This document shows positions 1-64,000 of a stretch of 64,000 nucleotides of DNA, one piece after another. Numbering within the stretch: the first letter of the stretch is position 1; each line of letters begins with the position of its first letter. Position numbers and translations under genes: made by a program. The notes under the pieces were generated by a model, which was not told the DNA's origin, made no database searches, and saw only the letters and a program-made list of their open reading frames with translations. Origin of the DNA: Actinoallomurus soli (GTDB lineage Bacteria > Actinomycetota > Actinomycetes > Streptosporangiales > Streptosporangiaceae); contig NZ_JAMXMV010000020.1 of NCBI RefSeq assembly GCF_024055715.1, positions 62,001 to 126,000 of the forward strand, in the 5' to 3' direction.

Positions 1-380
1 AGGACGACGTCGGGGCGGTAGACCCGCAGCCACTCCCGCACCCGCACGGCCAGCTGGTGGATCCGCCATCCGGGATGGCCTTCCTCGTTGCGGTCGCCCA
101 GCTGCGGGGGACCGTTCGCCCGCGACCCCACGAAGTCGGCCGACCTTCCGTCGGCCGTCAGGTACTGCCACAGATCGCTGCGGTACCCACCGGACGTCTG
201 CAGCCCATCGGTGATCGAGTCTCCGAGCGGCATGATCCGCAGTGGCGGACGGGGCGTGGCGCTCGGGGTGGGGCGACGGGGCTCGGTGACGGCAGGGGAT
301 CTCGCCTCCGCGCACGCCGCCGTGGCGAGCAGGCAGGCGCTCGCCACGGCCGCCAGCGTGGCCCGGAGGCGGCCGGTCAC
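1..380 (-). CDS. SGNH/GDSL hydrolase lipoprotein, 3' end missing
   Basis: Only the first ~126 codons are in the window; the gene runs off the left edge. The start is a GTG at 380 with AGAAGG about ten bases upstream. The N-terminus is a lipoprotein signal peptide: basic start, hydrophobic stretch, then Cys near residue 24. A Pro/Thr-rich linker follows, then RIMPLGDSITDG, the block I motif of SGNH/GDSL esterases with the nucleophile Ser. Proteins of this type are secreted esterases such as carbohydrate or lipid deacylases; the substrate cannot be told here. It starts 37 bases after the stop of the upstream propeller gene and is probably co-transcribed with it. Confidence 0.8.
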   Translation of the reverse strand, partial: MTGRLRATLAAVASACLLATAACAEARSPAVTEPRRPTPSATPRPPLRIMPLGDSITDGLQTSGGYRSDLWQYLTADGRSADFVGSRANGPPQLGDRNEEGHPGWRIHQLAVRVREWLRVYRPDVV

Positions 381-417
381 GACCGCGCGGCCTTCTGTCC
401 GATCCGGGATGGGGTGC

Positions 418-3400
418 TCACGGCAACGGCCTCCGCCACAGCGTCGGCTGCTCGCCCTGGTGGTCGGTGCTCACCCCGACGGCGAGCAGGTCGCCGCCCA
501 GCGGTGTCATCCCGGTGAGCCATTGGTCGCCCCGCCCGGACAGGCCGGTTCCCTCGGGCGTCTGGGCAGTCCAGGAGCGTCCGTCGCGGGAGGTCCACAG
601 CACGACGTCGGAACGGCCGAGCCGCCCGCCGGCGCCGGTGACGACGAACCCGCGCGGGGTCGCGGTCGCGGCGGTGACGATCGAGTTGCGGTCGCTGGAG
701 TCGGGGCCTGCCGGGCCGGCGGCCGGCAACCGGACCTCCTGCCACGAGGCGCCGCCGTCCGGCGAGACGAACGCGAACGCCCTCCGGCCGGAGGCCGTCG
801 CCGCGGACCCCGTGGCGACCACGACGTTGCCGACGGCGGCGACCTTGTCGAACCACGCCTCCAGGGCGCCGGACGGCAGCGGTATCCGGTGCAGCGTCCA
901 CTTCCTGCCGTCGGCCGACGTCCAGGCGGCCGGCCGGCCCCTCGGGGCGTCCTTGACCGCCGGATCGTTCAGCCCGCCGACCGCGACGTATCCGAACGAG
1001 CCGCCGACCACGCCGCGCATCCAGCGGTTGGCCTGCTGATCGCCGGTGAGGTCCGGTCCGGTGCCCCGGTCCCAGCTCTTGAGATCGGCCGAGTGCCACG
1101 TTCCCGCCGAGAGGCCGTTCTCGCCGACGATCACGTAACCCGCCGGCCCGACCGTCGCGGCGTACGTGGCGACGTGGTCGGCGTCTCCCGGCGCGAACGC
1201 CTTCCCGCCGTCGACCGCCCGCCAGGTCGTCCCGTCGTCGGAGGCGACGATCAGGGGGTGGTTCACGTCGAACCCGACGGCGAGCCAGCCCGCGTTGCCG
1301 GACACCACGCTGATGAGCCGCTGCTTCCCCGGCCGGGCGAACACCTGGCCGGGCGCCTGGGCCCGGCTCCAGCGCCTGCCGTCGGCGGACGTCCAGGCCG
1401 CGGCGTCACCGTTCGTGCTGCCCACCGCGACGCTCAGCCGGGAGCCCGTCGCCACCGAGGTCAGCGCCTGGTCCGGCTCGACCGCTCCGGCGATCCGGGT
1501 GGGGTCGACCGCGATCTCCTGCCCGAGCGGATCGCGCACCGCGAGGACCGCGTCCGCGTCCTGGGCACCGGCCTCCCGCCCGGCGACGATGGTCGCGCCC
1601 GCGGTCACGGCCATGCCCTGGATCGAGACGCTCGACGGCGTCGGGACCTCCCCGGCGTTCTGCCACGCCCGGCCGTCCGTGCTGCGGGCGAGCAGGACCT
1701 TCCGGTCGCCGCCGATGAGGGCCGCCACGCCACGGTCGGTCCCGGCCAGCCGCTGCAGACCGCCGTAGCCGGGCAGATGGATCTCGCCGGCGGTCTGCCA
1801 CTGCCTCCCGTCGGCGGACGTCATCATCACGCCGTACCGCTCCGACTTCGAGCTGCCGTTCCGGCCCGCGACGAAGCCGCTCGACGTCGCCCCGATCGCG
1901 ACGCCCGGACCGGCGGTGCCCTTCGGGTGCGGGACGTCGACCCACTCCCAGGACCGCCCGCCGTCGGCGGACCGCCACACGGCGTCCTTGACGACCCGGC
2001 CCTTGTGATCGGTCGTCCACCCGTACACGAGCGCGGTGTTGCCCACGGTCGCCAGGTCGACGAGGGACAGTGGGCCGCCGGACAGCGACATCCTGAGCTG
2101 GTCGTTGCCCAGCCGCTCCCAGTTCCGGCCGTCCGGGGAGAGCCAGACGACCGGCACCGCGTCGCTGTAGTCGCCCTTCTGCGACGTGTCGCCGATCGCG
2201 ACGAAGCCGCTCGCCGTCCGCGCGACCCGCGCGATCCGGTCGCGGCCGAAGGACGCGCCCGCCGCGTCCGGCTGCCGCACCCACGACGTGCCGTCCTTGC
2301 TCGTCCACACGGCCGTCCCCGCGTGCGAACTCCCGAGCGCGACCCAGGCGCCGCCCGACCCGGCGACCACCCGCGGGACGTCACCGTACGCGGGCTCGGC
2401 GCCGTCGGCCGTACGAAGCCCGGCGAGCCGGAACGAGCGGCCGCCGTCGGTCGAGACGAGGAACTCGGCCCGGTAGTCCGCGGTGTCGGCCTCGCCGCCG
2501 ATGGCGACCACGGTCGAACCCGACGACGCGACCCCGAGCAGTTCCTGGTCCCGCCCGTCCGCACCGGCCGCCGGGTCCGCCGCGAACAGCCGGCCCGCGA
2601 GCCGGGCCGCCGGCGTCTTCGGCGCGGACTTCTTGTCGCTGCCGGTGAGGACGTACACCCCTCCGGCGACCAGCCCGGCGACGACCACGCCCGCGACGCC
2701 GATGAGGATCGGCCGCAGCGGTATCCCCCGGCGTCCCGTCCGGCCGGGGGTCTCCATCCGCCACGGCTCGTCGAACCGGACGGTGTTCTCCCCCGACGTC
2801 CGCGAGTCGCGCCCGAGGCCGCCGGGCGGCCGTGGCGTGGACCGCGGGACCATCGCCGACGGCGGCAGATCCAGCGCGGTCGACCGGTCTCCTCCGCCCG
2901 CGTCATAGGCGGGGAACCGCGGCGCGGGCGGCTCCTGTTCCCCCGTGTCGTAGGGGGGAAAGCGTGGTGGGGGTGGTTCCTCTGCGCCTGTGTCGTAGGC
3001 GGCGAAGCGCGGTCCGGACGGCTCCTGTTCATCGGGGCCGTACGGATCCGGGGGAGGCGGGGACACGGCGGGGGAGGGCTCGACGGCCGGGTCCCACGGC
3101 GGCTGCGGCGGAATCCGCCACGGATCGGCCGCCGGCTCCGGCGCCCACTCCTGCGTCTCGGGCGGCGCCTGTCCTTCTGGCGGGTCCTCCTGCGCCGGAG
3201 GGCTGGACGGCGGGGGTTCTTCCGGTGGTGGCGCATACGGCGGGGAGCCGGGCAGGCCCGGCGGCGGAGCGCCGTACGGCGGCGCGGGAGGCGCGGCCCA
3301 GGGCGGGAGCGCCGGCCGAGCCGGATCCGGGCCCCAGGCCGGGGGCGGCGGGGGTGGAGGTGACCACTGATCGTCGGACGGGGGCTCCCTGTTCGGATCG

Positions 3401-3426
3401 TCGTCCGGCGTCTTGTGCCCGGCCAC
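418..3426 (-). CDS. membrane-anchored Asp-box (BNR/sialidase-like) beta-propeller protein
   Basis: The predicted protein is 1002 aa. A GTG at 3426 is chosen because GGAAAGG lies six bases upstream; an ATG at 3477 would add 17 residues and has no clear ribosome site. Residues ~15-230 are a very Pro-rich cytoplasmic region ending in three tandem 15-residue units (PRFxxYDTGxxEPPP). One membrane helix follows at ~237-261 (LIGVAGVVVAGLVAGGVYVL). The outer ~740 residues hold a dozen Asp-box motifs (S-x-D-G-x-x-W, e.g. SADGRRWSR, SDDGTTWRA, SRDGRSWTA), the signature of sialidase/BNR propeller blades. No catalytic sialidase residues are evident, so a cell-surface binding or sensing role is likelier than an enzyme. 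The substrate is unknown. Confidence 0.75.
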   Translation of the reverse strand: MAGHKTPDDDPNREPPSDDQWSPPPPPPPAWGPDPARPALPPWAAPPAPPYGAPPPGLPGSPPYAPPPEEPPPSSPPAQEDPPEGQAPPETQEWAPEPAADPWRIPPQPPWDPAVEPSPAVSPPPPDPYGPDEQEPSGPRFAAYDTGAEEPPPPRFPPYDTGEQEPPAPRFPAYDAGGGDRSTALDLPPSAMVPRSTPRPPGGLGRDSRTSGENTVRFDEPWRMETPGRTGRRGIPLRPILIGVAGVVVAGLVAGGVYVLTGSDKKSAPKTPAARLAGRLFAADPAAGADGRDQELLGVASSGSTVVAIGGEADTADYRAEFLVSTDGGRSFRLAGLRTADGAEPAYGDVPRVVAGSGGAWVALGSSHAGTAVWTSKDGTSWVRQPDAAGASFGRDRIARVARTASGFVAIGDTSQKGDYSDAVPVVWLSPDGRNWERLGNDQLRMSLSGGPLSLVDLATVGNTALVYGWTTDHKGRVVKDAVWRSADGGRSWEWVDVPHPKGTAGPGVAIGATSSGFVAGRNGSSKSERYGVMMTSADGRQWQTAGEIHLPGYGGLQRLAGTDRGVAALIGGDRKVLLARSTDGRAWQNAGEVPTPSSVSIQGMAVTAGATIVAGREAGAQDADAVLAVRDPLGQEIAVDPTRIAGAVEPDQALTSVATGSRLSVAVGSTNGDAAAWTSADGRRWSRAQAPGQVFARPGKQRLISVVSGNAGWLAVGFDVNHPLIVASDDGTTWRAVDGGKAFAPGDADHVATYAATVGPAGYVIVGENGLSAGTWHSADLKSWDRGTGPDLTGDQQANRWMRGVVGGSFGYVAVGGLNDPAVKDAPRGRPAAWTSADGRKWTLHRIPLPSGALEAWFDKVAAVGNVVVATGSAATASGRRAFAFVSPDGGASWQEVRLPAAGPAGPDSSDRNSIVTAATATPRGFVVTGAGGRLGRSDVVLWTSRDGRSWTAQTPEGTGLSGRGDQWLTGMTPLGGDLLAVGVSTDHQGEQPTLWRRPLP

Positions 3427-3563
3427 GCGCACCCTTTCCGTCCATCGCCCGGAGGGCGACTCCGACCCGACCTCCACACAGAGCGTCGTGGCGAAATCTT
3501 ATCGGGGCAAAGCGGTCAAGCGGCGCAGTCACTGTCACATCCCCGGCACTGCGATTCCGGCCA

Positions 3564-3592
3564 CGGCCCCGGGGTCTCGCCGACCGGGGCCG
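3564..3592 (-). terminator. GC-rich hairpin downstream of galT
   Basis: Arms CGGCCCCGG and CCGGGGCCG pair perfectly around an 11-base loop, 13 bases after the galT stop. It fits a transcription terminator separating the galT operon from the propeller gene, although there is no strong T-tract. Confidence 0.5.
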
Positions 3593-3604
3593 CGGCCTCG
3601 CTGC

Positions 3605-4624
3605 TCAGGCGGCCGGGCGGTCCTCGTCGTGGCCGTCGTCAGCCGCCGCGCGGGCGAGGACGTCGCGGAGCGCGGCGGCCGTGCGTTCGGGCGCCAGGTC
3701 GGTGACGTACGCGCCCGCGGCCAGTTCGCTGCCGGCCAGGTACTTGCGCCTGGTGGCGGTTCGGTAAGGCGGCGACAGCTCCAGGTGCAGGTGGGTGAGG
3801 TCGGCGTAGCCGGGGACGGCGGGCTCCTGGTGTACCGCCATGACGTAGGGCATCGAGAAGCCGAACAGGCCGTCATAGGCGACCAGCACCTGCTTGAGCA
3901 CGCGCGCCAGGTCGTCCCTCTCAGGTGCGGTGAGCGACGGCAGTGCGGGAGCGTGGCGGCGGGCGCTGATGTACACCTGGTAGGGAAATCGCGCCCAGAA
4001 CGGCACATACGCGGCGAAGGCGTCGCCGGTCACGACGAGTCGCTCGGAACTCTCCTCCCGGATGACGACATCGCACCACACGCACGACCCGTGCAGCGAC
4101 CGATACCGCCGCGCGGCGGTGACCTCCTGCGCCGGGATCGGCGGGATGTCGGGGTAGCCGTAGATCTGGCCGTGCGGGTGGTGGAGGGTGACGCCTATCT
4201 CCTCGCCCTTGTTCTCGAACGGGAAGACGTAACCGATCTCCGGGCGTCGGCCGAGCACGGTCGTGCGGTCCGCCCACACGTCCACGAGGGCGCGCAGCCG
4301 GGCGACCGGCAGCTCGGTCAGCGTGGCGTCGTGGTCGCTGGTGAACACCACGACCTCCGCATGGCCCACCGCCGGCTCGACCGGGGTCAGCGCGTCGCCG
4401 GCGACCGAAGGCTCCGGAGGGTGGGCGGTGAACGACGGGAACCGGTTGTCGAAGGTGACCAGTTCGTATGACGCGTGCGGGATCTCGGTCGGTGGCCCGC
4501 CGGACGATGGCGCGGTGGGGCATAGCGGGCACTGGTCGGCGGGCGGGAGGAACGTACGGTTCTGTCGGTGGGTGGCGAAGGTGACCCACTCGCCGCGGGT
4601 CGGGTCGTATCGCCGCTCGGTCAT
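3605..4624 (-). CDS. galT: galactose-1-phosphate uridylyltransferase
   Basis: The 339-aa protein has normal family length. It carries the catalytic HPHGQ at 149-153, whose second His becomes uridylylated, the zinc-site CPLC at 32-35, and the N-terminal RYDPTRGEWV block. It swaps UMP between UDP-glucose and galactose-1-phosphate in the Leloir pathway, in the cytoplasm. The ATG is preceded by a strong AAGGAGGT. It is the last gene of the operon SBP-permease-permease-GH51-GH2-galT, so galactose freed by the GH2 enzyme probably feeds it. No galK or galE is nearby. Its ATG overlaps the stop codon of a 23-codon micro-ORF. Confidence 0.92.
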   Translation of the reverse strand: MTERRYDPTRGEWVTFATHRQNRTFLPPADQCPLCPTAPSSGGPPTEIPHASYELVTFDNRFPSFTAHPPEPSVAGDALTPVEPAVGHAEVVVFTSDHDATLTELPVARLRALVDVWADRTTVLGRRPEIGYVFPFENKGEEIGVTLHHPHGQIYGYPDIPPIPAQEVTAARRYRSLHGSCVWCDVVIREESSERLVVTGDAFAAYVPFWARFPYQVYISARRHAPALPSLTAPERDDLARVLKQVLVAYDGLFGFSMPYVMAVHQEPAVPGYADLTHLHLELSPPYRTATRRKYLAGSELAAGAYVTDLAPERTAAALRDVLARAAADDGHDEDRPAA

Positions 4625-4692
4625 GGGACCTCCTTCGTCGGCTCCATGACCAAGGTGCCGTGCTCGCCGATTCCCTCGCTTCGCTCGGTCAT
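4621..4692 (-). CDS. 23-aa micro-ORF bridging GH2 and galT
   Basis: An ATG at 4692 overlaps the GH2 stop (ATGA), and the TGA at 4621-4623 overlaps the galT ATG (ATGA), so 23 codons exactly bridge the two genes. The peptide starts MTERSEGI, and galT itself starts MTERRYDP. The bases around both starts are alike (ATGACCGAGCG), suggesting duplication of the galT start region. It carries the galT Shine-Dalgarno in its last codons. It may act only as a translational-coupling leader; whether the peptide has a role is unknown. Confidence 0.4.
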   Translation of the reverse strand: MTERSEGIGEHGTLVMEPTKEVP

Positions 4693-7355
4693 GATGCGTC
4701 CTTCGTCGCGTAGTAGGTGATGGCCCGGCCGTCGGCGAGGTGGTCGTGCTCGGCCCGTAGCCCGGGAACAGGCGCGGCGAGGTGGCGGAGGAGGTCCGCG
4801 AGCACCGCCGTGGCCATCGGGTCGCCCCGTCGTACGGCCGCGAGCAGCGGGAACTGACAGACGAGCAACCGGCCAGGCCCGACGCGGGTCTCCCCGATGA
4901 TCGTGCCGGCGATCTCGTCCGGGAACGGCTTCCACATCCCGGCGACCACGTGTCCGGGGAACGGACCGTCGCCGATCCGGGTCCACACCACGTCCGGCAC
5001 GATCGACATCGACTCGACGGACAGGACGGTGGCCTGCGGCAGCGAGGGCACCGCCGGCGAATCGGTGGTGAACAGGAACGGCGTCGATCCCCAGGCGGTG
5101 GCGACCTCGGTCAGCTCGGCCGTGATCGGCAGGTGCCGGGCCCGGTCCGCGTCCTGCGCCAGGACGAGGACCGCCCGCCCGGCGGCCAGCGCCTCGGCGG
5201 CCAGGGCGCCACTCCCAGCGTCCAGCGCGTCCTCCGCCACGACGAGCGGCGCTGTGTCGTCGGTGACGACATGCGCCCCGGCCAGGTCGCCGGCATCGCC
5301 GACGAGCCGTACCGCGACCCGCGCGGGCTCGGACGAGACCACGTGCACGGGATACCGGTTCGATCCGACCACGTCGTCTCCGACGAGCCGTACGGTCAGC
5401 TCGTGCGTCCCGGCCACCTCGGGCGCCGGCACGCGGACCGTCGCGACCTCCGATGCCGTGTGCGCGGGCAGGTCCACCGGGCCGTACCGCACCGTACGCC
5501 CGCGGAGAGAGACTTCGAGGACCACGCCGGAGAGCGCGGGGCCGTCGTTGGCCACCGAGACGGGCACCTCCACCGCCTCGCCCGCGGTCACGGTCCAGGT
5601 GGTCCGCGCGACGATCGGCAGGACGTCGGCGCAGGCCAGGGAGAACTCGGCGTGGGCGGCGGGCTTCGGTGCGCGTTCCAGGCTCCACAAGCCGTTGAAT
5701 TCGTGCGGCACGTCGGTCAGCTCGGTGACGCACCAACCGGCGATGCCGTCCTGGCGGCGGAACAGCTCGACCTGCAGCCGGTCGGCGATGCCCTGGTATC
5801 GCTGCGTGCCCTCGACGAACGCCGCCACCGTCCTCGGCCAGGGCGTCCGCTCGATCGCCGTGCTCAGGTCGGCGCCGTACCACCAGAACGGTGAGTCTTC
5901 GCGCGGACCCAGGTCGGGCAGGCCCCAGTCGCCGAACTCGCTCACCAGGAACGGGCGAGGCGAGGCGGCCCACGGCGCGGTCTTGCTGGCCAGCTCCGTC
6001 AGGTACGCCGTGGACAGCCGGCCGTACCAGTGCGCGGTGAGGATGGGGCTCTCGAAGACACGATCCGGGTCGGGGTCCACCCAGTCGTTCTCGATGACCG
6101 GGCGGGTCGGATCGGCGTCCGCCACGGCGGCGTAGAGGCGCCGCGCGAAGCCCTCGTACCCTTCGCTCGCGCGGGACGGCTCGTGATCGAGCCCCAATTC
6201 GTTCATCGCCGACCAGAGCACGATGCTCGGGTGGTTCCGGTCGCGGCGTACCTGTTCGGTCGCTGCCGCGGCGCACCGGTCGGCCACTTCGCCGGTGAAA
6301 CCCAGCTCGCCGTGCGCGATCGGCTCCGCGACCGGGATGTCGCAGTGGACGAGCATGCCCAGCTCGTCGCACACGTCGAGGTAGACCGGGTCGAACGCCT
6401 TGATGTGCAGCCGCAGCGTGTTGAGCCCGAGCCGCTTGGCCTCGGTGACCTCGGCCTCGATCGCCTCGCGGCCGGGCTCGGCGTACAGAGTGCCGGCATA
6501 GAAGCCCTGGACCAGCGCGCTGCGCATGCGGTACGGCTCGCCGTTCAACACGAGCCGGTCGCCCTCGACCGTGATGGTCCGCAGCCCGAAACGCGTCGTC
6601 CGCTGGTCGCTGACCTCATCCTCGGCGGTGACCGTGACCTTCGCCTCGTGCAGCACCGGAGACTCCGGCGACCAGCGCGCCGCGCCGGCCGGGCCGAAGG
6701 CGATGGTCACGCCGCCGTGTTCGCCCGGCGGCAGGACGGCCTCCTCTTCGCGCACGTCGCCGGGTACGCCCGCGCGGACCCGGGCGGTGACGGTGTCCGG
6801 CGAGCGGTTGGACAGTTCGACGACGACGGTCAGGTTCTCGGGGTCGCCGTTCACGAAGACGTCCTCGATGGCGATCGGCCCGTGGCGGCGCAGCGTGACG
6901 GACTGCCAGATGCCACCGTAGGTCAGGTAGAGGCTCGGCGGGCTGGGGAACGCCTGGTTGGCCCAGCCCTGCTTGCCATGCGCGGTGCGCGGGTGCTCCG
7001 GGTCGGTCAGGGCGTGGTCGGTGACGCGGACGGCCAGGACGTTCTCGCCCGCGACGAGCGCGTCGCCGGGGTCGAACTCGAACGGCGTGAACGCGCCGAG
7101 GTGCGCGCCCAGCGCGACGCCGTTGAGGTAGACCTCGGCGGTGTCCATGACCGCGCCGAACCGCAGGGTCCATCGGCCGGACGGGTCGTCGCACACGAAG
7201 GTTCGGCGGTACCACGCAACGCCGTCGAGGGCCGGGTCGACCTCCGCCTCCCACAGCCCGGGTACGGTGACGGGCCGCGACGGAGCGTCGGCCAGCCCGG
7301 CGATCCCGGGGTCGCCGACGATGAGGTCCCAAGTGCCGTCGAGGGTGAGATGCAT
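4689..7355 (-). CDS. glycoside hydrolase family 2 (beta-galactosidase/beta-glucuronidase-like)
   Basis: The protein is 888 aa with no signal peptide, so it is cytoplasmic. Domain order is that of GH2: sugar-binding jelly roll (~1-160), immunoglobulin-like domain (~165-265) and TIM barrel (~270-560). In the barrel, Asn385-Glu386 (SAMNELG) is the acid/base and Glu473 (LVSEFGDWG) the nucleophile. Extra beta-rich domains form the C-terminus. With galT next to it the favoured substrate is a beta-galactoside, but the sequence alone cannot exclude a beta-glucuronide or an alpha-L-arabinoside. It begins nine bases after the GH51 stop and is translated in the same operon. Confidence 0.85.
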   Translation of the reverse strand: MHLTLDGTWDLIVGDPGIAGLADAPSRPVTVPGLWEAEVDPALDGVAWYRRTFVCDDPSGRWTLRFGAVMDTAEVYLNGVALGAHLGAFTPFEFDPGDALVAGENVLAVRVTDHALTDPEHPRTAHGKQGWANQAFPSPPSLYLTYGGIWQSVTLRRHGPIAIEDVFVNGDPENLTVVVELSNRSPDTVTARVRAGVPGDVREEEAVLPPGEHGGVTIAFGPAGAARWSPESPVLHEAKVTVTAEDEVSDQRTTRFGLRTITVEGDRLVLNGEPYRMRSALVQGFYAGTLYAEPGREAIEAEVTEAKRLGLNTLRLHIKAFDPVYLDVCDELGMLVHCDIPVAEPIAHGELGFTGEVADRCAAAATEQVRRDRNHPSIVLWSAMNELGLDHEPSRASEGYEGFARRLYAAVADADPTRPVIENDWVDPDPDRVFESPILTAHWYGRLSTAYLTELASKTAPWAASPRPFLVSEFGDWGLPDLGPREDSPFWWYGADLSTAIERTPWPRTVAAFVEGTQRYQGIADRLQVELFRRQDGIAGWCVTELTDVPHEFNGLWSLERAPKPAAHAEFSLACADVLPIVARTTWTVTAGEAVEVPVSVANDGPALSGVVLEVSLRGRTVRYGPVDLPAHTASEVATVRVPAPEVAGTHELTVRLVGDDVVGSNRYPVHVVSSEPARVAVRLVGDAGDLAGAHVVTDDTAPLVVAEDALDAGSGALAAEALAAGRAVLVLAQDADRARHLPITAELTEVATAWGSTPFLFTTDSPAVPSLPQATVLSVESMSIVPDVVWTRIGDGPFPGHVVAGMWKPFPDEIAGTIIGETRVGPGRLLVCQFPLLAAVRRGDPMATAVLADLLRHLAAPVPGLRAEHDHLADGRAITYYATKDAS

Positions 7356-7364
7356 CGTTCCCTT

Positions 7365-8849
7365 TCAGATGGTGAGCCGGAGGACGTTCCAGGACACCGG
7401 CGGCAACTCGACGAGCAGCGGCTCGCCAGGCCGTACCGGGACCTCGCCGCGCCGGGGCGTAACGCGGCCGGGGGCGGTCGCGGTGTTGGCGGCGCCCCGA
7501 TCCGCGTCGGCCAGGACGATCCGTTCGGCGTTCCGCACGGGCGGCAGGGCGCGGGGGTCGAGTGTGAGGCCGACGGCCTCATCGACGTCCCGGTTGACGG
7601 CGAACACCGTGATGCCCTCGTCGTCGCGGGTCGCGACCGCGTCGACGAGCGGGACATCGCCGTATCTGGCCGTCTCGTACCGCGGGGTGTCGAGTACGAC
7701 CCGCAGCGCGTCGCCCTTCGCGTACGCCGCGACGTGCGCGAAGGGATGGAAGATCGTCTGCCGCCAGGCAGGGCCGCCCGGCTCGGTGCGGATCGGCGCG
7801 AGGATGTTCGCGAGCTGCGCCTGGCAGGCGACGCCGATCCGGTCGGCGTGCCGGAGCAGGGAGATCAGGAGGTTCCCGACCACGACGGCGTCGGCCACGT
7901 TGAACAGGTCCTCGCTCATGCGCGGAGCCTGCTGCCAGGTGCCCCCGTCGAAGGAGTCGGTGTACCAGACGTTCCACTCGTCGAAGGAGAGCTGGATCCG
8001 CTTTGACCTGTGCAGCTTGGCCCGTACGTGGTCGGCGGTGGCGATGACGCCTTCGATGAAGGCGTCCATGTCCACGGCCGAGGCGAGGAAGCTGGGCAGA
8101 TCGCCGTCCTGGCCGTAGTAGGCGTGCAGAGAGATGTAGTCGGCCTCGTCGTAGCAGTGCTCGAGGACCGTGGCCTCCCAGCTTCCGAACGTCGGCATGT
8201 GCCCGTTCGAGCTGCCGCAGGCGACCAGTTCGATACTCGGATCGACGAGCTTCATCGCCTTCCCGGTCTCCTGGGCGAGCCGGCCGTACTCCTGTGCCGT
8301 CTTGTGGCCGATCTGCCAGGGCCCGTCCATCTCGTTGCCCAGGCACCACAGGCCGATGTCGTACGGTTCGGCCCGCCCGTTCTTCACGCGACGGTCCGAC
8401 AAGGCCGTGCCGCCGGGATGGTTGCAGTACTCCAGCAGATCGACGGCCTCCTGGACGCCTCTCGTTCCCAGGTTGACCGCCATCATCGGCTCGACTCCCG
8501 CCCGGTCGGCCCACGTCATGAACTCGTGCAGGCCGAAGGCGTTGGTCTCCAGCGACTGCCACGCCAGGTCGAGCCGGGCCGGCCGCTCCTCGACGGGCCC
8601 GACGCCGTCCTCCCAGCGGTAGCCGGAGACGAAGTTGCCGCCCGGATAGCGGACGACCGTGACGCCCATCTCCCGCGTGAGCGCCAGCACGTCCTGCCGC
8701 AGCCCGTCGGCGTCGGCGTCCGGATGGCCGGGCTCATAGATGCCGGTGTAGACGCATCGGCCCATGTGCTCGACGAACGAGCCGAACAGGCGTGGCCGTA
8801 CCGGCCCGACGCGGAAAGCGGGGTCGAGGATGAGATTGGCGGTCTTCAT
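7365..8849 (-). CDS. alpha-L-arabinofuranosidase, GH51
   Basis: The 494-aa cytoplasmic enzyme removes terminal alpha-L-arabinofuranosyl units from imported arabino-oligosaccharides. GH51 landmarks are clear: VVRYPGGNFVSGY near residue 66, acid/base Glu173 in LWCLGNEMDGPW, and nucleophile Glu291 in LSFDEWNVWY. The start MKTANLILDP is fixed by family alignment and by overlap of the ATG with the permease stop (ATGA at 8846-8849), which points to coupled translation. It lies between an ABC importer and GH2/galT, so the operon probably handles arabinan or arabinogalactan side-chain fragments. Confidence 0.95.
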   Translation of the reverse strand: MKTANLILDPAFRVGPVRPRLFGSFVEHMGRCVYTGIYEPGHPDADADGLRQDVLALTREMGVTVVRYPGGNFVSGYRWEDGVGPVEERPARLDLAWQSLETNAFGLHEFMTWADRAGVEPMMAVNLGTRGVQEAVDLLEYCNHPGGTALSDRRVKNGRAEPYDIGLWCLGNEMDGPWQIGHKTAQEYGRLAQETGKAMKLVDPSIELVACGSSNGHMPTFGSWEATVLEHCYDEADYISLHAYYGQDGDLPSFLASAVDMDAFIEGVIATADHVRAKLHRSKRIQLSFDEWNVWYTDSFDGGTWQQAPRMSEDLFNVADAVVVGNLLISLLRHADRIGVACQAQLANILAPIRTEPGGPAWRQTIFHPFAHVAAYAKGDALRVVLDTPRYETARYGDVPLVDAVATRDDEGITVFAVNRDVDEAVGLTLDPRALPPVRNAERIVLADADRGAANTATAPGRVTPRRGEVPVRPGEPLLVELPPVSWNVLRLTI

Positions 8850-9655
8850 TTCAGTCCCGTCGTGGCGATGCCCTGGATGAACCTGCGTTGCACGAAGAGG
8901 AACGCGATCACGATCGGCACGGTCGTGAGCGTCGCCCCGGCCATCACCACGCCGTACTGCGTGACGTGCTGGCCCATGAACAGGGCCAGCCCGGCGGGCA
9001 GCGTCTCCATCTTCGTGCTGGTGGTGAAGATCAGCGGCCACAACAGGTCGTTCCAGTTGAACATGAAGTCGAACAGGGCGATGGTCAGCAGGGCCGGTGT
9101 GGACAGGGGGAGGATGATCCGTGCGTAGATCCGCCAGTCGCCGGCCCCGTCGATGCGCGCCGCCTCGTCCAGGGAGCGCGGAATGCCGAGGAAGAACTGC
9201 CGCAGGAAGAAGATCCCGAAGGCGTTCGTCGCACGCGGGATGATCAGCCCGGGGAAGGTGTTCATCAGCCCGAGCTTGGCCACGATCTGATAGGTCGGGA
9301 TGAGCGTGACCTGGTACGGGATCATCAGGAACAGGATGATCGCGACGAACAGCACGCGCCTGCCGGGAAAGTCGAGCCGGGCCAGGGCGAAGGCGGTCAT
9401 CGAGTTGAACAGCAGCGAGAAGACCGTGACGCCGCCCGCGAAGATCACCGAGTTGATGAACTGCCGCACGAACGGGATCTGCCGGGTCACCTCCCGGTAG
9501 TTGCTCCCCGTGAGGTGCTGGGGCAGCAACTGGGCGGGATGCCCGGTGATGTCCGCCTCCGGCTTCAGCGACGCGAAGACCATCCAGACGACCGGGAGCA
9601 GGATCACGGCCACGGCCAGGACCAGCCCGGCGTAGAGCAGTACACGGCGGCTCAT
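8846..9655 (-). CDS. sugar ABC transporter permease (MalG/UgpE type)
   Basis: The 269-aa integral membrane protein has six predicted helices. The cytoplasmic EAA loop reads SLDEAARIDGAGDWRIYARIILPL, the site that docks the ATPase. Family: carbohydrate uptake transporter CUT1, MalG-like second permease. Its ATG at 9655 overlaps the stop of the first permease (ATGA) and its stop overlaps the GH51 start. No ATPase gene is in the operon; actinomycetes usually share one MsiK-type ATPase among such importers. Confidence 0.93.
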   Translation of the reverse strand: MSRRVLLYAGLVLAVAVILLPVVWMVFASLKPEADITGHPAQLLPQHLTGSNYREVTRQIPFVRQFINSVIFAGGVTVFSLLFNSMTAFALARLDFPGRRVLFVAIILFLMIPYQVTLIPTYQIVAKLGLMNTFPGLIIPRATNAFGIFFLRQFFLGIPRSLDEAARIDGAGDWRIYARIILPLSTPALLTIALFDFMFNWNDLLWPLIFTTSTKMETLPAGLALFMGQHVTQYGVVMAGATLTTVPIVIAFLFVQRRFIQGIATTGLK

Positions 9656-10563
9656 CAGTACTTCACCTGCCGTCGGCTGAAGTAGAAGTTCTGCACGAGG
9701 CTGATCGCGAAGACCAGGACGACGAGGACCCATGCGGCCGCCGAGGCGTACCCGAAGTCGAAGTCCGTGAAGCCCTTGCGATATATGAGGTAGACGAGGG
9801 TCTCGGTCTTGAAGAACGGCCCGCCGCGCGTCATCACGAAGATCTGGTCGAAGGCCTGCAGTGAGGCGATCGCCGCGATGACGAACACGAAGAGCGTGGT
9901 GTTCGACAGCAGCGGCCAGGTGATGTTGCGGAACCTCGCCCACGGACCCGCGCCGTCGATCGCCGCCGCCTCGTAGAAGTCCGTCGGGATGGTGCCCAGC
10001 CCGGCGAGGTACATCACCATGTAGAACCCGGTGTTCTTCCAGATCCCGACGAACATGACGTACGCCATCGCCCAGTTCGGGTCGTGTACACCGTTGCCGA
10101 GCGACAGTCCGGCGTGCTGCAGCCAGCGGGGGAGCAGCCCGATGTTGGGATCGAGGACGAAGTCCCACGCGATGCCCATCACGCCGAGGGACAGCACGGC
10201 CGGCAGGAAGATCGAGGCGCGGAAGAACGACCGGCCGCGCAGCCGCCGGTTCAGCATCAGCGCGAACGCCAGCGCCAGCCCGACCGAGATCGGGGTGACC
10301 ACGGCCGCGTACTCCAGCGTGTTGACCAGGTCCCCGCGGAACGTCGCGTCCGTGAGGAGCTTCCGGTAGTTGCCGAGCCCGACGAACGTGGGCGGAGCGA
10401 ATTGCGAGGCGTCGTAGAAGGAGGTGCGCAGGGACCAGATCATCGGCCAGGCGAGGAAGACGCCCAGGATGATCACCGACGGTGCGATGAAGCCGTACGC
10501 GCTGAGACGCCGCCGGGCGCGCAGCGACAGGCCGCCGCGCGCCTGGAGACCGGATCGTCGCAT
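9655..10563 (-). CDS. sugar ABC transporter permease (MalF/UgpA type)
   Basis: The protein is 302 aa, with a basic N-terminus and about six membrane helices beginning at YGFIAPSVIILGVFLAWP. The EAA loop (PTDFYEAAAIDGAGPWARF) is typical of CUT1 first permeases. It forms the membrane channel together with the downstream MalG-type protein. It starts seven bases after the binding-protein stop and belongs to the same operon. Confidence 0.93.
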   Translation of the reverse strand: MRRSGLQARGGLSLRARRRLSAYGFIAPSVIILGVFLAWPMIWSLRTSFYDASQFAPPTFVGLGNYRKLLTDATFRGDLVNTLEYAAVVTPISVGLALAFALMLNRRLRGRSFFRASIFLPAVLSLGVMGIAWDFVLDPNIGLLPRWLQHAGLSLGNGVHDPNWAMAYVMFVGIWKNTGFYMVMYLAGLGTIPTDFYEAAAIDGAGPWARFRNITWPLLSNTTLFVFVIAAIASLQAFDQIFVMTRGGPFFKTETLVYLIYRKGFTDFDFGYASAAAWVLVVLVFAISLVQNFYFSRRQVKY

Positions 10564-10570
10564 GGACCGG

Positions 10571-11845
10571 TCAGCTCCCCGAGACCATCGACCGGAGCTG
10601 GGTCGCGCCCTGCTTCAGGAGCGTCGCCGGGTCGCCCTTGCCGTTGAGGATCTTCTCGAACGTCGGGTCGATGACCTCGCTTTGCATCTGCGGGAACTGG
10701 GTCTGGCCCGGCATGAGCGGAACGGCCTTGGGCGCGTACTTGGCGAACACCGCGACGTTGGGGTTCTTCAGGTCGGCGGCGCCGATGTCGGTGCGGGTGG
10801 GCGGGAAGCCGGTCGTGTTGGCGAAGTAGATCTGGGAGTCACGGGAGTTCCAGAAGGCGATGAACTCCTCGGCCGCCTTCTTCGCCGCGCCCTTCACGCG
10901 GCTGCCCACCGAGAACTGCACGCTGTCGTCGATCGTGGTCTGTGCGGCCGGCCCGGCGGGCACCATCGCGACGCCGTAGTCGATCTTGGCCTGGTCGAGG
11001 GAGGACGTCAGCCAGGGTCCGTTGACCTCCATGGCGGCGGTGCCGGCCTGCATGAGCTTGTCGGCGTCGGCGCCCGACGTGCCGACCGGCATGACGTGGT
11101 CGTTACGGACGAGGTCGGTCCAGTACGTCATCGCCTGGACCGACTGCGGGCTGTCGAGCGTCACCGTCTTGCCGTCGGAGCCGATCACACCCCCGCCCTG
11201 GCCTGCGAGCAGGATCGGGATGCCCTCGACCGAGTCGTGCGTGCCCATGGTCAGCCCGTACTGCGCCGGCGCGCCGCCGGGGCCTTTTCCCTTGGTCAGC
11301 TTCTTCAGGTCGGCGGTCCACTCGGTCCAGTTCGCCGGCGGCCCGGCGATGCCGGCCTGCTTGAACAGCTTCTTGTTGTAGTAGAGGAGGAGCGGGGTGA
11401 AGTTGGCCGGCAGGCCGTACTGCTTGGCGGCGTACTGCCCGGCCTGCAGGGCACCGGGAACGATCTTCGACTTGTCGATCAGGCCGCTCGAGAAGGCGTC
11501 GTCGAGGGGCTGGAAGACCCGCTTGGAAGCGTACTCCGCGAGCTGGTTCGCGCTCATCGCCGTGATGTCGGGGCCCTTGCCGGCGCCGTACGCGGGCAGC
11601 AGTTTCTGGTAGAAGACGTCCCACGGCATGATCTGCATGTTCACGTGGATCTTCGGGTGCGACTTGTTGAACTCGTCGACGAGATGCTCGACACCGGGCC
11701 GGTCGCCACCGGTGAAGCCGTTCCAGAATGACACGGTCACGGTGCCGCCGCTGCCGCCGCCCGACGAACCGGACCCGCCGCACGCGGCGGCGGTACCCAG
11801 CGCTGCGAGCGCGGCGAACACGGTGAGCTTCCTGCGTAGGTCCAC
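10571..11845 (-). CDS. extracellular solute-binding lipoprotein (CUT1 sugar-binding)
   Basis: About 424 aa. The start is taken as GTG at 11845 because AGGGGAG stands five bases upstream; an ATG at 11860 would place that ribosome site inside the gene. A signal peptide with lipobox ends at Cys22 (LGTAAAC), followed by a Gly/Ser-rich linker. The rest is a family 1 binding protein with the usual VTVSFWNGFTGGD start and ALYAGKGPD-like hinge segments. It captures an oligosaccharide outside the membrane; given GH51 and GH2 downstream the ligand is probably an arabinose- or galactose-containing oligosaccharide. First gene of the operon, divergent from the LacI gene. Confidence 0.9.
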   Translation of the reverse strand: MDLRRKLTVFAALAALGTAAACGGSGSSGGGSGGTVTVSFWNGFTGGDRPGVEHLVDEFNKSHPKIHVNMQIMPWDVFYQKLLPAYGAGKGPDITAMSANQLAEYASKRVFQPLDDAFSSGLIDKSKIVPGALQAGQYAAKQYGLPANFTPLLLYYNKKLFKQAGIAGPPANWTEWTADLKKLTKGKGPGGAPAQYGLTMGTHDSVEGIPILLAGQGGGVIGSDGKTVTLDSPQSVQAMTYWTDLVRNDHVMPVGTSGADADKLMQAGTAAMEVNGPWLTSSLDQAKIDYGVAMVPAGPAAQTTIDDSVQFSVGSRVKGAAKKAAEEFIAFWNSRDSQIYFANTTGFPPTRTDIGAADLKNPNVAVFAKYAPKAVPLMPGQTQFPQMQSEVIDPTFEKILNGKGDPATLLKQGATQLRSMVSGS

Positions 11846-12050
11846 GGCGTCTCCCCTCATCCACGTGCGATGAGCCGTCGGCACGGCTCCCATCGCCGGG
11901 CCGGAATTACCGGGACGATACTCGCGAAGGTAATCGATGTACACCCCTCACCTCGTAGTAGTAAGGGATGGCGCGCACCGTACTTCCAACGATGTAGTAG
12001 TCGATATACTCTCGTCCCCGAAACGGAGACACATACCCGGGGGGCCGGCC
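11846..12050. promoter_or_regulatory. divergent promoter region between LacI gene and arabinoside operon
   Basis: 205 bases between two divergent starts. On the plus strand TATACT at 12005-12010 is a good -10 for the LacI gene; no convincing -35 is seen. An inverted pair ATTACC (11906-11911) and GGTAAT (11929-11934) and two copies of GTAGTAGT (11955-11962, 11994-12001) are candidate regulator contacts, but no clean LacI-type palindrome is visible. Confidence 0.4.
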
Positions 12051-13106
12051 ATGACCAGCACGTCACCGCAGCGGGGACGGCGCTCGGCCAGCATGAAGGA
12101 CGTGGCGGCCCGTGCCGGAGTGTCGGTCAAGACCGTCTCGAACGTCATCAACGGCGCCGCCGTCGGCGCCGGCACCCGCGAGCGGGTCCAGCGCGCCATC
12201 GCCGACCTCGGCTACCGGCCCAATATCAGCGCCCGCAACCTGCGTCGCGGCCGCACCGGCATCCTGGCGCTCGCCGTGCCCGAGCTCGATCAGCCCTACT
12301 TCGCCGAGCTCGCCCGTCTCATCGTCGACGCGGCCGAAGAGCACGGTTACACGATCATCATCGACCAGACCGGCGGCGGCGATCGGCGCGAGCAGTACGT
12401 CATCGACGGCATGGGGGCCAAGCTCGCCGACGGCGTCATCTTCAGCCCGGTCGCGATGGACCGCCTCGACATCGCCCGACGCGTCGACACGACACCGCTG
12501 GTCCTCCTCGGCGAGCGGGTCTCGGCCGGACCGGCCGACCACGTCGCGATCGACAATGTCGCCGCCGCCCGTACGGCCACCGCGCACCTCGCCGGTCTCG
12601 GCCGACGCCGGATCGCCGCGATCGGCGCGCAGCCGGACCACGCTCAAGGTACGTCGCGTCTGCGGGAGACGGGCTTCCGGGCTGCGCTGGAGGAGGCCGG
12701 GCTGCCGGTGGAGGAGTCGCTGATCGTGCCGGCCCGGGACTACCACCGCCGTGACGGTGCGGAGGCGGCGGCGTACCTGACGGAGCTGGAGGACCCGCCG
12801 GACGCGGTGTTCTGCTTCAACGACACCCTGGCCCTGGGCGCGATGCGGACGCTGCACGACCGGGGCTACCGGATTCCGCACGACGTGGCGGTGGTGGGCT
12901 TCGACGACATCGACGACGGCCGGTACAACGTGCCGAGCCTGACGACGGTCAGCCCGGACAAGGCAGGCATCGCCCGCTCGGCTCTGCGCCTTCTCCTGGA
13001 CCGCATCGAGGCGATCGACTCGCCCCCGCGCGAGGTGACCGTGAGGCACGAGCTACGCGTCCGCGAGAGCTCGGGCATGACCACCCGCAGGCCCTACTCC
13101 GGGTGA
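12051..13106 (+). CDS. LacI-family transcriptional regulator of the GH51/GH2 operon
   Basis: The 351-aa protein has an N-terminal LacI HTH (SMKDVAARAGVSVKTVSNVI, residues ~14-33) with hinge helix, then a periplasmic-binding-protein-like sugar sensor domain ending VAVVGFDDIDDGRYNVPSLTTV. The ATG at 12051 matches the family N-terminus; the longer upstream frame has no domain. It is divergent from the ABC/GH51 operon, so it most likely represses that operon until a pentose or oligosaccharide inducer binds. This role is inferred from position. Confidence 0.9.
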   Translation: MTSTSPQRGRRSASMKDVAARAGVSVKTVSNVINGAAVGAGTRERVQRAIADLGYRPNISARNLRRGRTGILALAVPELDQPYFAELARLIVDAAEEHGYTIIIDQTGGGDRREQYVIDGMGAKLADGVIFSPVAMDRLDIARRVDTTPLVLLGERVSAGPADHVAIDNVAAARTATAHLAGLGRRRIAAIGAQPDHAQGTSRLRETGFRAALEEAGLPVEESLIVPARDYHRRDGAEAAAYLTELEDPPDAVFCFNDTLALGAMRTLHDRGYRIPHDVAVVGFDDIDDGRYNVPSLTTVSPDKAGIARSALRLLLDRIEAIDSPPREVTVRHELRVRESSGMTTRRPYSG

Positions 13107-13375
13107 CCCATGCTCCGCGGAGGGGCCTTCCGGCCGTGCGGCCGACGCGGTCGACCGTCCGAGACGCCTACGTCGATGAGCACGGTGGCGGCTCCGAGGC
13201 TCAGCCGTGCCGCGGCTGCGGCGCGCGGGCCGGGGAGCGGCGAGATGGCGTCGGCGAGGCTCTCACAGCCGATCGCCTCCCGGTGCTCTTCGAGCGTGAG
13301 AACCGTGAGGTGTACGCGCAGCCCGATGGATCGTTCGAGGTCGTCGAGCACCTACGCCCCGTACGGCCGCGCTGA
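13103..13375 (+). pseudogene. possible remnant of a secreted repeat protein N-terminus
   Basis: The stretch from LacI stop to 13389 has no intact gene. One frame contains FERENREVYAQPDGSFEVVE, which resembles the R-T-x-x-S-x-x-Y-A-N-P-D-G-T-F segment near the N-terminus of large secreted actinobacterial (LamG/RHS-like) proteins. There is no start with a ribosome site and no continuation, so it is at best a fragment. Recognition is from a single short motif. Confidence 0.25.
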
Positions 13376-13389
13376 CCAAGGCGAATGAC

Positions 13390-13423
13390 AAGGGCCGTCA
13401 TGCCGTGCGGCATGACGGCCCTT
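13390..13423. terminator. strong perfect hairpin, bidirectional terminator
   Basis: A 16-base perfect inverted repeat (AAGGGCCGTCATGCCG and its complement) leaves a two-base centre, in practice a 14-15 bp stem with a tetraloop. It lies 17 bases after the end of the GH3 C-terminal remnant on the minus strand and downstream of the LacI gene on the plus strand. It was probably the terminator of the former GH3 gene. Confidence 0.75.
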
Positions 13424-13439
13424 GGGCCGGGACGGGGAT

Positions 13440-13978
13440 TCAGCGGAGGGTGACGGTGGCCGACAGCGGGAGGTCCGTGGCGGAGTCGCCCGCGTAGACC
13501 GTGCGGGTTCCGGTGCCCAGGACCCAGGTCTGGCCGGAGGCGGACCAGGAGGACAGATCGCGGGCCGCGACGGTCAGGTGGACCGTACGGGATTCGCCGG
13601 GCTGCAGCTGGACCCGGTCGAACTGGACGAGCTTGCGCGACACCTGCTGGATGCTCGCGGGCAGGTTCGGGGAGGGACCGACGGTAGATCTGCGGTACGG
13701 CGGCAGAAGTGCTTGACCTGCGACATCAGGCCGGTGTTCTGCAGCGCGTTGATCTCACGGCCGGTGAGCTGCGCGGCCAGGTAAGGGTCCTCGCCGTAGG
13801 TCGTCATGTTCCGCGCCCAGGTGGGCATCCGGGCCAGGTCGGCATCATCCTGGGCGCGCCCCGGCTCGGGATTCCCGACATACGGCAGGCCGACGCACAG
13901 GGCGTCAACGTCTACAAGGACGCCACCGCCTATCCGCCCCGGCTCGGACTGGCCGCCTCGTTCGACCGCGAGGCGGCG
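13440..13978 (-). pseudogene. scrambled remnants of a GH3 beta-glucosidase
   Basis: Three GH3 pieces are visible. (1) Minus, 13440 to ~13680: the C-terminal fibronectin III-like domain (KLVQFDRVQLQPGESRTVHL). (2) Minus, ~13706-13828: part of the catalytic barrel (RNMTTYGEDPYLAAQLTG through the conserved VKHF). (3) Plus, ~13853-13978: the N-terminal barrel start (PRLGIPDIRQADAQGVNVYK then ATAYPPRLGLAASFD), on the opposite strand. Pieces 1 and 2 are fused out of frame, with several hundred residues, including the nucleophile region, deleted between them; piece 3 is inverted. No functional enzyme can be made. The intact ancestor would have been a cell-wall sugar hydrolase in keeping with the neighbours. 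Confidence 0.75.
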
Positions 13979-14515
13979 GGGGAGGAGAGGGACAACAGGA
14001 GGGCGGGCCTCGCCGTGCGGATCGGGGTCCGTGCCGCCGTGGACGAGTCGGAGTGGCCGCACACGCGGCGGCCGCCGCTGTTCTCTTGCCGAGCATCGTG
14101 CTCCATTCGTGAGCCCCGGATCGGGGCGGGGTGAAACCACGGCGATCGCCTGGCCAGGCCGTTTCCGCTGCTCGGAGTAAGCCAGACCGGGCTCTTCCGG
14201 ACAAGACTCCCCAGGCGATTTCGGTCCCGGCGGAAACGAAATCGCTGGTCCAGCCGCTATTCGAATGGTGTATGCGGACCATCCACAAGACGGATGGTTC
14301 ACTGACCGAAACCCGAGGTCGTCGCGTCAGGAGCGACAGACCGCCGCCGTGGACAAGACCGGATCCGTCTCGGGGACCTTGATGGCGGGGTGGACCGTCA
14401 AGTGGGTGATTGCTCGGGCCGAGATGGAGTAGGAGGGTCTCTCGGAAGCGCCAGAATGGAAGGAGGTGCGCTCTGTTGCGTTCAGGGCGCTGTCCGGCTT
14501 GGGAGGCGTCGAGGT
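13979..14515. other. non-coding stretch between GH3 debris and lipoprotein gene
   Basis: No frame has both a plausible start and a recognisable protein. Base composition drops in 14170-14290 relative to the neighbours, in line with decayed or imported DNA. Nothing definite is seen here. Confidence 0.4.
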
Positions 14516-15076
14516 ATGCCACGACTGTTAGTGATCATGTCTCTGGTTCTCGCGTCGGCTGGGGCGGGGTGCTCGCTCGTCGGTGCGCGTGAGGGAGATC
14601 CGGTCGTGGCCGTGCCGCCGGCTTCGGCGCCGTCAGCGATGGTGCGGGCGGTGGGCGATGCTAAGCCGTGCATCGTGCGTCGTGCTTCAGACAGTGCCCG
14701 CCCGAGGGGCCTGGTCGCGGTCCACCCCAACCCCGCCGGCGTTATCGTCGTTTGGCTGCCTGGTATGAATCAGCACCCCTGCCGTGCCGAGTTGACGCGG
14801 GGGGATGCCGATTCGGCGCGACGCCTTGCCAAGGACGTCGAAGCGGCGCCGAAATGGCCGTCCGGAAATTTCAGCTGCCCAATGGACGATGCCTTGGGCG
14901 CCGAGTTGTACTTCGAACAGTCCAAGCATGCGACGGCGGAACTGGTCGATGCCCAGCTTTCCGGATGCAGAGGAATCACCGCTCCGGGTAGGTCGTCTCG
15001 CTGGCTCACCGACCGATTCGCCCGCGACCTCGCGTCGATCGCACCCGCCCCTTGGCGCGTGCGCCTGACGGGCTGA
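14516..15076 (+). CDS. hypothetical secreted lipoprotein
   Basis: The predicted protein is 186 aa, from an ATG with GAGG directly upstream and GGGAGG 15 bases upstream. The N-terminus is a lipoprotein signal (LLVIMSLVLASAGAGC) with lipobox Cys near residue 21. The mature part has several Cys (CIVRR, PCRAEL, SCPMDD, SGCRG), which could form disulfides outside the cell. I do not recognise the family. Codon use is less GC-extreme than the flanking genes. Placed between pseudogene debris and the WhiJ-type cluster, its partners are unclear. Confidence 0.6.
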   Translation: MPRLLVIMSLVLASAGAGCSLVGAREGDPVVAVPPASAPSAMVRAVGDAKPCIVRRASDSARPRGLVAVHPNPAGVIVVWLPGMNQHPCRAELTRGDADSARRLAKDVEAAPKWPSGNFSCPMDDALGAELYFEQSKHATAELVDAQLSGCRGITAPGRSSRWLTDRFARDLASIAPAPWRVRLTG

Positions 15077-15463
15077 CCGATCAATCTGGAGCGGATACGA
15101 AGATCAGCCTGCTCTGGCAACCGCGGCTTGACCACGAGTGCGCGTCCGCAGTTCCAGGCGTCATTCTGGACCAGCGGCCACCTTGGGCGCGGAGCTTGAC
15201 GATCTTGGGGCTTCCTGGCGCGTAGTGGAAACTTTCGCCACCCGGTGCGTCCTCGCCGTACCGATCCGGAGTTGGGACAAACCGCCGCGAGTGCATGCAG
15301 CGCCGCAGGTCGCCGGGCGGCCGGTCCCGCGACGACATGCCCTTGTCGATCTCGTCCGACGCTGCCACGGACTGCTCGGCCTTTGCAGAGCCTCCGGAAT
15401 TGTGGCGTGCGTCTACGTGCCGGATCAGTCTTTCGGCGGGTCAGACCGAAGGACGTGACGCAC
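15077..15463. other. 387-base gap without a supported gene
   Basis: A 95-codon open frame on the minus strand (15081-15368) and a 106-codon frame on the plus strand (15138-15458) exist. Neither has a good ribosome site or a recognisable domain. I call no gene. Confidence 0.4.
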
Positions 15464-15883
15464 ATGGACATCACCCGGCTGTACGAGATCCCCCGCAGGT
15501 TCGATCTGAAGATGTTCGCCTACGCCGAGAACGTCTATCTCGTCCGTGATCTGGTGGATCAGGCCGTTGACACCTGGGGTCTATCGGAGAATGCCAGATT
15601 CGCCGGGCGGCTCATCCTCACGGAGCTGACGACCAACGCGGTACGGCTGTACGAGGGCAAGGAGATCCACGTGTGGGTCTCGAACGCGGCCAGACCGGAC
15701 CTCCTGGAGCTGGCCGTCTGGGATCCCGACCCCGGCAACCTTCCCAGGATTCTTCCGCCGACCGAGTACGGCGAGTCCGGCCGTGGCCTCGCGCTGGCCT
15801 GGGAACTGTCCGACCGGCGGCTCGGCTGGTACCGGTCGACGACGGCCTGCGGGAAGGTGGTCTGGGCGCGCGTCGGGCCGTAG
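15464..15883 (+). CDS. ATP-binding anti-sigma-regulator-like protein (HATPase_c_2)
   Basis: The 139-aa protein has the GHKL ATPase fold of SpoIIAB/RsbW-like regulators: N-box ELTTNAV, G1-like VWDPDPGN, and G2 ESGRGLAL. Such small actinobacterial proteins may phosphorylate anti-anti-sigma factors or bind partners. It lies immediately before an XRE/DUF5753 regulator and a DUF397 gene, the usual WhiJ-type grouping, so a role in development or antibiotic control is inferred. ATG at 15464 is used; GAAGGA lies about ten bases upstream, and an in-frame GTG at 15455 is less well spaced. Confidence 0.8.
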   Translation: MDITRLYEIPRRFDLKMFAYAENVYLVRDLVDQAVDTWGLSENARFAGRLILTELTTNAVRLYEGKEIHVWVSNAARPDLLELAVWDPDPGNLPRILPPTEYGESGRGLALAWELSDRRLGWYRSTTACGKVVWARVGP

Positions 15884-15989
15884 GCGGTGATGGGCGACGG
15901 AGGTTCCCTGGTGTGTGGAGCCGTCTGGAGCGCTGCGGGTATGGGGTCACAGTGCCCGTCTGGGCGAGTTTCCGGGAATCGGCTGCGTT

Positions 15990-16021
15990 AAGTAGCCGAA
16001 GTATCTACTCTCCGTAAGTAG
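15990..16021 (+). promoter_or_regulatory. repeat-rich promoter region of the XRE gene
   Basis: Two AAGTAG copies (15990-15995, 16016-16021) flank an inverted CTACT (16005-16009) just upstream of the XRE/DUF5753 gene. The arms AGTAG-N9-CTACT could be an autoregulatory operator. TCTACT at 16004-16009 is also a possible -10. Confidence 0.3.
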
Positions 16022-16047
16022 CTGCTCACGCCGCACAAGGAGAGTCG

Positions 16048-16938
16048 ATGTCAGTCGTACGGGCTCCGCTCAACCCGAAGGTCTCGCTCTGGCACATGCT
16101 GGCCTACCTGCTCCGGTGGGAACGCGAGAAGAACGGCCTCTCGCTGGTGCAGTGGGGAAAGATCGCCAGCGCCGCCCCTTCGACCGTCTCCAATGTCGAG
16201 GCGGGCCGGAGAAAGATCGACGAGAGACAGGCGAAGATCCTCGATCGCCACTTCCGCACCGGCGGCCTCTTCGAGTTGCTGCTCTGGTACGCCCAGAACG
16301 GCCACAACCCCGACTGGGCCCAGTCGATTACCGCGTACGAGGCCGTCGCCCAGATAATCAGGATCTACCAGGGCCAGTACATTCCACCTCCGTTCCAGAC
16401 CGAGGACTACGCGCGAGCCCTGCTGCAAACCAGCAGCGACGGCAAGGACCTCGACGAGACGCTCAAGGCCAGGATGGAGCGACAGGTCACCATCTTGGAC
16501 AGGCCGGATCCGCCCTACGTATGGGTCCTCCTGGACGAGGACGTCCTGGACGACTGCATCGGCGGACCCGAGGTCATGCAGGCGCAACTCCGGCACCTGC
16601 TCGAACTGATGCAGCGGCCTAACGTCTCCATTCGCATCATCCCGCGCTCGGCGGGAGCGCATATCGGTAAGGACGGCCCCTTCCGCATCATCACTGTCGA
16701 TTCCCGCGATATTGCCTACGCTGGAGCAGCGAGAGGCGGTCGGCTGATCGAGATGTGCGGCGAGGTCGAACAGTTCCGGCTGGACTTCGACCGGATCGGG
16801 CAGAAGGCAGCGTCCGAGGACGCCTCGCGCTTTCTGATCGAACGGCGATTGGAGGCCACCGAGTGGCGATGCAGTGGCGCAAGAGTTCCCGCAGCGGAGG
16901 GGTTAACGACGAGGCGTGCGTCGAGGTGGCGTCGCTGA
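16048..16938 (+). CDS. XRE-family regulator with DUF5753 (WhiJ/Scr1-like)
   Basis: The 296-aa protein has an N-terminal helix-turn-helix (LSLVQWGKIASAAPSTVSNV, ~32-52) and a C-terminal DUF5753 domain (~95-275) with the typical YVWVLLDEDVL and HLLELMQRPNVSIRIIP segments. Proteins of this kind work with a small DUF397 partner to control sporulation and secondary metabolism. GGAG precedes the ATG. The last ~25 residues (after RLEATEW) are arginine-rich and overlap the DUF397 start in another frame; family members usually end near that point, so a small 3' frameshift may have extended this protein. Confidence 0.85.
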   Translation: MSVVRAPLNPKVSLWHMLAYLLRWEREKNGLSLVQWGKIASAAPSTVSNVEAGRRKIDERQAKILDRHFRTGGLFELLLWYAQNGHNPDWAQSITAYEAVAQIIRIYQGQYIPPPFQTEDYARALLQTSSDGKDLDETLKARMERQVTILDRPDPPYVWVLLDEDVLDDCIGGPEVMQAQLRHLLELMQRPNVSIRIIPRSAGAHIGKDGPFRIITVDSRDIAYAGAARGGRLIEMCGEVEQFRLDFDRIGQKAASEDASRFLIERRLEATEWRCSGARVPAAEGLTTRRASRWRR

Positions 16939-16967
16939 CCTCGCAGGAGATCGAACTCGATCATTGA
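16863..16967 (+). CDS. truncated DUF397 protein
   Basis: Starts at GTG 16863 (or ATG 16869) inside the end of the XRE gene. It opens with the classic WRKSSRSGG and CVEVASL segments of DUF397, but stops after ~34 residues. The usual ~60-aa domain continues through RDSKDP and a final FTPAEW-like block, both missing here. It is either a 3'-truncated and inactive partner or a short variant. DUF397 proteins normally bind the XRE/DUF5753 regulator encoded just upstream. Confidence 0.6.
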   Translation: MAMQWRKSSRSGGVNDEACVEVASLTSQEIELDH

Positions 16968-17037
16968 GCGACACGGCGCGGCTCGTACGATCCCTGCGAA
17001 CACCGGGACCGTACGGCCGCGCCTCGCCTCATGACGC

Positions 17038-17718
17038 CTACCTGAGCCACTCGGTGGTGGGCCAGGTCTCGCGACGCCAGGCGCTGTCCCAGAACATCCA
17101 CTCGTATTCGGTGGCGCGGAAGAAGGCGCGGGTCATCGCCTCGCGGGTGGCCGGATCGGTGGTCGCGGCCAGGCGGTCGGTGATGTCCTTGGCGCGTGCG
17201 GTGGACTCGGCGAAGGCCGGGTCGGAGTAGGTCGCGATCCAGGCGCGGTACGGGTGGTCCTCGACGTCCGCCGTGTTCTTGAGCAGGGCCGTGCCGACGT
17301 CCTGGTACACCCAGAAACACGGCAGCACCGCCGCCGCCAGCACCGGATACGGATCGGCGAGGGCCGTCGCCTGGAGAAAGGACGCGTACCCGAGGCAGGT
17401 CGGGGACGTCTCGATGCCCGCGAGGTCCTCGGCGGTCAGCCCGAACTCCTCGATGTAGCCGGCGTGCAGCGTGCGCTCCGCCGCCAGCGCGGCGTGCGCG
17501 CTCTCGGCGAAGAAGACGGCGTCGTCGCTGTCGGTGGCCCGCGTCGAGGCGACCGCGAGCGCGCGGGAGAACGCCTCCAGGTAGCGGGCGTCCTGCACGA
17601 TGTAGAACGCGAACCGCTCACGGTCGAGCGTGCCCGCGCTCAGCGCGGTGTTGAACGGGTGCTCGTGAATCGCGCGGAGCAGCCGGGCCGAGCGCTTCCA
17701 CACCTCGTCGCAGAACAT
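17038..17718 (-). CDS. tenA: thiaminase II/TenA-family aminopyrimidine aminohydrolase
   Basis: The 226-aa all-helical TenA protein hydrolyses aminopyrimidine breakdown products of thiamin for reuse in thiamin synthesis. Visible landmarks are FYIVQDARYLEAFSRAL near the N-terminus, the catalytic Cys in VLPCFWVYQDVG (~residue 135) and the C-terminal EYEWMFWDSAW. GAGGAG precedes the ATG. A TPP riboswitch about 75 bases upstream on the same strand confirms thiamin control. It is a single gene; no other thi genes are adjacent. Confidence 0.95.
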   Translation of the reverse strand: MFCDEVWKRSARLLRAIHEHPFNTALSAGTLDRERFAFYIVQDARYLEAFSRALAVASTRATDSDDAVFFAESAHAALAAERTLHAGYIEEFGLTAEDLAGIETSPTCLGYASFLQATALADPYPVLAAAVLPCFWVYQDVGTALLKNTADVEDHPYRAWIATYSDPAFAESTARAKDITDRLAATTDPATREAMTRAFFRATEYEWMFWDSAWRRETWPTTEWLR

Positions 17719-17791
17719 CGGGATCTCCTCAGCGGTCGGCGGACGGCACGGTACGGACGCTCGACAGCACCAAGAGAGCCGGTCATGGCGA

Positions 17792-17875
17792 CGTCCCTTC
17801 GCTAGTCCGAACTAGATCAGGTTCAACGGGTCTGCTCTCAGCCCGGGAGATACCGGGCACCCCGCGTCACCGCCG
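17792..17875 (-). ncRNA. TPP riboswitch (THI element)
   Basis: Read on the minus strand, the conserved blocks appear in order: GGGGTGCC, GGCTGAGA, ACCC, then TTGAACCTGATCTAGTT and a closing GGACTAGCGAAGGGA. These match the TPP-binding core. It lies in the tenA leader and should switch expression off when thiamin diphosphate is plentiful. Confidence 0.95.
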
Positions 17876-17952
17876 ACCGTAACAAGGATCAGCCGGGACC
17901 TGCCACCCACGACGGCGCCGGGACCTGGCGTCCAGTGGGGCATGGGGGTGGA

Positions 17953-18795
17953 TCACGCCGCCGCAAGCATCGTGATCGTCACGAGGACGAGCAGGCCGAG
18001 GTAGGACCGGGCGTACAGGTGGTCGGGGATACGCGGGGGACGGCGGCGAAACGCGATGATGACCGGGATCGCGCCGGTGAGCAGGCAGGCGGCGGCCGTC
18101 GGGTCGATGAGGCCGATGAGATGGGCGCCGGGGGCCGGGCCGGCGGGCAGGGAGACGAGGGCGGCCGGTACCGCGATGACGAGGGTGAGCGGGTTGGCCA
18201 GCGCGGTCGCCGCGTGCATGGAGTGCCCGGCGCGGCGGAGCATCGGGACGGTCATGACGCTGCCGCCCACCCCGAGGAACGCCGCGACCGCGCCGATCGG
18301 TGCGCCCAGGGCGGCGGGAATCGGCCGCGGGCCGCGCGGTACGGCCTCGCCCGGTGCGTGCGGGCGGATGAAGCCGGGGCGTACCAGTAGGTCCACGATC
18401 GTCGCAACGAGATACCCGACGAAGGCCCACCGGGTCAGGCCGGGTGGGACGAGTCGCGTCAGGAGCGCGCCGGCCGCGCCGCCGGCCGCGAGCAGCGTGA
18501 GAAGGATGGCGCGGCCGCGCAGCGCCGCCAGGAGGTTCCGGCGCGTGGCGGCCGTGGCGAATCCCGCGTTCACCACCATCACGAGGGCGGACGTCGCCGT
18601 GGCGACCCGCATCGCACCGGATCCCAGGGCGGCGTCCGACCACACCACCACCGGCACCGTGACGAATCCACCTCCGAAGCCGAACAGCACGGTCGTCACT
18701 CCGGTCATCAGCCCGATCCCGAGCAGTACGACGAGTTCCACGGACTCAAGACCATCAGGCCGGGCCGAGCGCGCGCATTCGAAGATCGGCATCAT
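17953..18795 (-). CDS. TauE/SafE-family membrane permease
   Basis: The 280-aa protein has about eight membrane helices in two homologous halves, each opening with the family motif (GFGGGFVTVPVVV, and GVGGSVMTVPML). The family exports sulfite, sulfoacetate or related organic anions, or imports others; the substrate here is open. Start uncertain: ATG 18795 or 18792, both close to AAGGA, or an internal GTG. It is divergent from an AraC gene 31 bases away, which may control it. Confidence 0.85.
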   Translation of the reverse strand: MMPIFECARSARPDGLESVELVVLLGIGLMTGVTTVLFGFGGGFVTVPVVVWSDAALGSGAMRVATATSALVMVVNAGFATAATRRNLLAALRGRAILLTLLAAGGAAGALLTRLVPPGLTRWAFVGYLVATIVDLLVRPGFIRPHAPGEAVPRGPRPIPAALGAPIGAVAAFLGVGGSVMTVPMLRRAGHSMHAATALANPLTLVIAVPAALVSLPAGPAPGAHLIGLIDPTAAACLLTGAIPVIIAFRRRPPRIPDHLYARSYLGLLVLVTITMLAAA

Positions 18796-18826
18796 TCCTT
18801 CGTGTCTCGGCCACTAGCCTGGTCGG

Positions 18827-19588
18827 GTGAGGAACGTGTCGCTGGCCGAGGTCGACCACGTCTCCCGCGCCGTCCTCCCGATCGGCACCGACTACCCGCC
18901 CGGGCACCTGCTCGACTGGCACGAGCACCGCCGCGCGCAGTTCCTGTACGGCGCCACCGGCGTCATGATCGTCGAGACCTGCGACGGCACCTGGACCGTC
19001 CCCACCGACCGCGCCGTCCTCATCCCGCCCGCCATCCGCCATCGGGTCCGGATGCTCGACGTCAGCACCCGGAGCCTCTATATAGAGCCCGGCGCCGTCC
19101 CATGGTGGCCTGCGGCCTGTACGGTCGCGGACGTCACTCCGCTGCTCCGCGAACTCCTCCTCGCCGCGGTCGCGTTCCCCGCCGATTACGACCTGGCCGG
19201 TCGGGAGGGCGGCATCGCCACCCTGCTCCTCCACGAGATCGCCGCGCTCACGCCCCTTCCCCTGCACGTCGCCCTTCCCGCATCCGCCGACCTCGCCGCC
19301 CTCTGCCGGGCCTACCTCGCCGCCCCCGACGCCGGGGTGACCAACACCGAATGGGCCGCCCACCTGTCCACCAGCGAACGCGCCTTCACCCGCCGTTTCC
19401 GCCGCGAGACCGGCCTCAGCCCCGCCGTCTGGCGCACCCGCGCCCGTCTCCTCGCCGCGGTCCCTCTCCTGCGTACCGCCACCGTCACCGAGGTCGCCGC
19501 CCGCCTCGGCTACGCCTCACCGGCCGCATTCACCACCGCCTTCACTCGCGCCTTCGGCCGGCCACCGTCCCGCTTCACCCGGTCGTAG
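18827..19588 (+). CDS. AraC-family transcriptional regulator
   Basis: The 253-aa protein has an N-terminal cupin-like sensor domain (HLLDWHEHRRAQFLYG, then VLIPPAIRHRV) and a C-terminal double HTH (TNTEWAAHLSTSERAFTRRF and VTEVAARLGYASPAAFTTAF). The GTG start at 18827 fits the family N-terminus. It is divergent from the TauE/SafE permease and may activate or repress it. Regulators of this short cupin-AraC type often control efflux or detoxification genes. Confidence 0.88.
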   Translation: MRNVSLAEVDHVSRAVLPIGTDYPPGHLLDWHEHRRAQFLYGATGVMIVETCDGTWTVPTDRAVLIPPAIRHRVRMLDVSTRSLYIEPGAVPWWPAACTVADVTPLLRELLLAAVAFPADYDLAGREGGIATLLLHEIAALTPLPLHVALPASADLAALCRAYLAAPDAGVTNTEWAAHLSTSERAFTRRFRRETGLSPAVWRTRARLLAAVPLLRTATVTEVAARLGYASPAAFTTAFTRAFGRPPSRFTRS

Positions 19589-19601
19589 CGGCATTGACCT
19601 A

Positions 19602-20045
19602 TCACGCCAGGTCGATCTGGTAGCGGATGAAGCCGTTGTTCTCGGCCATCGCGTCGTACAGCCGCCGGGCCGTGGCGTTCGACTCCTGGGTGTGCCAGTA
19701 GACCCGGGAGCAGCCGTGGGCCCTCGCCCAGTCGGTGACCGCCGTGATCAGCGCGCGGCCCACGCCCCTGCCTCGTACGCCGGGGTCGGTGAAGAGGTCC
19801 TGGAGGTAGCAGACGTCGGTGTCCGGCATCGAGGTGCTGGGATGGGTGAGGAAGTGCACGATGCCGACGAGCCGTCCGTCGAGTTCCGCGCCGAGCGCGT
19901 GGATGCGGGTGTCCGCCTCGAACTCGCGCCAGGCGCCCTCGTACATCTCGTCGGGCTCGACCCGCTCATAGAAGGCGATGTAGCCGCGGAACAGTTCCTC
20001 CCAGGCGGCTCGGTCGGACGGAACGAGCCTGCGAACGCTGATCAT
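19602..20045 (-). CDS. GNAT-family N-acetyltransferase
   Basis: The 147-aa protein begins MISVRRLVPSD with AGGAG four bases before the ATG. The acetyl-CoA motif is DPGVRGRGVGRALI, preceded by CYLQDLFTD, and the C-terminal block is RVYWHTQESNATARRLYD. This is the single-domain GNAT fold that acetylates small amines or peptides; substrate unknown. It is convergent with the AraC gene, 13 bases apart. Confidence 0.88.
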   Translation of the reverse strand: MISVRRLVPSDRAAWEELFRGYIAFYERVEPDEMYEGAWREFEADTRIHALGAELDGRLVGIVHFLTHPSTSMPDTDVCYLQDLFTDPGVRGRGVGRALITAVTDWARAHGCSRVYWHTQESNATARRLYDAMAENNGFIRYQIDLA

Positions 20046-20252
20046 CGGTCTCCTGCACGATCGGATGGGGCCTGGCCGTCGACGGCCCGCCTTCGGCTCC
20101 CGAGCGTACGGACGAGCGATCGGCGTGAACACGGCCACTCACGTGCGAAAGGGCGAGACCAGTCCCGGCCGCGAGTGGGGCTGGCCATACCCGTGAAGCG
20201 GGGGACGGCGGCAATGCGCGGCCGGCCGGTGCGTCCGTAGGTTGAGCGTCCG

Positions 20253-21293
20253 ATGCGACCTTCGATGCACCGACTCGGGCTCATCCGCGCGGCCGACGCG
20301 GCGCCGTACCTTCGCGGGTTCGTCTTGTCCGGAATCGCCACCGTCCTCGTCACGCGGGCCCTGCTGGCACAGACCGGCTATCCCAAGGTGGGCGGCGGGA
20401 ACCTGCACATCGCGCACGCCCTTTGGGGTGGCCTGCTCATGGCCGTGGGCCTGGGCATCGCCGTCGCCTTCCTCGGCAGAGCGGCACGTGCGTGGGCCGC
20501 GATCGTGGGCGGGGTCGGCTTCGGCCTGTTCATCGACGAGATCGGCAAGCTGGTGAACAAGACCGGCTACTTCTACCGGCCGGCCGCCGGGCTCATCTAC
20601 CTGACCTTCGCCGGGCTGGTCCTCGTCTCCCAGTGGGCCGGTGCACGGGCGCCGCTCAGCCCGCGCGAGCGTACGGCCAACGCCGCGTCCACGGCGCTCG
20701 CCGGAATGAGCTCGGGGCTGACGCCGCAGGAGCGCGGAGCGGCCGTGCGCCTGATCGCGGACCTGGACGGTGAGGTGCCGGCGGCGCTCCTGCGTCTCCT
20801 CGACGCGGTGCCGGAGCGCCGGCCGTACGCGCCGGGACCGGTGCGCACGGCGGCTGCTCGCGTCCGCGGCCTCGCCGGTCGGCTGGCGAGCCACCGCGTC
20901 GTCCGCGATGTCGCCGTCTGCTACCCGGTCGCGCAGGGAGCGCTGACGCTCGCCGGGGTCCTCGCCGACGACGTCATCACCGCGCATCCCGCCGAACGGC
21001 AGACCGGCGCGGTCGTGGCCGTGGCCTGCTGCGCCGTCGTCTCGGCGGCGCTGGGCGGGTACGGGGTGCTGCGGCTCGCCCGCGACCGCCCGGCGGCGTT
21101 CCGGCTGTGCAACGCGGCCCTGCTGGTCGACGTCCTCGCCGGGCAGGTCTTCAAGTTCACGATCAACCAGTTCGCCGCGCTGTCCGGCCTCGCCGTGGAC
21201 CTCCTCGTCGCCTGGATCATCGCAACGGAGCTGCGCGGGCTCACGGCTCCTCGGCCGTCTGGCACTGATCGAGGAGTTCCCGCGCGCGGCTGA
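20253..21293 (+). CDS. conserved integral membrane protein
   Basis: The 346-aa protein has about seven to eight hydrophobic helices. The N-terminal half holds conserved stretches HIAHALWGGLLMAVGLGIA and GFGLFIDEIGKLVNKTGYF, found in a group of uncharacterised actinobacterial membrane proteins; the middle (~135-215) is a soluble helical part. Acid and Lys residues inside or near a helix (IDEIGKLV) suggest a functional pocket, but no reaction is known. Its 3' end overlaps the convergent gene at 21241 by 53 bases. Confidence 0.65.
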   Translation: MRPSMHRLGLIRAADAAPYLRGFVLSGIATVLVTRALLAQTGYPKVGGGNLHIAHALWGGLLMAVGLGIAVAFLGRAARAWAAIVGGVGFGLFIDEIGKLVNKTGYFYRPAAGLIYLTFAGLVLVSQWAGARAPLSPRERTANAASTALAGMSSGLTPQERGAAVRLIADLDGEVPAALLRLLDAVPERRPYAPGPVRTAAARVRGLAGRLASHRVVRDVAVCYPVAQGALTLAGVLADDVITAHPAERQTGAVVAVACCAVVSAALGGYGVLRLARDRPAAFRLCNAALLVDVLAGQVFKFTINQFAALSGLAVDLLVAWIIATELRGLTAPRPSGTDRGVPARG

Positions 21294-21951
21294 GCTCCAC
21301 GGCGGCGTCGGGAGTGCTCGCAGTGGACGCCGCAGCATTCAGCAGACGCGTCACGGCGCTACCTTCCACCCAGTGTTCGAGCGTGGCAAACCACGCGGCA
21401 TCGGTGAAAGCGCCGAACCAGAGATCCGCGACCAGCCACGCCAGGTGACGCGCCGCCGCCTCGTCTTCGCGGGTCTCCCAGTGCGCGAGATACGGCTTGA
21501 TGGGCACGCTCAGCTCAGCATTGGATTCCAAGAAGGAGAACGCGGAGAACTCGCGGGGGAACTCGCTCAGCGTCGTCGGCCACCAGGCTCCGAGGAACGT
21601 CTCGATGGCGGCGCGCTCGTCATCCGGCCAGGCCCGCCATAGCAAGGCGACCTTTCCCAGGAAGATCGATGCGACGGCCTCCTCATGGACCTCATCATCG
21701 GCGATCAGCTCCAGAACGCGGGGCAGGAAGTGCTTGAGCTCCGCCTCGTCGCCCCAGGTGCCCAGCGCTTTCCACATCAGCGGGTGGAGGTCGTCCGCGG
21801 TGAGCAGGCGCAGCGGTCTCGCCCGCGTCGCCGCGACCTCGCCAGGGGTCACGCAATGCTCGCAGTAGTCGAGCTCGGTGGGGAGCGGATATCGGGCGAA
21901 GGCGGAGTAGAGCCGTTCGGTGCCCTCACCCAGATCCGGGAATCCGATCAC
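21241..21951 (-). CDS. conserved hypothetical protein, alpha-helical
   Basis: The 236-aa soluble protein is rich in Trp, Leu and acidic residues (LMWKALGTWGDEAELKHFLPRVLELIADD). No domain of known function is recognised; the pattern recalls helical-repeat proteins in actinobacteria. The GTG start at 21951 overlaps the methyltransferase stop (GTGA), so the two are translationally coupled. Its end overlaps the convergent membrane-protein gene. Confidence 0.6.
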   Translation of the reverse strand: MIGFPDLGEGTERLYSAFARYPLPTELDYCEHCVTPGEVAATRARPLRLLTADDLHPLMWKALGTWGDEAELKHFLPRVLELIADDEVHEEAVASIFLGKVALLWRAWPDDERAAIETFLGAWWPTTLSEFPREFSAFSFLESNAELSVPIKPYLAHWETREDEAAARHLAWLVADLWFGAFTDAAWFATLEHWVEGSAVTRLLNAAASTASTPDAAVELSRARELLDQCQTAEEP

Positions 21952-22727
21952 GCCGGACGACGATACGGCCTGTCGATCTCCGCGTGCGGCTTCCGCGCGA
22001 GGACGAGCCGGTAGCGCGGGCTGCCGTCGGCGCGGCGGCCCATCAAGGGAACCGTCGTCACGGTGAATCCGGCCGCCGTCAGGTCGTCGCGGACCGCGTG
22101 CAGCGGGCAGGTGCGGTAGTACATGACGAACGGGGGACGCCACACGGCGTTCCGGACCCGCATGGCCAGGTCGAATCCGAGCAGCGCCCAGTACCAGCCC
22201 GACGTGACGGGCGGCGGCGCGCCGAGCGGGAACGCGAAGAGCCCGCCGGGCCGCAGCGCGCGGTACACCCCGGCGAACAGCGCGGGCCGTTCGGCGGGCA
22301 GGAAGTGGCCGAGCGCTCCGAAGCTGACCGCCAGGTCGAAGGCCCCGGCGAAGGGCAGGGCCCGGACGTCGGCCCGTACCCATCCGGCGGCCGGGTGCGC
22401 CCGGCGGGCCTGCGCGAGCATGCCGGCGCTGAAGTCGACACCCGTCGTCCGCCCCTGGCACAGGGCTTCGAGGACCCGCATGCCCGCGCCGGTGCCGCAG
22501 CACACGTCCAGTCCCCGGCCGAACGGCCCGAGCGGGCGCAGAGCGTCGGCGGTCGCGTCGAGAACGGCGTCCGGAGTGCGGAAGGGCGTGTGGTCGAACT
22601 TCGGTGCCAGCAGGTCGTAGCCGCGTTCGACCGAGGACAGCGCCTGGATCGCCAGTTCACGCGGAGATGGGCCTTGAGGCGAGAACACCGGCCCAGGGTA
22701 AGCCGGAGCGGCGGTGGCGTGCTTCAC
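21948..22727 (-). CDS. class I SAM-dependent methyltransferase
   Basis: The 259-aa protein carries the SAM-binding motif I LDVCCGTGAGM (73-83), motif II acid in TTGVDFSAGML and post-motif DLAVSFGALGHF. The N-terminal segment ERGYDLLAPKFDHTPF is typical of small-molecule or quinone-type methyltransferases; substrate unknown. Start uncertain: ATG 22727 has no visible ribosome site and lies eight bases from the divergent gene's GTG; a GTG at 22688 would drop 13 residues. It is coupled to the downstream hypothetical gene. Confidence 0.8.
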   Translation of the reverse strand: MKHATAAPAYPGPVFSPQGPSPRELAIQALSSVERGYDLLAPKFDHTPFRTPDAVLDATADALRPLGPFGRGLDVCCGTGAGMRVLEALCQGRTTGVDFSAGMLAQARRAHPAAGWVRADVRALPFAGAFDLAVSFGALGHFLPAERPALFAGVYRALRPGGLFAFPLGAPPPVTSGWYWALLGFDLAMRVRNAVWRPPFVMYYRTCPLHAVRDDLTAAGFTVTTVPLMGRRADGSPRYRLVLARKPHAEIDRPYRRPA

Positions 22728-22735
22728 TTCGGCGG

Positions 22736-23389
22736 GTGACCGACTACGACGTGCTGCGGGTCTTCTGCGGGCCGGACGGGAGTGACGGCAACGCGTTGGG
22801 GGTCGTACGGGACGGGGCCGCCGTGCCGACGGAGGGGGAGCGGCAGGCGTTCGCGCGGCGGCTCGGGTTCAGCGAGACCGTCTTCGTGGACGACGCCGAG
22901 CGCGGGGTCATCGACATCTACACGCCGACGCTGCGGCTGCCGTTCGCCGGACACCCGTGCGTGGGCACGGCCTGGCTGCTCGGCGCGCCCGCGCTGATCA
23001 CCCCGGCGGGGCGGGTCCGCGCCCGGCGCGCGGGAGAGTGGACGTGGATCGAGGCGCGGGCGGAGTGGGCGCCGCCGCGCACGCTGCGGCAGTACGGTTC
23101 GGCGGCGGAGGTCGACGCGTTGCCGGTGCCGCCGCCGGGGGAGTGGATCTACGCGTGGGCGTGGCAGGACGAGGCGGCCGGCCGCGTACGGGCGCGTGCC
23201 TTCCCCGGACGTGACGACGGGATCGACGAGGACGAGGCGACCGGCGCGGCGGCGCTGCTGCTGACGGCCCGCCTCGGCCGCGCCCTGACGATCACCCAGG
23301 GCCACGGCTCTCAGATCGTGACCGCTCCGGGGCCGGGCGGGCTGATCGAGGTCGGCGGCCGCGTTCGCCTAACAGGGGTTGTGGCGTAG
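22736..23389 (+). CDS. PhzF-family isomerase/epimerase-like protein
   Basis: The 217-aa protein has the PhzF/DapF-like fold marks: YDVLRVFCG start, GNALGVV, the GFSETVFV segment with the catalytic Glu, RLPFAGHPCVGTAWLL, and DEATGAAALLL near the C-terminus. The family usually has 260-290 residues; this short form lacks part of the second half-domain but is seen in actinomycetes. The function is an isomerisation or proton shift on an unknown small molecule. Start GTG 22736 is eight bases from the divergent methyltransferase start, so leaderless transcription is possible. Confidence 0.82.
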   Translation: MTDYDVLRVFCGPDGSDGNALGVVRDGAAVPTEGERQAFARRLGFSETVFVDDAERGVIDIYTPTLRLPFAGHPCVGTAWLLGAPALITPAGRVRARRAGEWTWIEARAEWAPPRTLRQYGSAAEVDALPVPPPGEWIYAWAWQDEAAGRVRARAFPGRDDGIDEDEATGAAALLLTARLGRALTITQGHGSQIVTAPGPGGLIEVGGRVRLTGVVA

Positions 23390-23916
23390 GCCTTGTGCGT
23401 CCTCGGTGAGGGTGCCGCCGTCGTGGTCGGATCGCCGCTGCTGGTGACGGGCCGGTGACCGGTTCGCCCGGTTTGTCGCGGCAGCATCGACGTCACAGTG
23501 GCTGGTCAGCCTGGTTGGCGCGGTGACCACAGACGTTCGCCTGGTCCGGTGGCAGCCCGGCCGATCCCTCCGGGGCCTGTCCCCAGCGACCCGGCGCTGT
23601 CACGTGAGCGGGAACGAATCGGTTCCGGCTCGCTTTTCGTGATGGCAGCGCTGACCGGGCGAGCCCGCCCGCCCGCTCGCCGCCCCGCCCACGCCGTCCG
23701 TCTTCCCTCCGCCTTTGCTCTGCTCACCCCGGGTATGCACCTGGAACGGTCCACTGTCTACCCGGTGTGAGCAGAGCAAAGGTCGGCAAGAATGTGCCGG
23801 CCGACGGCGCCGGCCCACGACAGCGAGCGGCACGTCATCCGATCCGGTGCATGGTCGTGGTCATCAGCCTGGGTCCGAACGGGCACGAACCACTCACCTC
23901 TTGCGGCGGGCGCCCG
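23390..23916. other. 527-base intergenic stretch with a large inverted repeat
   Basis: No frame here gives a recognisable protein. The main feature is the long inverted repeat at 23713-23781, listed separately. The rest is plain GC-rich spacer with a small CCGGTGACCGG palindrome near 23450. Confidence 0.4.
23713..23781. repeat. long imperfect inverted repeat, 23-base arms
   Basis: Left arm 23713-23735 and right arm 23759-23781 are complementary at 22 of 23 positions (outer part CTTTGCTCTGCTCAC), separated by a 23-base spacer. The arms are less GC-rich than their surroundings. It could be a terminator between the PhzF and MerR genes, or the footprint of a small mobile element. Confidence 0.7.
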
Positions 23917-24351
23917 TCAGGCGGATCGTCGGCCGGGGCCGGGCTTGGGGGACCACACGCCGGCGGCGGTGCCCTCCTCGACGTGCCTGCGATACGTCAT
24001 GACCTTGTCGTGAATGATCGCCAGGCTCGCGGTCAGGTCGGCGATCTTGGCCTGGACGGTCCGTTCGTGCTCTTCGAGCAGGGCGAGCCGCTCCGGCTCG
24101 TTGCCGGAACCGGCCCGTACGAGCTCCGCGAACCTCTTCATCGTGGCGATCGGCATGCCGGACTCGCGGAACCGGTTGCAGAGCAGCAGCCATGAGACGT
24201 CGGCGGGGTCGTAGACCCGCTGGCCGCCCGCCGACCGGCGGATCGGGCGAAGGAACAGCCCTTCGCGCTCGAAGAACCGGAGGGCGTGCACGCTGAGCCC
24301 CGTCTTCTCCGCGACCTGTCCGATGGACAGGCCTCCCGCGTGTCTCGTCAC
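23917..24351 (-). CDS. MerR-family transcriptional regulator
   Basis: The 144-aa protein has the MerR winged HTH at the N-terminus (SIGQVAEKTGLSVHALRFFE, then FLRPIRRSAGGQRVYDPADV) and a coiled-coil dimer helix (LALLEEHERTVQAKIADL). No metal-binding Cys cluster is present, so it probably senses an organic compound. It is divergent from an SDR gene with a perfect MerR-type operator between them. Confidence 0.92.
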   Translation of the reverse strand: MTRHAGGLSIGQVAEKTGLSVHALRFFEREGLFLRPIRRSAGGQRVYDPADVSWLLLCNRFRESGMPIATMKRFAELVRAGSGNEPERLALLEEHERTVQAKIADLTASLAIIHDKVMTYRRHVEEGTAAGVWSPKPGPGRRSA

Positions 24352-24368
24352 GGCGCCGAGCGTACAGC

Positions 24369-24399
24369 TTGACCTAGAGAGAACTCTAGGTTTTAGCGT
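24369..24399 (+). promoter_or_regulatory. MerR-type promoter/operator of the SDR gene
   Basis: TTGACC (24369-24374) and TAGCGT (24394-24399) are separated by 19 bases, the long spacer typical of MerR-controlled promoters. Between them lies the perfect inverted repeat ACCTAGAG-AGAA-CTCTAGGT (24372-24391). MerR activators untwist such spacers. Confidence 0.8.
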
Positions 24400-24407
24400 C
24401 CTGAGCC

Positions 24408-25364
24408 ATGACAGCGAAGCAGCAGAGGATCGGCAGTGGTTTCGGCGCCCGCAGCACGGCGGGCGACGTCCTGGCCGGAATGGACCTGTCGGGCCGGACG
24501 GCCCTGGTGACGGGCGGGTACTCCGGCCTGGGGCTGGAGATCACGCGTGCCCTCAGCGGGGCGGGCGCGCACGTCATCGTCCCCGCCCGCCGGCGGGCCG
24601 CGGCGGAGACGGCCCAGCGCGACGTCCCGCGCACGGAGGTCCGTGAACTCGATCTCGCCGACCTGGAGAGCGTGCGGATGTTCGCCGAGCGGATCCTGGA
24701 GACGGGCCGTACGCTCGACGTCGTCATCGCCAACGCCGGGATCATGGCCTGTCCCGAGACCCGGGTCGGGCCCGGCTGGGAGGCGCACTTCGCGACCAAC
24801 CATCTCGGCCACTTCGCCCTGGTCAACCGGATCCGCCCGGCGCTGGCCCCCGGCCGGGCCCGGGTGGTCTCGGTGACCTCCTCGGGACACTTTCTGTCCG
24901 GCGTCCGGTGGCATGACGTCCACTTCCGCGAGGGCTACGACCAATGGCTCGCGTACGCGCAGTCGAAGACCGCGAACGCACTGTTCGCCGTGCACCTGAA
25001 CGAGTTCGGGGCGGATGACGGCCTGCGGGCGTTCGCGGTGCATCCAGGCAGCATCCTCACTCCGCTCCAGCGGCACGTTCCCCGCGAGGAACAGATCGCC
25101 CGGGGGTGGATCGACCCGGAGGGCCGGCCCGCGGAGGGCTTCAAGACTCCTGCGCAGGGAGCGGCGACGGCCGTGTGGGCGGCCACGTCGCCGCTGATCG
25201 ACGCCCATGGCGGGGCGTACTGCCAGGACTGTGACATCGCCGAGCCCGCCACCACGGACGACATGCTGATCGGCGGGGTCAAACCCTGGGCGGTGGATCC
25301 GGACGAGGCCGCGCGGCTCTGGGCGTTGTCGAGCGAGCTGACCGGAGTCGACGCGTTCTCCTGA
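24408..25364 (+). CDS. short-chain dehydrogenase/reductase
   Basis: The 318-aa protein has the Rossmann motif TGGYSGLG (35-42), NAG (109-111), the active-site Ser around 158-159 (VVSVTSSG) and Y183-x3-K187 (YAQSK). This layout is that of the retinol-dehydrogenase/WW-oxidoreductase-like SDRs that use NADP(H). The substrate is unknown. It is driven by the MerR-type promoter directly upstream, so it likely serves in detoxification of the compound sensed by the MerR protein. Confidence 0.9.
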   Translation: MTAKQQRIGSGFGARSTAGDVLAGMDLSGRTALVTGGYSGLGLEITRALSGAGAHVIVPARRRAAAETAQRDVPRTEVRELDLADLESVRMFAERILETGRTLDVVIANAGIMACPETRVGPGWEAHFATNHLGHFALVNRIRPALAPGRARVVSVTSSGHFLSGVRWHDVHFREGYDQWLAYAQSKTANALFAVHLNEFGADDGLRAFAVHPGSILTPLQRHVPREEQIARGWIDPEGRPAEGFKTPAQGAATAVWAATSPLIDAHGGAYCQDCDIAEPATTDDMLIGGVKPWAVDPDEAARLWALSSELTGVDAFS

Positions 25365-25372
25365 CGGCGGAG

Positions 25373-25402
25373 CCGCCCCGGTCGGGCACCCGCCCGGGGC
25401 GG
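25373..25402 (+). terminator. terminator of the SDR gene
   Basis: CCGCCCCGG and CCGGGGCGG pair perfectly around a 12-base loop, nine bases after the SDR stop codon. Confidence 0.6.
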
Positions 25403-25490
25403 TCGCGTCATGGCCGCGGTCACGGCTGAAAGGGCGGTGAAAGCGTCTTGGCCCGGCCCGGTGGCCGGTTTAGCCTTCGTCGACTCCTCG

Positions 25491-25504
25491 GGAAAGCGCT
25501 TTCC
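25491..25504 (+). promoter_or_regulatory. 14-bp palindromic operator upstream of PL11
   Basis: GGAAAGCGCTTTCC is a perfect palindrome with the central CG step typical of LacI-family operators, ending 22 bases before the PL11 start. A related site lies upstream of the PL1 gene at 28517-28530. Confidence 0.65.
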
Positions 25505-25526
25505 GAGCGGATGAGGGAGGACGCCG

Positions 25527-27398
25527 ATGGGACGTTCACGAAGCAGGCGGAGACGCGGGGGAGCGGTCGCGCTCGCCGTCGCCGCCGGAACGATGATCGC
25601 CGGAGGTGCGCAGCTGCCCCGGCACGACGCGGTCGCGGCGACCGCCCGCCAGGTCGAGAAGCTCAACCGCGGCGTGGTCAGCGTGCGGTCCGGCAGCGGG
25701 AACTTCGTCAGCTGGCGGCTGCTCGGCACCGACCCGGCCGGCGTGGCCTTCAACCTCTACCGCGGCTCGACGAAGGTGAACTCCAGCCCGATCACGAACT
25801 CGACGAACTACTACGACGGCGGCGCGGCGTCGGGGGCCTCGTACACGGTGCGGCCCGTCGTGGACGGCGCCGAGCAGGCGGCGTCGGAGGCGTCGCTGCA
25901 GTTCGGCAGCGGCGGTTATCTGGACGTGCCGATCAGCGCGCCGCCCGGGGGGACGACGCCGGACGGCGTCTCGTACACCTACAGCGCCAACGACGCGAGC
26001 GTCGGCGACCTCGACGGGGACGGGCAGTACGAGATCGTGCTCAAGTGGGATCCCTCCAACTCCAAGGACAACTCGCAGTCCGGCTACACCGGTGACGTGT
26101 ACGTCGACGCGTACCGGCTGAACGGCACCCGGCTGTGGCGGATCGACCTCGGCCGCAACATCCGGGCCGGCGCGCACTACACGCAGTTCCAGGTGTACGA
26201 CTACGACGGCGACGGCAAGGCCGAGGTCGCCATGAAGACCGCCGACGGCACGAAGGACGGCACCGGCAAGGTCATCGGCAGCTCCTCCGCCGACTACCGG
26301 AACTCCAGCGGGTACGTCCTGTCCGGCCCGGAGTACCTCACGATGTTCAACGGGCAGACCGGCGCGGCGATGCAGACGGTCGACTACGTCCCGGCGCGCG
26401 GGACCGTGTCGAGCTGGGGCGACGGCTACGGCAACCGGGTCGACCGGTTCCTGGCCGCCACGGCGTACGTCGACGGGCAGCGGCCGAGCCTGATCGAGGC
26501 GCGCGGCTACTACACCCGTACGGTGATCAGCGCGTGGGACTGGCGGAACGGCGCCTTCACCCGCCGCTGGACCTTCGACACCAACAGCTCCACCAACTCC
26601 GGCAAGGGCTATGACGGCCAGGGGAACCACAACCTGGCGGTGGCCGACGTGGACGGCGACGGCAAGGACGAGATCGTCTACGGCGCGATGTGCGTCGACG
26701 ACAACGGCGCCGGGCTGTGGACCACGAAGAACGGCCACGGCGACGCGATGCACGTCGGCGACCTGGACCCGAGCCGCCCGGGGCTGGAGGAGTTCAAGGT
26801 CGACGAGGACTCGTCCAAGCCGAGCTCCTGGTTCGCCGACGCCCGTACCGGCCAGGTCATCTGGCAGACCTCCCCGAACGGCGACAACGGCCGCGGCGTC
26901 GCCGACGACGTCTGGGCGGGCAGCCCGGGGGCGGAGTCCTGGTCTGCGGCGGCCGACGGCCTGCGCGACACCCACGGCAACGTGGTCGGCCGCAAGCCGT
27001 CCTCGACGAACTTCGTGATCTGGTGGGACGCCGACCCCGTACGGGAACTGCTCGACGGCACTCACATCGACAAGTACGGCACCAGCTCCGACACGCGCCT
27101 GCTGACCGGCTCCGGGGTCGCCTCCAACAACGGCACGAAGTCCACGCCGGCGCTGTCCGGCGACATCCTCGGCGACTGGCGCGAGGAGGTGATCTGGCGG
27201 ACGTCGGACAGCACCGCGCTGCGGATCTACACGACGACGGCCGTCACCGACCGGCGGATCGTCACGCTGATGCACGACACGCAGTACCGGACCGCCATCG
27301 CCTGGCAGAACACCGCGTACAACCAGCCCCCGCACCCGAGCTTCTTCATCGGGAACGGCATGGCCGAGCCCGCCCGGCCGAACGTCTACACCCCCTGA
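25527..27398 (+). CDS. secreted rhamnogalacturonan lyase, PL11
   Basis: The 623-aa protein begins with a basic N-terminus and secretion signal (GGAVALAVAAGTMIAGGA). The mature protein starts with RQVEKLNRGVVSVRSGSGNF, the standard PL11 opening, followed by a FnIII-like domain and an eight-bladed propeller with many Ca-binding D-x-D-G-D loops (DLDGDGQYEIV, DYDGDGKAEVA, DVDGDGKDEIV) and WHGDAMHVGD-like active-site segment (GHGDAMHVGDL). It cleaves the rhamnogalacturonan I backbone of pectin by beta-elimination outside the cell. No carbohydrate-binding module is attached. It is convergent with the PL1 gene. Confidence 0.95.
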   Translation: MGRSRSRRRRGGAVALAVAAGTMIAGGAQLPRHDAVAATARQVEKLNRGVVSVRSGSGNFVSWRLLGTDPAGVAFNLYRGSTKVNSSPITNSTNYYDGGAASGASYTVRPVVDGAEQAASEASLQFGSGGYLDVPISAPPGGTTPDGVSYTYSANDASVGDLDGDGQYEIVLKWDPSNSKDNSQSGYTGDVYVDAYRLNGTRLWRIDLGRNIRAGAHYTQFQVYDYDGDGKAEVAMKTADGTKDGTGKVIGSSSADYRNSSGYVLSGPEYLTMFNGQTGAAMQTVDYVPARGTVSSWGDGYGNRVDRFLAATAYVDGQRPSLIEARGYYTRTVISAWDWRNGAFTRRWTFDTNSSTNSGKGYDGQGNHNLAVADVDGDGKDEIVYGAMCVDDNGAGLWTTKNGHGDAMHVGDLDPSRPGLEEFKVDEDSSKPSSWFADARTGQVIWQTSPNGDNGRGVADDVWAGSPGAESWSAAADGLRDTHGNVVGRKPSSTNFVIWWDADPVRELLDGTHIDKYGTSSDTRLLTGSGVASNNGTKSTPALSGDILGDWREEVIWRTSDSTALRIYTTTAVTDRRIVTLMHDTQYRTAIAWQNTAYNQPPHPSFFIGNGMAEPARPNVYTP

Positions 27399-27405
27399 CA
27401 CACCG

Positions 27406-27440
27406 AGAACGGCCGTGGCGGGGCCCGCCACGGCCGTTCT
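27406..27440. terminator. bidirectional terminator between PL11 and PL1
   Basis: A near-perfect 17-base inverted repeat (AGAACGGCCGTGGCGGG and complement, one central base) lies between the two convergent stop codons. Confidence 0.85.
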
Positions 27441-27447
27441 GCCGGGG

Positions 27448-28473
27448 TCAGGAGACCTTGCCGACGCCCGCGCCGGCGGTGACGGTGGACTTCACCGACG
27501 AGCCGGACTCGGCCGAGTAGGAGTAGGGGATGCTCGCGACGCTGGAGGAGTTGCGAGTGGCGATGCTGCCGGAGCCCGTGAGGTAGTTGCCGCTCGCCTT
27601 CAGGTTCCCGTCCGGCGAGTCGCCGGTCTGGGTGACCGTCGGGCTCTTGACGTTCTCGAAGTAGTTGTTCTCGACGAAGACGCCCGCGTTGCAGGTGGAC
27701 GCGACACCGTAGCTGGTGACGGCGCCGTAGTAGTTGTTGAAGACGTGCACCGGGTTGCCGAACCGAACGCGCGGGTGCCGCTGGGTCGTCTTGTCGAACC
27801 AGTTGTGCACGTACGTCACGCGCAGGTGGCCGATGTCCTCGGACCCGTTGTCGTCGGAGTGGCCGAGCAGCGCGGTCTTGTCGTGGTTGTGGAAGTGGTT
27901 CCACGACACGGTCGCGTAGTCGGACGCGCGCTTGATGTCGACGAGCCCGTCGTAGGCGTTGGACAGGTCGTTGTGGTCGATCCACACGTTCGTGGAGTAC
28001 TGCACGTTGATGGCGTCGTCGCCCGAGCCGGTGAACGTGAGGTTCCGGATGATCACGTTCTTCGCGTTGGTGACGTTGAGCCCATAGCCGGTGATCTTCC
28101 CGGCGGTGCCGACGCCGATGATCGTCTTGTTGGACGTCACCTTCGTCATCGACGACAGGGAGATCGAGGCGTTGACCTTGATGATGTACGAGCCGCTGCG
28201 CGAGGCGTAGTCGGTCAGCTGCGACGCGGTCGTCACGGTGACGGTCGTGCCGCCCGCGCCGCCGGTGGTCCCGCCGTTCATGCTCGCGAAGCCGACGGGG
28301 CTGGACTCGTACGCGGCGGCCACCGGGGCCGCGGCCGTCCTGGCGGTCTTGGCGGTCGCGCCGGTGCCGGTCAGCGCGCCGGCCCCGAGGACGAGACCGA
28401 GGATCGCGACCGCGCTCAGGGGGCGCAGGGGGAGCCGCCGGGTCCGGGGGGTGGGGTGCGTGTCGTTCCCCAT
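27448..28473 (-). CDS. secreted pectate lyase, PL1
   Basis: The 341-aa protein has a long signal peptide (PLSAVAILGLVLGAGALTGT) and the PL1 parallel beta-helix. Marks are NVWIDHNDLSNAYDGLVDIK with Ca-binding Asp residues, and the catalytic-Arg block RHPRVRFGNPVHVFNNYY. It splits polygalacturonan by Ca-dependent beta-elimination outside the cell, complementing the PL11 enzyme. It ends at a shared terminator and is preceded by a GGAAAA-TTTTCC operator. Confidence 0.95.
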   Translation of the reverse strand: MGNDTHPTPRTRRLPLRPLSAVAILGLVLGAGALTGTGATAKTARTAAAPVAAAYESSPVGFASMNGGTTGGAGGTTVTVTTASQLTDYASRSGSYIIKVNASISLSSMTKVTSNKTIIGVGTAGKITGYGLNVTNAKNVIIRNLTFTGSGDDAINVQYSTNVWIDHNDLSNAYDGLVDIKRASDYATVSWNHFHNHDKTALLGHSDDNGSEDIGHLRVTYVHNWFDKTTQRHPRVRFGNPVHVFNNYYGAVTSYGVASTCNAGVFVENNYFENVKSPTVTQTGDSPDGNLKASGNYLTGSGSIATRNSSSVASIPYSYSAESGSSVKSTVTAGAGVGKVS

Positions 28474-28802
28474 GGGGAACCTCCTCCAGGGGTGGATGGT
28501 GCGGTGGGAGCAGGGTGGAAAAGGTTTTCCTCCGGCAGCGTCCCGCCGCCGTCAGGGGCCGTCAACGCATCACGGCGACCCGCCCGCCGGTGGGTCCGCC
28601 CCCCTGCCGCCCGTCACCGCTCCACCAGCGCGAACCCGTGACGCCTTCTTGACCGGCCTCTGACAAATGTCGTGAAAGTTTCATTTCGGTGACCATCCCG
28701 CTTCGGCGGAATGGTCCGTGGTCTGGGATGGTTAGGGCGGCTAAGGGCCGGTCGTCCCCTCCGGGGTGACCGGTTTCGCGCTGCCGGGTGAAGGGACATG
28801 GA
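28474..28802. other. divergent regulatory region between PL1 and MFS genes
   Basis: 329 bases without a gene. It holds the PL1 operator (28517-28530) and a separate TGAAAGTTTCA palindrome at 28673-28683, closer to the MFS start. GAAANTTTC palindromes are known control sites for sugar-utilisation genes in actinomycetes; the target here is not certain. Confidence 0.45.
28517..28530 (-). promoter_or_regulatory. palindromic operator upstream of PL1
   Basis: GGAAAAGGTTTTCC has six-base perfect arms around GG, 43 bases upstream of the PL1 start. It resembles GGAAAGCGCTTTCC upstream of PL11, suggesting one pectin-responsive regulator for both. Confidence 0.5.
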
Positions 28803-30329
28803 GTGACGACGACGAATCCCCGCAGGACGGTCCAGGGGGTCGGCCTGCGATCGGAACGTGGACCGGTGCTGGCCGCGCTCATGCTCAGCACCGGGCTCGT
28901 CGCCCTGGACAGCACGATCATCGCCACCGCGGTGCCGTCCATCGTCCACGACCTCGGCGGCTTCACGCAGTTCCCGTGGCTGTTCTCGATCTACCTGCTG
29001 ACCCAGGCGGTCAGCGTGCCGCTGTACGGCAAGCTGTCCGACGTCTTCGGCCGAAAGCCGATCATGTTCTTCGGCATCGGGGCGTTCCTCCTCGGCTCGG
29101 TGCTGTGCGGGGCCGCCTGGAGCATGCTCAGCCTCATCATCTTCCGCGCCGTGCAGGGGATCGGCGCGGGCGCCGTCCAGCCGATGAGCATGACCATGGT
29201 CGGCGACATGTACACCGTCGAGGAACGCGCTCGCGTCCAGGGCTACCTCGCCAGCGTCTGGGGAATGTCGGCCGTCGTCGGGCCGACCCTCGGCGGCGTG
29301 TTCTCCGACTACCTGTCCTGGCGGTGGATCTTCTTCATCAACCTGCCGCTGGGCGCCTTCGCCGCGTTCATGCTCGCCAAGCGCTTCACCGAGTCCGTCG
29401 AACGACGCTCGCACCGCCTGGACTACGCCGGCGCGGTCCTGCTGACCATCGGCTGCTCGCTGGCCATCCTCGGCCTGCTGGAAGGCGGGGTCTCCTGGGG
29501 CTGGGCCTCGGCGCCGAGCATCCTGATCTTCGCGGTCGGCGCGGCCGCGCTGGTCGCCTTCTGCCTGGTCGAGCGGCGCGTGCCCGAGCCGATCCTGCCG
29601 CTCTGGGTCTTCGGTCACCGTGTCCTGGTCGGCGCGACGCTGGCGTCCGTGGTGGTCGGCGCGGTCACGATCGGGCTCAGCTCGTACGTGCCGACGTACG
29701 CCGAGGGCGTGCTGGGCACCAGTGCCCTGGTGGCGGGCTTCGCGCTCGCGGCGCTCACGGTCGGCTGGCCGATCGCCGCCTCACAGGCCGGGCGGATCTA
29801 CCTGCGCATCGGGTTCCGCGACACCGCGCTGATCGGCGGCGTCGTCGCGGTGATCGGGACGCTGCTGTGCCTTCCGCTCGGCGTCTCCACGAAGGTCTGG
29901 GAGGTCGCCGCCGCGTGCTTCGTGATCGGCGTCGGCCTGGGGTTCACGGCGAGCCCGACGCTGGTGGCCGTGCAGTCGGTCGTGGGGTGGGAGCACCGCG
30001 GCGTCGTCACCGGGAACAACATGTTCGGCCGGTCGCTCGGCAGCGCGGTCGGCGCCGCGGTGTTCGGCGCGATCGCCAACGGCACGCTCGCGCACCGCTT
30101 CGCCCACCCGCCGGCCGCGCTCGCCGGCCGGCTCGGCCACAGCGTCGACGCCACGAGCGTGGTCTCGGCGGGCAAGGGCGGCAAGGACCCGGTGGTCGCG
30201 GCGTTCGTCCGGAACGCGCTGAACCACGCGAGCCACAACGTCTTCCTCACGCTCGCCGCGCTGGCGGTCCTCGGTGTGGCGGCCGTCGCCCTGATGCCGC
30301 GCCGCACCGAGCCCCTCGATCTGGCCTGA
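28803..30329 (+). CDS. MFS drug efflux transporter, DHA2 (14-helix) type
   Basis: The 508-aa protein has about fourteen membrane helices. Motif A is GKLSDVFGRKP after helix 2; motif C-like VVGPTLGGVFSDYLSWRWIFFINLP is typical of proton-driven drug exporters of the EmrB/QacA group. The GTG at 28803 is chosen because AAGGGA is six bases upstream. It probably exports a toxic small molecule. A TetR remnant follows downstream and may once have controlled it or its neighbour. Confidence 0.92.
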   Translation: MTTTNPRRTVQGVGLRSERGPVLAALMLSTGLVALDSTIIATAVPSIVHDLGGFTQFPWLFSIYLLTQAVSVPLYGKLSDVFGRKPIMFFGIGAFLLGSVLCGAAWSMLSLIIFRAVQGIGAGAVQPMSMTMVGDMYTVEERARVQGYLASVWGMSAVVGPTLGGVFSDYLSWRWIFFINLPLGAFAAFMLAKRFTESVERRSHRLDYAGAVLLTIGCSLAILGLLEGGVSWGWASAPSILIFAVGAAALVAFCLVERRVPEPILPLWVFGHRVLVGATLASVVVGAVTIGLSSYVPTYAEGVLGTSALVAGFALAALTVGWPIAASQAGRIYLRIGFRDTALIGGVVAVIGTLLCLPLGVSTKVWEVAAACFVIGVGLGFTASPTLVAVQSVVGWEHRGVVTGNNMFGRSLGSAVGAAVFGAIANGTLAHRFAHPPAALAGRLGHSVDATSVVSAGKGGKDPVVAAFVRNALNHASHNVFLTLAALAVLGVAAVALMPRRTEPLDLA

Positions 30330-30408
30330 TCGGCCGGGAGCACACCGCGAGCGGACGGCCGCTCCGGCCGAGGCTCTCCGGGCTCTCCCGCGGAACCACC
30401 GCCGTCGC

Positions 30409-30611
30409 TCACTGCGCGAGGGTCGGAGCCTTCCGCGACCAGCGACCTTCCTCCAGCTCGCGGACGATGAAGCGGGCGAGGTCGGCGCGGGCGATCATCC
30501 GGCCGCGCGGCGGGGTGACGCCCTCGCCGACGCGGTACTCCCCGGTGGGGGAGTGTCCGTCAGCCGGGTGGGACGGACGAACGTCCAGTCCAGCGGGCTG
30601 TCACGGATGGG
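30409..30611 (-). pseudogene. 3' remnant of an NAD(P)H-binding (SDR-like) protein
   Basis: Only the C-terminal ~67 codons remain. Reading the minus strand, LDWTFVRPTRLTD leads, after a one-base frameshift at a C-run near 30545, into GEYRVGEGVTPPRGRM, then IARADLARFIVREL and a stop. This is the usual tail of NAD(P)H-binding/NmrA-like reductases. The Rossmann half is gone and the upstream sequence is now a TetR fragment. Confidence 0.75.
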
Positions 30612-30960
30612 GACCGGTCTGGACCCGCTCGACCCCGCGCCGCAGATCGCCGCCACCGCCATCACGGGCCTGTGGGCGGTCGCCTTCCGCGCTCTGCGGC
30701 GCGAGGCGGAGGCCGGCACCGAGGCCGCCACCGCCCATGCCTCCGTCATCGCCGACATCGAGCAGGCGGCGAGTCTGCTGGAGACCGGCCTGTGGTCCTT
30801 CGACCTGCTGGTTCAGGGCCATGACGACCGTGATCATCTGACCGGCGCGGCGCGGGCCTCCGATCGTTCACGCGAGCGCGTGCTCGAACGTCTTCGCCGC
30901 GCCCGCAAGACCCGGGCGGGGGCGCGGCCTTCCGGTGCGCCGGCCTCTCCGGGCGGCTGA
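30607..30960 (+). pseudogene. 3' remnant of a TetR-family regulator
   Basis: From an ATG at 30607 the frame reads GLDPLDPAPQIAATAITGLW, then AVAFRALRREAEAG, the ligand-domain end of common TetR regulators. The DNA-binding half is absent. It abuts the reductase remnant at ~30610, so both genes lost their 5' parts, most simply in one deletion across a former divergent promoter. Confidence 0.75.
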
Positions 30961-31003
30961 ACGCCTGTCGGCGGTGAGCCGCCCGGGCGCCGGCCGCTCG
31001 TCG

Positions 31004-31558
31004 TCAGGCGGCCTTCGGCGGGATGCGCCGGATCACGTCGGCGCGCAGGACGGCGAGGTCGACGCCGTCGTCGGTGAGGACGCGGGCCGCCAGACCCTGG
31101 CCCTCGCGGAGCACGCCGAGCAGGAGGTGCCCGCCGCCGATGTAGTTGTGGCCGAGGGACAGGGACTCCCGCAGGGCGAGCTCCAGCACCTTCTTGGCCC
31201 TCTTGCTGAAAGGGATGTGGCCCTTCGGCACCTGCCGGCGCCCCTTCGGGGCGAGCGCGCCGGGGCCGAAGCTGGCCTCGGTCGCCTGGCGTACCTGGTC
31301 CAGGTCGATCCCGATCGTGGCCAGCGCCTCCGAGTCGAGGGCCTCGTCCGGCGACTCGGTCAGCAGGCCGATCCGCCGGCTGAGGCCTGATCCCGTGACG
31401 CCCTGGGCGAGCAGCGCCTCGGCCGCCGGCCCGTGCCCCTCGTCCAGGAGGGCGAGCAGCAGATGCTCGGTGCCGATGAACGGATGGCGCATCCGCCGCG
31501 CCTCCTCCTGGGCCAGCCGCACCGCCTGCCGAGCGTCGTCGGCGAACCGTTCGAACAT
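31004..31558 (-). CDS. double Clp N-terminal domain protein
   Basis: The 184-aa protein consists of two Clp_N repeats (MFERFADDARQAVRLAQ with GTEHLLLALLDEG, and KRAKKVLELALRESLSLGHN with GGGHLLLGVLREG). It lacks any AAA+ ATPase domain. Such stand-alone proteins resemble the adaptor-binding part of ClpC and may bind degradation adaptors or substrates. It follows a small HTH protein by two bases in the same operon, a pairing common in actinomycetes. The start is at MFERF; longer frames lack support. Confidence 0.88.
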   Translation of the reverse strand: MFERFADDARQAVRLAQEEARRMRHPFIGTEHLLLALLDEGHGPAAEALLAQGVTGSGLSRRIGLLTESPDEALDSEALATIGIDLDQVRQATEASFGPGALAPKGRRQVPKGHIPFSKRAKKVLELALRESLSLGHNYIGGGHLLLGVLREGQGLAARVLTDDGVDLAVLRADVIRRIPPKAA

Positions 31559-31560
31559 CC

Positions 31561-31794
31561 TTACCGCTCCTTCCCGAGGATCCGCCGGCCGCCGCCGTAC
31601 TTCTTGTGGACCGCCTGCCGGCTGACGCCGAGGCAGACGGCGATCTCCTGCCAGGACCATCCCTGGTCGCGCGCGTTCTCGACCTGCAGCCCCTCGAGGC
31701 GCTCGGCGAGTTCGCGCAGTGCGCGCACCGCCCGCAACCCGATCGCCGGGTCGCGGCTGCCCGCCGCCTGGGCGAGCTGGACTCCGTCGTTCAT
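31561..31794 (-). CDS. small HTH regulator paired with Clp-N protein
   Basis: The 77-aa protein has one HTH (WSWQEIAVCLGVSRQAVHKK) after an amphipathic helix (AVRALRELAERLEGLQVENA) suited to dimerisation. Two GTCAAC-N4-GTTGAC palindromes overlap its own promoter, so it is very likely an autorepressor. The ATG lies only six bases after the -10, so the mRNA is predicted leaderless. It is co-transcribed with the Clp-N gene two bases downstream. Confidence 0.85.
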   Translation of the reverse strand: MNDGVQLAQAAGSRDPAIGLRAVRALRELAERLEGLQVENARDQGWSWQEIAVCLGVSRQAVHKKYGGGRRILGKER

Positions 31795-31797
31795 GAC

Positions 31798-31841
31798 GTC
31801 AACATAGGTTGACAGAGGAGCGGATGTCAACCTTGGTTGAC
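31798..31841 (-). promoter_or_regulatory. leaderless promoter covered by two GTCAAC-N4-GTTGAC operators
   Basis: On the minus strand TTGACA (31830-31825) and TATGTT (31806-31801) are 18 bases apart. Operators GTCAACATAGGTTGAC (plus 31798-31813) and GTCAACCTTGGTTGAC (31826-31841), centred 28 bases apart, overlap the -10 and -35 respectively. Confidence 0.85.
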
Positions 31842-31844
31842 GGG

Positions 31845-32243
31845 TTACTGGCAGGTCGTGTGCGTCGGGCGCATCACCAGGACGACCCGTCGGTCCGCGT
31901 CTCCGACCGGCGGGTCGTAGGCGAGCCCGTAGCGGCGGGCGAGGAGGTCGAAGAACGCGCCCTCGGGGTCGGGTTCGACGCTCTCGATCGACCCGCGCAC
32001 CTCCAGGTAGCGGTACGGCCGGTCGGGGTCGTTGACGGAGATCGCGACGGACGGGTCGCGGCGGACGTTGCGGCACTTCTGGCGGTCGGTCGTCGTGGTG
32101 AAGCGGAGGTGCTCACCGTCCCAGAGCAGCCAGACGGGGGTCACCTGCGGCCGGCCGCCGGGCCCGACCGTGGCCAGGTGCCCGAACAGCGGGCGTTCGA
32201 GCAGGTCGCGGTGGCTCTCGGGGATGAGGCTCTGTGGGGTCAA
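31845..32243 (-). CDS. PPOX-class F420/FMN-dependent flavoprotein
   Basis: The 132-aa split-barrel protein contains HLATVGPGGRPQVTPVWLLW, CRNVRRDPSVAISVNDPDRP and YRYLEVRGSIESVEPDP, the pattern of PPOX-class F420-dependent oxidoreductases. Start is a TTG at 32243, set by GGAGA six bases upstream; the ATG embedded in that ribosome site is out of frame. It is divergent from a MarR regulator, which probably controls it. The physiological substrate is unknown. Confidence 0.85.
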   Translation of the reverse strand: MTPQSLIPESHRDLLERPLFGHLATVGPGGRPQVTPVWLLWDGEHLRFTTTTDRQKCRNVRRDPSVAISVNDPDRPYRYLEVRGSIESVEPDPEGAFFDLLARRYGLAYDPPVGDADRRVVLVMRPTHTTCQ

Positions 32244-32280
32244 CGTCGATCTCCATTCGGGTTCGGTGAGATCGCAACTT

Positions 32281-32306
32281 ATCAAGACCTTGATGATTGT
32301 CAAGGT
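32281..32306. promoter_or_regulatory. overlapping palindromes between PPOX and MarR genes
   Basis: ATCAAGACCTTGAT (32281-32294) and ACCTTGA-N6-TCAAGGT (32287-32306) overlap between the divergent starts. They are likely binding sites of the adjacent MarR protein. TATGAT at 32328-32333 is a candidate -10 seven bases before the MarR ATG. Confidence 0.6.
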
Positions 32307-32339
32307 CAGTATCGATGCACGGGGCTGTATGATCCGGTC

Positions 32340-32792
32340 ATGGGCATGCCGCTGGGCGAACGCCTCGGAATGGACCTCAAGCGGGTCGAACAGGAGCTCA
32401 TGGCGGCCAAGCACGCCGCCGTGAAGGTCGCCGGGCTGACCGTGCCGCAGTACGCCGCGCTCTACGGCCTCGCCGGCGCTCCCGGGATCTCGGGCGCCGC
32501 CCTCGCCCGCGCCTGCATGGTCACCCCCCAGGCGATGACGGGCGTGCTGAAGAACCTCGAGGAGCGGGGGCTGGTCGAGCGCACCCCCCATCCCTGGCAC
32601 CGCAACGTGCTGGAGACCCGCCTCACCGACCAGGGCCGTGCCGCGCTCGAGAAGGCCGACGCGCGGGCGTCCGCGATCGAGCGCCGCATCTTCGAGGAGT
32701 TCACGCCGGAGGAGCGGGACACCCTTCGCGCCCTGTTGGCCCGGGTCGGCAAGGCCGTTCGGGCGCAGGCGGCGGAGCAGGCGACCGAATGA
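32340..32792 (+). CDS. MarR-family transcriptional regulator
   Basis: The 150-aa winged-helix protein has a recognition region GISGAALARACMVTPQAMTG, LKNLEERGLVERTPHP and wing RNVLETRLTDQG, typical of MarR. Start ATG 32340 or the ATG two codons later. It is divergent from the PPOX gene and precedes the acyl-CoA carboxylase genes by 87 bases; control of the PPOX gene is likely, of the carboxylase possible. Confidence 0.9.
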   Translation: MGMPLGERLGMDLKRVEQELMAAKHAAVKVAGLTVPQYAALYGLAGAPGISGAALARACMVTPQAMTGVLKNLEERGLVERTPHPWHRNVLETRLTDQGRAALEKADARASAIERRIFEEFTPEERDTLRALLARVGKAVRAQAAEQATE

Positions 32793-32879
32793 GATTCGTT
32801 TCACGCGGCCGGTGATCTTCCGTCGCGCCACCGCGGTTGGACATACTCGACGCACGGCTCACGGTGACGGAGGGACGGG

Positions 32880-34505
32880 ATGACGGTTCTCACCAGCGCG
32901 CTGGACACCGCCGGGCCGGACTATGCCGCCCGGCGGGCGGCGATGCTGGCCAGACTGGCGGAGCTGGACGCCGAGCACGCCAAGGCGGTCGCGGGCGGCG
33001 GCCCCAAGTACGTCGAGCGCCACCGCAAGCGCGGCAAGCTGCTGGCCCGCGAGCGGATCGAGCTGCTCCTGGACCCGGACTCACCGTTCCTGGAGCTGTC
33101 GCCGCTGGCCGCCTGGGGCACGGGTCCTGCCGGAGGCGGGCAAGGCCAACACTTCACGGTCGGCGCCAGCGTGGTCACCGGCATCGGCGTGGTCGAGGGC
33201 GTCGAATGCCTGATCTCCGCCAGCGACCCGACCGTCCGGGGCGGGTCCAGCAACCCGTGGACGATGCGCAAGTCGTTCCGCGCCGCCGAGATCGCGCTGC
33301 GGAACCGCCTGCCGGTGATCAACCTGGTGGAGTCCGGCGGCGCGGACCTGCCGACGCAGAAGGAGATCTTCATCCCGGGCGGCCGTACGTTCCGCGACCT
33401 GACCCGGCTGTCCGCCGCCGGCATCCCGACGATCGCGCTGGTCTTCGGCAACTCCACCGCCGGCGGCGCGTACCTGCCCGGCATGAGCGACTACGTCGTG
33501 ATGGTCAAGGACCGCGCCAAGGTCTTCCTCGGCGGGCCTCCGCTCGTCAAGATGGCCACCGGCGAGGAGTCCGACGACGAGAGCCTCGGCGGCGCCGAGA
33601 TGCACGTCCGCACCAGCGGCCTGGCCGACTACATGGCCGCCGACGAGTACGACGCGTTGCGCATCGGCCGCCGCATCGTCGCCCGGCTGAACTGGCGCAA
33701 GCAGGGCCGCGAGCCGCTTCCCGCGCGCCCGCCCGCCTGCGACGAGGACGAACTGCTCGGCATCGTCCCCGAGGACCTGAAGATCCCCTTCGACCCGCGC
33801 GAGGTCATCGCCCGGATCGTCGACGGCTCGGACTTCGACGAGTTCAAGCCGCTGTACGGCGCCAGCCTCGTCACCGGGTGGGCGACGTTGCACGGCTACC
33901 CGATCGGCATCCTCGCCAACGCGCGCGGCGTGCTGTTCAGCGAGGAGGCGCAGAAGGCCGCGCAGTTCATCCAGCTGGCGAACCAGAGCGGCACGCCGCT
34001 GCTGTTCCTGCAGAACACCACCGGCTACATGGTCGGCGCGGAGTACGAGCAGGGCGGCATCATCAAGCACGGCGCGATGATGATCAACGCGGTCTCCAAC
34101 AGCCGGGTCCCGCACCTGACCGTGGTGATGGGCGCGTCGTACGGCGCGGGCAACTACGGCATGTGCGGCCGGGCGTACGACCCGCGCTTCCTGTTCACCT
34201 GGCCGAGCGCCAAGTCGGCGGTGATGGGCCCGGCCCAGCTCGCCGGCGTGCTGTCCATCGTCGGACGCCAGGCCGCCCAGGCCCGCGGCCAGGTCTACGA
34301 CGAGGAGGCGGACGCCCGGATGCGGGCGATGGTCGAGCAGCAGATCGAGGCCGAGTCACTGCCGTTCTTCCTGTCCGGGCGGCTGTACGACGACGGCGTC
34401 ATCGACCCGCGCGACACCCGTACCGTCCTCGGCCTCTGCCTGTCCGCGATCAACAGTGCCCCCGTCGCCGAGCGCCCGGAGGGCTTCGGCGTGTTCAGGA
34501 TGTAG
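32880..34505 (+). CDS. acyl-CoA carboxylase carboxyltransferase (beta) subunit
   Basis: The 541-aa protein carries both crotonase-like carboxyltransferase halves. ESGGADLPTQKEIF and FGNSTAGGAYLPGMSDY form the first CoA/biotin site; TTGYMVGAEYEQGGIIKHGA and MGASYGAGNYGMCGRAYDP the second. The sequence resembles methylcrotonyl-CoA or geranyl-CoA carboxylase beta subunits more than AccD. It moves CO2 from biotin to the acyl-CoA. The partner alpha subunit starts four bases downstream. No isovaleryl-CoA dehydrogenase or HMG-CoA lyase lies nearby, so leucine breakdown remains an inference. Confidence 0.9.
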   Translation: MTVLTSALDTAGPDYAARRAAMLARLAELDAEHAKAVAGGGPKYVERHRKRGKLLARERIELLLDPDSPFLELSPLAAWGTGPAGGGQGQHFTVGASVVTGIGVVEGVECLISASDPTVRGGSSNPWTMRKSFRAAEIALRNRLPVINLVESGGADLPTQKEIFIPGGRTFRDLTRLSAAGIPTIALVFGNSTAGGAYLPGMSDYVVMVKDRAKVFLGGPPLVKMATGEESDDESLGGAEMHVRTSGLADYMAADEYDALRIGRRIVARLNWRKQGREPLPARPPACDEDELLGIVPEDLKIPFDPREVIARIVDGSDFDEFKPLYGASLVTGWATLHGYPIGILANARGVLFSEEAQKAAQFIQLANQSGTPLLFLQNTTGYMVGAEYEQGGIIKHGAMMINAVSNSRVPHLTVVMGASYGAGNYGMCGRAYDPRFLFTWPSAKSAVMGPAQLAGVLSIVGRQAAQARGQVYDEEADARMRAMVEQQIEAESLPFFLSGRLYDDGVIDPRDTRTVLGLCLSAINSAPVAERPEGFGVFRM

Positions 34506-34508
34506 GCG

Positions 34509-36434
34509 ATGATCTCTCGACTGCTCGTCGCGAACCGTGGCGAGATCGCCCGCCGGGTCTTCCGCACCTGCCGCGATCTCGGCATCACCACGGTCGCCGT
34601 CTTCTCCGACCCCGACGCGTCCCTGCCGCACGCCCGCGACGCCGACCTGGCCGTACGCCTGCCGGGCGCGGCCCCCGCCGAGACGTACCTCGACGGAGAG
34701 GCGATCGTCGCGGCGGCCAGGGCCGCCGGGGCGGACGCCGTCCACCCCGGCTACGGCTTCCTGTCGGAGAACGCCGCCTTCGCCGAGGCCGTCATCGCCG
34801 CCGGGCTGACCTGGGTCGGGCCGCCCCCGGCGGCGATCGCCGCCATGGGCTCGAAGATCGAGGCCAAGCGGCTCATGGGGGAGGCGGGCGTGCCCGTCCT
34901 CCCGGAGCTCGACCCCGCGACGGTGAGCGAGTTCCCCGTGCTGGTCAAGGCGTCGGCGGGCGGCGGCGGCCGGGGCATGCGCATCGTCCGCGCCGCGGGG
35001 GAGCTGCCCGGTGCCGTCGAGGCGGCCCGGCGGGAGGCGGCGTCGGCGTTCGGCGACCCGACGGTCTTCTGCGAGCCGCTGCTGACCGGCGCCCGGCACA
35101 TCGAGGTGCAGGTGCTCGCGGACTCCCACGGCACCGTGTGGACGCTGGGGGAGCGGGAGTGCTCCATCCAGCGGCGGCACCAGAAGGTCATCGAGGAGGC
35201 CCCGTCCCCCGCGGTGGACGCGGCGCTGCGCGCGCGCCTGTCGGAGGCGGCGGCCGCGGCCGCCCGCGCGATCGGCTACACCGGCGCGGGCACCGTGGAG
35301 TTCATGCTCACCCCCGGCGGGGAGTTCTTCTTCCTCGAGGTCAACACCCGGCTGCAGGTCGAGCACCCGGTCACCGAGTGCGTGTACGGCGTGGACCTGG
35401 TCGCGCTGCAGCTCGAGGTCGCCGAGGGCGCCGCGCTCGGCGACCCGCCCCGGCCGCGCGGCCACGCCATCGAGGCGCGGCTGTACGCCGAGGACCCGGC
35501 CGAGGACTACCGCCCGCACAGCGGCCCGCTGCACGCCTTCGAGATCCCGGGCGTGGACGCGGAGTTCGCCGTCCCGCCGGGGCACGGGCTGCGGCTGGAC
35601 GCCGGCGTCGTCTCCGGCAGCGTCGTCTCGACGCACTACGACCCGATGCTCGCCAAGGTCATCGCCTACGGCCCCACCCGCGCCGCCGCGATCCGCCGGC
35701 TGACCGCCGCCCTGGCCGGGGCCCGCCTGCACGGTCTCGTCACCAACCGCGACCAGCTCGTCGCCACGCTGCGTCACGACGCCTTCCAGGCCGGCGACAC
35801 GGACACCGGCTTCCTCGACCGTCACCGGACGACCGCGCCGCTCGCCGACGAGGAGGCCGTACGCCTGTCGGCGCTCGCCGCCGCCCTCGCCCGCGCCGCC
35901 GCGAACCGCCGGTCCGCGCCCGTCCTGCGCGGCCTGCCCAGCGGCTGGCGCAACGTCGCGTCCCAGCCGCAGCGCACCGTCTTCGAGGAGGCGGAGGTGG
36001 CCTACCGTCTCACCCGCGACGGCCTGGCGGCCGACGGCCACCCGGACGTCGCGCTGGTCTCCGCGGAGCCGGACGCGGTGGTCCTCGACCGCGGCGGCGT
36101 ACGGCTCCGGTTCGCCGTGGCCTGGTACGACCGGCGCGTGCACGTCGAGTCCGTCCTCGGGCCCGTGACGCTCACGCCCGTCGAGCGGCTGCCCGACCCC
36201 GCCGAGCAGGTCGCCCCGGGCACGCTCCTCGCCCCGATGCCCGGCTCGGTCGTCCGGGTCGCGGTGCGCGAGGGCGACACCGTCGAACGCGGGCAGCCGG
36301 TGCTGTGGCTGGAGGCGATGAAGATGGAGCACCAGATCCTCGCCCCGGCCACCGGGGTCGTCACGGCGCTGCACGCCGAGGCCGGCCGCCAGGTCGAGAC
36401 CGGCGCCGTCCTCGCCGTGGTCACGGAGGGCTAG
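34509..36434 (+). CDS. biotin carboxylase / biotin carrier (alpha) subunit
   Basis: The 641-aa protein starts ISRLLVANRGEIARRVFRTC, then the ATP-grasp domain with KASAGGGGRGMRIV and ERECSIQRRHQKVIEEAPSP, and the carboxylase C-domain with FLEVNTRLQVEHPVTE. A linker region leads to the biotinyl domain with EAMKMEH, the biotinylated Lys at ~605. It carboxylates biotin with ATP and bicarbonate and presents it to the beta subunit encoded just upstream. The two genes form one transcription unit. Confidence 0.95.
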   Translation: MISRLLVANRGEIARRVFRTCRDLGITTVAVFSDPDASLPHARDADLAVRLPGAAPAETYLDGEAIVAAARAAGADAVHPGYGFLSENAAFAEAVIAAGLTWVGPPPAAIAAMGSKIEAKRLMGEAGVPVLPELDPATVSEFPVLVKASAGGGGRGMRIVRAAGELPGAVEAARREAASAFGDPTVFCEPLLTGARHIEVQVLADSHGTVWTLGERECSIQRRHQKVIEEAPSPAVDAALRARLSEAAAAAARAIGYTGAGTVEFMLTPGGEFFFLEVNTRLQVEHPVTECVYGVDLVALQLEVAEGAALGDPPRPRGHAIEARLYAEDPAEDYRPHSGPLHAFEIPGVDAEFAVPPGHGLRLDAGVVSGSVVSTHYDPMLAKVIAYGPTRAAAIRRLTAALAGARLHGLVTNRDQLVATLRHDAFQAGDTDTGFLDRHRTTAPLADEEAVRLSALAAALARAAANRRSAPVLRGLPSGWRNVASQPQRTVFEEAEVAYRLTRDGLAADGHPDVALVSAEPDAVVLDRGGVRLRFAVAWYDRRVHVESVLGPVTLTPVERLPDPAEQVAPGTLLAPMPGSVVRVAVREGDTVERGQPVLWLEAMKMEHQILAPATGVVTALHAEAGRQVETGAVLAVVTEG

Positions 36435-36462
36435 TCGGTACCGCGACGGCGCCGCTTCGGTG

Positions 36463-37377
36463 TCATGAGGAGGTGAGACGGGCGCGGAGGGCGGCGGCGC
36501 CGGACTCGGCGAGCCAGTCGGAGAGGGTGCGCAGTCCGGGATGGATGACGCGCAGCGCCTCGATGTCGGCGTGCCAGCGGTGACCCGCCTCCCATTGCTT
36601 CTTGATTCCGGCGATTCCCGGGCCGAGCGCGGCGGCCTCGTCGTCGGTGAGCTGCTCGTACCGGATCGGGATGCCGGTGGCCTCGGCGATCGCGGCGGCG
36701 GCCTCGACCGGCGTCGGTTCGTCGCCGGCCAGTTCCAGGGTCCGTCCGGCGAATCGGGCCGGATCCGCGAACGCGAGCGCGGCGAACTCGGCGATGTCCT
36801 CCAGCGCGATGACCTGCATGGGCTTGTGCGGTGAGAAGAGGTGCCGGTGCACGCCGTGGGAGATGCCGTCGAGGCCGCGGGCTCCGGCGGCAAGATAGTT
36901 GGTCATGAACCGGACCGGGCGCAGCACGGTGGGCAGCGCGATGTGGTCGCGCAGGTACTCCTCGATCAGCGCCTTGCCCTTTGAGCCCCACGACCCGGCC
37001 GACGCCGAGGCGACGGTGCTGAACACGACCTGCTCGATCCCCGCCGCGGCCGCGGCGTCGATCAGCGCCCGACCGCGGGCCGCTTCGAGGTCTGTCTCGG
37101 GTCCGGCCGGCCCGAAGGCCACGGGCGGGATGCCGAACACGGCGGCGGCGCCGTCGAACGCGGGACGCAGGCTCGCAGGATCGTCGAAGTCGCCTCGCAC
37201 GAGTTCGGCGCCCGCGGCGGCCAACTCGACGGCGGCGGGTGCGGTCAGGTCGCGGACCAGGGCCCGCACCGGCCACCCTCCGGCGAGCAATCGCCGGGCG
37301 GTGACGCCGCCCTGCTTGCCGGTGGCGCCGGTGACGAGGATGGGGGAGTCGGGGTCGGCCGGGTTCGCGGTGGTCAT
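36463..37377 (-). CDS. NmrA-like NAD(P)-binding protein
   Basis: The 304-aa protein has the Rossmann motif VTGATGKQGG near residue 14 and lacks the SDR Tyr-x3-Lys active site, as in NmrA/HSCARG-type redox sensors and atypical SDRs. Other family marks: ALVRDLTAPAA, VRGDFDDPASL, FSTVASASAGSWGSKG. GGAAAGGG precedes the ATG at 37377. It is divergent from a TetR gene that probably controls it. Function: NADP(H)-linked reduction or sensing, substrate unknown. Confidence 0.88.
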   Translation of the reverse strand: MTTANPADPDSPILVTGATGKQGGVTARRLLAGGWPVRALVRDLTAPAAVELAAAGAELVRGDFDDPASLRPAFDGAAAVFGIPPVAFGPAGPETDLEAARGRALIDAAAAAGIEQVVFSTVASASAGSWGSKGKALIEEYLRDHIALPTVLRPVRFMTNYLAAGARGLDGISHGVHRHLFSPHKPMQVIALEDIAEFAALAFADPARFAGRTLELAGDEPTPVEAAAAIAEATGIPIRYEQLTDDEAAALGPGIAGIKKQWEAGHRWHADIEALRVIHPGLRTLSDWLAESGAAALRARLTSS

Positions 37378-37464
37378 GGGTGCCCTTTCCGGAGATGGTG
37401 CGGGATACTCGAGCGATCCGGAATGCTCCACCCGCTTCGACCTCGTGGACAAGGATTTCGTGAC

Positions 37465-38235
37465 ATGACAGCAGGACCGGCGCCGGCACCCGCCGGGCGC
37501 GCCGACGCCCGACGCAACCGAGAGACCGTGCTGCGCACGGCGATGCGCGTGTTCGCCGAGGAGGGGCTGGAGATCTCACTCGGCCGGATCGCGCAGCGCG
37601 CCGGGGTCGGCGCCGGGACCGTCTACCGGCACTTCCCGAGCAAGGAGATCCTCATCGAGGCGGTGCTCGCCGAGCACATCGAGGGCCTGGTGGCCGCCGC
37701 CGACCGGTGGGCCGCCCGCGCCGCGCCCGGTGACGCGCTGTTCGGCTTCCTCCTGGAAGTGATCGAGAAGTCGGCGGGCCGGCAGCACATCTGCGACGCG
37801 CTCACCGCCGACCGGGGCTGGCCGCGCGTCGTGATGGCCGCTGCGGGTCGGCGGTTCCGTGAGGCGCTGGAACGCCTGCTGCGCGACGCGAAAGAGGCCG
37901 GTGCGATACGCGCCGACGTACGGGCCGACGACCTGTCCGCGCTGGCCGTCGGCGGCGCCGCGCTGCGTTCGGCGCACCGGGACCCAGTGCGGGGCACCCT
38001 GCTGGTGCGGCTGCTGCTGGACGGACTGCGCCCCGGGGCGGTCACGAAAGACGAAGCATTCCGTGACCCATCCTCCCTTCCGCGTCACGGAACCACCGCC
38101 CAGAGGCACTGCGTCGAATGCGGCGCGCGGCTGCGCGTCCGTGCCACCGGACGGCCGCCCCGCTACTGCGGCCCGGCCTGCCGCCAGCGCGCCCACCGGC
38201 GCCGCCTCGCAGTCCAGCCGCCGTCGCAGTCCTAG
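37465..38235 (+). CDS. TetR-family regulator with C-terminal four-Cys tail
   Basis: The 256-aa protein has a TetR HTH (ISLGRIAQRAGVGAGTVYRHF) and the usual helical ligand domain to ~residue 195. It then carries an unusual ~40-residue tail with C-x2-C-x15-C-x3-C (CVECGARLR, YCGPACRQRAHRRR), which looks like a small zinc ribbon with a basic end. That module occurs alone in other actinobacterial proteins. It could add a DNA contact or a redox/zinc sensor. It is divergent from the NmrA-like gene. Confidence 0.85.
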   Translation: MTAGPAPAPAGRADARRNRETVLRTAMRVFAEEGLEISLGRIAQRAGVGAGTVYRHFPSKEILIEAVLAEHIEGLVAAADRWAARAAPGDALFGFLLEVIEKSAGRQHICDALTADRGWPRVVMAAAGRRFREALERLLRDAKEAGAIRADVRADDLSALAVGGAALRSAHRDPVRGTLLVRLLLDGLRPGAVTKDEAFRDPSSLPRHGTTAQRHCVECGARLRVRATGRPPRYCGPACRQRAHRRRLAVQPPSQS

Positions 38236-38550
38236 AGGGCGCTCCAGGTCGCGCGGGCGTCGAGGAGCGCGGGTCGCCCTCCAGACATCGGATGATTCTG
38301 GCGGGCCACTTCGCGTTCGTCGACGAGAGCGAGGATCCGAAGCCCCACCGGACCCTGGCCGCGATGGCCGCCCGATCGCGGGGCGGCGGGCCCCGCTGCC
38401 GGAGGACGGCGGCTGCGTAAGATGTGACCGCGCCGATCACGCGGACGCGTGCGGCGCCTGAAACCGTCACTGTGGGCCGGGACGGATCTTCCTCAGGCCG
38501 TGGCCCGGCCACCGGCAGGGGACGCCTCCCGGATGCGTCCGGGGAGGACC
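38236..38550. other. 315-base gap, possible transposase or DUF3800 remnant
   Basis: From 38290 the plus frame reads GHFAFVDESEDPKPHRTLAA, which resembles the D-E-S block of IS630-type transposases or the start of DUF3800 proteins. The frame ends at 38420 and nothing upstream or downstream continues it. The rest is spacer. Confidence 0.25.
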
Positions 38551-39303
38551 ATGGAACCGCTCGTCCGTCTCACCGCCGAGGGCGGCGTCGCGACCGTCAC
38601 CCTGGACTCGCCGCGGAACCGCAACGCGCTGTCGAGCCGGCTCGTCGCCGAGCTGCGCGAGACGCTCACCGCGGTGACCGCGGACGACTCCGTGCGCGTC
38701 ATCGTCCTGACGGGCACCGGTCCGGTGTTCTGCGCGGGCGCGGACCTGAAGGAGCAGCGGGCGGGCGGGGCGCCGCCGGACGTCCCGGGCCTGCTGACGC
38801 TGATCTGGGAGAGCCCGAAGCCCGTCGTCGCGCGGCTCAACGGACCGGCGCGGGCCGGCGGGCTCGGTCTGGTCACCGCCTGCGACATCGCGGTCGGGCC
38901 GGACACCGCGACGTTCGCGTTCAGCGAGGTGCGGCTCGGCGTGGTGCCGGCCATGATCGCGGTGACCTGCCTCCGCCGCATGGAGCCCCGCGCCGCCGCC
39001 GAGTACTTCCTGACGGGGGAGGTCTTCGACGCCCGGCGCGCGCAGGAGATCGGGCTGCTGAACCGCGCCGTGCCGCCGGAGGAGCTGGACGCGACCGTCG
39101 CCCACTACACCGGGATGCTCCTGCGGGGCGCTCCGGAGGCCCTCGCCGTCGCCAAACGGCTGCCGCGCATGGTCCCGGGCGCGTCGGTGGCGGAGGACTT
39201 CGCGCGGATGGCCGAGCTGTCCGCGGAGCGGTTCGCGTCGGAGGAGGCACGGGAGGGGATCGCGGCGTTCCTGGAGAAGCGCGACCCGCGGTGGATTCCG
39301 TGA
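38551..39303 (+). CDS. enoyl-CoA hydratase/isomerase family protein
   Basis: The 250-aa crotonase-fold protein has NRNALSSRLVAEL, FCAGADLKEQ (oxyanion hole) and ARAGGLGLVTACDIAV (second oxyanion segment). At the positions of the usual catalytic Glu pair, the sequence shows SEVRLGVVPAM, keeping one Glu, so hydratase activity is plausible. GGGGAGG precedes the ATG. The CPBP gene overlaps its stop (GTGA). The acyl-CoA substrate is unknown. Confidence 0.88.
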   Translation: MEPLVRLTAEGGVATVTLDSPRNRNALSSRLVAELRETLTAVTADDSVRVIVLTGTGPVFCAGADLKEQRAGGAPPDVPGLLTLIWESPKPVVARLNGPARAGGLGLVTACDIAVGPDTATFAFSEVRLGVVPAMIAVTCLRRMEPRAAAEYFLTGEVFDARRAQEIGLLNRAVPPEELDATVAHYTGMLLRGAPEALAVAKRLPRMVPGASVAEDFARMAELSAERFASEEAREGIAAFLEKRDPRWIP

Positions 39304-40076
39304 CCGTGGCCGACGTCCGCGCCGCACCGGCGAGCCGGCGGCTGCTCACCGCCGAGATCTGGGTCGTCTTCGCCGTCTCGCTGGGCGCCAGCGGGGTCCA
39401 GGCGCTGCTGCAGCTGATCGCCTCGCTCACCGCCCCGAAGGCGCTGTCGCACCAGCAGGCCCTGATCGTCGGTTCCTACGCGCCGGGACGGCCCTGGATC
39501 GACCTGATGTTCCAGCTGTTCGGCATCGTGAACGCCCTGACGCCGGTCGCGCTCGTCGCCTACCTGATGCTCCGCTCGGGGGAGTCCCTGGCGACGCTCG
39601 GCGTGGACCGCCGGGACCCGCTGCGGGACACCCTCCGCGGCGCGGCGCTGGCCGCGGTCGTCGGCGGAGCCGGGCTGGGGTTCTACCTCGCCGCCTACTA
39701 CTCCGGGGCCAACCTCGCCGTCGTGCCGGCCCGGCTCCCGGACGTGTGGTGGCGCATTCCGGTGCTGCTGCTGTCCGCCGCGCAGAACGGCGTGCTCGAA
39801 GAGGTCATCGTCGCCGGCTACCTGCTGCACCGGCTCTCCCAGCTGGAGTGGTCGCCCGGGCGCGCGCTGACGCTCAGCGCGGTGCTGCGCGGGTCGTACC
39901 ACCTGTACCAGGGGTTCGGCGGGTTCGCCGGCAACGTGATCATGGGCCTGATCTTCGGCCGGCTGTACCAGCGGTGGGGCCGGGCGGCGCCGCTCATCGT
40001 CGCGCACACACTGATCGACGCCGTGACCTTCGTCGGATACACGCTCCTGCACGGGCACGTCGCCTGGCTGCCCTGA
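39300..40076 (+). CDS. CPBP-family intramembrane protease-like protein
   Basis: The 258-aa protein has about seven or eight membrane helices. Motif 1 is EEVIVAGYLLHRL: both Glu are kept, but the Arg of the standard E-E-x3-R is replaced. Motif 2 His (GSYHLYQGFGG) and the third-helix His (VAHTLIDAV) are present. The family includes Rce1-like prenyl-protein endopeptidases and bacteriocin-immunity proteins. The GTG at 39300 overlaps the enoyl-CoA hydratase stop, so translation is coupled. Confidence 0.85.
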   Translation: MTVADVRAAPASRRLLTAEIWVVFAVSLGASGVQALLQLIASLTAPKALSHQQALIVGSYAPGRPWIDLMFQLFGIVNALTPVALVAYLMLRSGESLATLGVDRRDPLRDTLRGAALAAVVGGAGLGFYLAAYYSGANLAVVPARLPDVWWRIPVLLLSAAQNGVLEEVIVAGYLLHRLSQLEWSPGRALTLSAVLRGSYHLYQGFGGFAGNVIMGLIFGRLYQRWGRAAPLIVAHTLIDAVTFVGYTLLHGHVAWLP

Positions 40077-40257
40077 GCGCCACCCCTTTCTTCCTCTTTC
40101 ATCGATTTTCACCGCCCAGGGCGAGGCGCCTCCGGAGGCCCGGCGGGAAAGCGGCCTGTTCGTGAGCGTGGACGAACGCGTCGCGATCATCACCGTGAAA
40201 CTCCCCGTTTACATACGCGATACATTCCCCTTGACAACCCTTTCGCGCGCCTTGGAT

Positions 40258-40275
40258 TGTGGGAGCGCTCCCACA
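40258..40275. promoter_or_regulatory. CelR box (perfect palindrome) at the celR promoter
   Basis: TGTGGGAGCGCTCCCACA is an 18-bp perfect palindrome containing the 14-bp TGGGAGCGCTCCCA known as the CelR operator of cellulase genes in Thermobifida and Streptomyces. TTGACA at 40231-40236 is a good -35 upstream. It lies 42 bases before the regulator start, so autoregulation is likely. Confidence 0.9.
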
Positions 40276-40317
40276 CCCCCGCCGCTCGAGCCATAGCGCC
40301 CGAAGGGAGTCATTTCC

Positions 40318-41343
40318 GTGAACGGAAGGGAACTCTCCGCACCCTCCTGCACCATCGAGACGCCGACGCTAGCCCACGTCGCCGCTCTCGCCGGAGTCTC
40401 GCCCGCCACCGCCTCGCGTGTGATCAACGGGACCGCACGGGTCAGCCCGCGCGCCCGTTCCCGCGTGGAAGAGGCCGTGCAACGCCTCGGTTACGTGCGA
40501 CACCGCGCCGCCCCCGCGGACCGTCGCAGTGGATCGATCGCCGCGGTGGTATGCGAGGACGACGCCCGTGTCTTCACCGATCATTTCTTCGCCCGTCTGT
40601 TCTCGGGCGTCCGGCGCGAGCTGGGCGACGACCGGGAACTCGTCGTCCTGGTGGTCGGCCGCGCCGGCCGCTGGGGCACCGTCGCGGAGTACCTGCGCGG
40701 TGGCCGTGCCGACGGCGTGCTGCTGATCAGCGCGCACGGCGCCCCCGCGATGGCCCTCCGGCAGACGGGTGTCCCCGTCCTGCTGGCCGGGCGGCCGCTG
40801 TGGACGACCCCGCTGCCGTACGTCGACGCCGACAACCGCGGCGGCGCGCGTACCGCCGTGGACTACCTGCTCAAGTGCGGGCGCCAGACGATCGGGACGA
40901 TCGCCGGGCCGCCCGACCGGGCCGTGGGCGTCGACCGCCTGGCCGGCTACCGCGCCGCCGTCGGTGACGCCGGCCTCCCGACCTCCGGTCTGATCACCTA
41001 CGGTGATCTGCACCAGGCGTCGGGTGAGCACGCGATGAACCGCCTGCTGGACCGCAGGCCCGACATCGACGCCGTGCTGTGCGCCTCCGACCAGATGGCC
41101 GTCGGGGCGCTGCGCGCGCTGCGCCGTACCGGGCGCCGGGTCCCCGAGGACGTCGCCGTCGTCGGCTTCGACGACTCACCCATCGCCGGCCGGGTCCGCC
41201 CCCGGCTGACGACGGTCCGCCAGCCCATCGAGGACATGGGCGTGCGGATGGCCCGGGAGCTGCTCGGCCGCATCGCCGGGGAGTCGCCCTCCGGGCAGGG
41301 CGTCGTGCTGAACACGAAGCTCATCATCCGCGACTCCGCGTGA
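40318..41343 (+). CDS. celR: LacI-family cellulase regulator, CelR-like
   Basis: The 341-aa protein has the LacI HTH (PTLAHVAALAGVSPATASRV, ~16-36) and a sugar-sensor domain ending VAVVGFDDSPIAGRVRPRLTTV. The GTG start has GAAGGGAG eight bases upstream. CelR proteins release their box when cellobiose binds. Here the box sits before the regulator itself, and CBM2-GH48 and CBM2-GH6 cellulases follow on the same strand, which supports the name. The name rests on the operator and the neighbours rather than on sequence identity. Confidence 0.85.
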   Translation: MNGRELSAPSCTIETPTLAHVAALAGVSPATASRVINGTARVSPRARSRVEEAVQRLGYVRHRAAPADRRSGSIAAVVCEDDARVFTDHFFARLFSGVRRELGDDRELVVLVVGRAGRWGTVAEYLRGGRADGVLLISAHGAPAMALRQTGVPVLLAGRPLWTTPLPYVDADNRGGARTAVDYLLKCGRQTIGTIAGPPDRAVGVDRLAGYRAAVGDAGLPTSGLITYGDLHQASGEHAMNRLLDRRPDIDAVLCASDQMAVGALRALRRTGRRVPEDVAVVGFDDSPIAGRVRPRLTTVRQPIEDMGVRMARELLGRIAGESPSGQGVVLNTKLIIRDSA

Positions 41344-41375
41344 TCATCCGGCCGCGCAGGCCGACCCCCCAGCAG

Positions 41376-41392
41376 CCGGCCCGGCGGGCCGG
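41376..41392 (+). terminator. weak GC hairpin between celR and GH48
   Basis: CCGGCCC-GGC-GGGCCGG forms a seven-bp stem without a T-tract. It may attenuate rather than fully stop read-through from celR into the cellulase gene, which has no CelR box of its own. Confidence 0.4.
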
Positions 41393-41421
41393 TGGTGCTC
41401 CCCGTCAGGAGGAATCCGCCC

Positions 41422-44343
41422 ATGAAGAGACGGCAAAGGTGGCGACCGTTCCTGGTCGTCCTGTCGCTCCTGGCCGGCATGTTCGCCGCCGGCACAGGCG
41501 CGCACGCCGCCGATGTGCAGTGCAAGGTCGACTACTCGGTCAACGACTGGGGCTCGGGCTTCACCGCCAACATCACGCTGACCAACCTCGGCCCCGCCAT
41601 CAACGGCTGGACCCTGAAGTACTCCTACTCCGGCAACCAGAAGCTGAGCCAGGGCTGGAGCGGCAACTGGACGCAGTCGGGTCAGGACGTCACCGTCACG
41701 AACCTGAGCTGGAACGGCGCGATCGCCACGAACGCCTCCGTCAGCTTCGGCGGTAACTTCACCTACAGCGGCACGAACGCCAAGCCGACGTCCTTCTCCG
41801 TCAACGGGACGGCCTGCAACGGCGCGCACAAGGCGCCGACCGTGTCGCTGACCAGCCCGGCCGCCGGCGCGACGTACAGCGCGGGCGGGACGATCCCGCT
41901 GGCCGCGACCGCGAGCGCCAACGACGGCGCGACGATCAGCAAGGTCGAGTTCTACAACGACACGACGCTGCTCGGCACCGCCACCTCCTCGCCGTACTCC
42001 TTCAACTGGACGAACGTGCCGGCGGGGGACTACTCGCTGTACGCCAAGGCGTACGACAGCCAGGGCGCGACGGCCGAGTCCACGCCGGTCGGCGTGCACG
42101 TCGCCAGCGGCCCCGCCGTCGTCGCGAGCCCGACCGCGCTGACCGTGCAGCAGGGCAAGACCGGGACGTTCGGCGTGAAGCTGTCGAGCCAGCCGTCCGG
42201 CAACGTGACCGTCACGGTCGCGCGCGACAGCGGGAACAGCGGCCTGACGGTCTCCGCGGGCGGCACGCTGACCTTCACCCCGTCCAACTGGTCGACCGCG
42301 CAGAACGTCACGATCAGCGCGGACTCCTCCGGCACGGGCGCGGCGACCTTCACCGCCAAGGCGACCGGGTACGACACCGCGAGCGTCACCGTCACCGAGA
42401 TGAAGTCGAACGGCGCGTACGAGGACCGGTTCCTCACGCTGTACAACAAGATCACCGACCCGGCCAACGGCTACTTCAGCAAGGAGGGCATCCCGTACCA
42501 CTCGGTCGAGACGCTGATGGTCGAGGCGCCGGACCAGGGGCACGAGACCACCTCTGAGGCCTACAGCTACATGATCTGGCTGCAGGCGATGTACGGGAAG
42601 GTCACCGGCGACTGGAGCAAGTTCAACAACGCCTGGGCGATCATGGAGAAGTACATGATCCCGTCCCACGCGGACCAGCCGACCAACAGCTACTACAACG
42701 CCGGCAAGCCGGCGACGTACGCGGCCGAGCACGACCTGCCCGACCAGTACCCCTCGCAGATCGACTCGAGCGTCACGTCCGGCCAGGACCCGATCGCCGC
42801 TGAGCTGAAGTCCGCTTACGGCACCGACGACGTCTACGGCATGCACTGGCTGCAGGACGTCGACAACGTCTACGGCTACGGCGACACGCCCGGCGGTGGC
42901 TGTGAGGAGGGCCCGAACACCAACGCGCCGTCCTTCATCAACACCTACCAGCGCGGCCCGCAGGAGTCGGTGTGGGAGACGATCCCGCAGCCGACCTGCG
43001 ACAAGATGGCCTACGGCGGCAAGAACGGCTACCTGGACCTGTTCATCAAGGACTCCAGCTACGCCAAGCAGTGGAAGTACACCGACGCCCCGGACGCCGA
43101 CGCGCGCGCCATCCAGGCCGCGTACTGGGCCGACACCTGGGCCAAGCAGCAGGGCAAGGGCTCGGACGTCTCGGCGACGGTCGCCAAGGCCGGCAAGATG
43201 GGCGACTACCTGCGGTACTCCTTCTTCGACAAGTACTTCAAGAAGATCGGTAACTGCACCAGCCCGAGCTGCCCGGCCGGAACCGGCAAGGACAGCGAGC
43301 ACTACCTGCTGTCGTGGTACTACGCCTGGGGCGGCGCGACCGACACCAGCGCCGGCTGGGCCTGGCGGATCGGCGACAGCGCCTCGCACTCCGGCTACCA
43401 GAACCCGATGGCGGCCTACGCCCTCACCAACGACTCGGCCATGGCGCCGAAGTCCGCGACGGGCGTGGACGACTGGAAGAAGAGCCTGCAGCGGCAGCTG
43501 GAGTTCTACCGCTGGCTGCAGTCCTCCGAGGGCGCCATCGCCGGTGGGGCGACCAACAGCTGGGGCGGCGCGTACGGCACGCCGCCGTCCGGCGACTCCA
43601 CCTTCTACGGCATGGCCTACGACTGGGAGCCGGTCTACCACGACCCGCCGAGCAACCAGTGGTTCGGCTTCCAGGCGTGGTCGATGGAGCGGGTCGCCGA
43701 GTACTACTACGTCACCGGTGACGCCGCCGCCAAGACCGTGCTGGACAAGTGGGTGGCCTGGGCCACGGCGAACACCACGCTGAACCCCGATGGGACCTAC
43801 CAGATCCCCTCGACCCTGCACTGGAGCGGCCAGCCCGACACCTGGAACCCGTCCAGCCCCGGGTCCAACGCCGGCCTGCACGTCACGATCGCCGACTACA
43901 CCAACGATGTCGGCGTGACCGCGGCGTACGCCAAGACCCTGGCCTACTACGCGGCGAAGTCCGGGAGCACCACGGCCAAGGCGACCGCGCAGACGCTGCT
44001 GGACGACATGTGGACCAACGACCAGGACGGGATCGGCATCTCGGTGCCGGAGACCCGTACGGACTACAACCGGTTCACGCAGGCGTACAGCACGTCCAAC
44101 ACCAACCACGACGGCGTGTACGTGCCCTCCGGCTGGACCGGCACGATGCCGAACGGCGACAAGATCGACAGCAACGCGACGTTCCTGTCGATCCGCTCCT
44201 GGTACAAGCAGGACCCCTCCTGGTCGAAGGTCCAGTCGTACCTGAACGGCGGAGCGGCGCCGGTCTTCAACTACCACCGGTTCTGGGCGCAGGCGGACAT
44301 CGCGATGGCGATGGGCACCTACGGCCAGCTCTTCAACCAGTGA
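41422..44343 (+). CDS. secreted cellobiohydrolase, CBM2-Ig-like-GH48
   Basis: The 973-aa protein has a signal peptide ([20 protein letters not shown]). CBM2 (~32-132) follows, with surface Trp residues ([19 protein letters not shown]). Then come a bacterial Ig-like domain (~135-228, [16 protein letters not shown]), a second beta module (~229-325) and the GH48 catalytic domain (~330-973) with [12 protein letters not shown] and the catalytic-Glu segment [18 protein letters not shown]48 enzymes are processive exocellulases acting from the reducing end. Start ATG 41422 follows AGGAGGAA. It likely belongs to the CelR regulon through the upstream box. Confidence 0.96.
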
Positions 44344-44494
44344 TCGACCGCTCCGGGGGCGCCGGCCGGCGCCCCCGGAGCCTCCACCGTGCCCCTCCTG
44401 ATCCCCGACCCACCGACCCGACCCTCCGCCCCCGCCCAATGGAGCCGTTCCGACCCGTGGAGCGACTCCCGAACCGTCCGAGGAGGACACACCC

Positions 44495-46222
44495 TTGTTG
44501 AAACTCAACCCCCGCCGCGGCGTCGCGCTGCGGATGGACCGGGTGGGCGTGGCGATCGCCGCGCTCGTGCTCGGCCTCGTATCCGTGCTGTTCGGCATGG
44601 GACGGGCTCACGCGGCCGCCGGCTGCAAGGTGACCTATTCGGTGAACCAGTGGAGCAACGGCTTCACCGCGAACATCGGGATCACCAACCTCGGCGACTC
44701 GCTCAGCTCCTGGACCCTCGAGTGGGACTTCGCCGGTAACCAGCAGGTCACCCAGGGCTGGAGTGGGACGTTCTCCCAGTCCGGCAAGCACGTCACGGTG
44801 AAGAGCCTGTCCTACAACGGCAGCCTCGCCACCAACGCGTCGACGTCGCTCGGCTTCAACGCCTCCTACTCCGGGACGAACGACGCCCCGACGTCCTTCA
44901 AGGTGAACGGCACCACGTGCAACGGCACCCCCGGCGGGCCGACGGACACCCCGACGCCGACCCCCACCATCACCCCGACGCCGCCTCCGGGTGGCGGATC
45001 GCACGTCGACAACCCGTTCGCGGGCGGCAAGGGCTACGTCAACTCCGAGTGGTCGACCGAGGCCAAGAACGACGGCGGCAGCGCGATCGCCAACCAGCCG
45101 ACCGCCGTGTGGCTGGACCGCATCGCGGCGATCAACGGTGTGAACGGCGGGATGGGCCTGAAGGCCCACCTCGACGCCGCGGTGGCGCAGGGCGCGAGCT
45201 ACGCGCAGTTCGTCATCTACGACCTGCCCGGTCGTGACTGCGCGGCGCTGGCCTCCAACGGCGAGCTCGGCCCGACGGATCTCGGCCGCTACGAGACCGA
45301 GTACATCGACCCGATCGCCTCGATCATGAGCGACTCGAAGTACGCGAACCTCAAGATCATCACGTACATCGAGCCCGACTCGCTGCCGAACCTGGTCACC
45401 AACGTCAGCGGCAACACCGCGACCACCAACTGCCAGACGATGCAGCAGAACGGCAACTACGTGAAGGGCGTCCAGTACGCCCTGAACAAGCTGCACGCGA
45501 TCAGCAACGTCTACACCTACCTCGACGCCGGTCACCACGGCTGGCTCGGCTGGGACAGCAACTTCGGGCCCGCCGCGCAGCTGTTCGCCACGGTCGCCAA
45601 GGGCACCACGGCGGGCGTCAACAGCGTCGACGGTTTCGTCATCAACACCGCCAACTACTCGCCGACCACCGAGCCGTACCTGCCGGTCAACTCCCAGACT
45701 CGCGCGTCGACCTGGGTGGACTGGAACTACTACGTGGACGAGTCGAGCTTCGGCGCGGCCTTCCGCCAGCAGCTGATCTCCGACGGCTTCCCGTCGACCA
45801 TCGGCATGGTGATCGACACCTCCCGCAACGGCTGGGGCGGATCGGCCCGGCCGACCGGCCCGAGCTCGGCGAGCGACATCAACACCCAGGTCAACGCCGA
45901 GCGCGTCGACCGCCGGCCGCACGTCGGCGACTGGTGCAACCAGGCCGGTTCGGGTCTGGGCGCCCGGCCGACCGCCGCTCCGGCCGCCGGTTTCGACGCC
46001 TACGCGTGGGTCAAGCCGCCGGGTGAGTCCGACGGGTCGAGCACCAGCATCCCGAACGACGAGGGCAAGGGCTTCGACCAGATGTGCGACCCGAACTACG
46101 GCGGGAACGTGCGGAACGGCAACAGCCCGACCGGCGCCATGGCGAACGCCCCGCTGTCCGGTCACTGGTTCTCCGCGATGTTCCACCAGCTCCTGCAGAA
46201 CGCCTACCCGCCGGTGCAGTAG
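44495..46222 (+). CDS. secreted cellobiohydrolase, CBM2-GH6
   Basis: The 575-aa protein begins at a TTG (44495) seven bases after AGGAGGA. A signal peptide, CBM2 (~40-145; SVNQWSNGFTANIGITN), a Pro/Thr linker (TDTPTPTPTITPTPPPGGG) and the GH6 catalytic domain follow. Catalytic marks are LPGRDCAALASNGEL with the acid Asp, ITYIEPDSLPNLV, YLDAGHHGWLGW and CNQAGSGLGARP. GH6 exocellulases act from the non-reducing end, so it pairs with the GH48 enzyme for crystalline cellulose. A degenerate CelR-like sequence (GTGGAGCGACTCCC) stands at ~44455. Confidence 0.96.
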   Translation: MLKLNPRRGVALRMDRVGVAIAALVLGLVSVLFGMGRAHAAAGCKVTYSVNQWSNGFTANIGITNLGDSLSSWTLEWDFAGNQQVTQGWSGTFSQSGKHVTVKSLSYNGSLATNASTSLGFNASYSGTNDAPTSFKVNGTTCNGTPGGPTDTPTPTPTITPTPPPGGGSHVDNPFAGGKGYVNSEWSTEAKNDGGSAIANQPTAVWLDRIAAINGVNGGMGLKAHLDAAVAQGASYAQFVIYDLPGRDCAALASNGELGPTDLGRYETEYIDPIASIMSDSKYANLKIITYIEPDSLPNLVTNVSGNTATTNCQTMQQNGNYVKGVQYALNKLHAISNVYTYLDAGHHGWLGWDSNFGPAAQLFATVAKGTTAGVNSVDGFVINTANYSPTTEPYLPVNSQTRASTWVDWNYYVDESSFGAAFRQQLISDGFPSTIGMVIDTSRNGWGGSARPTGPSSASDINTQVNAERVDRRPHVGDWCNQAGSGLGARPTAAPAAGFDAYAWVKPPGESDGSSTSIPNDEGKGFDQMCDPNYGGNVRNGNSPTGAMANAPLSGHWFSAMFHQLLQNAYPPVQ

Positions 46223-46264
46223 GGCACCGGTCGCCATGACGCGGGCCTGACCCGCGCCACCGAC

Positions 46265-46303
46265 GCCGGGCGGAGGCGATGCCTCATGTCGCCTCCGCCC
46301 GGC
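46265..46303 (+). terminator. terminator after GH6
   Basis: A perfect 15-bp stem (GCCGGGCGGAGGCGA and complement) with a nine-base loop, 43 bases after the GH6 stop codon. Confidence 0.8.
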
Positions 46304-46361
46304 CCACCACTCGCTGATCCGATGTCCGCCCGGGAGAGAACCTCCGGGCGATCGATGGACT

Positions 46362-46410
46362 GGGCGCCGGGGTCGGACCCAACGGTGGGAGCGCCGTGAC
46401 CCCGGCGCCC
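46362..46410 (+). repeat. stem-loop element, copy 1
   Basis: Perfect 13-bp arms (GGGCGCCGGGGTC and complement) enclose a 23-base apical part containing AACGGTGGGAGCGCCG. The same apical sequence, with a different but equally paired stem, recurs at 46481-46530. Confidence 0.65.
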
Positions 46411-46480
46411 TTTCGTCGTCTCCGAAAAATGTCGATCCGGCGGCAACCTTCCACGGGCCCGGGGCGACTGGAGGGATAGA

Positions 46481-46530
46481 ACGCCGGGGCCGCCACCGAA
46501 CGGTGTGGGAGCGCCGGGCGGCCCCGGCGT
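46481..46530 (+). repeat. stem-loop element, copy 2
   Basis: Perfect 13-bp arms (ACGCCGGGGCCGC and complement) enclose 24 bases with a nested CACCG-AA-CGGTG hairpin and the shared AACGGTGTGGGAGCGCCG. A pyrimidine-rich stretch follows the stem. Confidence 0.65.
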
Positions 46531-46702
46531 CTCTCCTTCAAGCGGGCGGAAGCCCGCGCGCCGCCGGCCAGGCGCCGTACGCGTCCCCGTCTCGGGGCCC
46601 GGGGGCTAACTTACTATGTAAAGGCCGTGGCGCGAGGTTCACGGGCCTGCTGAGGGTCCCGCCCGTGCCGGTTCACTCCCGGTACTTCCCCCTGATCGGC
46701 AC

Positions 46703-46789
46703 TTGACGTCGACGGTTTCCGGCGTGTTTCATACTCCTCACTCCCGTAAACGTTTACGGGAGTCGCTTCAGTGGTCTGTAAACGTTTAC
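46703..46789 (+). promoter_or_regulatory. promoter and two palindromic LacI operators
   Basis: TTGACG (46703-46708) and TTTCAT (46727-46732) or CATACT (46730-46735) form a likely promoter. Operator 1 is a 24-bp perfect palindrome at 46740-46763 with core CCCGTAAACGTTTACGGG; operator 2 is GTAAACGTTTAC at 46778-46789. Their centres are 32 bases apart, about three helical turns, fitting cooperative binding by the LacI protein encoded directly downstream. Confidence 0.85.
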
Positions 46790-46850
46790 GACGAAGGTAA
46801 CGACTTCCGTGAGTGCTGCTGGCGCTCGTGGGCGAGGCCGGAGGGAAGCC

Positions 46851-47858
46851 GTGGCTCAGGGACCGACGATCACGACGATCGCCGCGCGTGCGGGGGTCTC
46901 GATCGCGTCGGTGTCGCGCGTACTGAACGGGCTGCCGACCCGCGAGGAGACCGTGCGCAAGGTGATGGCCGCGGCCGACGAGCTCGGCTACGTGCCGAAC
47001 GCCGTGGCCCGCTCGCTCAAGTCCAACCGCACCTACCAGGTCGCGTTCGCGATGGCGGACATCGGCAACCCGACGTACGTCGCGATGGTCCGGGAGATCC
47101 AGCCCGTGCTGAAGGCCGCCGGGTACCGCCTGGTCCTGCACTCGACCGACGGCGACGTCGACGACGAGCTGGACGTGCTCCGGCGGCTCGGGGAGCGGTA
47201 CGTCGACGGGCTCATCATCAGCCCGCTGCGCGGCGTCGCGCAGCGGCACCTCGACCTGCTGACCTCCGCGCCCGCGCCCGTCGTCGTGATCGGCTCGGTG
47301 CCCGAGGGCACGCCGGTCGACAACGTACGGGCCGACTCACGCGCCGGCGTGCGGCTGGCCCTGGAGCACCTGCACGGCCTTGGGCGGCGGAGGATCGGCC
47401 TCCTCAACGGCCCGCTCGACACGGTCCCGGGCGCGGCGCGCGCCACCGCCTACACCGACGCGCTCGCCTCGCTCGGCCTGCCGTACGACCCGAACCTGGT
47501 CGAGGTCGGTGACTTCTACCGCGCCGAGGGCGCCCTCGCGGCACGCCGGCTCCTCGAACGGGCCCGGCCGGACGCCCTCCTGTGCGCCAACGACCTGATC
47601 GCCCTCGGCGCGCTCGACGTCCTGAGGGAGGAACGGCTGCGGGTGCCGGAGGACGTCGCGCTCGTCGGCATGGACGACACCGAACTGGCGACCGCGGCCT
47701 GGCCGACGCTCACCAGCGTCGGGCTCGGGTCGGCCGAGCGCGGCCGGCGGGCCGCCGAACTGCTCCTCGACCGGTTGAACGACGGCGCCGCCGCGCCCCG
47801 GATCGTCACGGTCGAGCCCACGCTCGCCGTCCGCGCCTCGACGGAGGGGGCTCCGTGA
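46851..47858 (+). CDS. LacI-family regulator of the ARH/CoA-lyase operon
   Basis: The 335-aa protein has the HTH TITTIAARAGVSIASVSRVL at ~5-24 and a LacI-type sensor domain (VVVIGSVPEGTPVDNV; VALVGMDDTELATAAWP). The start is a GTG at 46851, set by GGAGGGA four bases upstream; an earlier GTG at 46809 lacks one. It is the first gene of the operon; its stop overlaps the permease start (GTGA), so it is made together with the genes it controls. Two palindromes upstream suggest tight autorepression released by an imported sugar-like ligand. Confidence 0.9.
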   Translation: MAQGPTITTIAARAGVSIASVSRVLNGLPTREETVRKVMAAADELGYVPNAVARSLKSNRTYQVAFAMADIGNPTYVAMVREIQPVLKAAGYRLVLHSTDGDVDDELDVLRRLGERYVDGLIISPLRGVAQRHLDLLTSAPAPVVVIGSVPEGTPVDNVRADSRAGVRLALEHLHGLGRRRIGLLNGPLDTVPGAARATAYTDALASLGLPYDPNLVEVGDFYRAEGALAARRLLERARPDALLCANDLIALGALDVLREERLRVPEDVALVGMDDTELATAAWPTLTSVGLGSAERGRRAAELLLDRLNDGAAAPRIVTVEPTLAVRASTEGAP

Positions 47859-48805
47859 GCCACGTGACCGCCGCACCGACCGCGGCCCGCCCGCCACGGG
47901 CCGGGCGCCCGGCCGACCCGAGCCCGAGGCCGCGCGCCCGAGGCGACCGCGGGACGCTGATCCTGCTGCTGCCGGCGCTCGTGCCGGTGCTGCTGTTCAG
48001 CGTCGGGCCGCTGCTGTACGGCATCTACCTGTCGTTCACGGACGCGCGCGGCGGCCGGAACGCCGTCATCTCCTTTGTCGGGCTGAAGAACTTCGGCGAC
48101 GTCCTCGCGGACACCGACTTCTGGTCGTCGTTCAAGATCGGCCTGATCTGGGCGGTCAGCGTCACCGTGCTGCAGTTCCTGGCCGCGCTCGGGCTGGCGC
48201 TGCTGCTGAACCAGAACCTCCGTCTCCGCACGCTCGCCCGGGTGCTGGCGATGGCGCCGTGGGCGATGCCGCCCATCGTGATCGGGCTGATGTGGCGGCT
48301 GGTCTACCACCCCAACGCCGGCGTCCTCAACGCCGTCCTGCAGGACGTGCACCTGCTCGACCACAACGTCGACTGGCTCAACGACTTCGGCACCGCACTC
48401 CCGGCGATCATCGTCGTCGGCGTCTGGACCGGGATGCCGCAGACCACCGTGGTGCTGCTCGCCGGGCTGCAGGGCGTGCCGAAGGAGCTGCACGAGGCGG
48501 CCGCCGTCGACGGCGCGAGCGTCTGGCGCCGCTTCTGGAACGTGACACTGCCGCAGCTGCGGCCGGTGATCGTCACGATCACCGCGCTGGACTTCGTGTG
48601 GAACATCAACCAGTTCGCGATGGTCTACGCGCTGACCCAGGGCGGTCCCGGCGGCCGTACCCGCCTGCCGATGCTCTTCGCCTACGAGGAGGCGTTCCGC
48701 TACGGGTTCTTCGGGTACGCGGCGGCGCTCGGCGTCGCGATCACCATCGTCGTCCTCGTGGTCCTCGGCTTCTACCTCTGGCGTCAGATGAAGGAGAGCC
48801 GGTGA
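47855..48805 (+). CDS. ABC transporter permease (CUT1, MalF-like)
   Basis: The 316-aa protein has a basic, Pro-rich N-terminus, then about six membrane helices. The EAA loop is PKELHEAAAVDGASVWRRF. The GTG start at 47855 overlaps the LacI stop; GGAGGGGG lies just upstream. Together with the next permease and the lipoprotein it forms an importer. The ATPase is not encoded here and may be a shared MsiK-type subunit. Confidence 0.92.
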   Translation: MSHVTAAPTAARPPRAGRPADPSPRPRARGDRGTLILLLPALVPVLLFSVGPLLYGIYLSFTDARGGRNAVISFVGLKNFGDVLADTDFWSSFKIGLIWAVSVTVLQFLAALGLALLLNQNLRLRTLARVLAMAPWAMPPIVIGLMWRLVYHPNAGVLNAVLQDVHLLDHNVDWLNDFGTALPAIIVVGVWTGMPQTTVVLLAGLQGVPKELHEAAAVDGASVWRRFWNVTLPQLRPVIVTITALDFVWNINQFAMVYALTQGGPGGRTRLPMLFAYEEAFRYGFFGYAAALGVAITIVVLVVLGFYLWRQMKESR

Positions 48806-49620
48806 AAACCACGCTGAAGTACGCCGGGCTGCTCGGCTACCTCGTCTTCCTGGTCTTTCCGCTGCTGTGGCTGCTGTCGACGGCGTTCAAGACGCCGCGC
48901 GAGATGGCGACCCTGCATCCGCGCTGGATCCCGCACCACCCGACGCTGCGCAACTTCAGCGACGCCTTCGCCGCGCAGGACCTGACCGGCAGCGCCCTCC
49001 GCAGCCTGATCGTCGCGGTCTCCGTGGCGGTGCTCACCGTCGCGATCGCGCTCCCGGCGGCGTACGCGCTGGCGCGGCGGCGATCGGTGCTGAACCGGAT
49101 CGCGATCGGCTGGGTGCTGGTCAGCCAGGTCTTTCCGGTCGTGCTGATCATCATCCCGCTCTTCATCATCCTGCGCCGGCTCGACCTGGTGAACACGCTG
49201 CCGGGGCTGGTCCTCGTGCACGTCACCTTCGTCCTGCCGTTCGCACTGTGGATGCTGCAGGGGTACGTCCGCGGCGTGCCCCGCGAACTGGAGGAGGCCG
49301 CCGCCGTCGACGGCGCCGGGCGGATCAGGACCCTGGTCAACGTCGTCGCGCCGCTGCTCGCCCCCGGGGTCGTCGCCGCCCTGCTGTTCTCCTTCATCTC
49401 CTCCTGGAACGAGTTCTTCTTCGCCCTGGTGATCCTCAAGGACCCGGACAAGGCGACCCTGCCGCTGACGCTGGTGAAGTTCACCGGCGCGGAGCAGGCC
49501 GCCCGGCTCGGCCCGCTGGCCGCCGCGTCCCTGCTGGCCACCGTCCCCAGTCTCGTCTTCTTCGCCATCATCCAACGCCGGCTCCGCTCGGGCCTCACCG
49601 CCGGCGCCGTCAAGGGTTAG
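48802..49620 (+). CDS. ABC transporter permease (CUT1, MalG-like)
   Basis: The 272-aa protein has six predicted helices and the EAA loop PRELEEAAAVDGAGRIRTLV. The GTG start at 48802 overlaps the previous stop (GTGA), with GGAGAG just upstream. It is the second permease of the importer; transport specificity cannot be read from the sequence. Confidence 0.92.
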   Translation: MKTTLKYAGLLGYLVFLVFPLLWLLSTAFKTPREMATLHPRWIPHHPTLRNFSDAFAAQDLTGSALRSLIVAVSVAVLTVAIALPAAYALARRRSVLNRIAIGWVLVSQVFPVVLIIIPLFIILRRLDLVNTLPGLVLVHVTFVLPFALWMLQGYVRGVPRELEEAAAVDGAGRIRTLVNVVAPLLAPGVVAALLFSFISSWNEFFFALVILKDPDKATLPLTLVKFTGAEQAARLGPLAAASLLATVPSLVFFAIIQRRLRSGLTAGAVKG

Positions 49621-49633
49621 TAGGAGGTACCCC

Positions 49634-50932
49634 ATGCGTCGCGGTCTTCGCTCCGCGCTCGCGGTCGCCGCCGCCACCGTGCTCGGCCTGACCGCCGGGT
49701 GTTCCGGGGGCGGCAACGACTCCGGCAAGCCGGTCACACTGAAATTCCTGAGCCTGGCCTGGCAGAAGGACTCCCTGGCCGCCAACAAGCGGCTCGTCAC
49801 GGAGTGGAACAAGGCCAATCCGAAGATCCAGGTCCAGTACGTCCAGGGCAGCTGGGACAACGTCAACGACCAGCTGGTGACCTCCTTCGAGGGCGGCGAC
49901 CCGCCGGACGTCATCCACGACGACTCCTCCGCCCTCGCGGGCTTCGCCGGGCAGGGCTACCTCGCCGACCTGACCAAGCTGATTCCGACCGGGCTCAAGA
50001 ACGACATCCCGGACGCCGCCTGGGGCACCGCGACGTTCGACGGGCAGGGCGGGCAGGGGATCTACGGGGTGCCGTTCCTGCAGGAGTCGCAGGTCATCCT
50101 CGCCAACAAGAAGATGCTGGACGCCGCAAAGGTGCGCATTCCCACGTCCGGCGACCCCTGGACCTGGGACGAGTTCCAGCAGATCAGCAAGAAGCTCACC
50201 GTCGGCAAGCGGTACGGCATCGCGTGGCCGCTCAAGTCGCCGGTGAACAAGGTGCTCAACCTCTCGCTGAACTTCGGCGGCACCTTCTTCCAGACCTCCG
50301 GCGGCAAGACGACGGTCAAGGTCGGCCCGCAGGAGAAGGAGGTCCTGCAGCGGATCCACGACCAGCTCTACAAGGACAAGACCGCCGACCCCTCGACGCT
50401 CGGCATGGGCACCACCGACCCGCTGCCCGGGTTCTACGCCGGCAGGTACGCGATGGTGCCCGCCGGGATCTACCTGCGGCAACAGGTCGTCGAGCAGGCG
50501 CCGAGCGGCTTCCAGTGGGTGACGATCCCGCCGCTGAAGGGCCAGACGACCCAGCAGGGCGCGATCTCACAGACGCTCTCGGTCGCGGCCGACAGCAAGC
50601 ACCCGAAGGAGGCGATGCAGTTCATCTCCTGGTTCCTGAACGGGCAGCACCAGGTGGACCTCGCCAAGGGCGACTGGCTGATCCCGACGAGCAAGACGGC
50701 GGCCCAGGACCCGACGCTGACCACGGACAAGTACGGCTGGAACGTCGCGACCGCCTCGGCCAAGAGCCTGATCCTGGCGCCGTACCTCAAGGTCAACGGC
50801 TTCGACGAGTTCAAGAGCAAGGTGGCGACGCCGGTCCTGCAGTCCTACTTCGCCAACAAGATCACGATTGACCAGCTGGCGCAGAAGCTGACCCAGGACG
50901 GCGACAAGGTCCTGGAGCGCTACAACAAGTGA
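49634..50932 (+). CDS. solute-binding lipoprotein of the ARH-operon importer
   Basis: The 432-aa protein has a lipoprotein signal ending LGLTAGC with Cys23. The mature part is a family 1 extracellular binding protein (VTLKFLSLAWQKDSLAANKR; TSFEGGDPPDVIHDDSS; YGVPFLQESQVILANKKML). It captures the ligand outside the membrane for the two permeases encoded upstream. TAGGAGGT precedes the ATG. Its stop overlaps the start of the first ADP-ribosylglycohydrolase-like gene (GTGA), tying uptake to hydrolysis. Confidence 0.92.
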   Translation: MRRGLRSALAVAAATVLGLTAGCSGGGNDSGKPVTLKFLSLAWQKDSLAANKRLVTEWNKANPKIQVQYVQGSWDNVNDQLVTSFEGGDPPDVIHDDSSALAGFAGQGYLADLTKLIPTGLKNDIPDAAWGTATFDGQGGQGIYGVPFLQESQVILANKKMLDAAKVRIPTSGDPWTWDEFQQISKKLTVGKRYGIAWPLKSPVNKVLNLSLNFGGTFFQTSGGKTTVKVGPQEKEVLQRIHDQLYKDKTADPSTLGMGTTDPLPGFYAGRYAMVPAGIYLRQQVVEQAPSGFQWVTIPPLKGQTTQQGAISQTLSVAADSKHPKEAMQFISWFLNGQHQVDLAKGDWLIPTSKTAAQDPTLTTDKYGWNVATASAKSLILAPYLKVNGFDEFKSKVATPVLQSYFANKITIDQLAQKLTQDGDKVLERYNK

Positions 50933-51918
50933 GCGAGTTCCGCGACCGCGCCCGTGGGTGCCTGCTCGGCCTGGCGGCCGGCGACGCCCTCGGGCGGCCC
51001 GCCGAGAACCTCACGCCCGAGGAGATCACCCGGCGCTGGGGCCGCCTCACCGAGCTGGAGCCCGGCCCGGACGGCGGCCCGGCGGGCACCGACGACACCG
51101 AGTACGCGATCTTCGCGGCGTCCCTGCTGACGGCGCACGGGTCGGCGCTCACGACCGAGGACGTCGTCGCCGCCTACCGGGAGCAGGTCCTGCCGATCGA
51201 CGGGCCGATGAAGGGCGCGGGCTTCTCCGAGTTGGGAACGGTCCAAGCCCTGCGGCGGGGACTGACCCCGCCGCTGACCGGGCGCCGGCACGACCACGGC
51301 TGGTCCGACGGCCTGGCGATGCGCGCCGCACCGTACGGGGTGTTCGCGGCAGGTGACCCGGACGAGGCGGCACGGCTCGTGACCGTCGACGGCGCGGTCA
51401 GCCACAGCGGCGAGGGGATCCTCGGCGGACGTGCCGTCGCGGCGGCGGTCGCCGCCGCCATGACCGGCGCGCCGCCCGCCGGCGTCGTGGCCGCCGGACT
51501 GGGCGCGGTCCCGGAGGACTCCTGGACCGCCCGCAGCGTCCGCGCCGCCGTGCGGATCACCGCGGGCCGGGACCGGGATCGCCTTGCGGCGGACCTGCAC
51601 GAGGCCGTCGTCGCGCGGCACTACCCCTGGACCGACCTGGCCCCGGAGGCGGTGGCGCTGGCGTTCGCCGCGTACCTGACCGGCGGTGGCGACGTCGAGG
51701 AGTCCGCGGTCACGGCGGTGAGCCTGGGCCGCGACGCCGACACCACCGCCGCCATCGCCGGGGCGCTCGCGGGCGCAGGCCGTGGTGAGGGCGGCGTTCC
51801 GGAGCGCTGGGCGCGGGCGATCGGCCCGGTGCGGGGGGCCTGCCTGCCCGCCGTGGCGGGCAGGGACGTCCGCGAGGTCGCCGACGCGCTCGCACGGGCG
51901 CGCAAGACGCACGGCTGA
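50929..51918 (+). CDS. ADP-ribosylglycohydrolase-fold protein, copy 1
   Basis: The 329-aa protein has the DraG/ARH fold marks: GCLLGLAAGDALGRPAE at the N-terminus, first metal site GTDDTEY (~45-51), and second metal site LGRDADTTAAIAGALAG near residue 270. All Mg/Mn ligands seem intact. DraG-type enzymes hydrolyse N-glycosidic bonds of ADP-ribose; many environmental homologues lie in sugar operons and probably cut other glycosides. GTG start overlaps the binding-protein stop. It is the first of four different members encoded in a row. Confidence 0.9.
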   Translation: MSEFRDRARGCLLGLAAGDALGRPAENLTPEEITRRWGRLTELEPGPDGGPAGTDDTEYAIFAASLLTAHGSALTTEDVVAAYREQVLPIDGPMKGAGFSELGTVQALRRGLTPPLTGRRHDHGWSDGLAMRAAPYGVFAAGDPDEAARLVTVDGAVSHSGEGILGGRAVAAAVAAAMTGAPPAGVVAAGLGAVPEDSWTARSVRAAVRITAGRDRDRLAADLHEAVVARHYPWTDLAPEAVALAFAAYLTGGGDVEESAVTAVSLGRDADTTAAIAGALAGAGRGEGGVPERWARAIGPVRGACLPAVAGRDVREVADALARARKTHG

Positions 51919-51934
51919 ACGAGCGAGGAGACAG

Positions 51935-52966
51935 ATGGCATCGGGGGATCCGCGCGACCGGGTGCGCGGCGCGTTCGCCGGGCTGGCGATCGGCGACGCG
52001 GCCGGCTGGCCGGCCGCGCGGCACAGGTGGGGCCTGCTCGCCCCGTGGACCCGCCGGCTCGGCCGGGAACTCGACGGCTTCGCCGAGGAGCACCGGGTGA
52101 CGACGCTGCCGGTGCCGTTCGCGCTGAACCAGCCGGTCGCCGCCCTCGCGGTCGGCCCGTCCGACGACGCCGAGTGGCTGGCCTGGACCGCGCGCACGCT
52201 GGGCACCGACCGCCGCGGGGCGTTCGAGGCACTGGGCGACGACGTACGGGCCCGGATCTCGGTGCGCACCGCGCTGGACAACCTGGCGCGCGGCGTCGAT
52301 CCGCCCGCGAGCGGTCACGACAACCCGCACTTCTTCGACGACGCCGCGGCCGTGCGGGCGGTCGCGTTCGGGGCCGCTCATCCGGGCGCGCCGGAGGACG
52401 CGTCCCGGGCCGCGCGCGCCGACGCGGTGATCACCAACGCCGAGGACGGCGTGCACGCGGCCGGGGCGATGGCCGCCGCGACCGCCGTCGCGGTGGCGGG
52501 CGCTCCGGCGGGTGACGCCGTCGCCGCCGCCCTGGCGGAACTGCCTCCGGGCACCGCGATCCACGGGGCGGCGACGGACGCGCTCGACCTGCCCGGCGAC
52601 GCGTTCGCCCTCGTCCCGAGCCTGGACGCGGCCCTCCAGGACCACGTGTACAGCTACGGCGTCGCGGCGGCGCGGACGGTGCCGGTGGCGCTCGCCCTCA
52701 CCCGCGCGTCCGACGGCGACCTGGCCAGGGCCGTCCCGGCCGCCGCCTGCCTGGCGTCGCTGGCCGACTCGGCGCCCGCGCTCACCGGCGCGCTGACCGG
52801 TGCGATCACCGGATGGGCGGCCCTGCCGGAGACCTGGCGGGAACGCGCCCGCCACCTCGCCGGCTGCTGCCTGCCGGAGCTCGCCGGCGCCGACCTCGTC
52901 GCCATCGCCGATCGACTCAGCGGTCCCGGACCGTCCGGGACCGCGCACCAGGAAGGAACGGGATGA
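51935..52966 (+). CDS. ADP-ribosylglycohydrolase-fold protein, copy 2 (degenerate metal site)
   Basis: The 343-aa protein opens with GAFAGLAIGDAAGWPAA and has SDDAEW in place of T-D-D-T. At the C-terminal site the aligned segment reads ASLADSAPALTGALTGA: one Asp is kept, but the first Asp of D-x-D is replaced by Leu. Metal binding is therefore probably weakened, and the protein may be a binding or regulatory partner, or act on a different substrate. GAGGAG precedes the ATG. Its stop overlaps the next start (ATGA). Confidence 0.85.
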   Translation: MASGDPRDRVRGAFAGLAIGDAAGWPAARHRWGLLAPWTRRLGRELDGFAEEHRVTTLPVPFALNQPVAALAVGPSDDAEWLAWTARTLGTDRRGAFEALGDDVRARISVRTALDNLARGVDPPASGHDNPHFFDDAAAVRAVAFGAAHPGAPEDASRAARADAVITNAEDGVHAAGAMAAATAVAVAGAPAGDAVAAALAELPPGTAIHGAATDALDLPGDAFALVPSLDAALQDHVYSYGVAAARTVPVALALTRASDGDLARAVPAAACLASLADSAPALTGALTGAITGWAALPETWRERARHLAGCCLPELAGADLVAIADRLSGPGPSGTAHQEGTG

Positions 52967-54096
52967 CTCCGTTGCAGGACAAGGCCGTCGGCGCGCTCGT
53001 GGGCGCGGCGGTCGGGGACGCGCTCGGCGGGGCGACGGAGGGCTGGACCCCCGAGCAGATCCGGGAACGCTACGACGGCCCCGTCACCGGCATCGTCCCG
53101 CCGTACTTCGCCGATTGGCGGAACGCGCGCCCGATCGCGCCGTATCACAAGGGCGACGGGCACGTCACCGACGACACCCTCATGACGCACGCCCTGGTCC
53201 GGGTGTACGAGCGGGTGGGCGGCCACCTGGACGCGTACGCCGCCGCCGAGCACCTCGTGCCGGAGATGATGGGGGAGAAGCGCTGGATCCCCGAGCTGGA
53301 GGCGGAGGCGCTGCCGCTGCAGCGGGTGTTCCTCGCCGAGAAGTGGCTCGTGCTCCGGCTGCACTACGGCCACGTCGACCCGCGTGAGGCGGGCGTGGGC
53401 AACATCGTCAACTGCGGCGCGGCGATGTACATGGCGCCGGTCGGCGTCGTCAACGCCGCCGATCCCGACGGCGCGTACGCCGAGGCGATCGACCTCGCCG
53501 GGGCCCACCAGTCCAGCTACGGCCGGGAGGCCGCGGGCGTGTTCGCCGCGGCCGTGGCCGAGGCGATGCGGCCGGGCGCCACGCCGGACTCGGTCGTCTC
53601 GGCGGCCGTGCGGCTCGCCAAGGACGGCACCAGGGCGGCGATCGAGGCGGTCTGCGAGCGGGCCCGCGGCCACGCGCGCTGGGAGGGCTCCTTCGACGCC
53701 CTGCGCGACGCGATGCGGCCGTACGACACCGTCGCCGACACCTACCGCGATCAGGGCCTGGGCGCGCGACGCCCCAGCCGCGTCCACAGCATCGAGGAAC
53801 TGCCGCTCGCGCTGGCATTCCTGCTCATCGCGGGCGGCGGCTACCGCGAGACCGTGCTCGGCGCGATCAACTACGGCCGCGACGCCGACTCGATCGCCAG
53901 CATGGGCGGTGCGATCGCCGGGGCGCTGGGCGGGAAGGCGGCCGTGCCCGCCGACTGGCGTGAGGACGTCGCGGTCGCCAGCCGCCTGGACCTGGAGGCG
54001 CCCGGTCTGGCGATCGCGGCGGTGGCCGAGCGCGTGCACGCCGCCGACGTGGCCCGGCGGCGCGCGCACGAGCAGGCGTTCGCGGAGCTGCTGTGA
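52963..54096 (+). CDS. ADP-ribosylglycohydrolase-fold protein, copy 3
   Basis: The 377-aa protein has the intact signature: GALVGAAVGDALGGATEGW, HVTDDTLMTHAL (~65-76) and NYGRDADSIASMGGAIAG near residue 303. An extra central segment (GEKRWIPELEAEALPLQRVF) distinguishes it from copy 1. The spacing resembles the larger ADP-ribosylglycohydrolases found in carbohydrate operons. Start ATG overlaps the stop of copy 2, with GGAAGGA upstream. Likely a metal-dependent glycoside or N-glycoside hydrolase. Confidence 0.9.
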   Translation: MTPLQDKAVGALVGAAVGDALGGATEGWTPEQIRERYDGPVTGIVPPYFADWRNARPIAPYHKGDGHVTDDTLMTHALVRVYERVGGHLDAYAAAEHLVPEMMGEKRWIPELEAEALPLQRVFLAEKWLVLRLHYGHVDPREAGVGNIVNCGAAMYMAPVGVVNAADPDGAYAEAIDLAGAHQSSYGREAAGVFAAAVAEAMRPGATPDSVVSAAVRLAKDGTRAAIEAVCERARGHARWEGSFDALRDAMRPYDTVADTYRDQGLGARRPSRVHSIEELPLALAFLLIAGGGYRETVLGAINYGRDADSIASMGGAIAGALGGKAAVPADWREDVAVASRLDLEAPGLAIAAVAERVHAADVARRRAHEQAFAELL

Positions 54097-55436
54097 TGCG
54101 GCTGACCTGGATCCAGCCCGAGGACCTGATCGGGCACGAGCTCCGCCAGGCCGCGCAGGACGGCCGCGACGTCGCCGACGTCGCCACGCGCTGGCACGCC
54201 GCCGGCGGACACGACGCGCCGCCGCGCGCGGGGGCCTCGCCGGAGCCGGCGTCGCCGCAGCTGCGGACGCTGGCCGAGCAGCTGCTCGACGAGCTCGCGG
54301 CGATGCCGTCACCGTACGACGAGCCGACCGAGCTCGACGAGATCATCGCCGCCTGCCCTGACTGGCCGGCGGGCGGGCCCCGCCCCGTGGCCTTCGACCG
54401 GCTGCACGGCGCGTGGCTCGGCCGGGCCGCCGGGTGCGTCCTCGGCAAGCCCGTGGAGAAGATCCCCCGTGCTGGCATCCGGGAGATCGCCGAGGCGACC
54501 GGCAACTGGCCGATCCGCGGCTGGTTCACCGCCGAGGGTCTTCCCGCCGAGATCGCTGAACGCTGGCCGTGGAACCGGCGCAGCGCGGCGACCAGCCTCG
54601 CCGAGAACCTCGACGGCACTCCCGAGGACGACGACCTCAACTTCCCGATGCTCGCCCTGGCGATCCTGGAGCGGTACGGGCGGGACTTCACGACCGACGA
54701 CGTCGCGCAGGCATGGCTGGACGAGCTGCCGGGCGGCCGGGTGTTCACCGCCGAGCGGGTCGCGTACCGCAACCTGCTGCTCGGCGTCGAGCCGCCGCGC
54801 ACGGCGACGTACCGCAACCCGTTCCGCGAGTGGATCGGCGCGCAGATCCGCGCCGACGTGTACGGCTGGGTCAACCCCGGCGATCCGGCCGCAGCCGCGT
54901 CGATGGCGCACCGGGACGCCCGGCTCAGCCACACGGCCAACGGCGTCTACGGCGCGATGTTCGCCGCGGCGATGTGCGCCGCCGCCCTGACCGCCCGCAC
55001 GGTGGACGAGATCGTCGAGGCGGGGCTGGCGGTGGTGCCGCCGGAGTCCCGCCTGGCACGGGCCGTACGCCGGGCCGTCGCGTCGGCCCGCGCGGAGACC
55101 GACGTCGAACGGGTCATCGACGGGCTGTACGAACGCCACGGCGACCTGCACTGGGTCCACTCCGTCAACAACGCCGCGCTCGTCGCCGCCGCCCTGGTCC
55201 ACGGCGCCGGCGACTTCACCCGGTCGATCGCGGCCGCGGTGGCGGGCGGCTGGGACACCGACTCCGACGGCGCGACGGTCGGATCGGTCGCCGGAGCCCT
55301 GCTGGGCGCCGGTCGCCTGCCCGAGCGGTGGACCCGGCCGCTGCGCGACCGCGTCGCCAGCAGCCTGACCGGATTCGACGGCGTGCGCCTCACCGACCTG
55401 GCCGCCCGGACCGCCGCCCTCGCGGAGCGGCGATGA
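54093..55436 (+). CDS. ADP-ribosylglycohydrolase-fold protein, copy 4 (large variant)
   Basis: The 447-aa protein has an extra ~100-residue N-terminus (MMRLTWIQPEDLIGHELRQA). The fold then begins LHGAWLGRAAGCVLGKPVEK, where the usual G-D-A is G-C-V. Site 1 is TPEDDDLNF and site 2 GGWDTDSDGATVGSVAG, the form common to long family members. Start GTG 54093 overlaps the previous stop; an ATG one codon later is equally possible. It is probably catalytic with a substrate range different from copies 1 and 3. Confidence 0.88.
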   Translation: MMRLTWIQPEDLIGHELRQAAQDGRDVADVATRWHAAGGHDAPPRAGASPEPASPQLRTLAEQLLDELAAMPSPYDEPTELDEIIAACPDWPAGGPRPVAFDRLHGAWLGRAAGCVLGKPVEKIPRAGIREIAEATGNWPIRGWFTAEGLPAEIAERWPWNRRSAATSLAENLDGTPEDDDLNFPMLALAILERYGRDFTTDDVAQAWLDELPGGRVFTAERVAYRNLLLGVEPPRTATYRNPFREWIGAQIRADVYGWVNPGDPAAAASMAHRDARLSHTANGVYGAMFAAAMCAAALTARTVDEIVEAGLAVVPPESRLARAVRRAVASARAETDVERVIDGLYERHGDLHWVHSVNNAALVAAALVHGAGDFTRSIAAAVAGGWDTDSDGATVGSVAGALLGAGRLPERWTRPLRDRVASSLTGFDGVRLTDLAARTAALAERR

Positions 55437-56644
55437 CAGAACGAGAGGGGCCGGCGATGACCCGCCCGCTGGACGGCGTCCGCGTCCTGGACCTGGCGAC
55501 GCTGTTCGCCGGGCCGATGGCCGCGATGTTCCTCGGCGACTTCGGCGCCGAGGTCGTCAAGGTCGAGCATCCCCGCCGGCCCGACCCCGCGCGCGGGCAC
55601 GGGGCGGCCAAGGACGGCATCGGCCTGTGGTGGAAGATGCTCGGCCGGAACAAGCAGACGATCACCCTGAACCTGTCGGAGCCCGAGGGACAGGACGTCC
55701 TGCTCCGCCTGGCCCGCGACGCCGACGTCATCATCGAGAACTTCCGCCCCGGCACCCTCGAACGCTGGAACCTGTCCTACGAGCGGCTCCAGGAGGCCAA
55801 CCCCGGCCTCGTGCTCGCCCGGGTCACCGGCTTCGGGCAGTTCGGCCCGTACGCGCGGCGCCCCGGGTTCGGCACGCTCGCCGAGGCGATGAGCGGGTTC
55901 GCGGCGATGACCGGGGAACCGGACGGGCCGCCGACGCTGCCGCCGTTCGGGCTCGCCGATGGCATCGCCGCGCTCGCCACGGCGTACGCGGTGATGACGG
56001 CGCTGCGGGCCCGCGACCTGACGGGCCGGGGGCAGGTCGTCGACCTGTCGATCCTCGAGCCGATCCTCACCGTGCTCGGCGGCCAGCCGACCGCGTACGA
56101 CCAGCTCGGGCTCGTTCCGCCGCGTACCGGGAACCGCTCGGTCAACAATGCGCCGCGCAACACCTACCGCTGCGCGGACGGCTCCTGGGTGGCGGTCTCC
56201 ACCTCGGCGCAGAACATCGCCGAGCGGGTGATGCGCCTGGTCGGACGGCCGGAGTACGTCGACGAGCCATGGTTCGCGACGGGCGCCGGCCGGGCCGCGC
56301 ACGCCGACGAGCTTGACGCGGCGGTCGCCGCGTGGGTGGGCGAGCGCACCCGGGAGCAGGTGCTCGCCGAGTTCGAGAAGGCCGAGGCGGCGGTCGCGCC
56401 GATCTACGACGTGCGCGACCTCATGGCCGATCCGCAACTCGCCGCGCTGGATGCGATCACGACCGTCGACGACCCGGACTTCGGGCCGCTGCGCATGCAG
56501 AACGTCCTGTTCCGGCTGTCGGCGACGCCCGGCACGCTGCGCTGGACCGGGCGCGCGCACGGTGCCGACACCGACCGCGTCCTCGGTGCGGCCGGCCTGA
56601 CCGCCGACGAGATCGACGCGCTCCGCGCCCGCGGGGTGATCTGA
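55433..56644 (+). CDS. class III (CaiB/BaiF) CoA-transferase
   Basis: The 403-aa protein (395 aa if the ATG at 55457 is used) begins GVRVLDLATLFAGPMAAMFL. FGAEVVKVEHP follows, and the catalytic Asp is ~176 (FGLADGIAAL). It moves CoA from a donor such as succinyl-CoA or acetyl-CoA to a carboxylic acid. ATGA overlap with copy 4 puts it in the same operon. With the CoA lyase downstream it probably activates a hydroxy acid set free by the hydrolases. Confidence 0.92.
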   Translation: MTEREGPAMTRPLDGVRVLDLATLFAGPMAAMFLGDFGAEVVKVEHPRRPDPARGHGAAKDGIGLWWKMLGRNKQTITLNLSEPEGQDVLLRLARDADVIIENFRPGTLERWNLSYERLQEANPGLVLARVTGFGQFGPYARRPGFGTLAEAMSGFAAMTGEPDGPPTLPPFGLADGIAALATAYAVMTALRARDLTGRGQVVDLSILEPILTVLGGQPTAYDQLGLVPPRTGNRSVNNAPRNTYRCADGSWVAVSTSAQNIAERVMRLVGRPEYVDEPWFATGAGRAAHADELDAAVAAWVGERTREQVLAEFEKAEAAVAPIYDVRDLMADPQLAALDAITTVDDPDFGPLRMQNVLFRLSATPGTLRWTGRAHGADTDRVLGAAGLTADEIDALRARGVI

Positions 56645-56705
56645 GCGTGCCGGCGTGCCTCCCGTCCCCGGCGGACGTGCCGGGCGCCCGTGAGGGGATC
56701 CGCGA

Positions 56706-57530
56706 ATGACGACGCTGCTGTACGTCCCCGCCGACCGGCCCGACCGCGTGGCCAAGGCGCTCGCCACCGACGCGGACGTGGTGATCCTCGACCTGGAGGA
56801 CGCCGTGGCCCCGGCGCACAAGGACCGGGCACGAGAGCACGTCGCCGCCGTGCTGGCGGAGCCGACGCGCCCGGTCCAGGTCCGAGTCAACGACGTGCGA
56901 TCCGGCTGGGGCCGCGCCGACCTGGCGGCCCTGGCCGGACTGCTCCCCGCGACGGACGGCGTCCGCCTGCCGAAGATCGAGTCCGTGGACCGGGTACGGC
57001 GGATCGCGGATCTCGTCCCGGGCGCCGGCCTGCACCTGCTCCTGGAGTCCGCGCTGGGCGTCGAGCGGGCGCACGACCTGGCGACCGCCCACCCGGCGGT
57101 GGCCTCCATCGGGCTCGGCGAGGCCGACCTCAAGGCGGACCTCGGCGTGGCCGATGAGACCGGGCTGGCCTGGGCGCGGTCACGGATCGTCGTGGCGGCG
57201 CGGGCCGCCGGTCTGCCCGCTCCGGTCCAGTCGGTCCATCCCGACATCCGCGACCTGGACGGGCTGGCCGCGTCCTGCCGGCTCGGCCGCGCCCTCGGAT
57301 TCCGGGGGCGGGCGGCGATCCACCCCGCCCAGCTGCCGGTGATCGCCGAGGTGTACCGGCCGACCGCCGAGGAGGTCGCCGCCGCCCGCCGGATCGTCGC
57401 GGCCTACGAGGAGGGGGACGCGACGGGGACCGGGGCCGTGGCCCTCCCCGACGGTGGTTTCGTCGATCTCGCCGTCGTCCGCCAGGCGCGGAACGTCCTC
57501 ACGGAGGTCTCCGGCGAGCGGCCCGCCTGA
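56706..57530 (+). CDS. CitE-like (HpcH/HpaI family) acyl-CoA lyase
   Basis: The 274-aa TIM-barrel protein starts TTLLYVPADRPDRVAKAL. VVILDLEDAVAPAHK, the metal ligand Glu114 (LHLLLESALG) and Asp141 (SIGLGEADLKADLG) are those of malyl-, citramalyl- or hydroxyacyl-CoA lyases. It would split a 3-hydroxyacyl-CoA to acetyl-CoA (or an analogue) and a keto acid such as glyoxylate or pyruvate. It is 61 bases after the CoA-transferase and is the last gene of the operon. No hydratase is encoded, so the substrate is presumably already hydroxylated. Confidence 0.9.
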   Translation: MTTLLYVPADRPDRVAKALATDADVVILDLEDAVAPAHKDRAREHVAAVLAEPTRPVQVRVNDVRSGWGRADLAALAGLLPATDGVRLPKIESVDRVRRIADLVPGAGLHLLLESALGVERAHDLATAHPAVASIGLGEADLKADLGVADETGLAWARSRIVVAARAAGLPAPVQSVHPDIRDLDGLAASCRLGRALGFRGRAAIHPAQLPVIAEVYRPTAEEVAAARRIVAAYEEGDATGTGAVALPDGGFVDLAVVRQARNVLTEVSGERPA

Positions 57531-57545
57531 CCGGACCTCGGCGGC

Positions 57546-58361
57546 TCAGGGCTTGCGGGCGACGCCGCCGAGGGTCGCGACCTCCCTGGGCGGGCCGAAC
57601 GGGTCCGGTTCGGGGCGCCACCGCTGAATCGGCACGATGCCCGGCTCGACCGGCTCCAGGCCCGCGAAGAAACCGGTGATCTGTTCCGGCGTCCGCAGGT
57701 GGTAGGGGATCGCACCGCTGTCCTTGTAGCGTCGGCTCGCCTCCCGGTGGGCCGCTCCGACGTCGACGCTGTCGGCGAGCGCGAGGAAGCTGCCGGAGGG
57801 GAGCGCCTCCATCAGCCGCCGGACGATCGACCGGGCCTCCGTGTAGTCCTCGAGGTGGCCCAGCACGCCCATGAAGATCAACGCGACGGGGCGGGTCAGG
57901 TCGAGCGTGTCGGCCGCCGCCTGGGCGATCTTCTCGGGCTCGCGCATGTCGGCGTCGATGTAGTCGGTCCTGCCCTCGGCGGAGCTCGTCAGGAGCGCGC
58001 GGGCGTGCGCGAGGACCAGCGGCTCGTTGTCGACGTAGACGATCCGGCAGCCGGGCGCGACGCGCTGCGCCACCTCATGGGTGTTGTCGACCGTCGGCAG
58101 GCCGGTGCCCACGTCGAGGAACTGCCGGATGCCCTCCTCGCCGGCCAGGTGCCGTACGGCGCGGGCGAGGAAATGGCGGGCGGCGCGGGCGGTGTCGACG
58201 ATGCCGGGGAAGATCTCCCGGTACTGGTCGCCGGCCGCGCGGTCGACCGGATAGTTGTCCTTGCCGCCCAGCCAGTAGTTCCAGACGCGGGCGGAGTGGG
58301 GGACGCTCGTGTCGATCTCCGGCGTCGGCGCCGGTTCGGGGCTGGTGGACCTGTCGTTCAC
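57546..58361 (-). CDS. SAM-dependent methyltransferase, DUF574 type
   Basis: The 271-aa protein belongs to the large actinobacterial DUF574 (Methyltransf_19) group: SARVWNYWLGGKDNYPVDR, QFLDVGTGLPTVDNTHEVAQ, RIVYVDNEPLVLAHARALL, and FMGVLGHLEDYTEA. Actinomycetes carry many copies; substrates are mostly unknown. The start is a GTG at 58361 preceded by GAGGGAG. It is convergent with the lyase gene, 15 bases apart. Confidence 0.9.
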   Translation of the reverse strand: MNDRSTSPEPAPTPEIDTSVPHSARVWNYWLGGKDNYPVDRAAGDQYREIFPGIVDTARAARHFLARAVRHLAGEEGIRQFLDVGTGLPTVDNTHEVAQRVAPGCRIVYVDNEPLVLAHARALLTSSAEGRTDYIDADMREPEKIAQAAADTLDLTRPVALIFMGVLGHLEDYTEARSIVRRLMEALPSGSFLALADSVDVGAAHREASRRYKDSGAIPYHLRTPEQITGFFAGLEPVEPGIVPIQRWRPEPDPFGPPREVATLGGVARKP

Positions 58362-58445
58362 GGGTCTCCCTCGCTGCCGTCCGATGGGCGTGATCCCCAT
58401 CCTGCCGGTTCCTCCGGTTCGCCGCGATGTCGGCCCCTTGAGTGC

Positions 58446-58501
58446 TTGACGGCCGCCGCCGATCGGACCACTATGAACGCATGTTCATGAACGTGTGTTC
58501 A
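58446..58501 (+). promoter_or_regulatory. promoter with two abutting TGAAC-N4-GTTCA operators
   Basis: TTGACG (58446-58451) and CACTAT (58469-58474) are 17 bases apart. Two 14-bp palindromes, TGAACGCATGTTCA (58474-58487) and TGAACGTGTGTTCA (58488-58501), lie end to end immediately downstream; the junction also forms GTTCATGAAC. This is a typical TetR-type operator array, likely used by the TetR protein at 59433. Confidence 0.75.
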
Positions 58502-58523
58502 TGACCCGAGGCGAGGAGCCGTG

Positions 58524-59363
58524 ATGTCGCAGATCGTCAACGCCGGGCAGGCCGAGGCGTGGAACGGATACGAGGGGGAGCACTGGGCCGGTCACGCCGA
58601 CCGGTACGACGCCGTGAACAGCGGCTTCAACCGGTTCGTGCTGGACGCGGCCGCGATCGGGGAGCGGGACCGGGTGGTGGACATCGGCTGCGGCAACGGG
58701 CAGCTGACGCGACTCGCCGCCCGTACGGCCCGGTCCGGCCGGGTCCACGGGATCGACCTGTCCGCGCCCATGCTCGCCAGAGCGCGCTCCCGGGCCGCCG
58801 AGGAGGGCCTGGCCAACATGACCTTCGAGCAGGCGGACGCCCAGGTCCACGCCTTCCCCGCGGGCGGCTTCGACGCGGCGATCAGCCGGTTCGGAGTGAT
58901 GTTCTTCGCCGATCCGCTCGCCGCGTTCACCAACATCGGCCGCGCGCTCCTGCCGGGCGGGCGCCTGGCCTTCGTGTGCATGACCGGGCTCGAGGGCACC
59001 GACCTGGGCGCCGTCTTCGGGGTGATGGCCGCCCACCTGCCGCGGCCCACCGGGCCCGACGGCACCGGGCCGACGTCGTTCGCGGACCCCGCACGCGTAC
59101 GGCAGGTGCTGGCCGAAGCCGGATTCGGTGAGGTCGAGTGCACGCTCGTCGAGGCGGACCAGACCTGGGGCCGGGACCTCGCCGACGCCGCCGGGTTCAT
59201 CCGCGACTGGGGGCCGGTGAGGTACCAGCTGCGCCAGGTGAGCCCGGAGGCGGCCACCCGGGCGAGTGACGCGCTCACGGCCGCGCTCCGGCCCTTCGCC
59301 CGGCCCGAGGGCGTCCGGCTCCGCGGCACGGCCTGGCTCGTGACCGCTCGTCGCCCGGCCTGA
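58524..59363 (+). CDS. class I SAM-dependent methyltransferase
   Basis: The 279-aa protein has the N-terminal AWNGYEGEHWAGHADRYDAV block, SAM motif I VVDIGCGNGQLT, acid loop VHGIDLSAPML and ISRFGVMFFADP. It is of the UbiE/COQ5-like actinobacterial type that often pairs with a TetR gene. ATG 58524 is five bases after GAGGAG; a GTG one codon earlier is possible. Expression is probably repressed through the twin operator upstream by the next gene's product. Confidence 0.88.
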   Translation: MSQIVNAGQAEAWNGYEGEHWAGHADRYDAVNSGFNRFVLDAAAIGERDRVVDIGCGNGQLTRLAARTARSGRVHGIDLSAPMLARARSRAAEEGLANMTFEQADAQVHAFPAGGFDAAISRFGVMFFADPLAAFTNIGRALLPGGRLAFVCMTGLEGTDLGAVFGVMAAHLPRPTGPDGTGPTSFADPARVRQVLAEAGFGEVECTLVEADQTWGRDLADAAGFIRDWGPVRYQLRQVSPEAATRASDALTAALRPFARPEGVRLRGTAWLVTARRPA

Positions 59364-59432
59364 GGCCGGCGCGCCGCGAAGGGGGCCCGTCCCGCCTGAG
59401 GGGCCGTCGCGCGGCGCGGCTCACTACGATGC

Positions 59433-60065
59433 GTGCCGATGGCACCGAGAAGAGCGGCGGCGCTCCGCGACGGCGGCGGAGAGCAGAGCCTGCGCGCCCA
59501 CCTGATCGCCACCGCCGAACGCCTGATCTCCGAACGCGGCACGGCCGGGCTCACCGTGCGCGCGATCGCCCGCGCGGCCGGGGTCGCCGACGGAGTGCTC
59601 TACAACCACTTCGCCGACAAGGAGGAGTTGCTGGCCCACGCTCTGCAGGCGCGGGTACGGGCCGTCGAGAGCGGCCTCGGCGCGCTCCCCGAGCCGGGCG
59701 GCGGGACGGTCGAGGGCAACCTGCGCGCCTACCTCGCCCACGGCCTGGACCTGCATCGGGCGATCCTCCCGGCGTTCGCCGGGTTGCTCGGCCGGCCCGA
59801 GGTCCTCGCCAGGTTCGCCGACCTGGCGCGGCCGGGGGACGACTGGCGCGATCGGCTGATCGGCTACCTGCGGGCCGAGCGGGACCTGGGGCGGCTCGCA
59901 CCGGACGCGCCGGTGGAGCCGGCGGCCCGGATGATGGTCGGCGTCTGTCACGAGGCGATCCTGTCCTCGTTGCTGCGCCGCTCCGGGACACCGGACACCG
60001 CTTCCGTTCCCCCGGAGGAGATCGATGCCGTGGTCGCCGCCGTACTGCGGGGCATCGGCCGCTGA
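59433..60065 (+). CDS. TetR-family transcriptional regulator
   Basis: The 210-aa protein has the HTH LTVRAIARAAGVADGVLYNHF (~41-61) and a helical ligand domain. Starts at GTG 59433 or ATG 59439; neither has a strong ribosome site. It follows the methyltransferase on the same strand. The twin palindromes upstream of the methyltransferase are its most likely target. Confidence 0.88.
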   Translation: MPMAPRRAAALRDGGGEQSLRAHLIATAERLISERGTAGLTVRAIARAAGVADGVLYNHFADKEELLAHALQARVRAVESGLGALPEPGGGTVEGNLRAYLAHGLDLHRAILPAFAGLLGRPEVLARFADLARPGDDWRDRLIGYLRAERDLGRLAPDAPVEPAARMMVGVCHEAILSSLLRRSGTPDTASVPPEEIDAVVAAVLRGIGR

Positions 60066-60071
60066 TCCGGG

Positions 60072-60116
60072 CCATCGCTCCGGACCGTCTCTTGCGGACC
60101 ATCGCTCCGGACCGTC
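60072..60116 (+). repeat. 18-bp direct repeat, 27-bp period
   Basis: CCATCGCTCCGGACCGTC occurs at 60072-60089 and 60099-60116, with a third partial copy after it. It lies in the short gap between the TetR gene and the Ppx/GppA gene; no function is evident. Confidence 0.6.
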
Positions 60117-60222
60117 GCTCCGGGCCGTTCCTCGGGTGACGGCCCGGCCGCACTCGGCCTGCGGCCGGGTACGGCCGGACGCCGCCGGGCGGACCGGGGC
60201 AAAGGGCCGGTAACGTGCGGCC

Positions 60223-61155
60223 ATGAGACTCGGTGTCCTGGATGTCGGATCGAACACCGTTCACCTGCTGGTGGTCGACGCACACCACGGCGCGGCGCCG
60301 CTGCCCGCCTTCTCCCACAAGGAGGAGATGCGGCTGGCCGCCCACCTGGAGGACGACCGGCTGTCCGAGGAGGGGGCGGCGCTGCTGGAGAGCTTCGTCG
60401 CGGACGCCGTGCGCATCGCCGAGGACAAGGGGGTGGAACGGCTCATCGGGTTCGCCACCTCGGCGGTCCGCGAGGCGGCCAACGGTGAGGACGTCCTCGC
60501 GAAGGTGCGCGCCGAGAGCGGTGTGGACCTTCGGGTGCTCCCCGGCGAGGAGGAGGCGCGGCTGACCTTCCTGGCCGCGCGCCGGTGGTTCGGCTGGTCG
60601 GCGGGTCGCCTGCTGCTCCTCGACATCGGCGGCGGTTCCCTCGAGATCGCCGCGGGCGCCGACGAGGACCCGGACTTCGCGGCGTCCGTGCCGCTGGGAG
60701 CGGGGAGGCTGACCCGTGACTGGTTCACCGCCGATCCGCCGCCGCCCGAGGAGGTGCGCGCGCTCCGCAAGTACGTCCGGGCGGCGATCGCCCGCGAGGT
60801 CTCCGGGGTGACACGGCGCGGCACGCCGGATCACGCCGTGGCGACCTCCAAGACGTTCAAGCAGCTCGCCCGGATCGCCGGAGCCGCTCCGACCGGGCAG
60901 GGCCCGCTGGTCCAGCGGGTGCTCAGTCACGCGGACCTCATCGAGTGGACCGAACGGCTGGCCGGGATGAGCGCGGACGAGCGCGCCGAGTTGCCGGGGG
61001 TGTCGCCGGGCCGGGCGCCGCAGCTCGTCGCCGGGGCGATCGTCGCGGACGCCGCGATGGACCTGTTCGAGCTGTCCGAGGTCATGGTCTGCCCGTGGGC
61101 GCTGAGAGAGGGCGTCATCCTGCGTCATCTCGACATGTTGCCCGAGTCGGCCTGA
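60223..61155 (+). CDS. Ppx/GppA-family phosphatase
   Basis: The 310-aa protein has the ASKHA phosphate-1 loop [15 protein letters not shown] (~5-19), [16 protein letters not shown] and phosphate-2 [12 protein letters not shown] (~142-153). It ends near the typical length of actinobacterial Ppx1/GppA forms. Members hydrolyse inorganic polyphosphate or pppGpp and so influence the stringent response and phosphate reserves; which reaction this one favours is not clear. Confidence 0.9.
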
Positions 61156-61209
61156 CCCGCCGGAGAGGCGGAGCCGCGTACGCGTGAGCAGGAACAACCA
61201 CGCGAAACG

Positions 61210-61238
61210 TTGACATGTGCGCGTTTGAGGCCAAAACT
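61210..61238 (+). promoter_or_regulatory. candidate promoter of the GH31 gene
   Basis: TTGACA at 61210-61215 is an exact -35; AAAACT at 61233-61238 is a modest -10 after a 17-base spacer. A GATCATGATC palindrome follows at ~61250. Confidence 0.4.
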
Positions 61239-61313
61239 GAGCACGATCGATCATGATCAGGCATGGGCCGGAATGGGGGCACCAGCCCGCAGACCCCTCT
61301 CGGGAGGTACCGG

Positions 61314-63395
61314 GTGCTGTCATGGCGTGACCGACCGGTCGCGATCGCCGTCTCTCTCGCAACGCTGACGCTGGGCTCCCTCGCCGCGGTGCCCGCCGCG
61401 GACGCCGGCACGAAGGCCGCCGCCGGCCCGCGGGTGACCCACGATGCCCGCTCGGTGACCCTCAGAGTGCCCCCATCGGCCGGAGCGCCGGGGTACTCCG
61501 TCAAGGTCGCCACCGAATCCCTGACCATCACGACCACGCGGGGCGGGCGCACGGTCCTGGCCACCGCGGGCGGCACGGTCGGCGGCCTGCGCTTCCGCGA
61601 CGGCGGGACCTGGCAGCGGGCCACCAGGGTCACCGGCTGGTCCTGGAAGAACGGCGTGCTGCGCCTCGACACCGCCACCACGCGGGACGGCGTCACCGCC
61701 GAGGCGCTGATCACGCCGAAGCCCGACCGTTACGCCCTGTCCTGGAGCGTCAAGGGCGGCGCCGCCGACCGGCTGGGCCTCGCCTTCGACCTGAAGTCCG
61801 CGGGTCACTGGTACGGCCACGGCGAGACGGCGACCCCGGGCGGCGGTCCGTACACCGACCAGCCGTGGCCACTGGACGCCGGCGACGTGCACGACGACGC
61901 CTTCGGGCCGGCGTCGTACGAGGTGGTCGACCCGTTCTGGTACACCTCCAGCGCCACCGGGCTGCTCGTCGACACCGACGAGGTCATGGACGTCGCCATC
62001 AACGACGGAAAGGACGGCCTCGGCCGCTTCACCGTCGACTCCGGCGGCACCTACAACGCCACCGTCTTCGTGGAGGCGGACCCCTTCCAGGTCTACCGCG
62101 ACCACACCGGCGTCGTGGGCAAGCCCGCCAAGAGCGACGCCACGTACACGCAGTTCGCCGAGCCGCTGTGGAACTCCTGGGCACAGTTCTACACGAACGT
62201 CGACCAGGCCAAGCTCCTCGACTACGCGCAGAAGCTGCACGACGACGGCATCCCCGGGCACACGATCCAGCTCGACGACCGGTGGGAGTCCAACTACGGC
62301 AACCTGACCTTCGACACCAGGACCTTCCCCGACGCCCGTGCGATGTCGGACCGGATCCACGCGATGGGCTACGACTTCGGTATCTGGGTCACCCTGTGGA
62401 TCAACCTGGACTCCACCAACTACCGGTACGCCGCCGACCACGGCTACCTGCTGAAGGACAAGGCCGATCCCGCCAAGCCCTGCACGGTGAGCTGGTGGAA
62501 CGGCACCGCGGGCATCGTCGACCTGGCCAACCCCGACGCCAAGGCCTGGTACGTCGCGAACCTGAAGAAGCTGATGAGCACCTACCGGGTGGACGGCTTC
62601 AAGTTCGACACCCGCTTCTTCGACGACACCTGCGCCCCCGATGACGGCTACCGGCGCGCCGACTACCAGCGGCTCGGCGCGCAGCTCGCCGACCAGTTCG
62701 ATCTGCAGGGCGCCGGCATCCGCGTGCACTGGAGCGGATCGCAGCAGACCGGCTTCGTCATCCGCCAGGTCGACAAGGGGACCGGCTGGGACTCCCTCGC
62801 GGCCTCCGTGGCGCAGAACCTCGCGATCTCCACGATCGGCTATCCGTTCGTCGAGACCGACATGGTCGGCGGCTCGCTCGGCCAGCCCGCCCCGACCAAG
62901 GAGGTCCTCATCCGGTGGGCCCAGGCGGCCTCGCTGATGCCGTTGATGTACTCCTCGACGTCCCCCGCCGGAACCAACGACACGACGACCGGCAAGCCGG
63001 TCTCCTACGACCAGGAGACGATCGACCGGTACCGCGACGCCGTGCAGGCGCACGGCAGGCTCGCGCCCTACATCTGGGACCAGGTGCGGCACAGTGTCGC
63101 GACCGGCGACCCGATCATGCGGCCGCTGTTCTTCGACTTCCCGAAGGACGCGAGGGCGTACACGGTGAACGACGAGTGGATGCTCGGCCCGGCGGTTCTC
63201 GCCGCGCCGAAGCTGAGCAGCGGCGTCACCCGTGACGTGTTCCTGCCGACGGGGACCTGGTTCGACGTCAACCGCGGCACCGTGATCCACGGCCCGGTGA
63301 CCCTGCGCGGCTACAGCGTGCCGCTCGACGTCACGCCGGCGTTCGTCGATCTGAAGGCCCCGGGCGCCGCCACGGCGATCCGCGCGCTCAAGTAG
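61314..63395 (+). CDS. secreted glycoside hydrolase family 31
   Basis: The 693-aa protein starts at GTG 61314, six bases after GGGAGG; the longer frame from 61263 adds an unsupported 17 residues. A signal peptide (RPVAIAVSLATLTLGSLAAV) precedes a beta-sandwich and the GH31 barrel. The nucleophile is the Asp in VDGFKFDTRFF and the acid Asp is in QVDKGTGWDSL; GYPFVETDMVGG is a further family mark. GH31 includes alpha-glucosidases, alpha-xylosidases and related enzymes. The short TxxFKFDT form resembles the subgroup of alpha-galactosidase or sulfoquinovosidase-like enzymes, so the exact substrate is open. Confidence 0.88.
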   Translation: MLSWRDRPVAIAVSLATLTLGSLAAVPAADAGTKAAAGPRVTHDARSVTLRVPPSAGAPGYSVKVATESLTITTTRGGRTVLATAGGTVGGLRFRDGGTWQRATRVTGWSWKNGVLRLDTATTRDGVTAEALITPKPDRYALSWSVKGGAADRLGLAFDLKSAGHWYGHGETATPGGGPYTDQPWPLDAGDVHDDAFGPASYEVVDPFWYTSSATGLLVDTDEVMDVAINDGKDGLGRFTVDSGGTYNATVFVEADPFQVYRDHTGVVGKPAKSDATYTQFAEPLWNSWAQFYTNVDQAKLLDYAQKLHDDGIPGHTIQLDDRWESNYGNLTFDTRTFPDARAMSDRIHAMGYDFGIWVTLWINLDSTNYRYAADHGYLLKDKADPAKPCTVSWWNGTAGIVDLANPDAKAWYVANLKKLMSTYRVDGFKFDTRFFDDTCAPDDGYRRADYQRLGAQLADQFDLQGAGIRVHWSGSQQTGFVIRQVDKGTGWDSLAASVAQNLAISTIGYPFVETDMVGGSLGQPAPTKEVLIRWAQAASLMPLMYSSTSPAGTNDTTTGKPVSYDQETIDRYRDAVQAHGRLAPYIWDQVRHSVATGDPIMRPLFFDFPKDARAYTVNDEWMLGPAVLAAPKLSSGVTRDVFLPTGTWFDVNRGTVIHGPVTLRGYSVPLDVTPAFVDLKAPGAATAIRALK

Positions 63396-63440
63396 GCGGC
63401 AGCCGGTCGGCGGCGTGCCGACCGGAGCGGTAGGGGCGAC

Positions 63441-63476
63441 GACCGCGGCCGGTGACCCTGGTCACCGGCCGCGGTC
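63441..63476. terminator. bidirectional terminator between GH31 and GH8
   Basis: A 17-base perfect inverted repeat (GACCGCGGCCGGTGACC and complement) with two central bases sits between the convergent stops. Confidence 0.85.
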
Positions 63477-63490
63477 CGCTTCACGCCGCC

Positions 63491-64000
63491 TCAGCTCGCG
63501 GGCGACCAGTAGTCACCGGCCATGACGATGTAGACGAGCATCTTGATCGTTTCACCGTAGTACGTGTCGCCGTACGGGTTGCCGGCCAGGAAGTTCCAGA
63601 GCTTGTCGGTCCAGCCCTGGTCTCCGGCGGCCATGGCGGCGACACCGACGGGATCGTTGGCCGCCTCGGACTGGTCGCCGGTCTGTGTGGGCGTGCCGTC
63701 GAGCTTCGTGTGCGGGTAGATCTTGGCGGGGTCGCCGCCGGCATGGCTCTTGTAGCTCGCGGACTCCTTCGTCGCGACGCCGATGCTCACGGACGAGCCG
63801 TAAAGGAGGGCGTCGGTGCCGATGTGCCACGGCACGCGCACGGAGTTGTACCCGACGATGTCGTCCGGCTGGCTCTCCTGGTAGTCGGCGGGGGCCGGCT
63901 TCGGGCCGGTGGTGTTCGCGTCCACCACGAAGTCCGACAGCAGGTTCGCGGTGGGGGAGTACTTCGCGGTGAACTCCTGGATCACGGCCTCGGTACGGGT
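63491..64000 (-). CDS. GH8 endoglucanase, 3' part only
   Basis: The last ~169 codons of a gene that continues past the right edge. KYSPTANLLSDFVVDANT, NSVRVPWHIGTDALLYG and ETIKMLVYIVMAGDYW match the second half of GH8 enzymes, whose (alpha/alpha)6 barrel carries the Y-x-x-x-R-V-P-W segment. GH8 members act on cellulose, xylan, chitosan or lichenan; with GH48 and GH6 nearby a cellulase is likely. The upstream half with the acid Glu is outside the window. Confidence 0.85.
   Translation of the reverse strand, partial: TRTEAVIQEFTAKYSPTANLLSDFVVDANTTGPKPAPADYQESQPDDIVGYNSVRVPWHIGTDALLYGSSVSIGVATKESASYKSHAGGDPAKIYPHTKLDGTPTQTGDQSEAANDPVGVAAMAAGDQGWTDKLWNFLAGNPYGDTYYGETIKMLVYIVMAGDYWSPAS

Follow-up and report, generated by a model that had tools for sequence, protein, structure and literature searches.

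An operon of Actinoallomurus soli with a LacI-family regulator, a sugar-type ABC importer, four ADP-ribosylglycohydrolase-fold proteins and a CaiB-CitE pair, and its possible role in the catabolism of a ribosyl-type conjugate

The operon and its control region

The window, i.e. the whole stretch of 64,000 nucleotides of A. soli DNA that was analysed, contains at 46851-57530 one operon of ten genes, all on the + strand according to the ORF calls and Pfam, Table 1. It encodes a LacI-family regulator, two ABC permeases (PermA and PermB), a putative binding lipoprotein (SBP), four proteins of the ADP-ribosylglycohydrolase (ARH) fold (D1 to D4), a class III CoA-transferase (CaiB) and a CitE-like lyase (CitE), and the Pfam matches above the gathering cut-off are LacI, BPD_transp_1 (twice), SBP_bac_1, PF03747 (four times), CoA_transf_3 and HpcH_HpaI. 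In the DNA, GTGA or ATGA overlaps join LacI/PermA, PermA/PermB, SBP/D1, D2/D3, D3/D4 and D4/CaiB, while PermB/SBP, D1/D2 and CaiB/CitE are separated by 13, 16 and 61 bases, respectively. A ten-gene, single-strand operon had been proposed in an earlier note, and its genes, their order and the junctions were all found as described. The arrangement goes beyond chance, since relatives belonging to several families show the same gene order. A consensus scan of 46500-58500 for promoters and terminators, which does not cover all actinomycete promoter types, gave no site above chance, and none in the CaiB/CitE gap.

Table 1. Features of the operon and of its upstream region (positions in the window).
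Feature	Position	Strand	Observation
Operator-like palindrome 1, GTAAACGTTTAC	46746..46757	.	exact match
Operator-like palindrome 2, GTAAACGTTTAC	46778..46789	.	exact match, 32 bases from palindrome 1
LacI-family regulator	46851..47858	+	Pfam LacI, Peripla_BP_3; alternative ORF start 46809
ABC permease A	47855..48805	+	BPD_transp_1; GTGA overlap with LacI
ABC permease B	48802..49620	+	BPD_transp_1
Solute-binding putative lipoprotein	49634..50932	+	SBP_bac_1
D1, ARH-fold, both metal motifs (TDDT, GRDADT)	50929..51918	+	PF03747 196.8 bits
D2, diverged ARH-fold, C-terminal GRDxDT -> xxADS	51935..52966	+	PF03747 100.1 bits
D3, ARH-fold, both metal motifs	52963..54096	+	PF03747 171.8 bits
D4, ARH-fold, EDDD and WDTDS motifs	54093..55436	+	PF03747 177.5 bits, residues 106-412
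Class III CoA-transferase (CaiB/BaiF type)	55433..56644	+	CoA_transf_3 407.2 bits
CitE-like CoA-ester lyase	56706..57530	+	HpcH_HpaI 113.4 bits

When the window was shuffled 100 times, GTAAACGTTTAC never matched as often, and the 9.42-Mb assembly holds only the two exact copies that precede this operon. Among relatives, 67 LacI loci (51 with a copy) were reduced to 59 distinct ones by removal of duplicates; 44 of these carry the exact palindrome in the 300 bases before LacI, 25 carry it twice and 15 lack it. It was also found at the operon in all twelve D3-positive genomes searched. With a LacI regulator, a solute-binding protein, two permeases and a palindromic putative operator, the locus has the composition of a LacI-regulated sugar ABC operon. 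The PDB sequence relatives of the binding protein are mostly named as sugar-binding, e.g. 6rjy; they are general sugar-binding proteins, and the search gave no specific ligand. RbsR models appear among the NCBIfam matches of LacI, all far below the cut-off, and therefore nothing was concluded from them.

In other genomes, further exact copies of the putative operator occur and were left out of the regulon. G009 and G100 each have one additional copy, adjoining other genes, and in the D3-negative genome G045 a copy precedes a different LacI (34%), beside which lie an ATPase and a permease that look ribose-type by eye. In G050, the second D3-negative genome of this search, no exact copy was found.

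The ARH-fold proteins and the CoA enzymes

All four D proteins score above the PF03747 cut-off of 26.2 bits. The N-terminal TDD(T) and C-terminal DxD(S/T), which we take to be the metal motifs of the ARH fold, are both present in D1, D3 and D4 (in D4 as EDDD) and not in D2; D4 has in addition an N-terminal extension of about 100 residues. Motifs were counted in copies from L035-L059, L080-L088 and L105-L184, duplicates included and using only pieces of at least 50% identity. The D1 motifs are kept in the 106 and 104 copies read and the D4 motifs among the copies read, while 99 of 99 D2 copies (ten commonest forms) lack the first Asp of the C-terminal GRDxD(S/T) motif. The D2 reading comes from this count; alignment A9 misplaces the D2 N-terminus. 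As D2 lacks a metal-binding Asp, the operon encodes three ARHs with both motifs and one diverged paralogue, which corrects the four DraG-like hydrolases of the earlier note. The AF2 model of D3 (pLDDT 80.7) has the all-helical ARH fold, with 1t5j as its best PDB match (E 4.5e-7, TM-score 0.74 by target and 0.61 by query). The DraG equivalog model TIGR02662 (cut-off 337.05 bits) is missed by D1 (66.1), D3 (44.6) and D4 (31.2), and D2 is not listed. To our knowledge, the experimentally known ARH activities are all on ADP-ribosyl compounds.

In CaiB, the Asp of FGLAD aligns with an Asp of 10uh, 4ed9 and 9br7, presumably the catalytic residue. In CitE, D29, E31, D32, R60, E114, D141 and D254 are invariant in an alignment of 17 sequences; these include the Mg ligands E114 and D141, R60 and the lid Asp D254, matched to the catalytic residues of CitE-like lyases in the available text of PMC3832036 and PMC6689899. 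The operon resembles the itaconate/citramalate module (the Rip system; Rv2498c), as far as the available text describes it, in joining CoA activation to a CitE-like lyase whose catalytic residues are the same. It differs in that CitE reaches only 178.1 bits with the RipC itaconate lyase model NF038242 (cut-off 375 bits), pocket position 136, which corresponds to Met133 of Rv2498c, is occupied by Gly, Ala or Ser, and Pfam identifies no hydratase among the ten window genes. The absence of a hydratase, part of the initial interpretation, holds for these ten genes; the flanks of the relatives were only clustered and judged by eye.

Conservation in actinomycetes and rhizobia

The best 80 of at least 585 confirmed D3 matches (L105-L184) all carry actinomycete titles, and 64 of their loci had enough flank for gene counts, the 16 short-flank loci being excluded. 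Among these 64, D4 is present in 63, D1 and D2 in 62 each, the CoA-transferase in 46, the lyase in 45 and LacI with the ABC genes in 37; most Streptomyces copies have no adjoining LacI or ABC genes. A ribokinase-type gene lies behind D4 in 48 of the 64, not counting L141, whose sole kinase (43%) is upstream of LacI. Sixteen of the 64 loci (15 Nonomuraea, 1 Streptomyces) contain the ABC genes, D1-D4 and the ribokinase without CaiB and CitE; the acid arm is therefore not essential, and CaiB/CitE is dispensable to the ARH operon. By eye, no acid-handling gene was seen among the clusters downstream of the Nonomuraea ribokinase, many of which are antisense frames. Eight of the 25 loci L035-L059 share D3 DNA with one of the best 80, and the counts of the two sets were not summed. 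The proposed link of the hydrolases with the transferase and the lyase withstood this neighbourhood test, D1-D4 being kept beside CaiB/CitE in most loci.

Close CaiB orthologues (at least 79% identity, a cut chosen after inspection of the list) occur in 17 of 120 same-family genomes, namely in 16 of the 26 D3-positive and in one of the 94 D3-negative genomes (Fisher p 2.6e-12, kinship ignored). The lone D3-negative exception, G031, retains RK-CaiB-CitE without the D genes.

In the window's own clade (G000, L035, L105) the operon contains no ribokinase, and the best kinase of the genome, 50% identical, lies outside it, at C9. Two of the kinases were compared with the ribokinase model TIGR02152 (cut-off 299.65 bits): that of L037 scores 314.1 and that of the Agrobacterium locus L099 279.4, and both miss the PRK11142 cut-off of 341. 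The ribokinase-type gene of the relatives points to the release of a pentose.

Ten plasmid regions were examined, two of them without annotation, and five are D3 hits, out of 22 records with a D3 match. These five rhizobial plasmid operons read LacI-ABC-D3-(D4-like)-UgpC, with the D4-like gene in four, and resemble the window's operon in order, with D3 41-46% identical. In contrast to the window, they have no D1-D2, their LacI and permeases are only 25-36% identical to ours, and the second ARH, where present (4/5), carries about 400 extra C-terminal residues without a Pfam match where scanned. One operon ends in a ribokinase and another in its own diverged CoA transferase and CoA ester lyase (CaiB 46%, CitE 32% identity to the window); in the other three neither adjoins. 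In Mycolicibacterium arabiense a D4-like gene (42%) is joined with LacI, ABC genes and a ribokinase.

In five loci (L050, L054, L143, L159, L172) a fusion protein, consisting of an unassigned N-terminal part and an FGE-sulfatase domain, sits between D4 and CaiB. Its PDB sequence matches (E <=0.001) fall only on the FGE part. The structure model had a pLDDT of 40.5 and was therefore not used for a structure search.

Proposed function and alternatives

In the reading that we prefer, giving it a little less than an even chance, the operon is catabolic, under the control of LacI, and serves a single kind of conjugate, taken up by the cell and made of a ribosyl-type sugar and a beta-hydroxy acid. 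Uptake would run through the binding protein and the permeases, driven by a shared ATPase. The ARH proteins would act as pairs, D1-D2 and D3-D4, with D2 as a non-catalytic or altered partner, and would use the two-Mg mechanism of ARHs to hydrolyse the glycosidic bond of the conjugate. The released pentose, most likely ribose, would be phosphorylated by a ribokinase, encoded behind D4 in most relatives and elsewhere in this genome. The CaiB-type transferase would charge the beta-hydroxy acid, and CitE would cleave the resulting ester to give a 2-oxo acid together with an acyl-CoA, which is probably acetyl-CoA. The conjugate, or its product, would release LacI from both operators. The catabolic interpretation in the earlier note is supported by the regulator region that the genes share, by the conservation of the ARH block beside CaiB/CitE and by the recurrence in a rhizobial plasmid; the malyl or citramalyl glycoside that it named is a guess from family resemblance. 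Other candidate substrates, of the bacillithiol type (glucosaminyl-malate), methanopterin or HMG-glycosides, were set aside for want of evidence. More tentatively, and with the balance tilting against it, a branch of the ARH-fold proteins in actinomycetes and rhizobia, paired as D1-D2 and D3-D4, may consist of metal-dependent glycosidases acting on an undescribed natural pentosyl/ribosyl beta-hydroxy-acid conjugate, its sugar feeding a ribokinase and its acid a hydratase-free CaiB-CitE path.

In Streptomyces, D1-D4, CaiB and CitE directly precede lgt, dsbA and trp. By synteny with other Streptomyces, this version should be SCO2028-SCO2033 of S. coelicolor, from whose gene order we infer that SCO2032 and SCO2033 are the CaiB and CitE counterparts. 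Our searches of the PMC literature found no described pathway with this gene set, in line with the earlier note, though the S. coelicolor homologues are already in print: the available text of PMC9411070 names four consecutive DraG homologues as uncharacterised. There and in the available part of PMC5087735 they are given as putative ADP-ribosyl hydrolases, which together with the Pfam matches of D1-D4 and the fold of the D3 model would fit a reversal of ADP-ribosylation, D1-D4 stripping ADP-ribose from proteins or small molecules in an incidental operon context. We consider this very improbable, given the sugar ABC importer, LacI, ribokinase and CoA enzymes conserved alongside; moreover, SCO2028 and SCO2030 are reported in the available text of PMC13036486 as inactive on ADP-ribosyl-uracil (U-alpha-ADPr), a result that leaves other ADP-ribosyl substrates possible.

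Unlikely in our view, although deserving more weight, is a salvage route for a modified nucleoside, an ADP-sugar or a derivative of ADP-ribose, like the one suspected for yegTUV of E. coli. The ARHs would then cut an N-riboside or nucleotide sugar, the ribokinase would take the ribose and the acid arm would handle a carboxylated base fragment. The yegTUV-W (ggaR) locus also unites a transporter (yegT), an ARH (yegU) and a PfkB sugar kinase (yegV) under one regulator, and GgaR reportedly responds to ADP-glucose (available text of PMC10819704). It differs from the window in having a single ARH, a nucleoside-symporter-type transporter, a GntR regulator and no CoA enzymes. A ribokinase does repeatedly adjoin the ARHs in the relatives; the importer, however, is of the oligosaccharide type, with SBP_bac_1 and sugar-binding PDB relatives, not a nucleoside symporter. 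CitE-like lyases, furthermore, require a beta-hydroxyacyl-CoA, and we know of no nucleobase path that supplies one. Somewhat less probable still is that two independent modules stand under one promoter, namely an ARH operon that cleaves a glycoside and a CaiB-CitE pair that degrades some unrelated organic acid, joined by chance and then inherited. The absence of CaiB-CitE from a quarter of otherwise complete operons (16/64, from the best 80 of at least 585), G031 and the other neighbours of related pairs elsewhere agree with it, whereas the joint presence across several actinomycete families in differing surroundings, and the diverged pair within one rhizobial operon, argue against it.

Under the more tentative glycosidase reading, four of the eight S. 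coelicolor genes listed as DraG homologues would belong to carbon catabolism instead of ADP-ribosylation signalling. If the preferred catabolic reading is right, an ARH-fold group found in many actinomycetes has a metabolic role. That reading would point to an undescribed soil or plant conjugate, call for caution before ARH homologues are taken as a sign of ADP-ribosylation signalling, and be testable in S. coelicolor at the six syntenic genes.

A related CaiB-CitE pair at other sites in relatives has, where Pfam was run (L189), a GntR/FCD regulator and a DctM transporter as neighbours, as expected of an acid-degrading module.

Layout and predicted regulation of the operon

The operon is real and conserved. 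Six of its gene junctions are GTGA/ATGA overlaps and the remaining gaps, read from the DNA, are 13, 16 and 61 bases. Directly upstream lie two large secreted-looking ORFs, by eye cellulases with cellulose-binding domains.

Features of the operon and of related loci (window positions unless a locus or contig is named)
Location	Strand	Feature
41392-44343		Upstream ORF
44495-46222		Upstream ORF
46851-57530	+	Ten genes: LacI, permease A, permease B, binding lipoprotein (SBP), ARH-fold proteins D1, D2, D3, D4, CaiB-type transferase, CitE-like lyase
L203 (genome G045), 8434-9480		Palindrome GTAAACGTTTAC ahead of another LacI gene; ATPase and permease adjoin
L202 (genome G046), 15223-17242	reverse	D1-D2-like pair
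L093, 9294-10586		Remote D4-like gene
L171 (Allokutzneria sp. A3M-2-11), 9989-11134		Solitary D3 (68%), no further queried operon gene in its vicinity
G000:C1:141746-145145 (own genome, outside the window)		Further ARH gene (L002), PfkB-type kinase match

The 12-base palindrome GTAAACGTTTAC is found in two exact copies upstream of the LacI gene, spaced 32 bases, and in the own assembly (9.42 Mb, 60 contigs searched) the exact sequence is confined to the operon front. Two copies are located at the operon in all 12 D3-positive genomes searched, two of which (G009, G100) have one additional copy each elsewhere; in the two D3-negative genomes searched the count is one (G045) and zero (G050). Of the relatives that carry a LacI gene and have sufficient DNA ahead of it, 59 are distinct; 44 of these have at least one exact copy within 300 bases upstream of LacI, and 25 have two. 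The exact palindrome is missing from this region in the other 15, i.e. L036 (Streptosporangium; duplicate L106), L054, L136 (Allokutzneria), L143, L159 and ten Streptomyces-group loci. Because of this distribution, LacI looks like a local regulator of the operon. The ATPase and permease beside the other LacI gene in G045 look ribose-type by eye.

Conservation of the gene neighbourhood

Of 120 genomes from the window's GTDB family, the query among them, 26 have D3 at E 1e-20, each a single copy. The flanks of the other 25 all contain LacI, both permeases, the SBP and D4 (partial in L059), and 24 contain D1 and D2, missing in L054. CaiB is found in 15, CitE in 14 and a ribokinase-type gene (RK) behind D4 in 16 of these flanks, some contigs ending early. 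Close CaiB orthologues (at least 79%) occur in 17 of the 120 genomes, 16/26 D3-positive versus 1/94 D3-negative. In G071 the orthologue is on another contig, at its edge, and the operon CaiB of G089 (71%) falls under the cut and is uncounted.

In a phylum-wide sample of 396 genomes, D3 is found in ten, the query and nine from one genus; it was not found in at least one other sampled member of the genus, G290. In the nine, D1-D2-D3-D4-(RK in six)-CaiB-CitE is flanked, by eye, by a VIT1-like gene and lgt-dsbA-trpB, and the ABC genes (permeases and SBP) are missing from these loci. Since trpX is SCO2038 (excerpt of PMC5036795), consecutive S. coelicolor tags up to trpX would, by gene order only, correspond to D1-D4, CaiB, CitE, lgt, dsbA, trpA, trpB and trpX. 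In the available text of PMC9411070, SCO2028-SCO2031 are uncharacterised DraG/ARH homologues, SCO2028-SCO2030 are likewise in the list excerpted from PMC5087735, and PMC13036486 reports SCO2028 and SCO2030 to be inactive on U-alpha-ADPr.

A scan of GTDB contigs gave at least 585 confirmed D3 relatives. Among the 64 well-flanked loci of the best 80, the commonest make-ups are ABC-D1-D4-RK (16), D1-D4-RK-CaiB-CitE (16), ABC-D1-D4-RK-CaiB-CitE (14, with the kinase upstream in L141) and D1-D4-CaiB-CitE (9). Within the same best 80, three Streptomyces (L157, L175, L179) still have LacI and the ABC genes between VIT1 and lgt; Allokutzneria L136 has the complete gene set, RK included. We infer that most Streptomyces have lost ABC, the window's clade RK, and Nonomuraea CaiB-CitE. 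In five loci (L050, L054, L143, L159, L172) a protein of about 655-690 residues between D4 and CaiB replaces or accompanies RK; by Pfam on L054, it has a C-terminal FGE-sulfatase domain and an N-terminal part without assignment.

The earlier note had linked the ARH block to the acid enzymes, and this link withstands the neighbourhood check that the note itself set as a refutation. In the PMC library searched, no paper that mentions "ADP-ribosylglycohydrolase" also mentions "CoA ester lyase", and none mentions it together with both "CoA transferase" and "LacI family".

The ARH-fold proteins and their pairing

All four proteins score above the Pfam cut-off for PF03747. In the relatives read, the two metal motifs are intact in D1, D3 and D4: TDDTEY (106 copies) and GRDADT (104) in D1, TDDTLM or TDDTLL (114) and GRDxDS (114) in D3, (E/A)DDDLx (109) and GxDTDS (109) in D4. 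D2 retains SDDAE or GDDAE at the N-terminus (107 copies). Its C-terminal motif is xxADS in 99/99 printed copies, therefore the first Asp is gone; the rest is conserved, and we read D2 as a partner protein or altered enzyme under selection. A remoter D2-like protein of G046 (39%) retains TDDTE. The AF2 model of D3 (mean pLDDT 80.7, low confidence at residues 49-64 and most of 105-150) has the ARH fold, with 1t5j (MJ1187) as best structural match.

L054, Herbiconiux L172 and the opened rhizobial plasmids carry D3-D4 but no D1-D2, and the G046 pair lies divergent from a LacI-SBP-permease set with no D3-D4 nearby, which suggests two cooperating pairs. D3 matched 22 records, and the five rhizobial operons opened from among these all contain LacI, permeases, SBP, D3 and UgpC; a D4-like gene is present in four and missing in Pseudochrobactrum. 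Next comes a ribokinase in Agrobacterium tumefaciens HAMBI 105, and in Ensifer sp. PDNC004 a CoA transferase followed by mention of a CoA ester lyase. These two share only 46% and 32% identity with their counterparts in the window and so may have been recruited separately, which, if true, would strengthen the functional link. Against it, ribokinase and CoA enzymes are both missing in the Phyllobacterium, Nitratireductor and Pseudochrobactrum operons.

The rhizobial D4-like protein in L097, L098, L099 and L101 has about 400 additional C-terminal residues, without Pfam match in the two of four scanned. The D4-like gene of L093 follows an SBP gene and two permease genes; close by are what by eye look like an alpha-galactosidase and two dehydrogenases.

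Proposed substrate, sugar arm and acid arm

The proposal of the earlier note that a conjugate is imported can be narrowed: a conjugate in which a ribosyl- or pentosyl-type sugar is joined to a beta-hydroxy acid has about an even chance of being the substrate, while malate or citramalate as the acid is a guess. Of two ribokinase-type genes tested against TIGR02152 (equivalog cut-off 299.65), one passes with 314.1 bits, and that of Agrobacterium falls under it with 279.4. Elsewhere in the window's genome there is a kinase of 50% identity.

By our matching, the window lyase carries every residue listed as conserved in CitE-like enzymes in the excerpt of PMC3832036, and the Mg- and substrate-binding residues of Rv2498c, which in the available text of PMC6689899 prefers (R)-HMG-CoA and (S)-citramalyl-CoA over malyl-CoA. 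In our reading of 17 aligned lyases, the methyl-contact Met133 of Rv2498c is replaced at position 136 by Gly in eight (the window's included), Ala in eight and Ser in one, whereas Val181 is kept as Val177. These residues do not fix the acid.

Related CaiB-CitE pairs (CaiB 64-72%, CitE 48-58%) occur elsewhere in relatives, including each of eight D3-positive genomes that lack a close orthologue of CaiB (G003, G007, G043, G056, G064, G069, G080, G100), three of which (G003, G007, G056) have contigs that stop shortly past D4. In G084, CaiB and a 46% CitE lie about 4.7 kb apart on opposite strands. Of 13 loci clustered, eight have a GntR-like gene near the pair (Pfam GntR/FCD in L189) and five a DctM-like gene (Pfam match in L189); an RraA-like gene has a Pfam match in L194. 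From these neighbours, the family seems to act on small organic acids imported by other routes. Such a second CaiB-CitE pair, related to the operon's, is found repeatedly in Nonomuraea-like bacteria and in further genera (L185-L195, L200), and is often accompanied by a GntR-like regulator in divergent orientation and by a DctM-like transporter.

The further ARH gene of the window's genome, about 1.6 kb from the kinase match on the same strand, resembles in this pairing yegU-yegV of E. coli.
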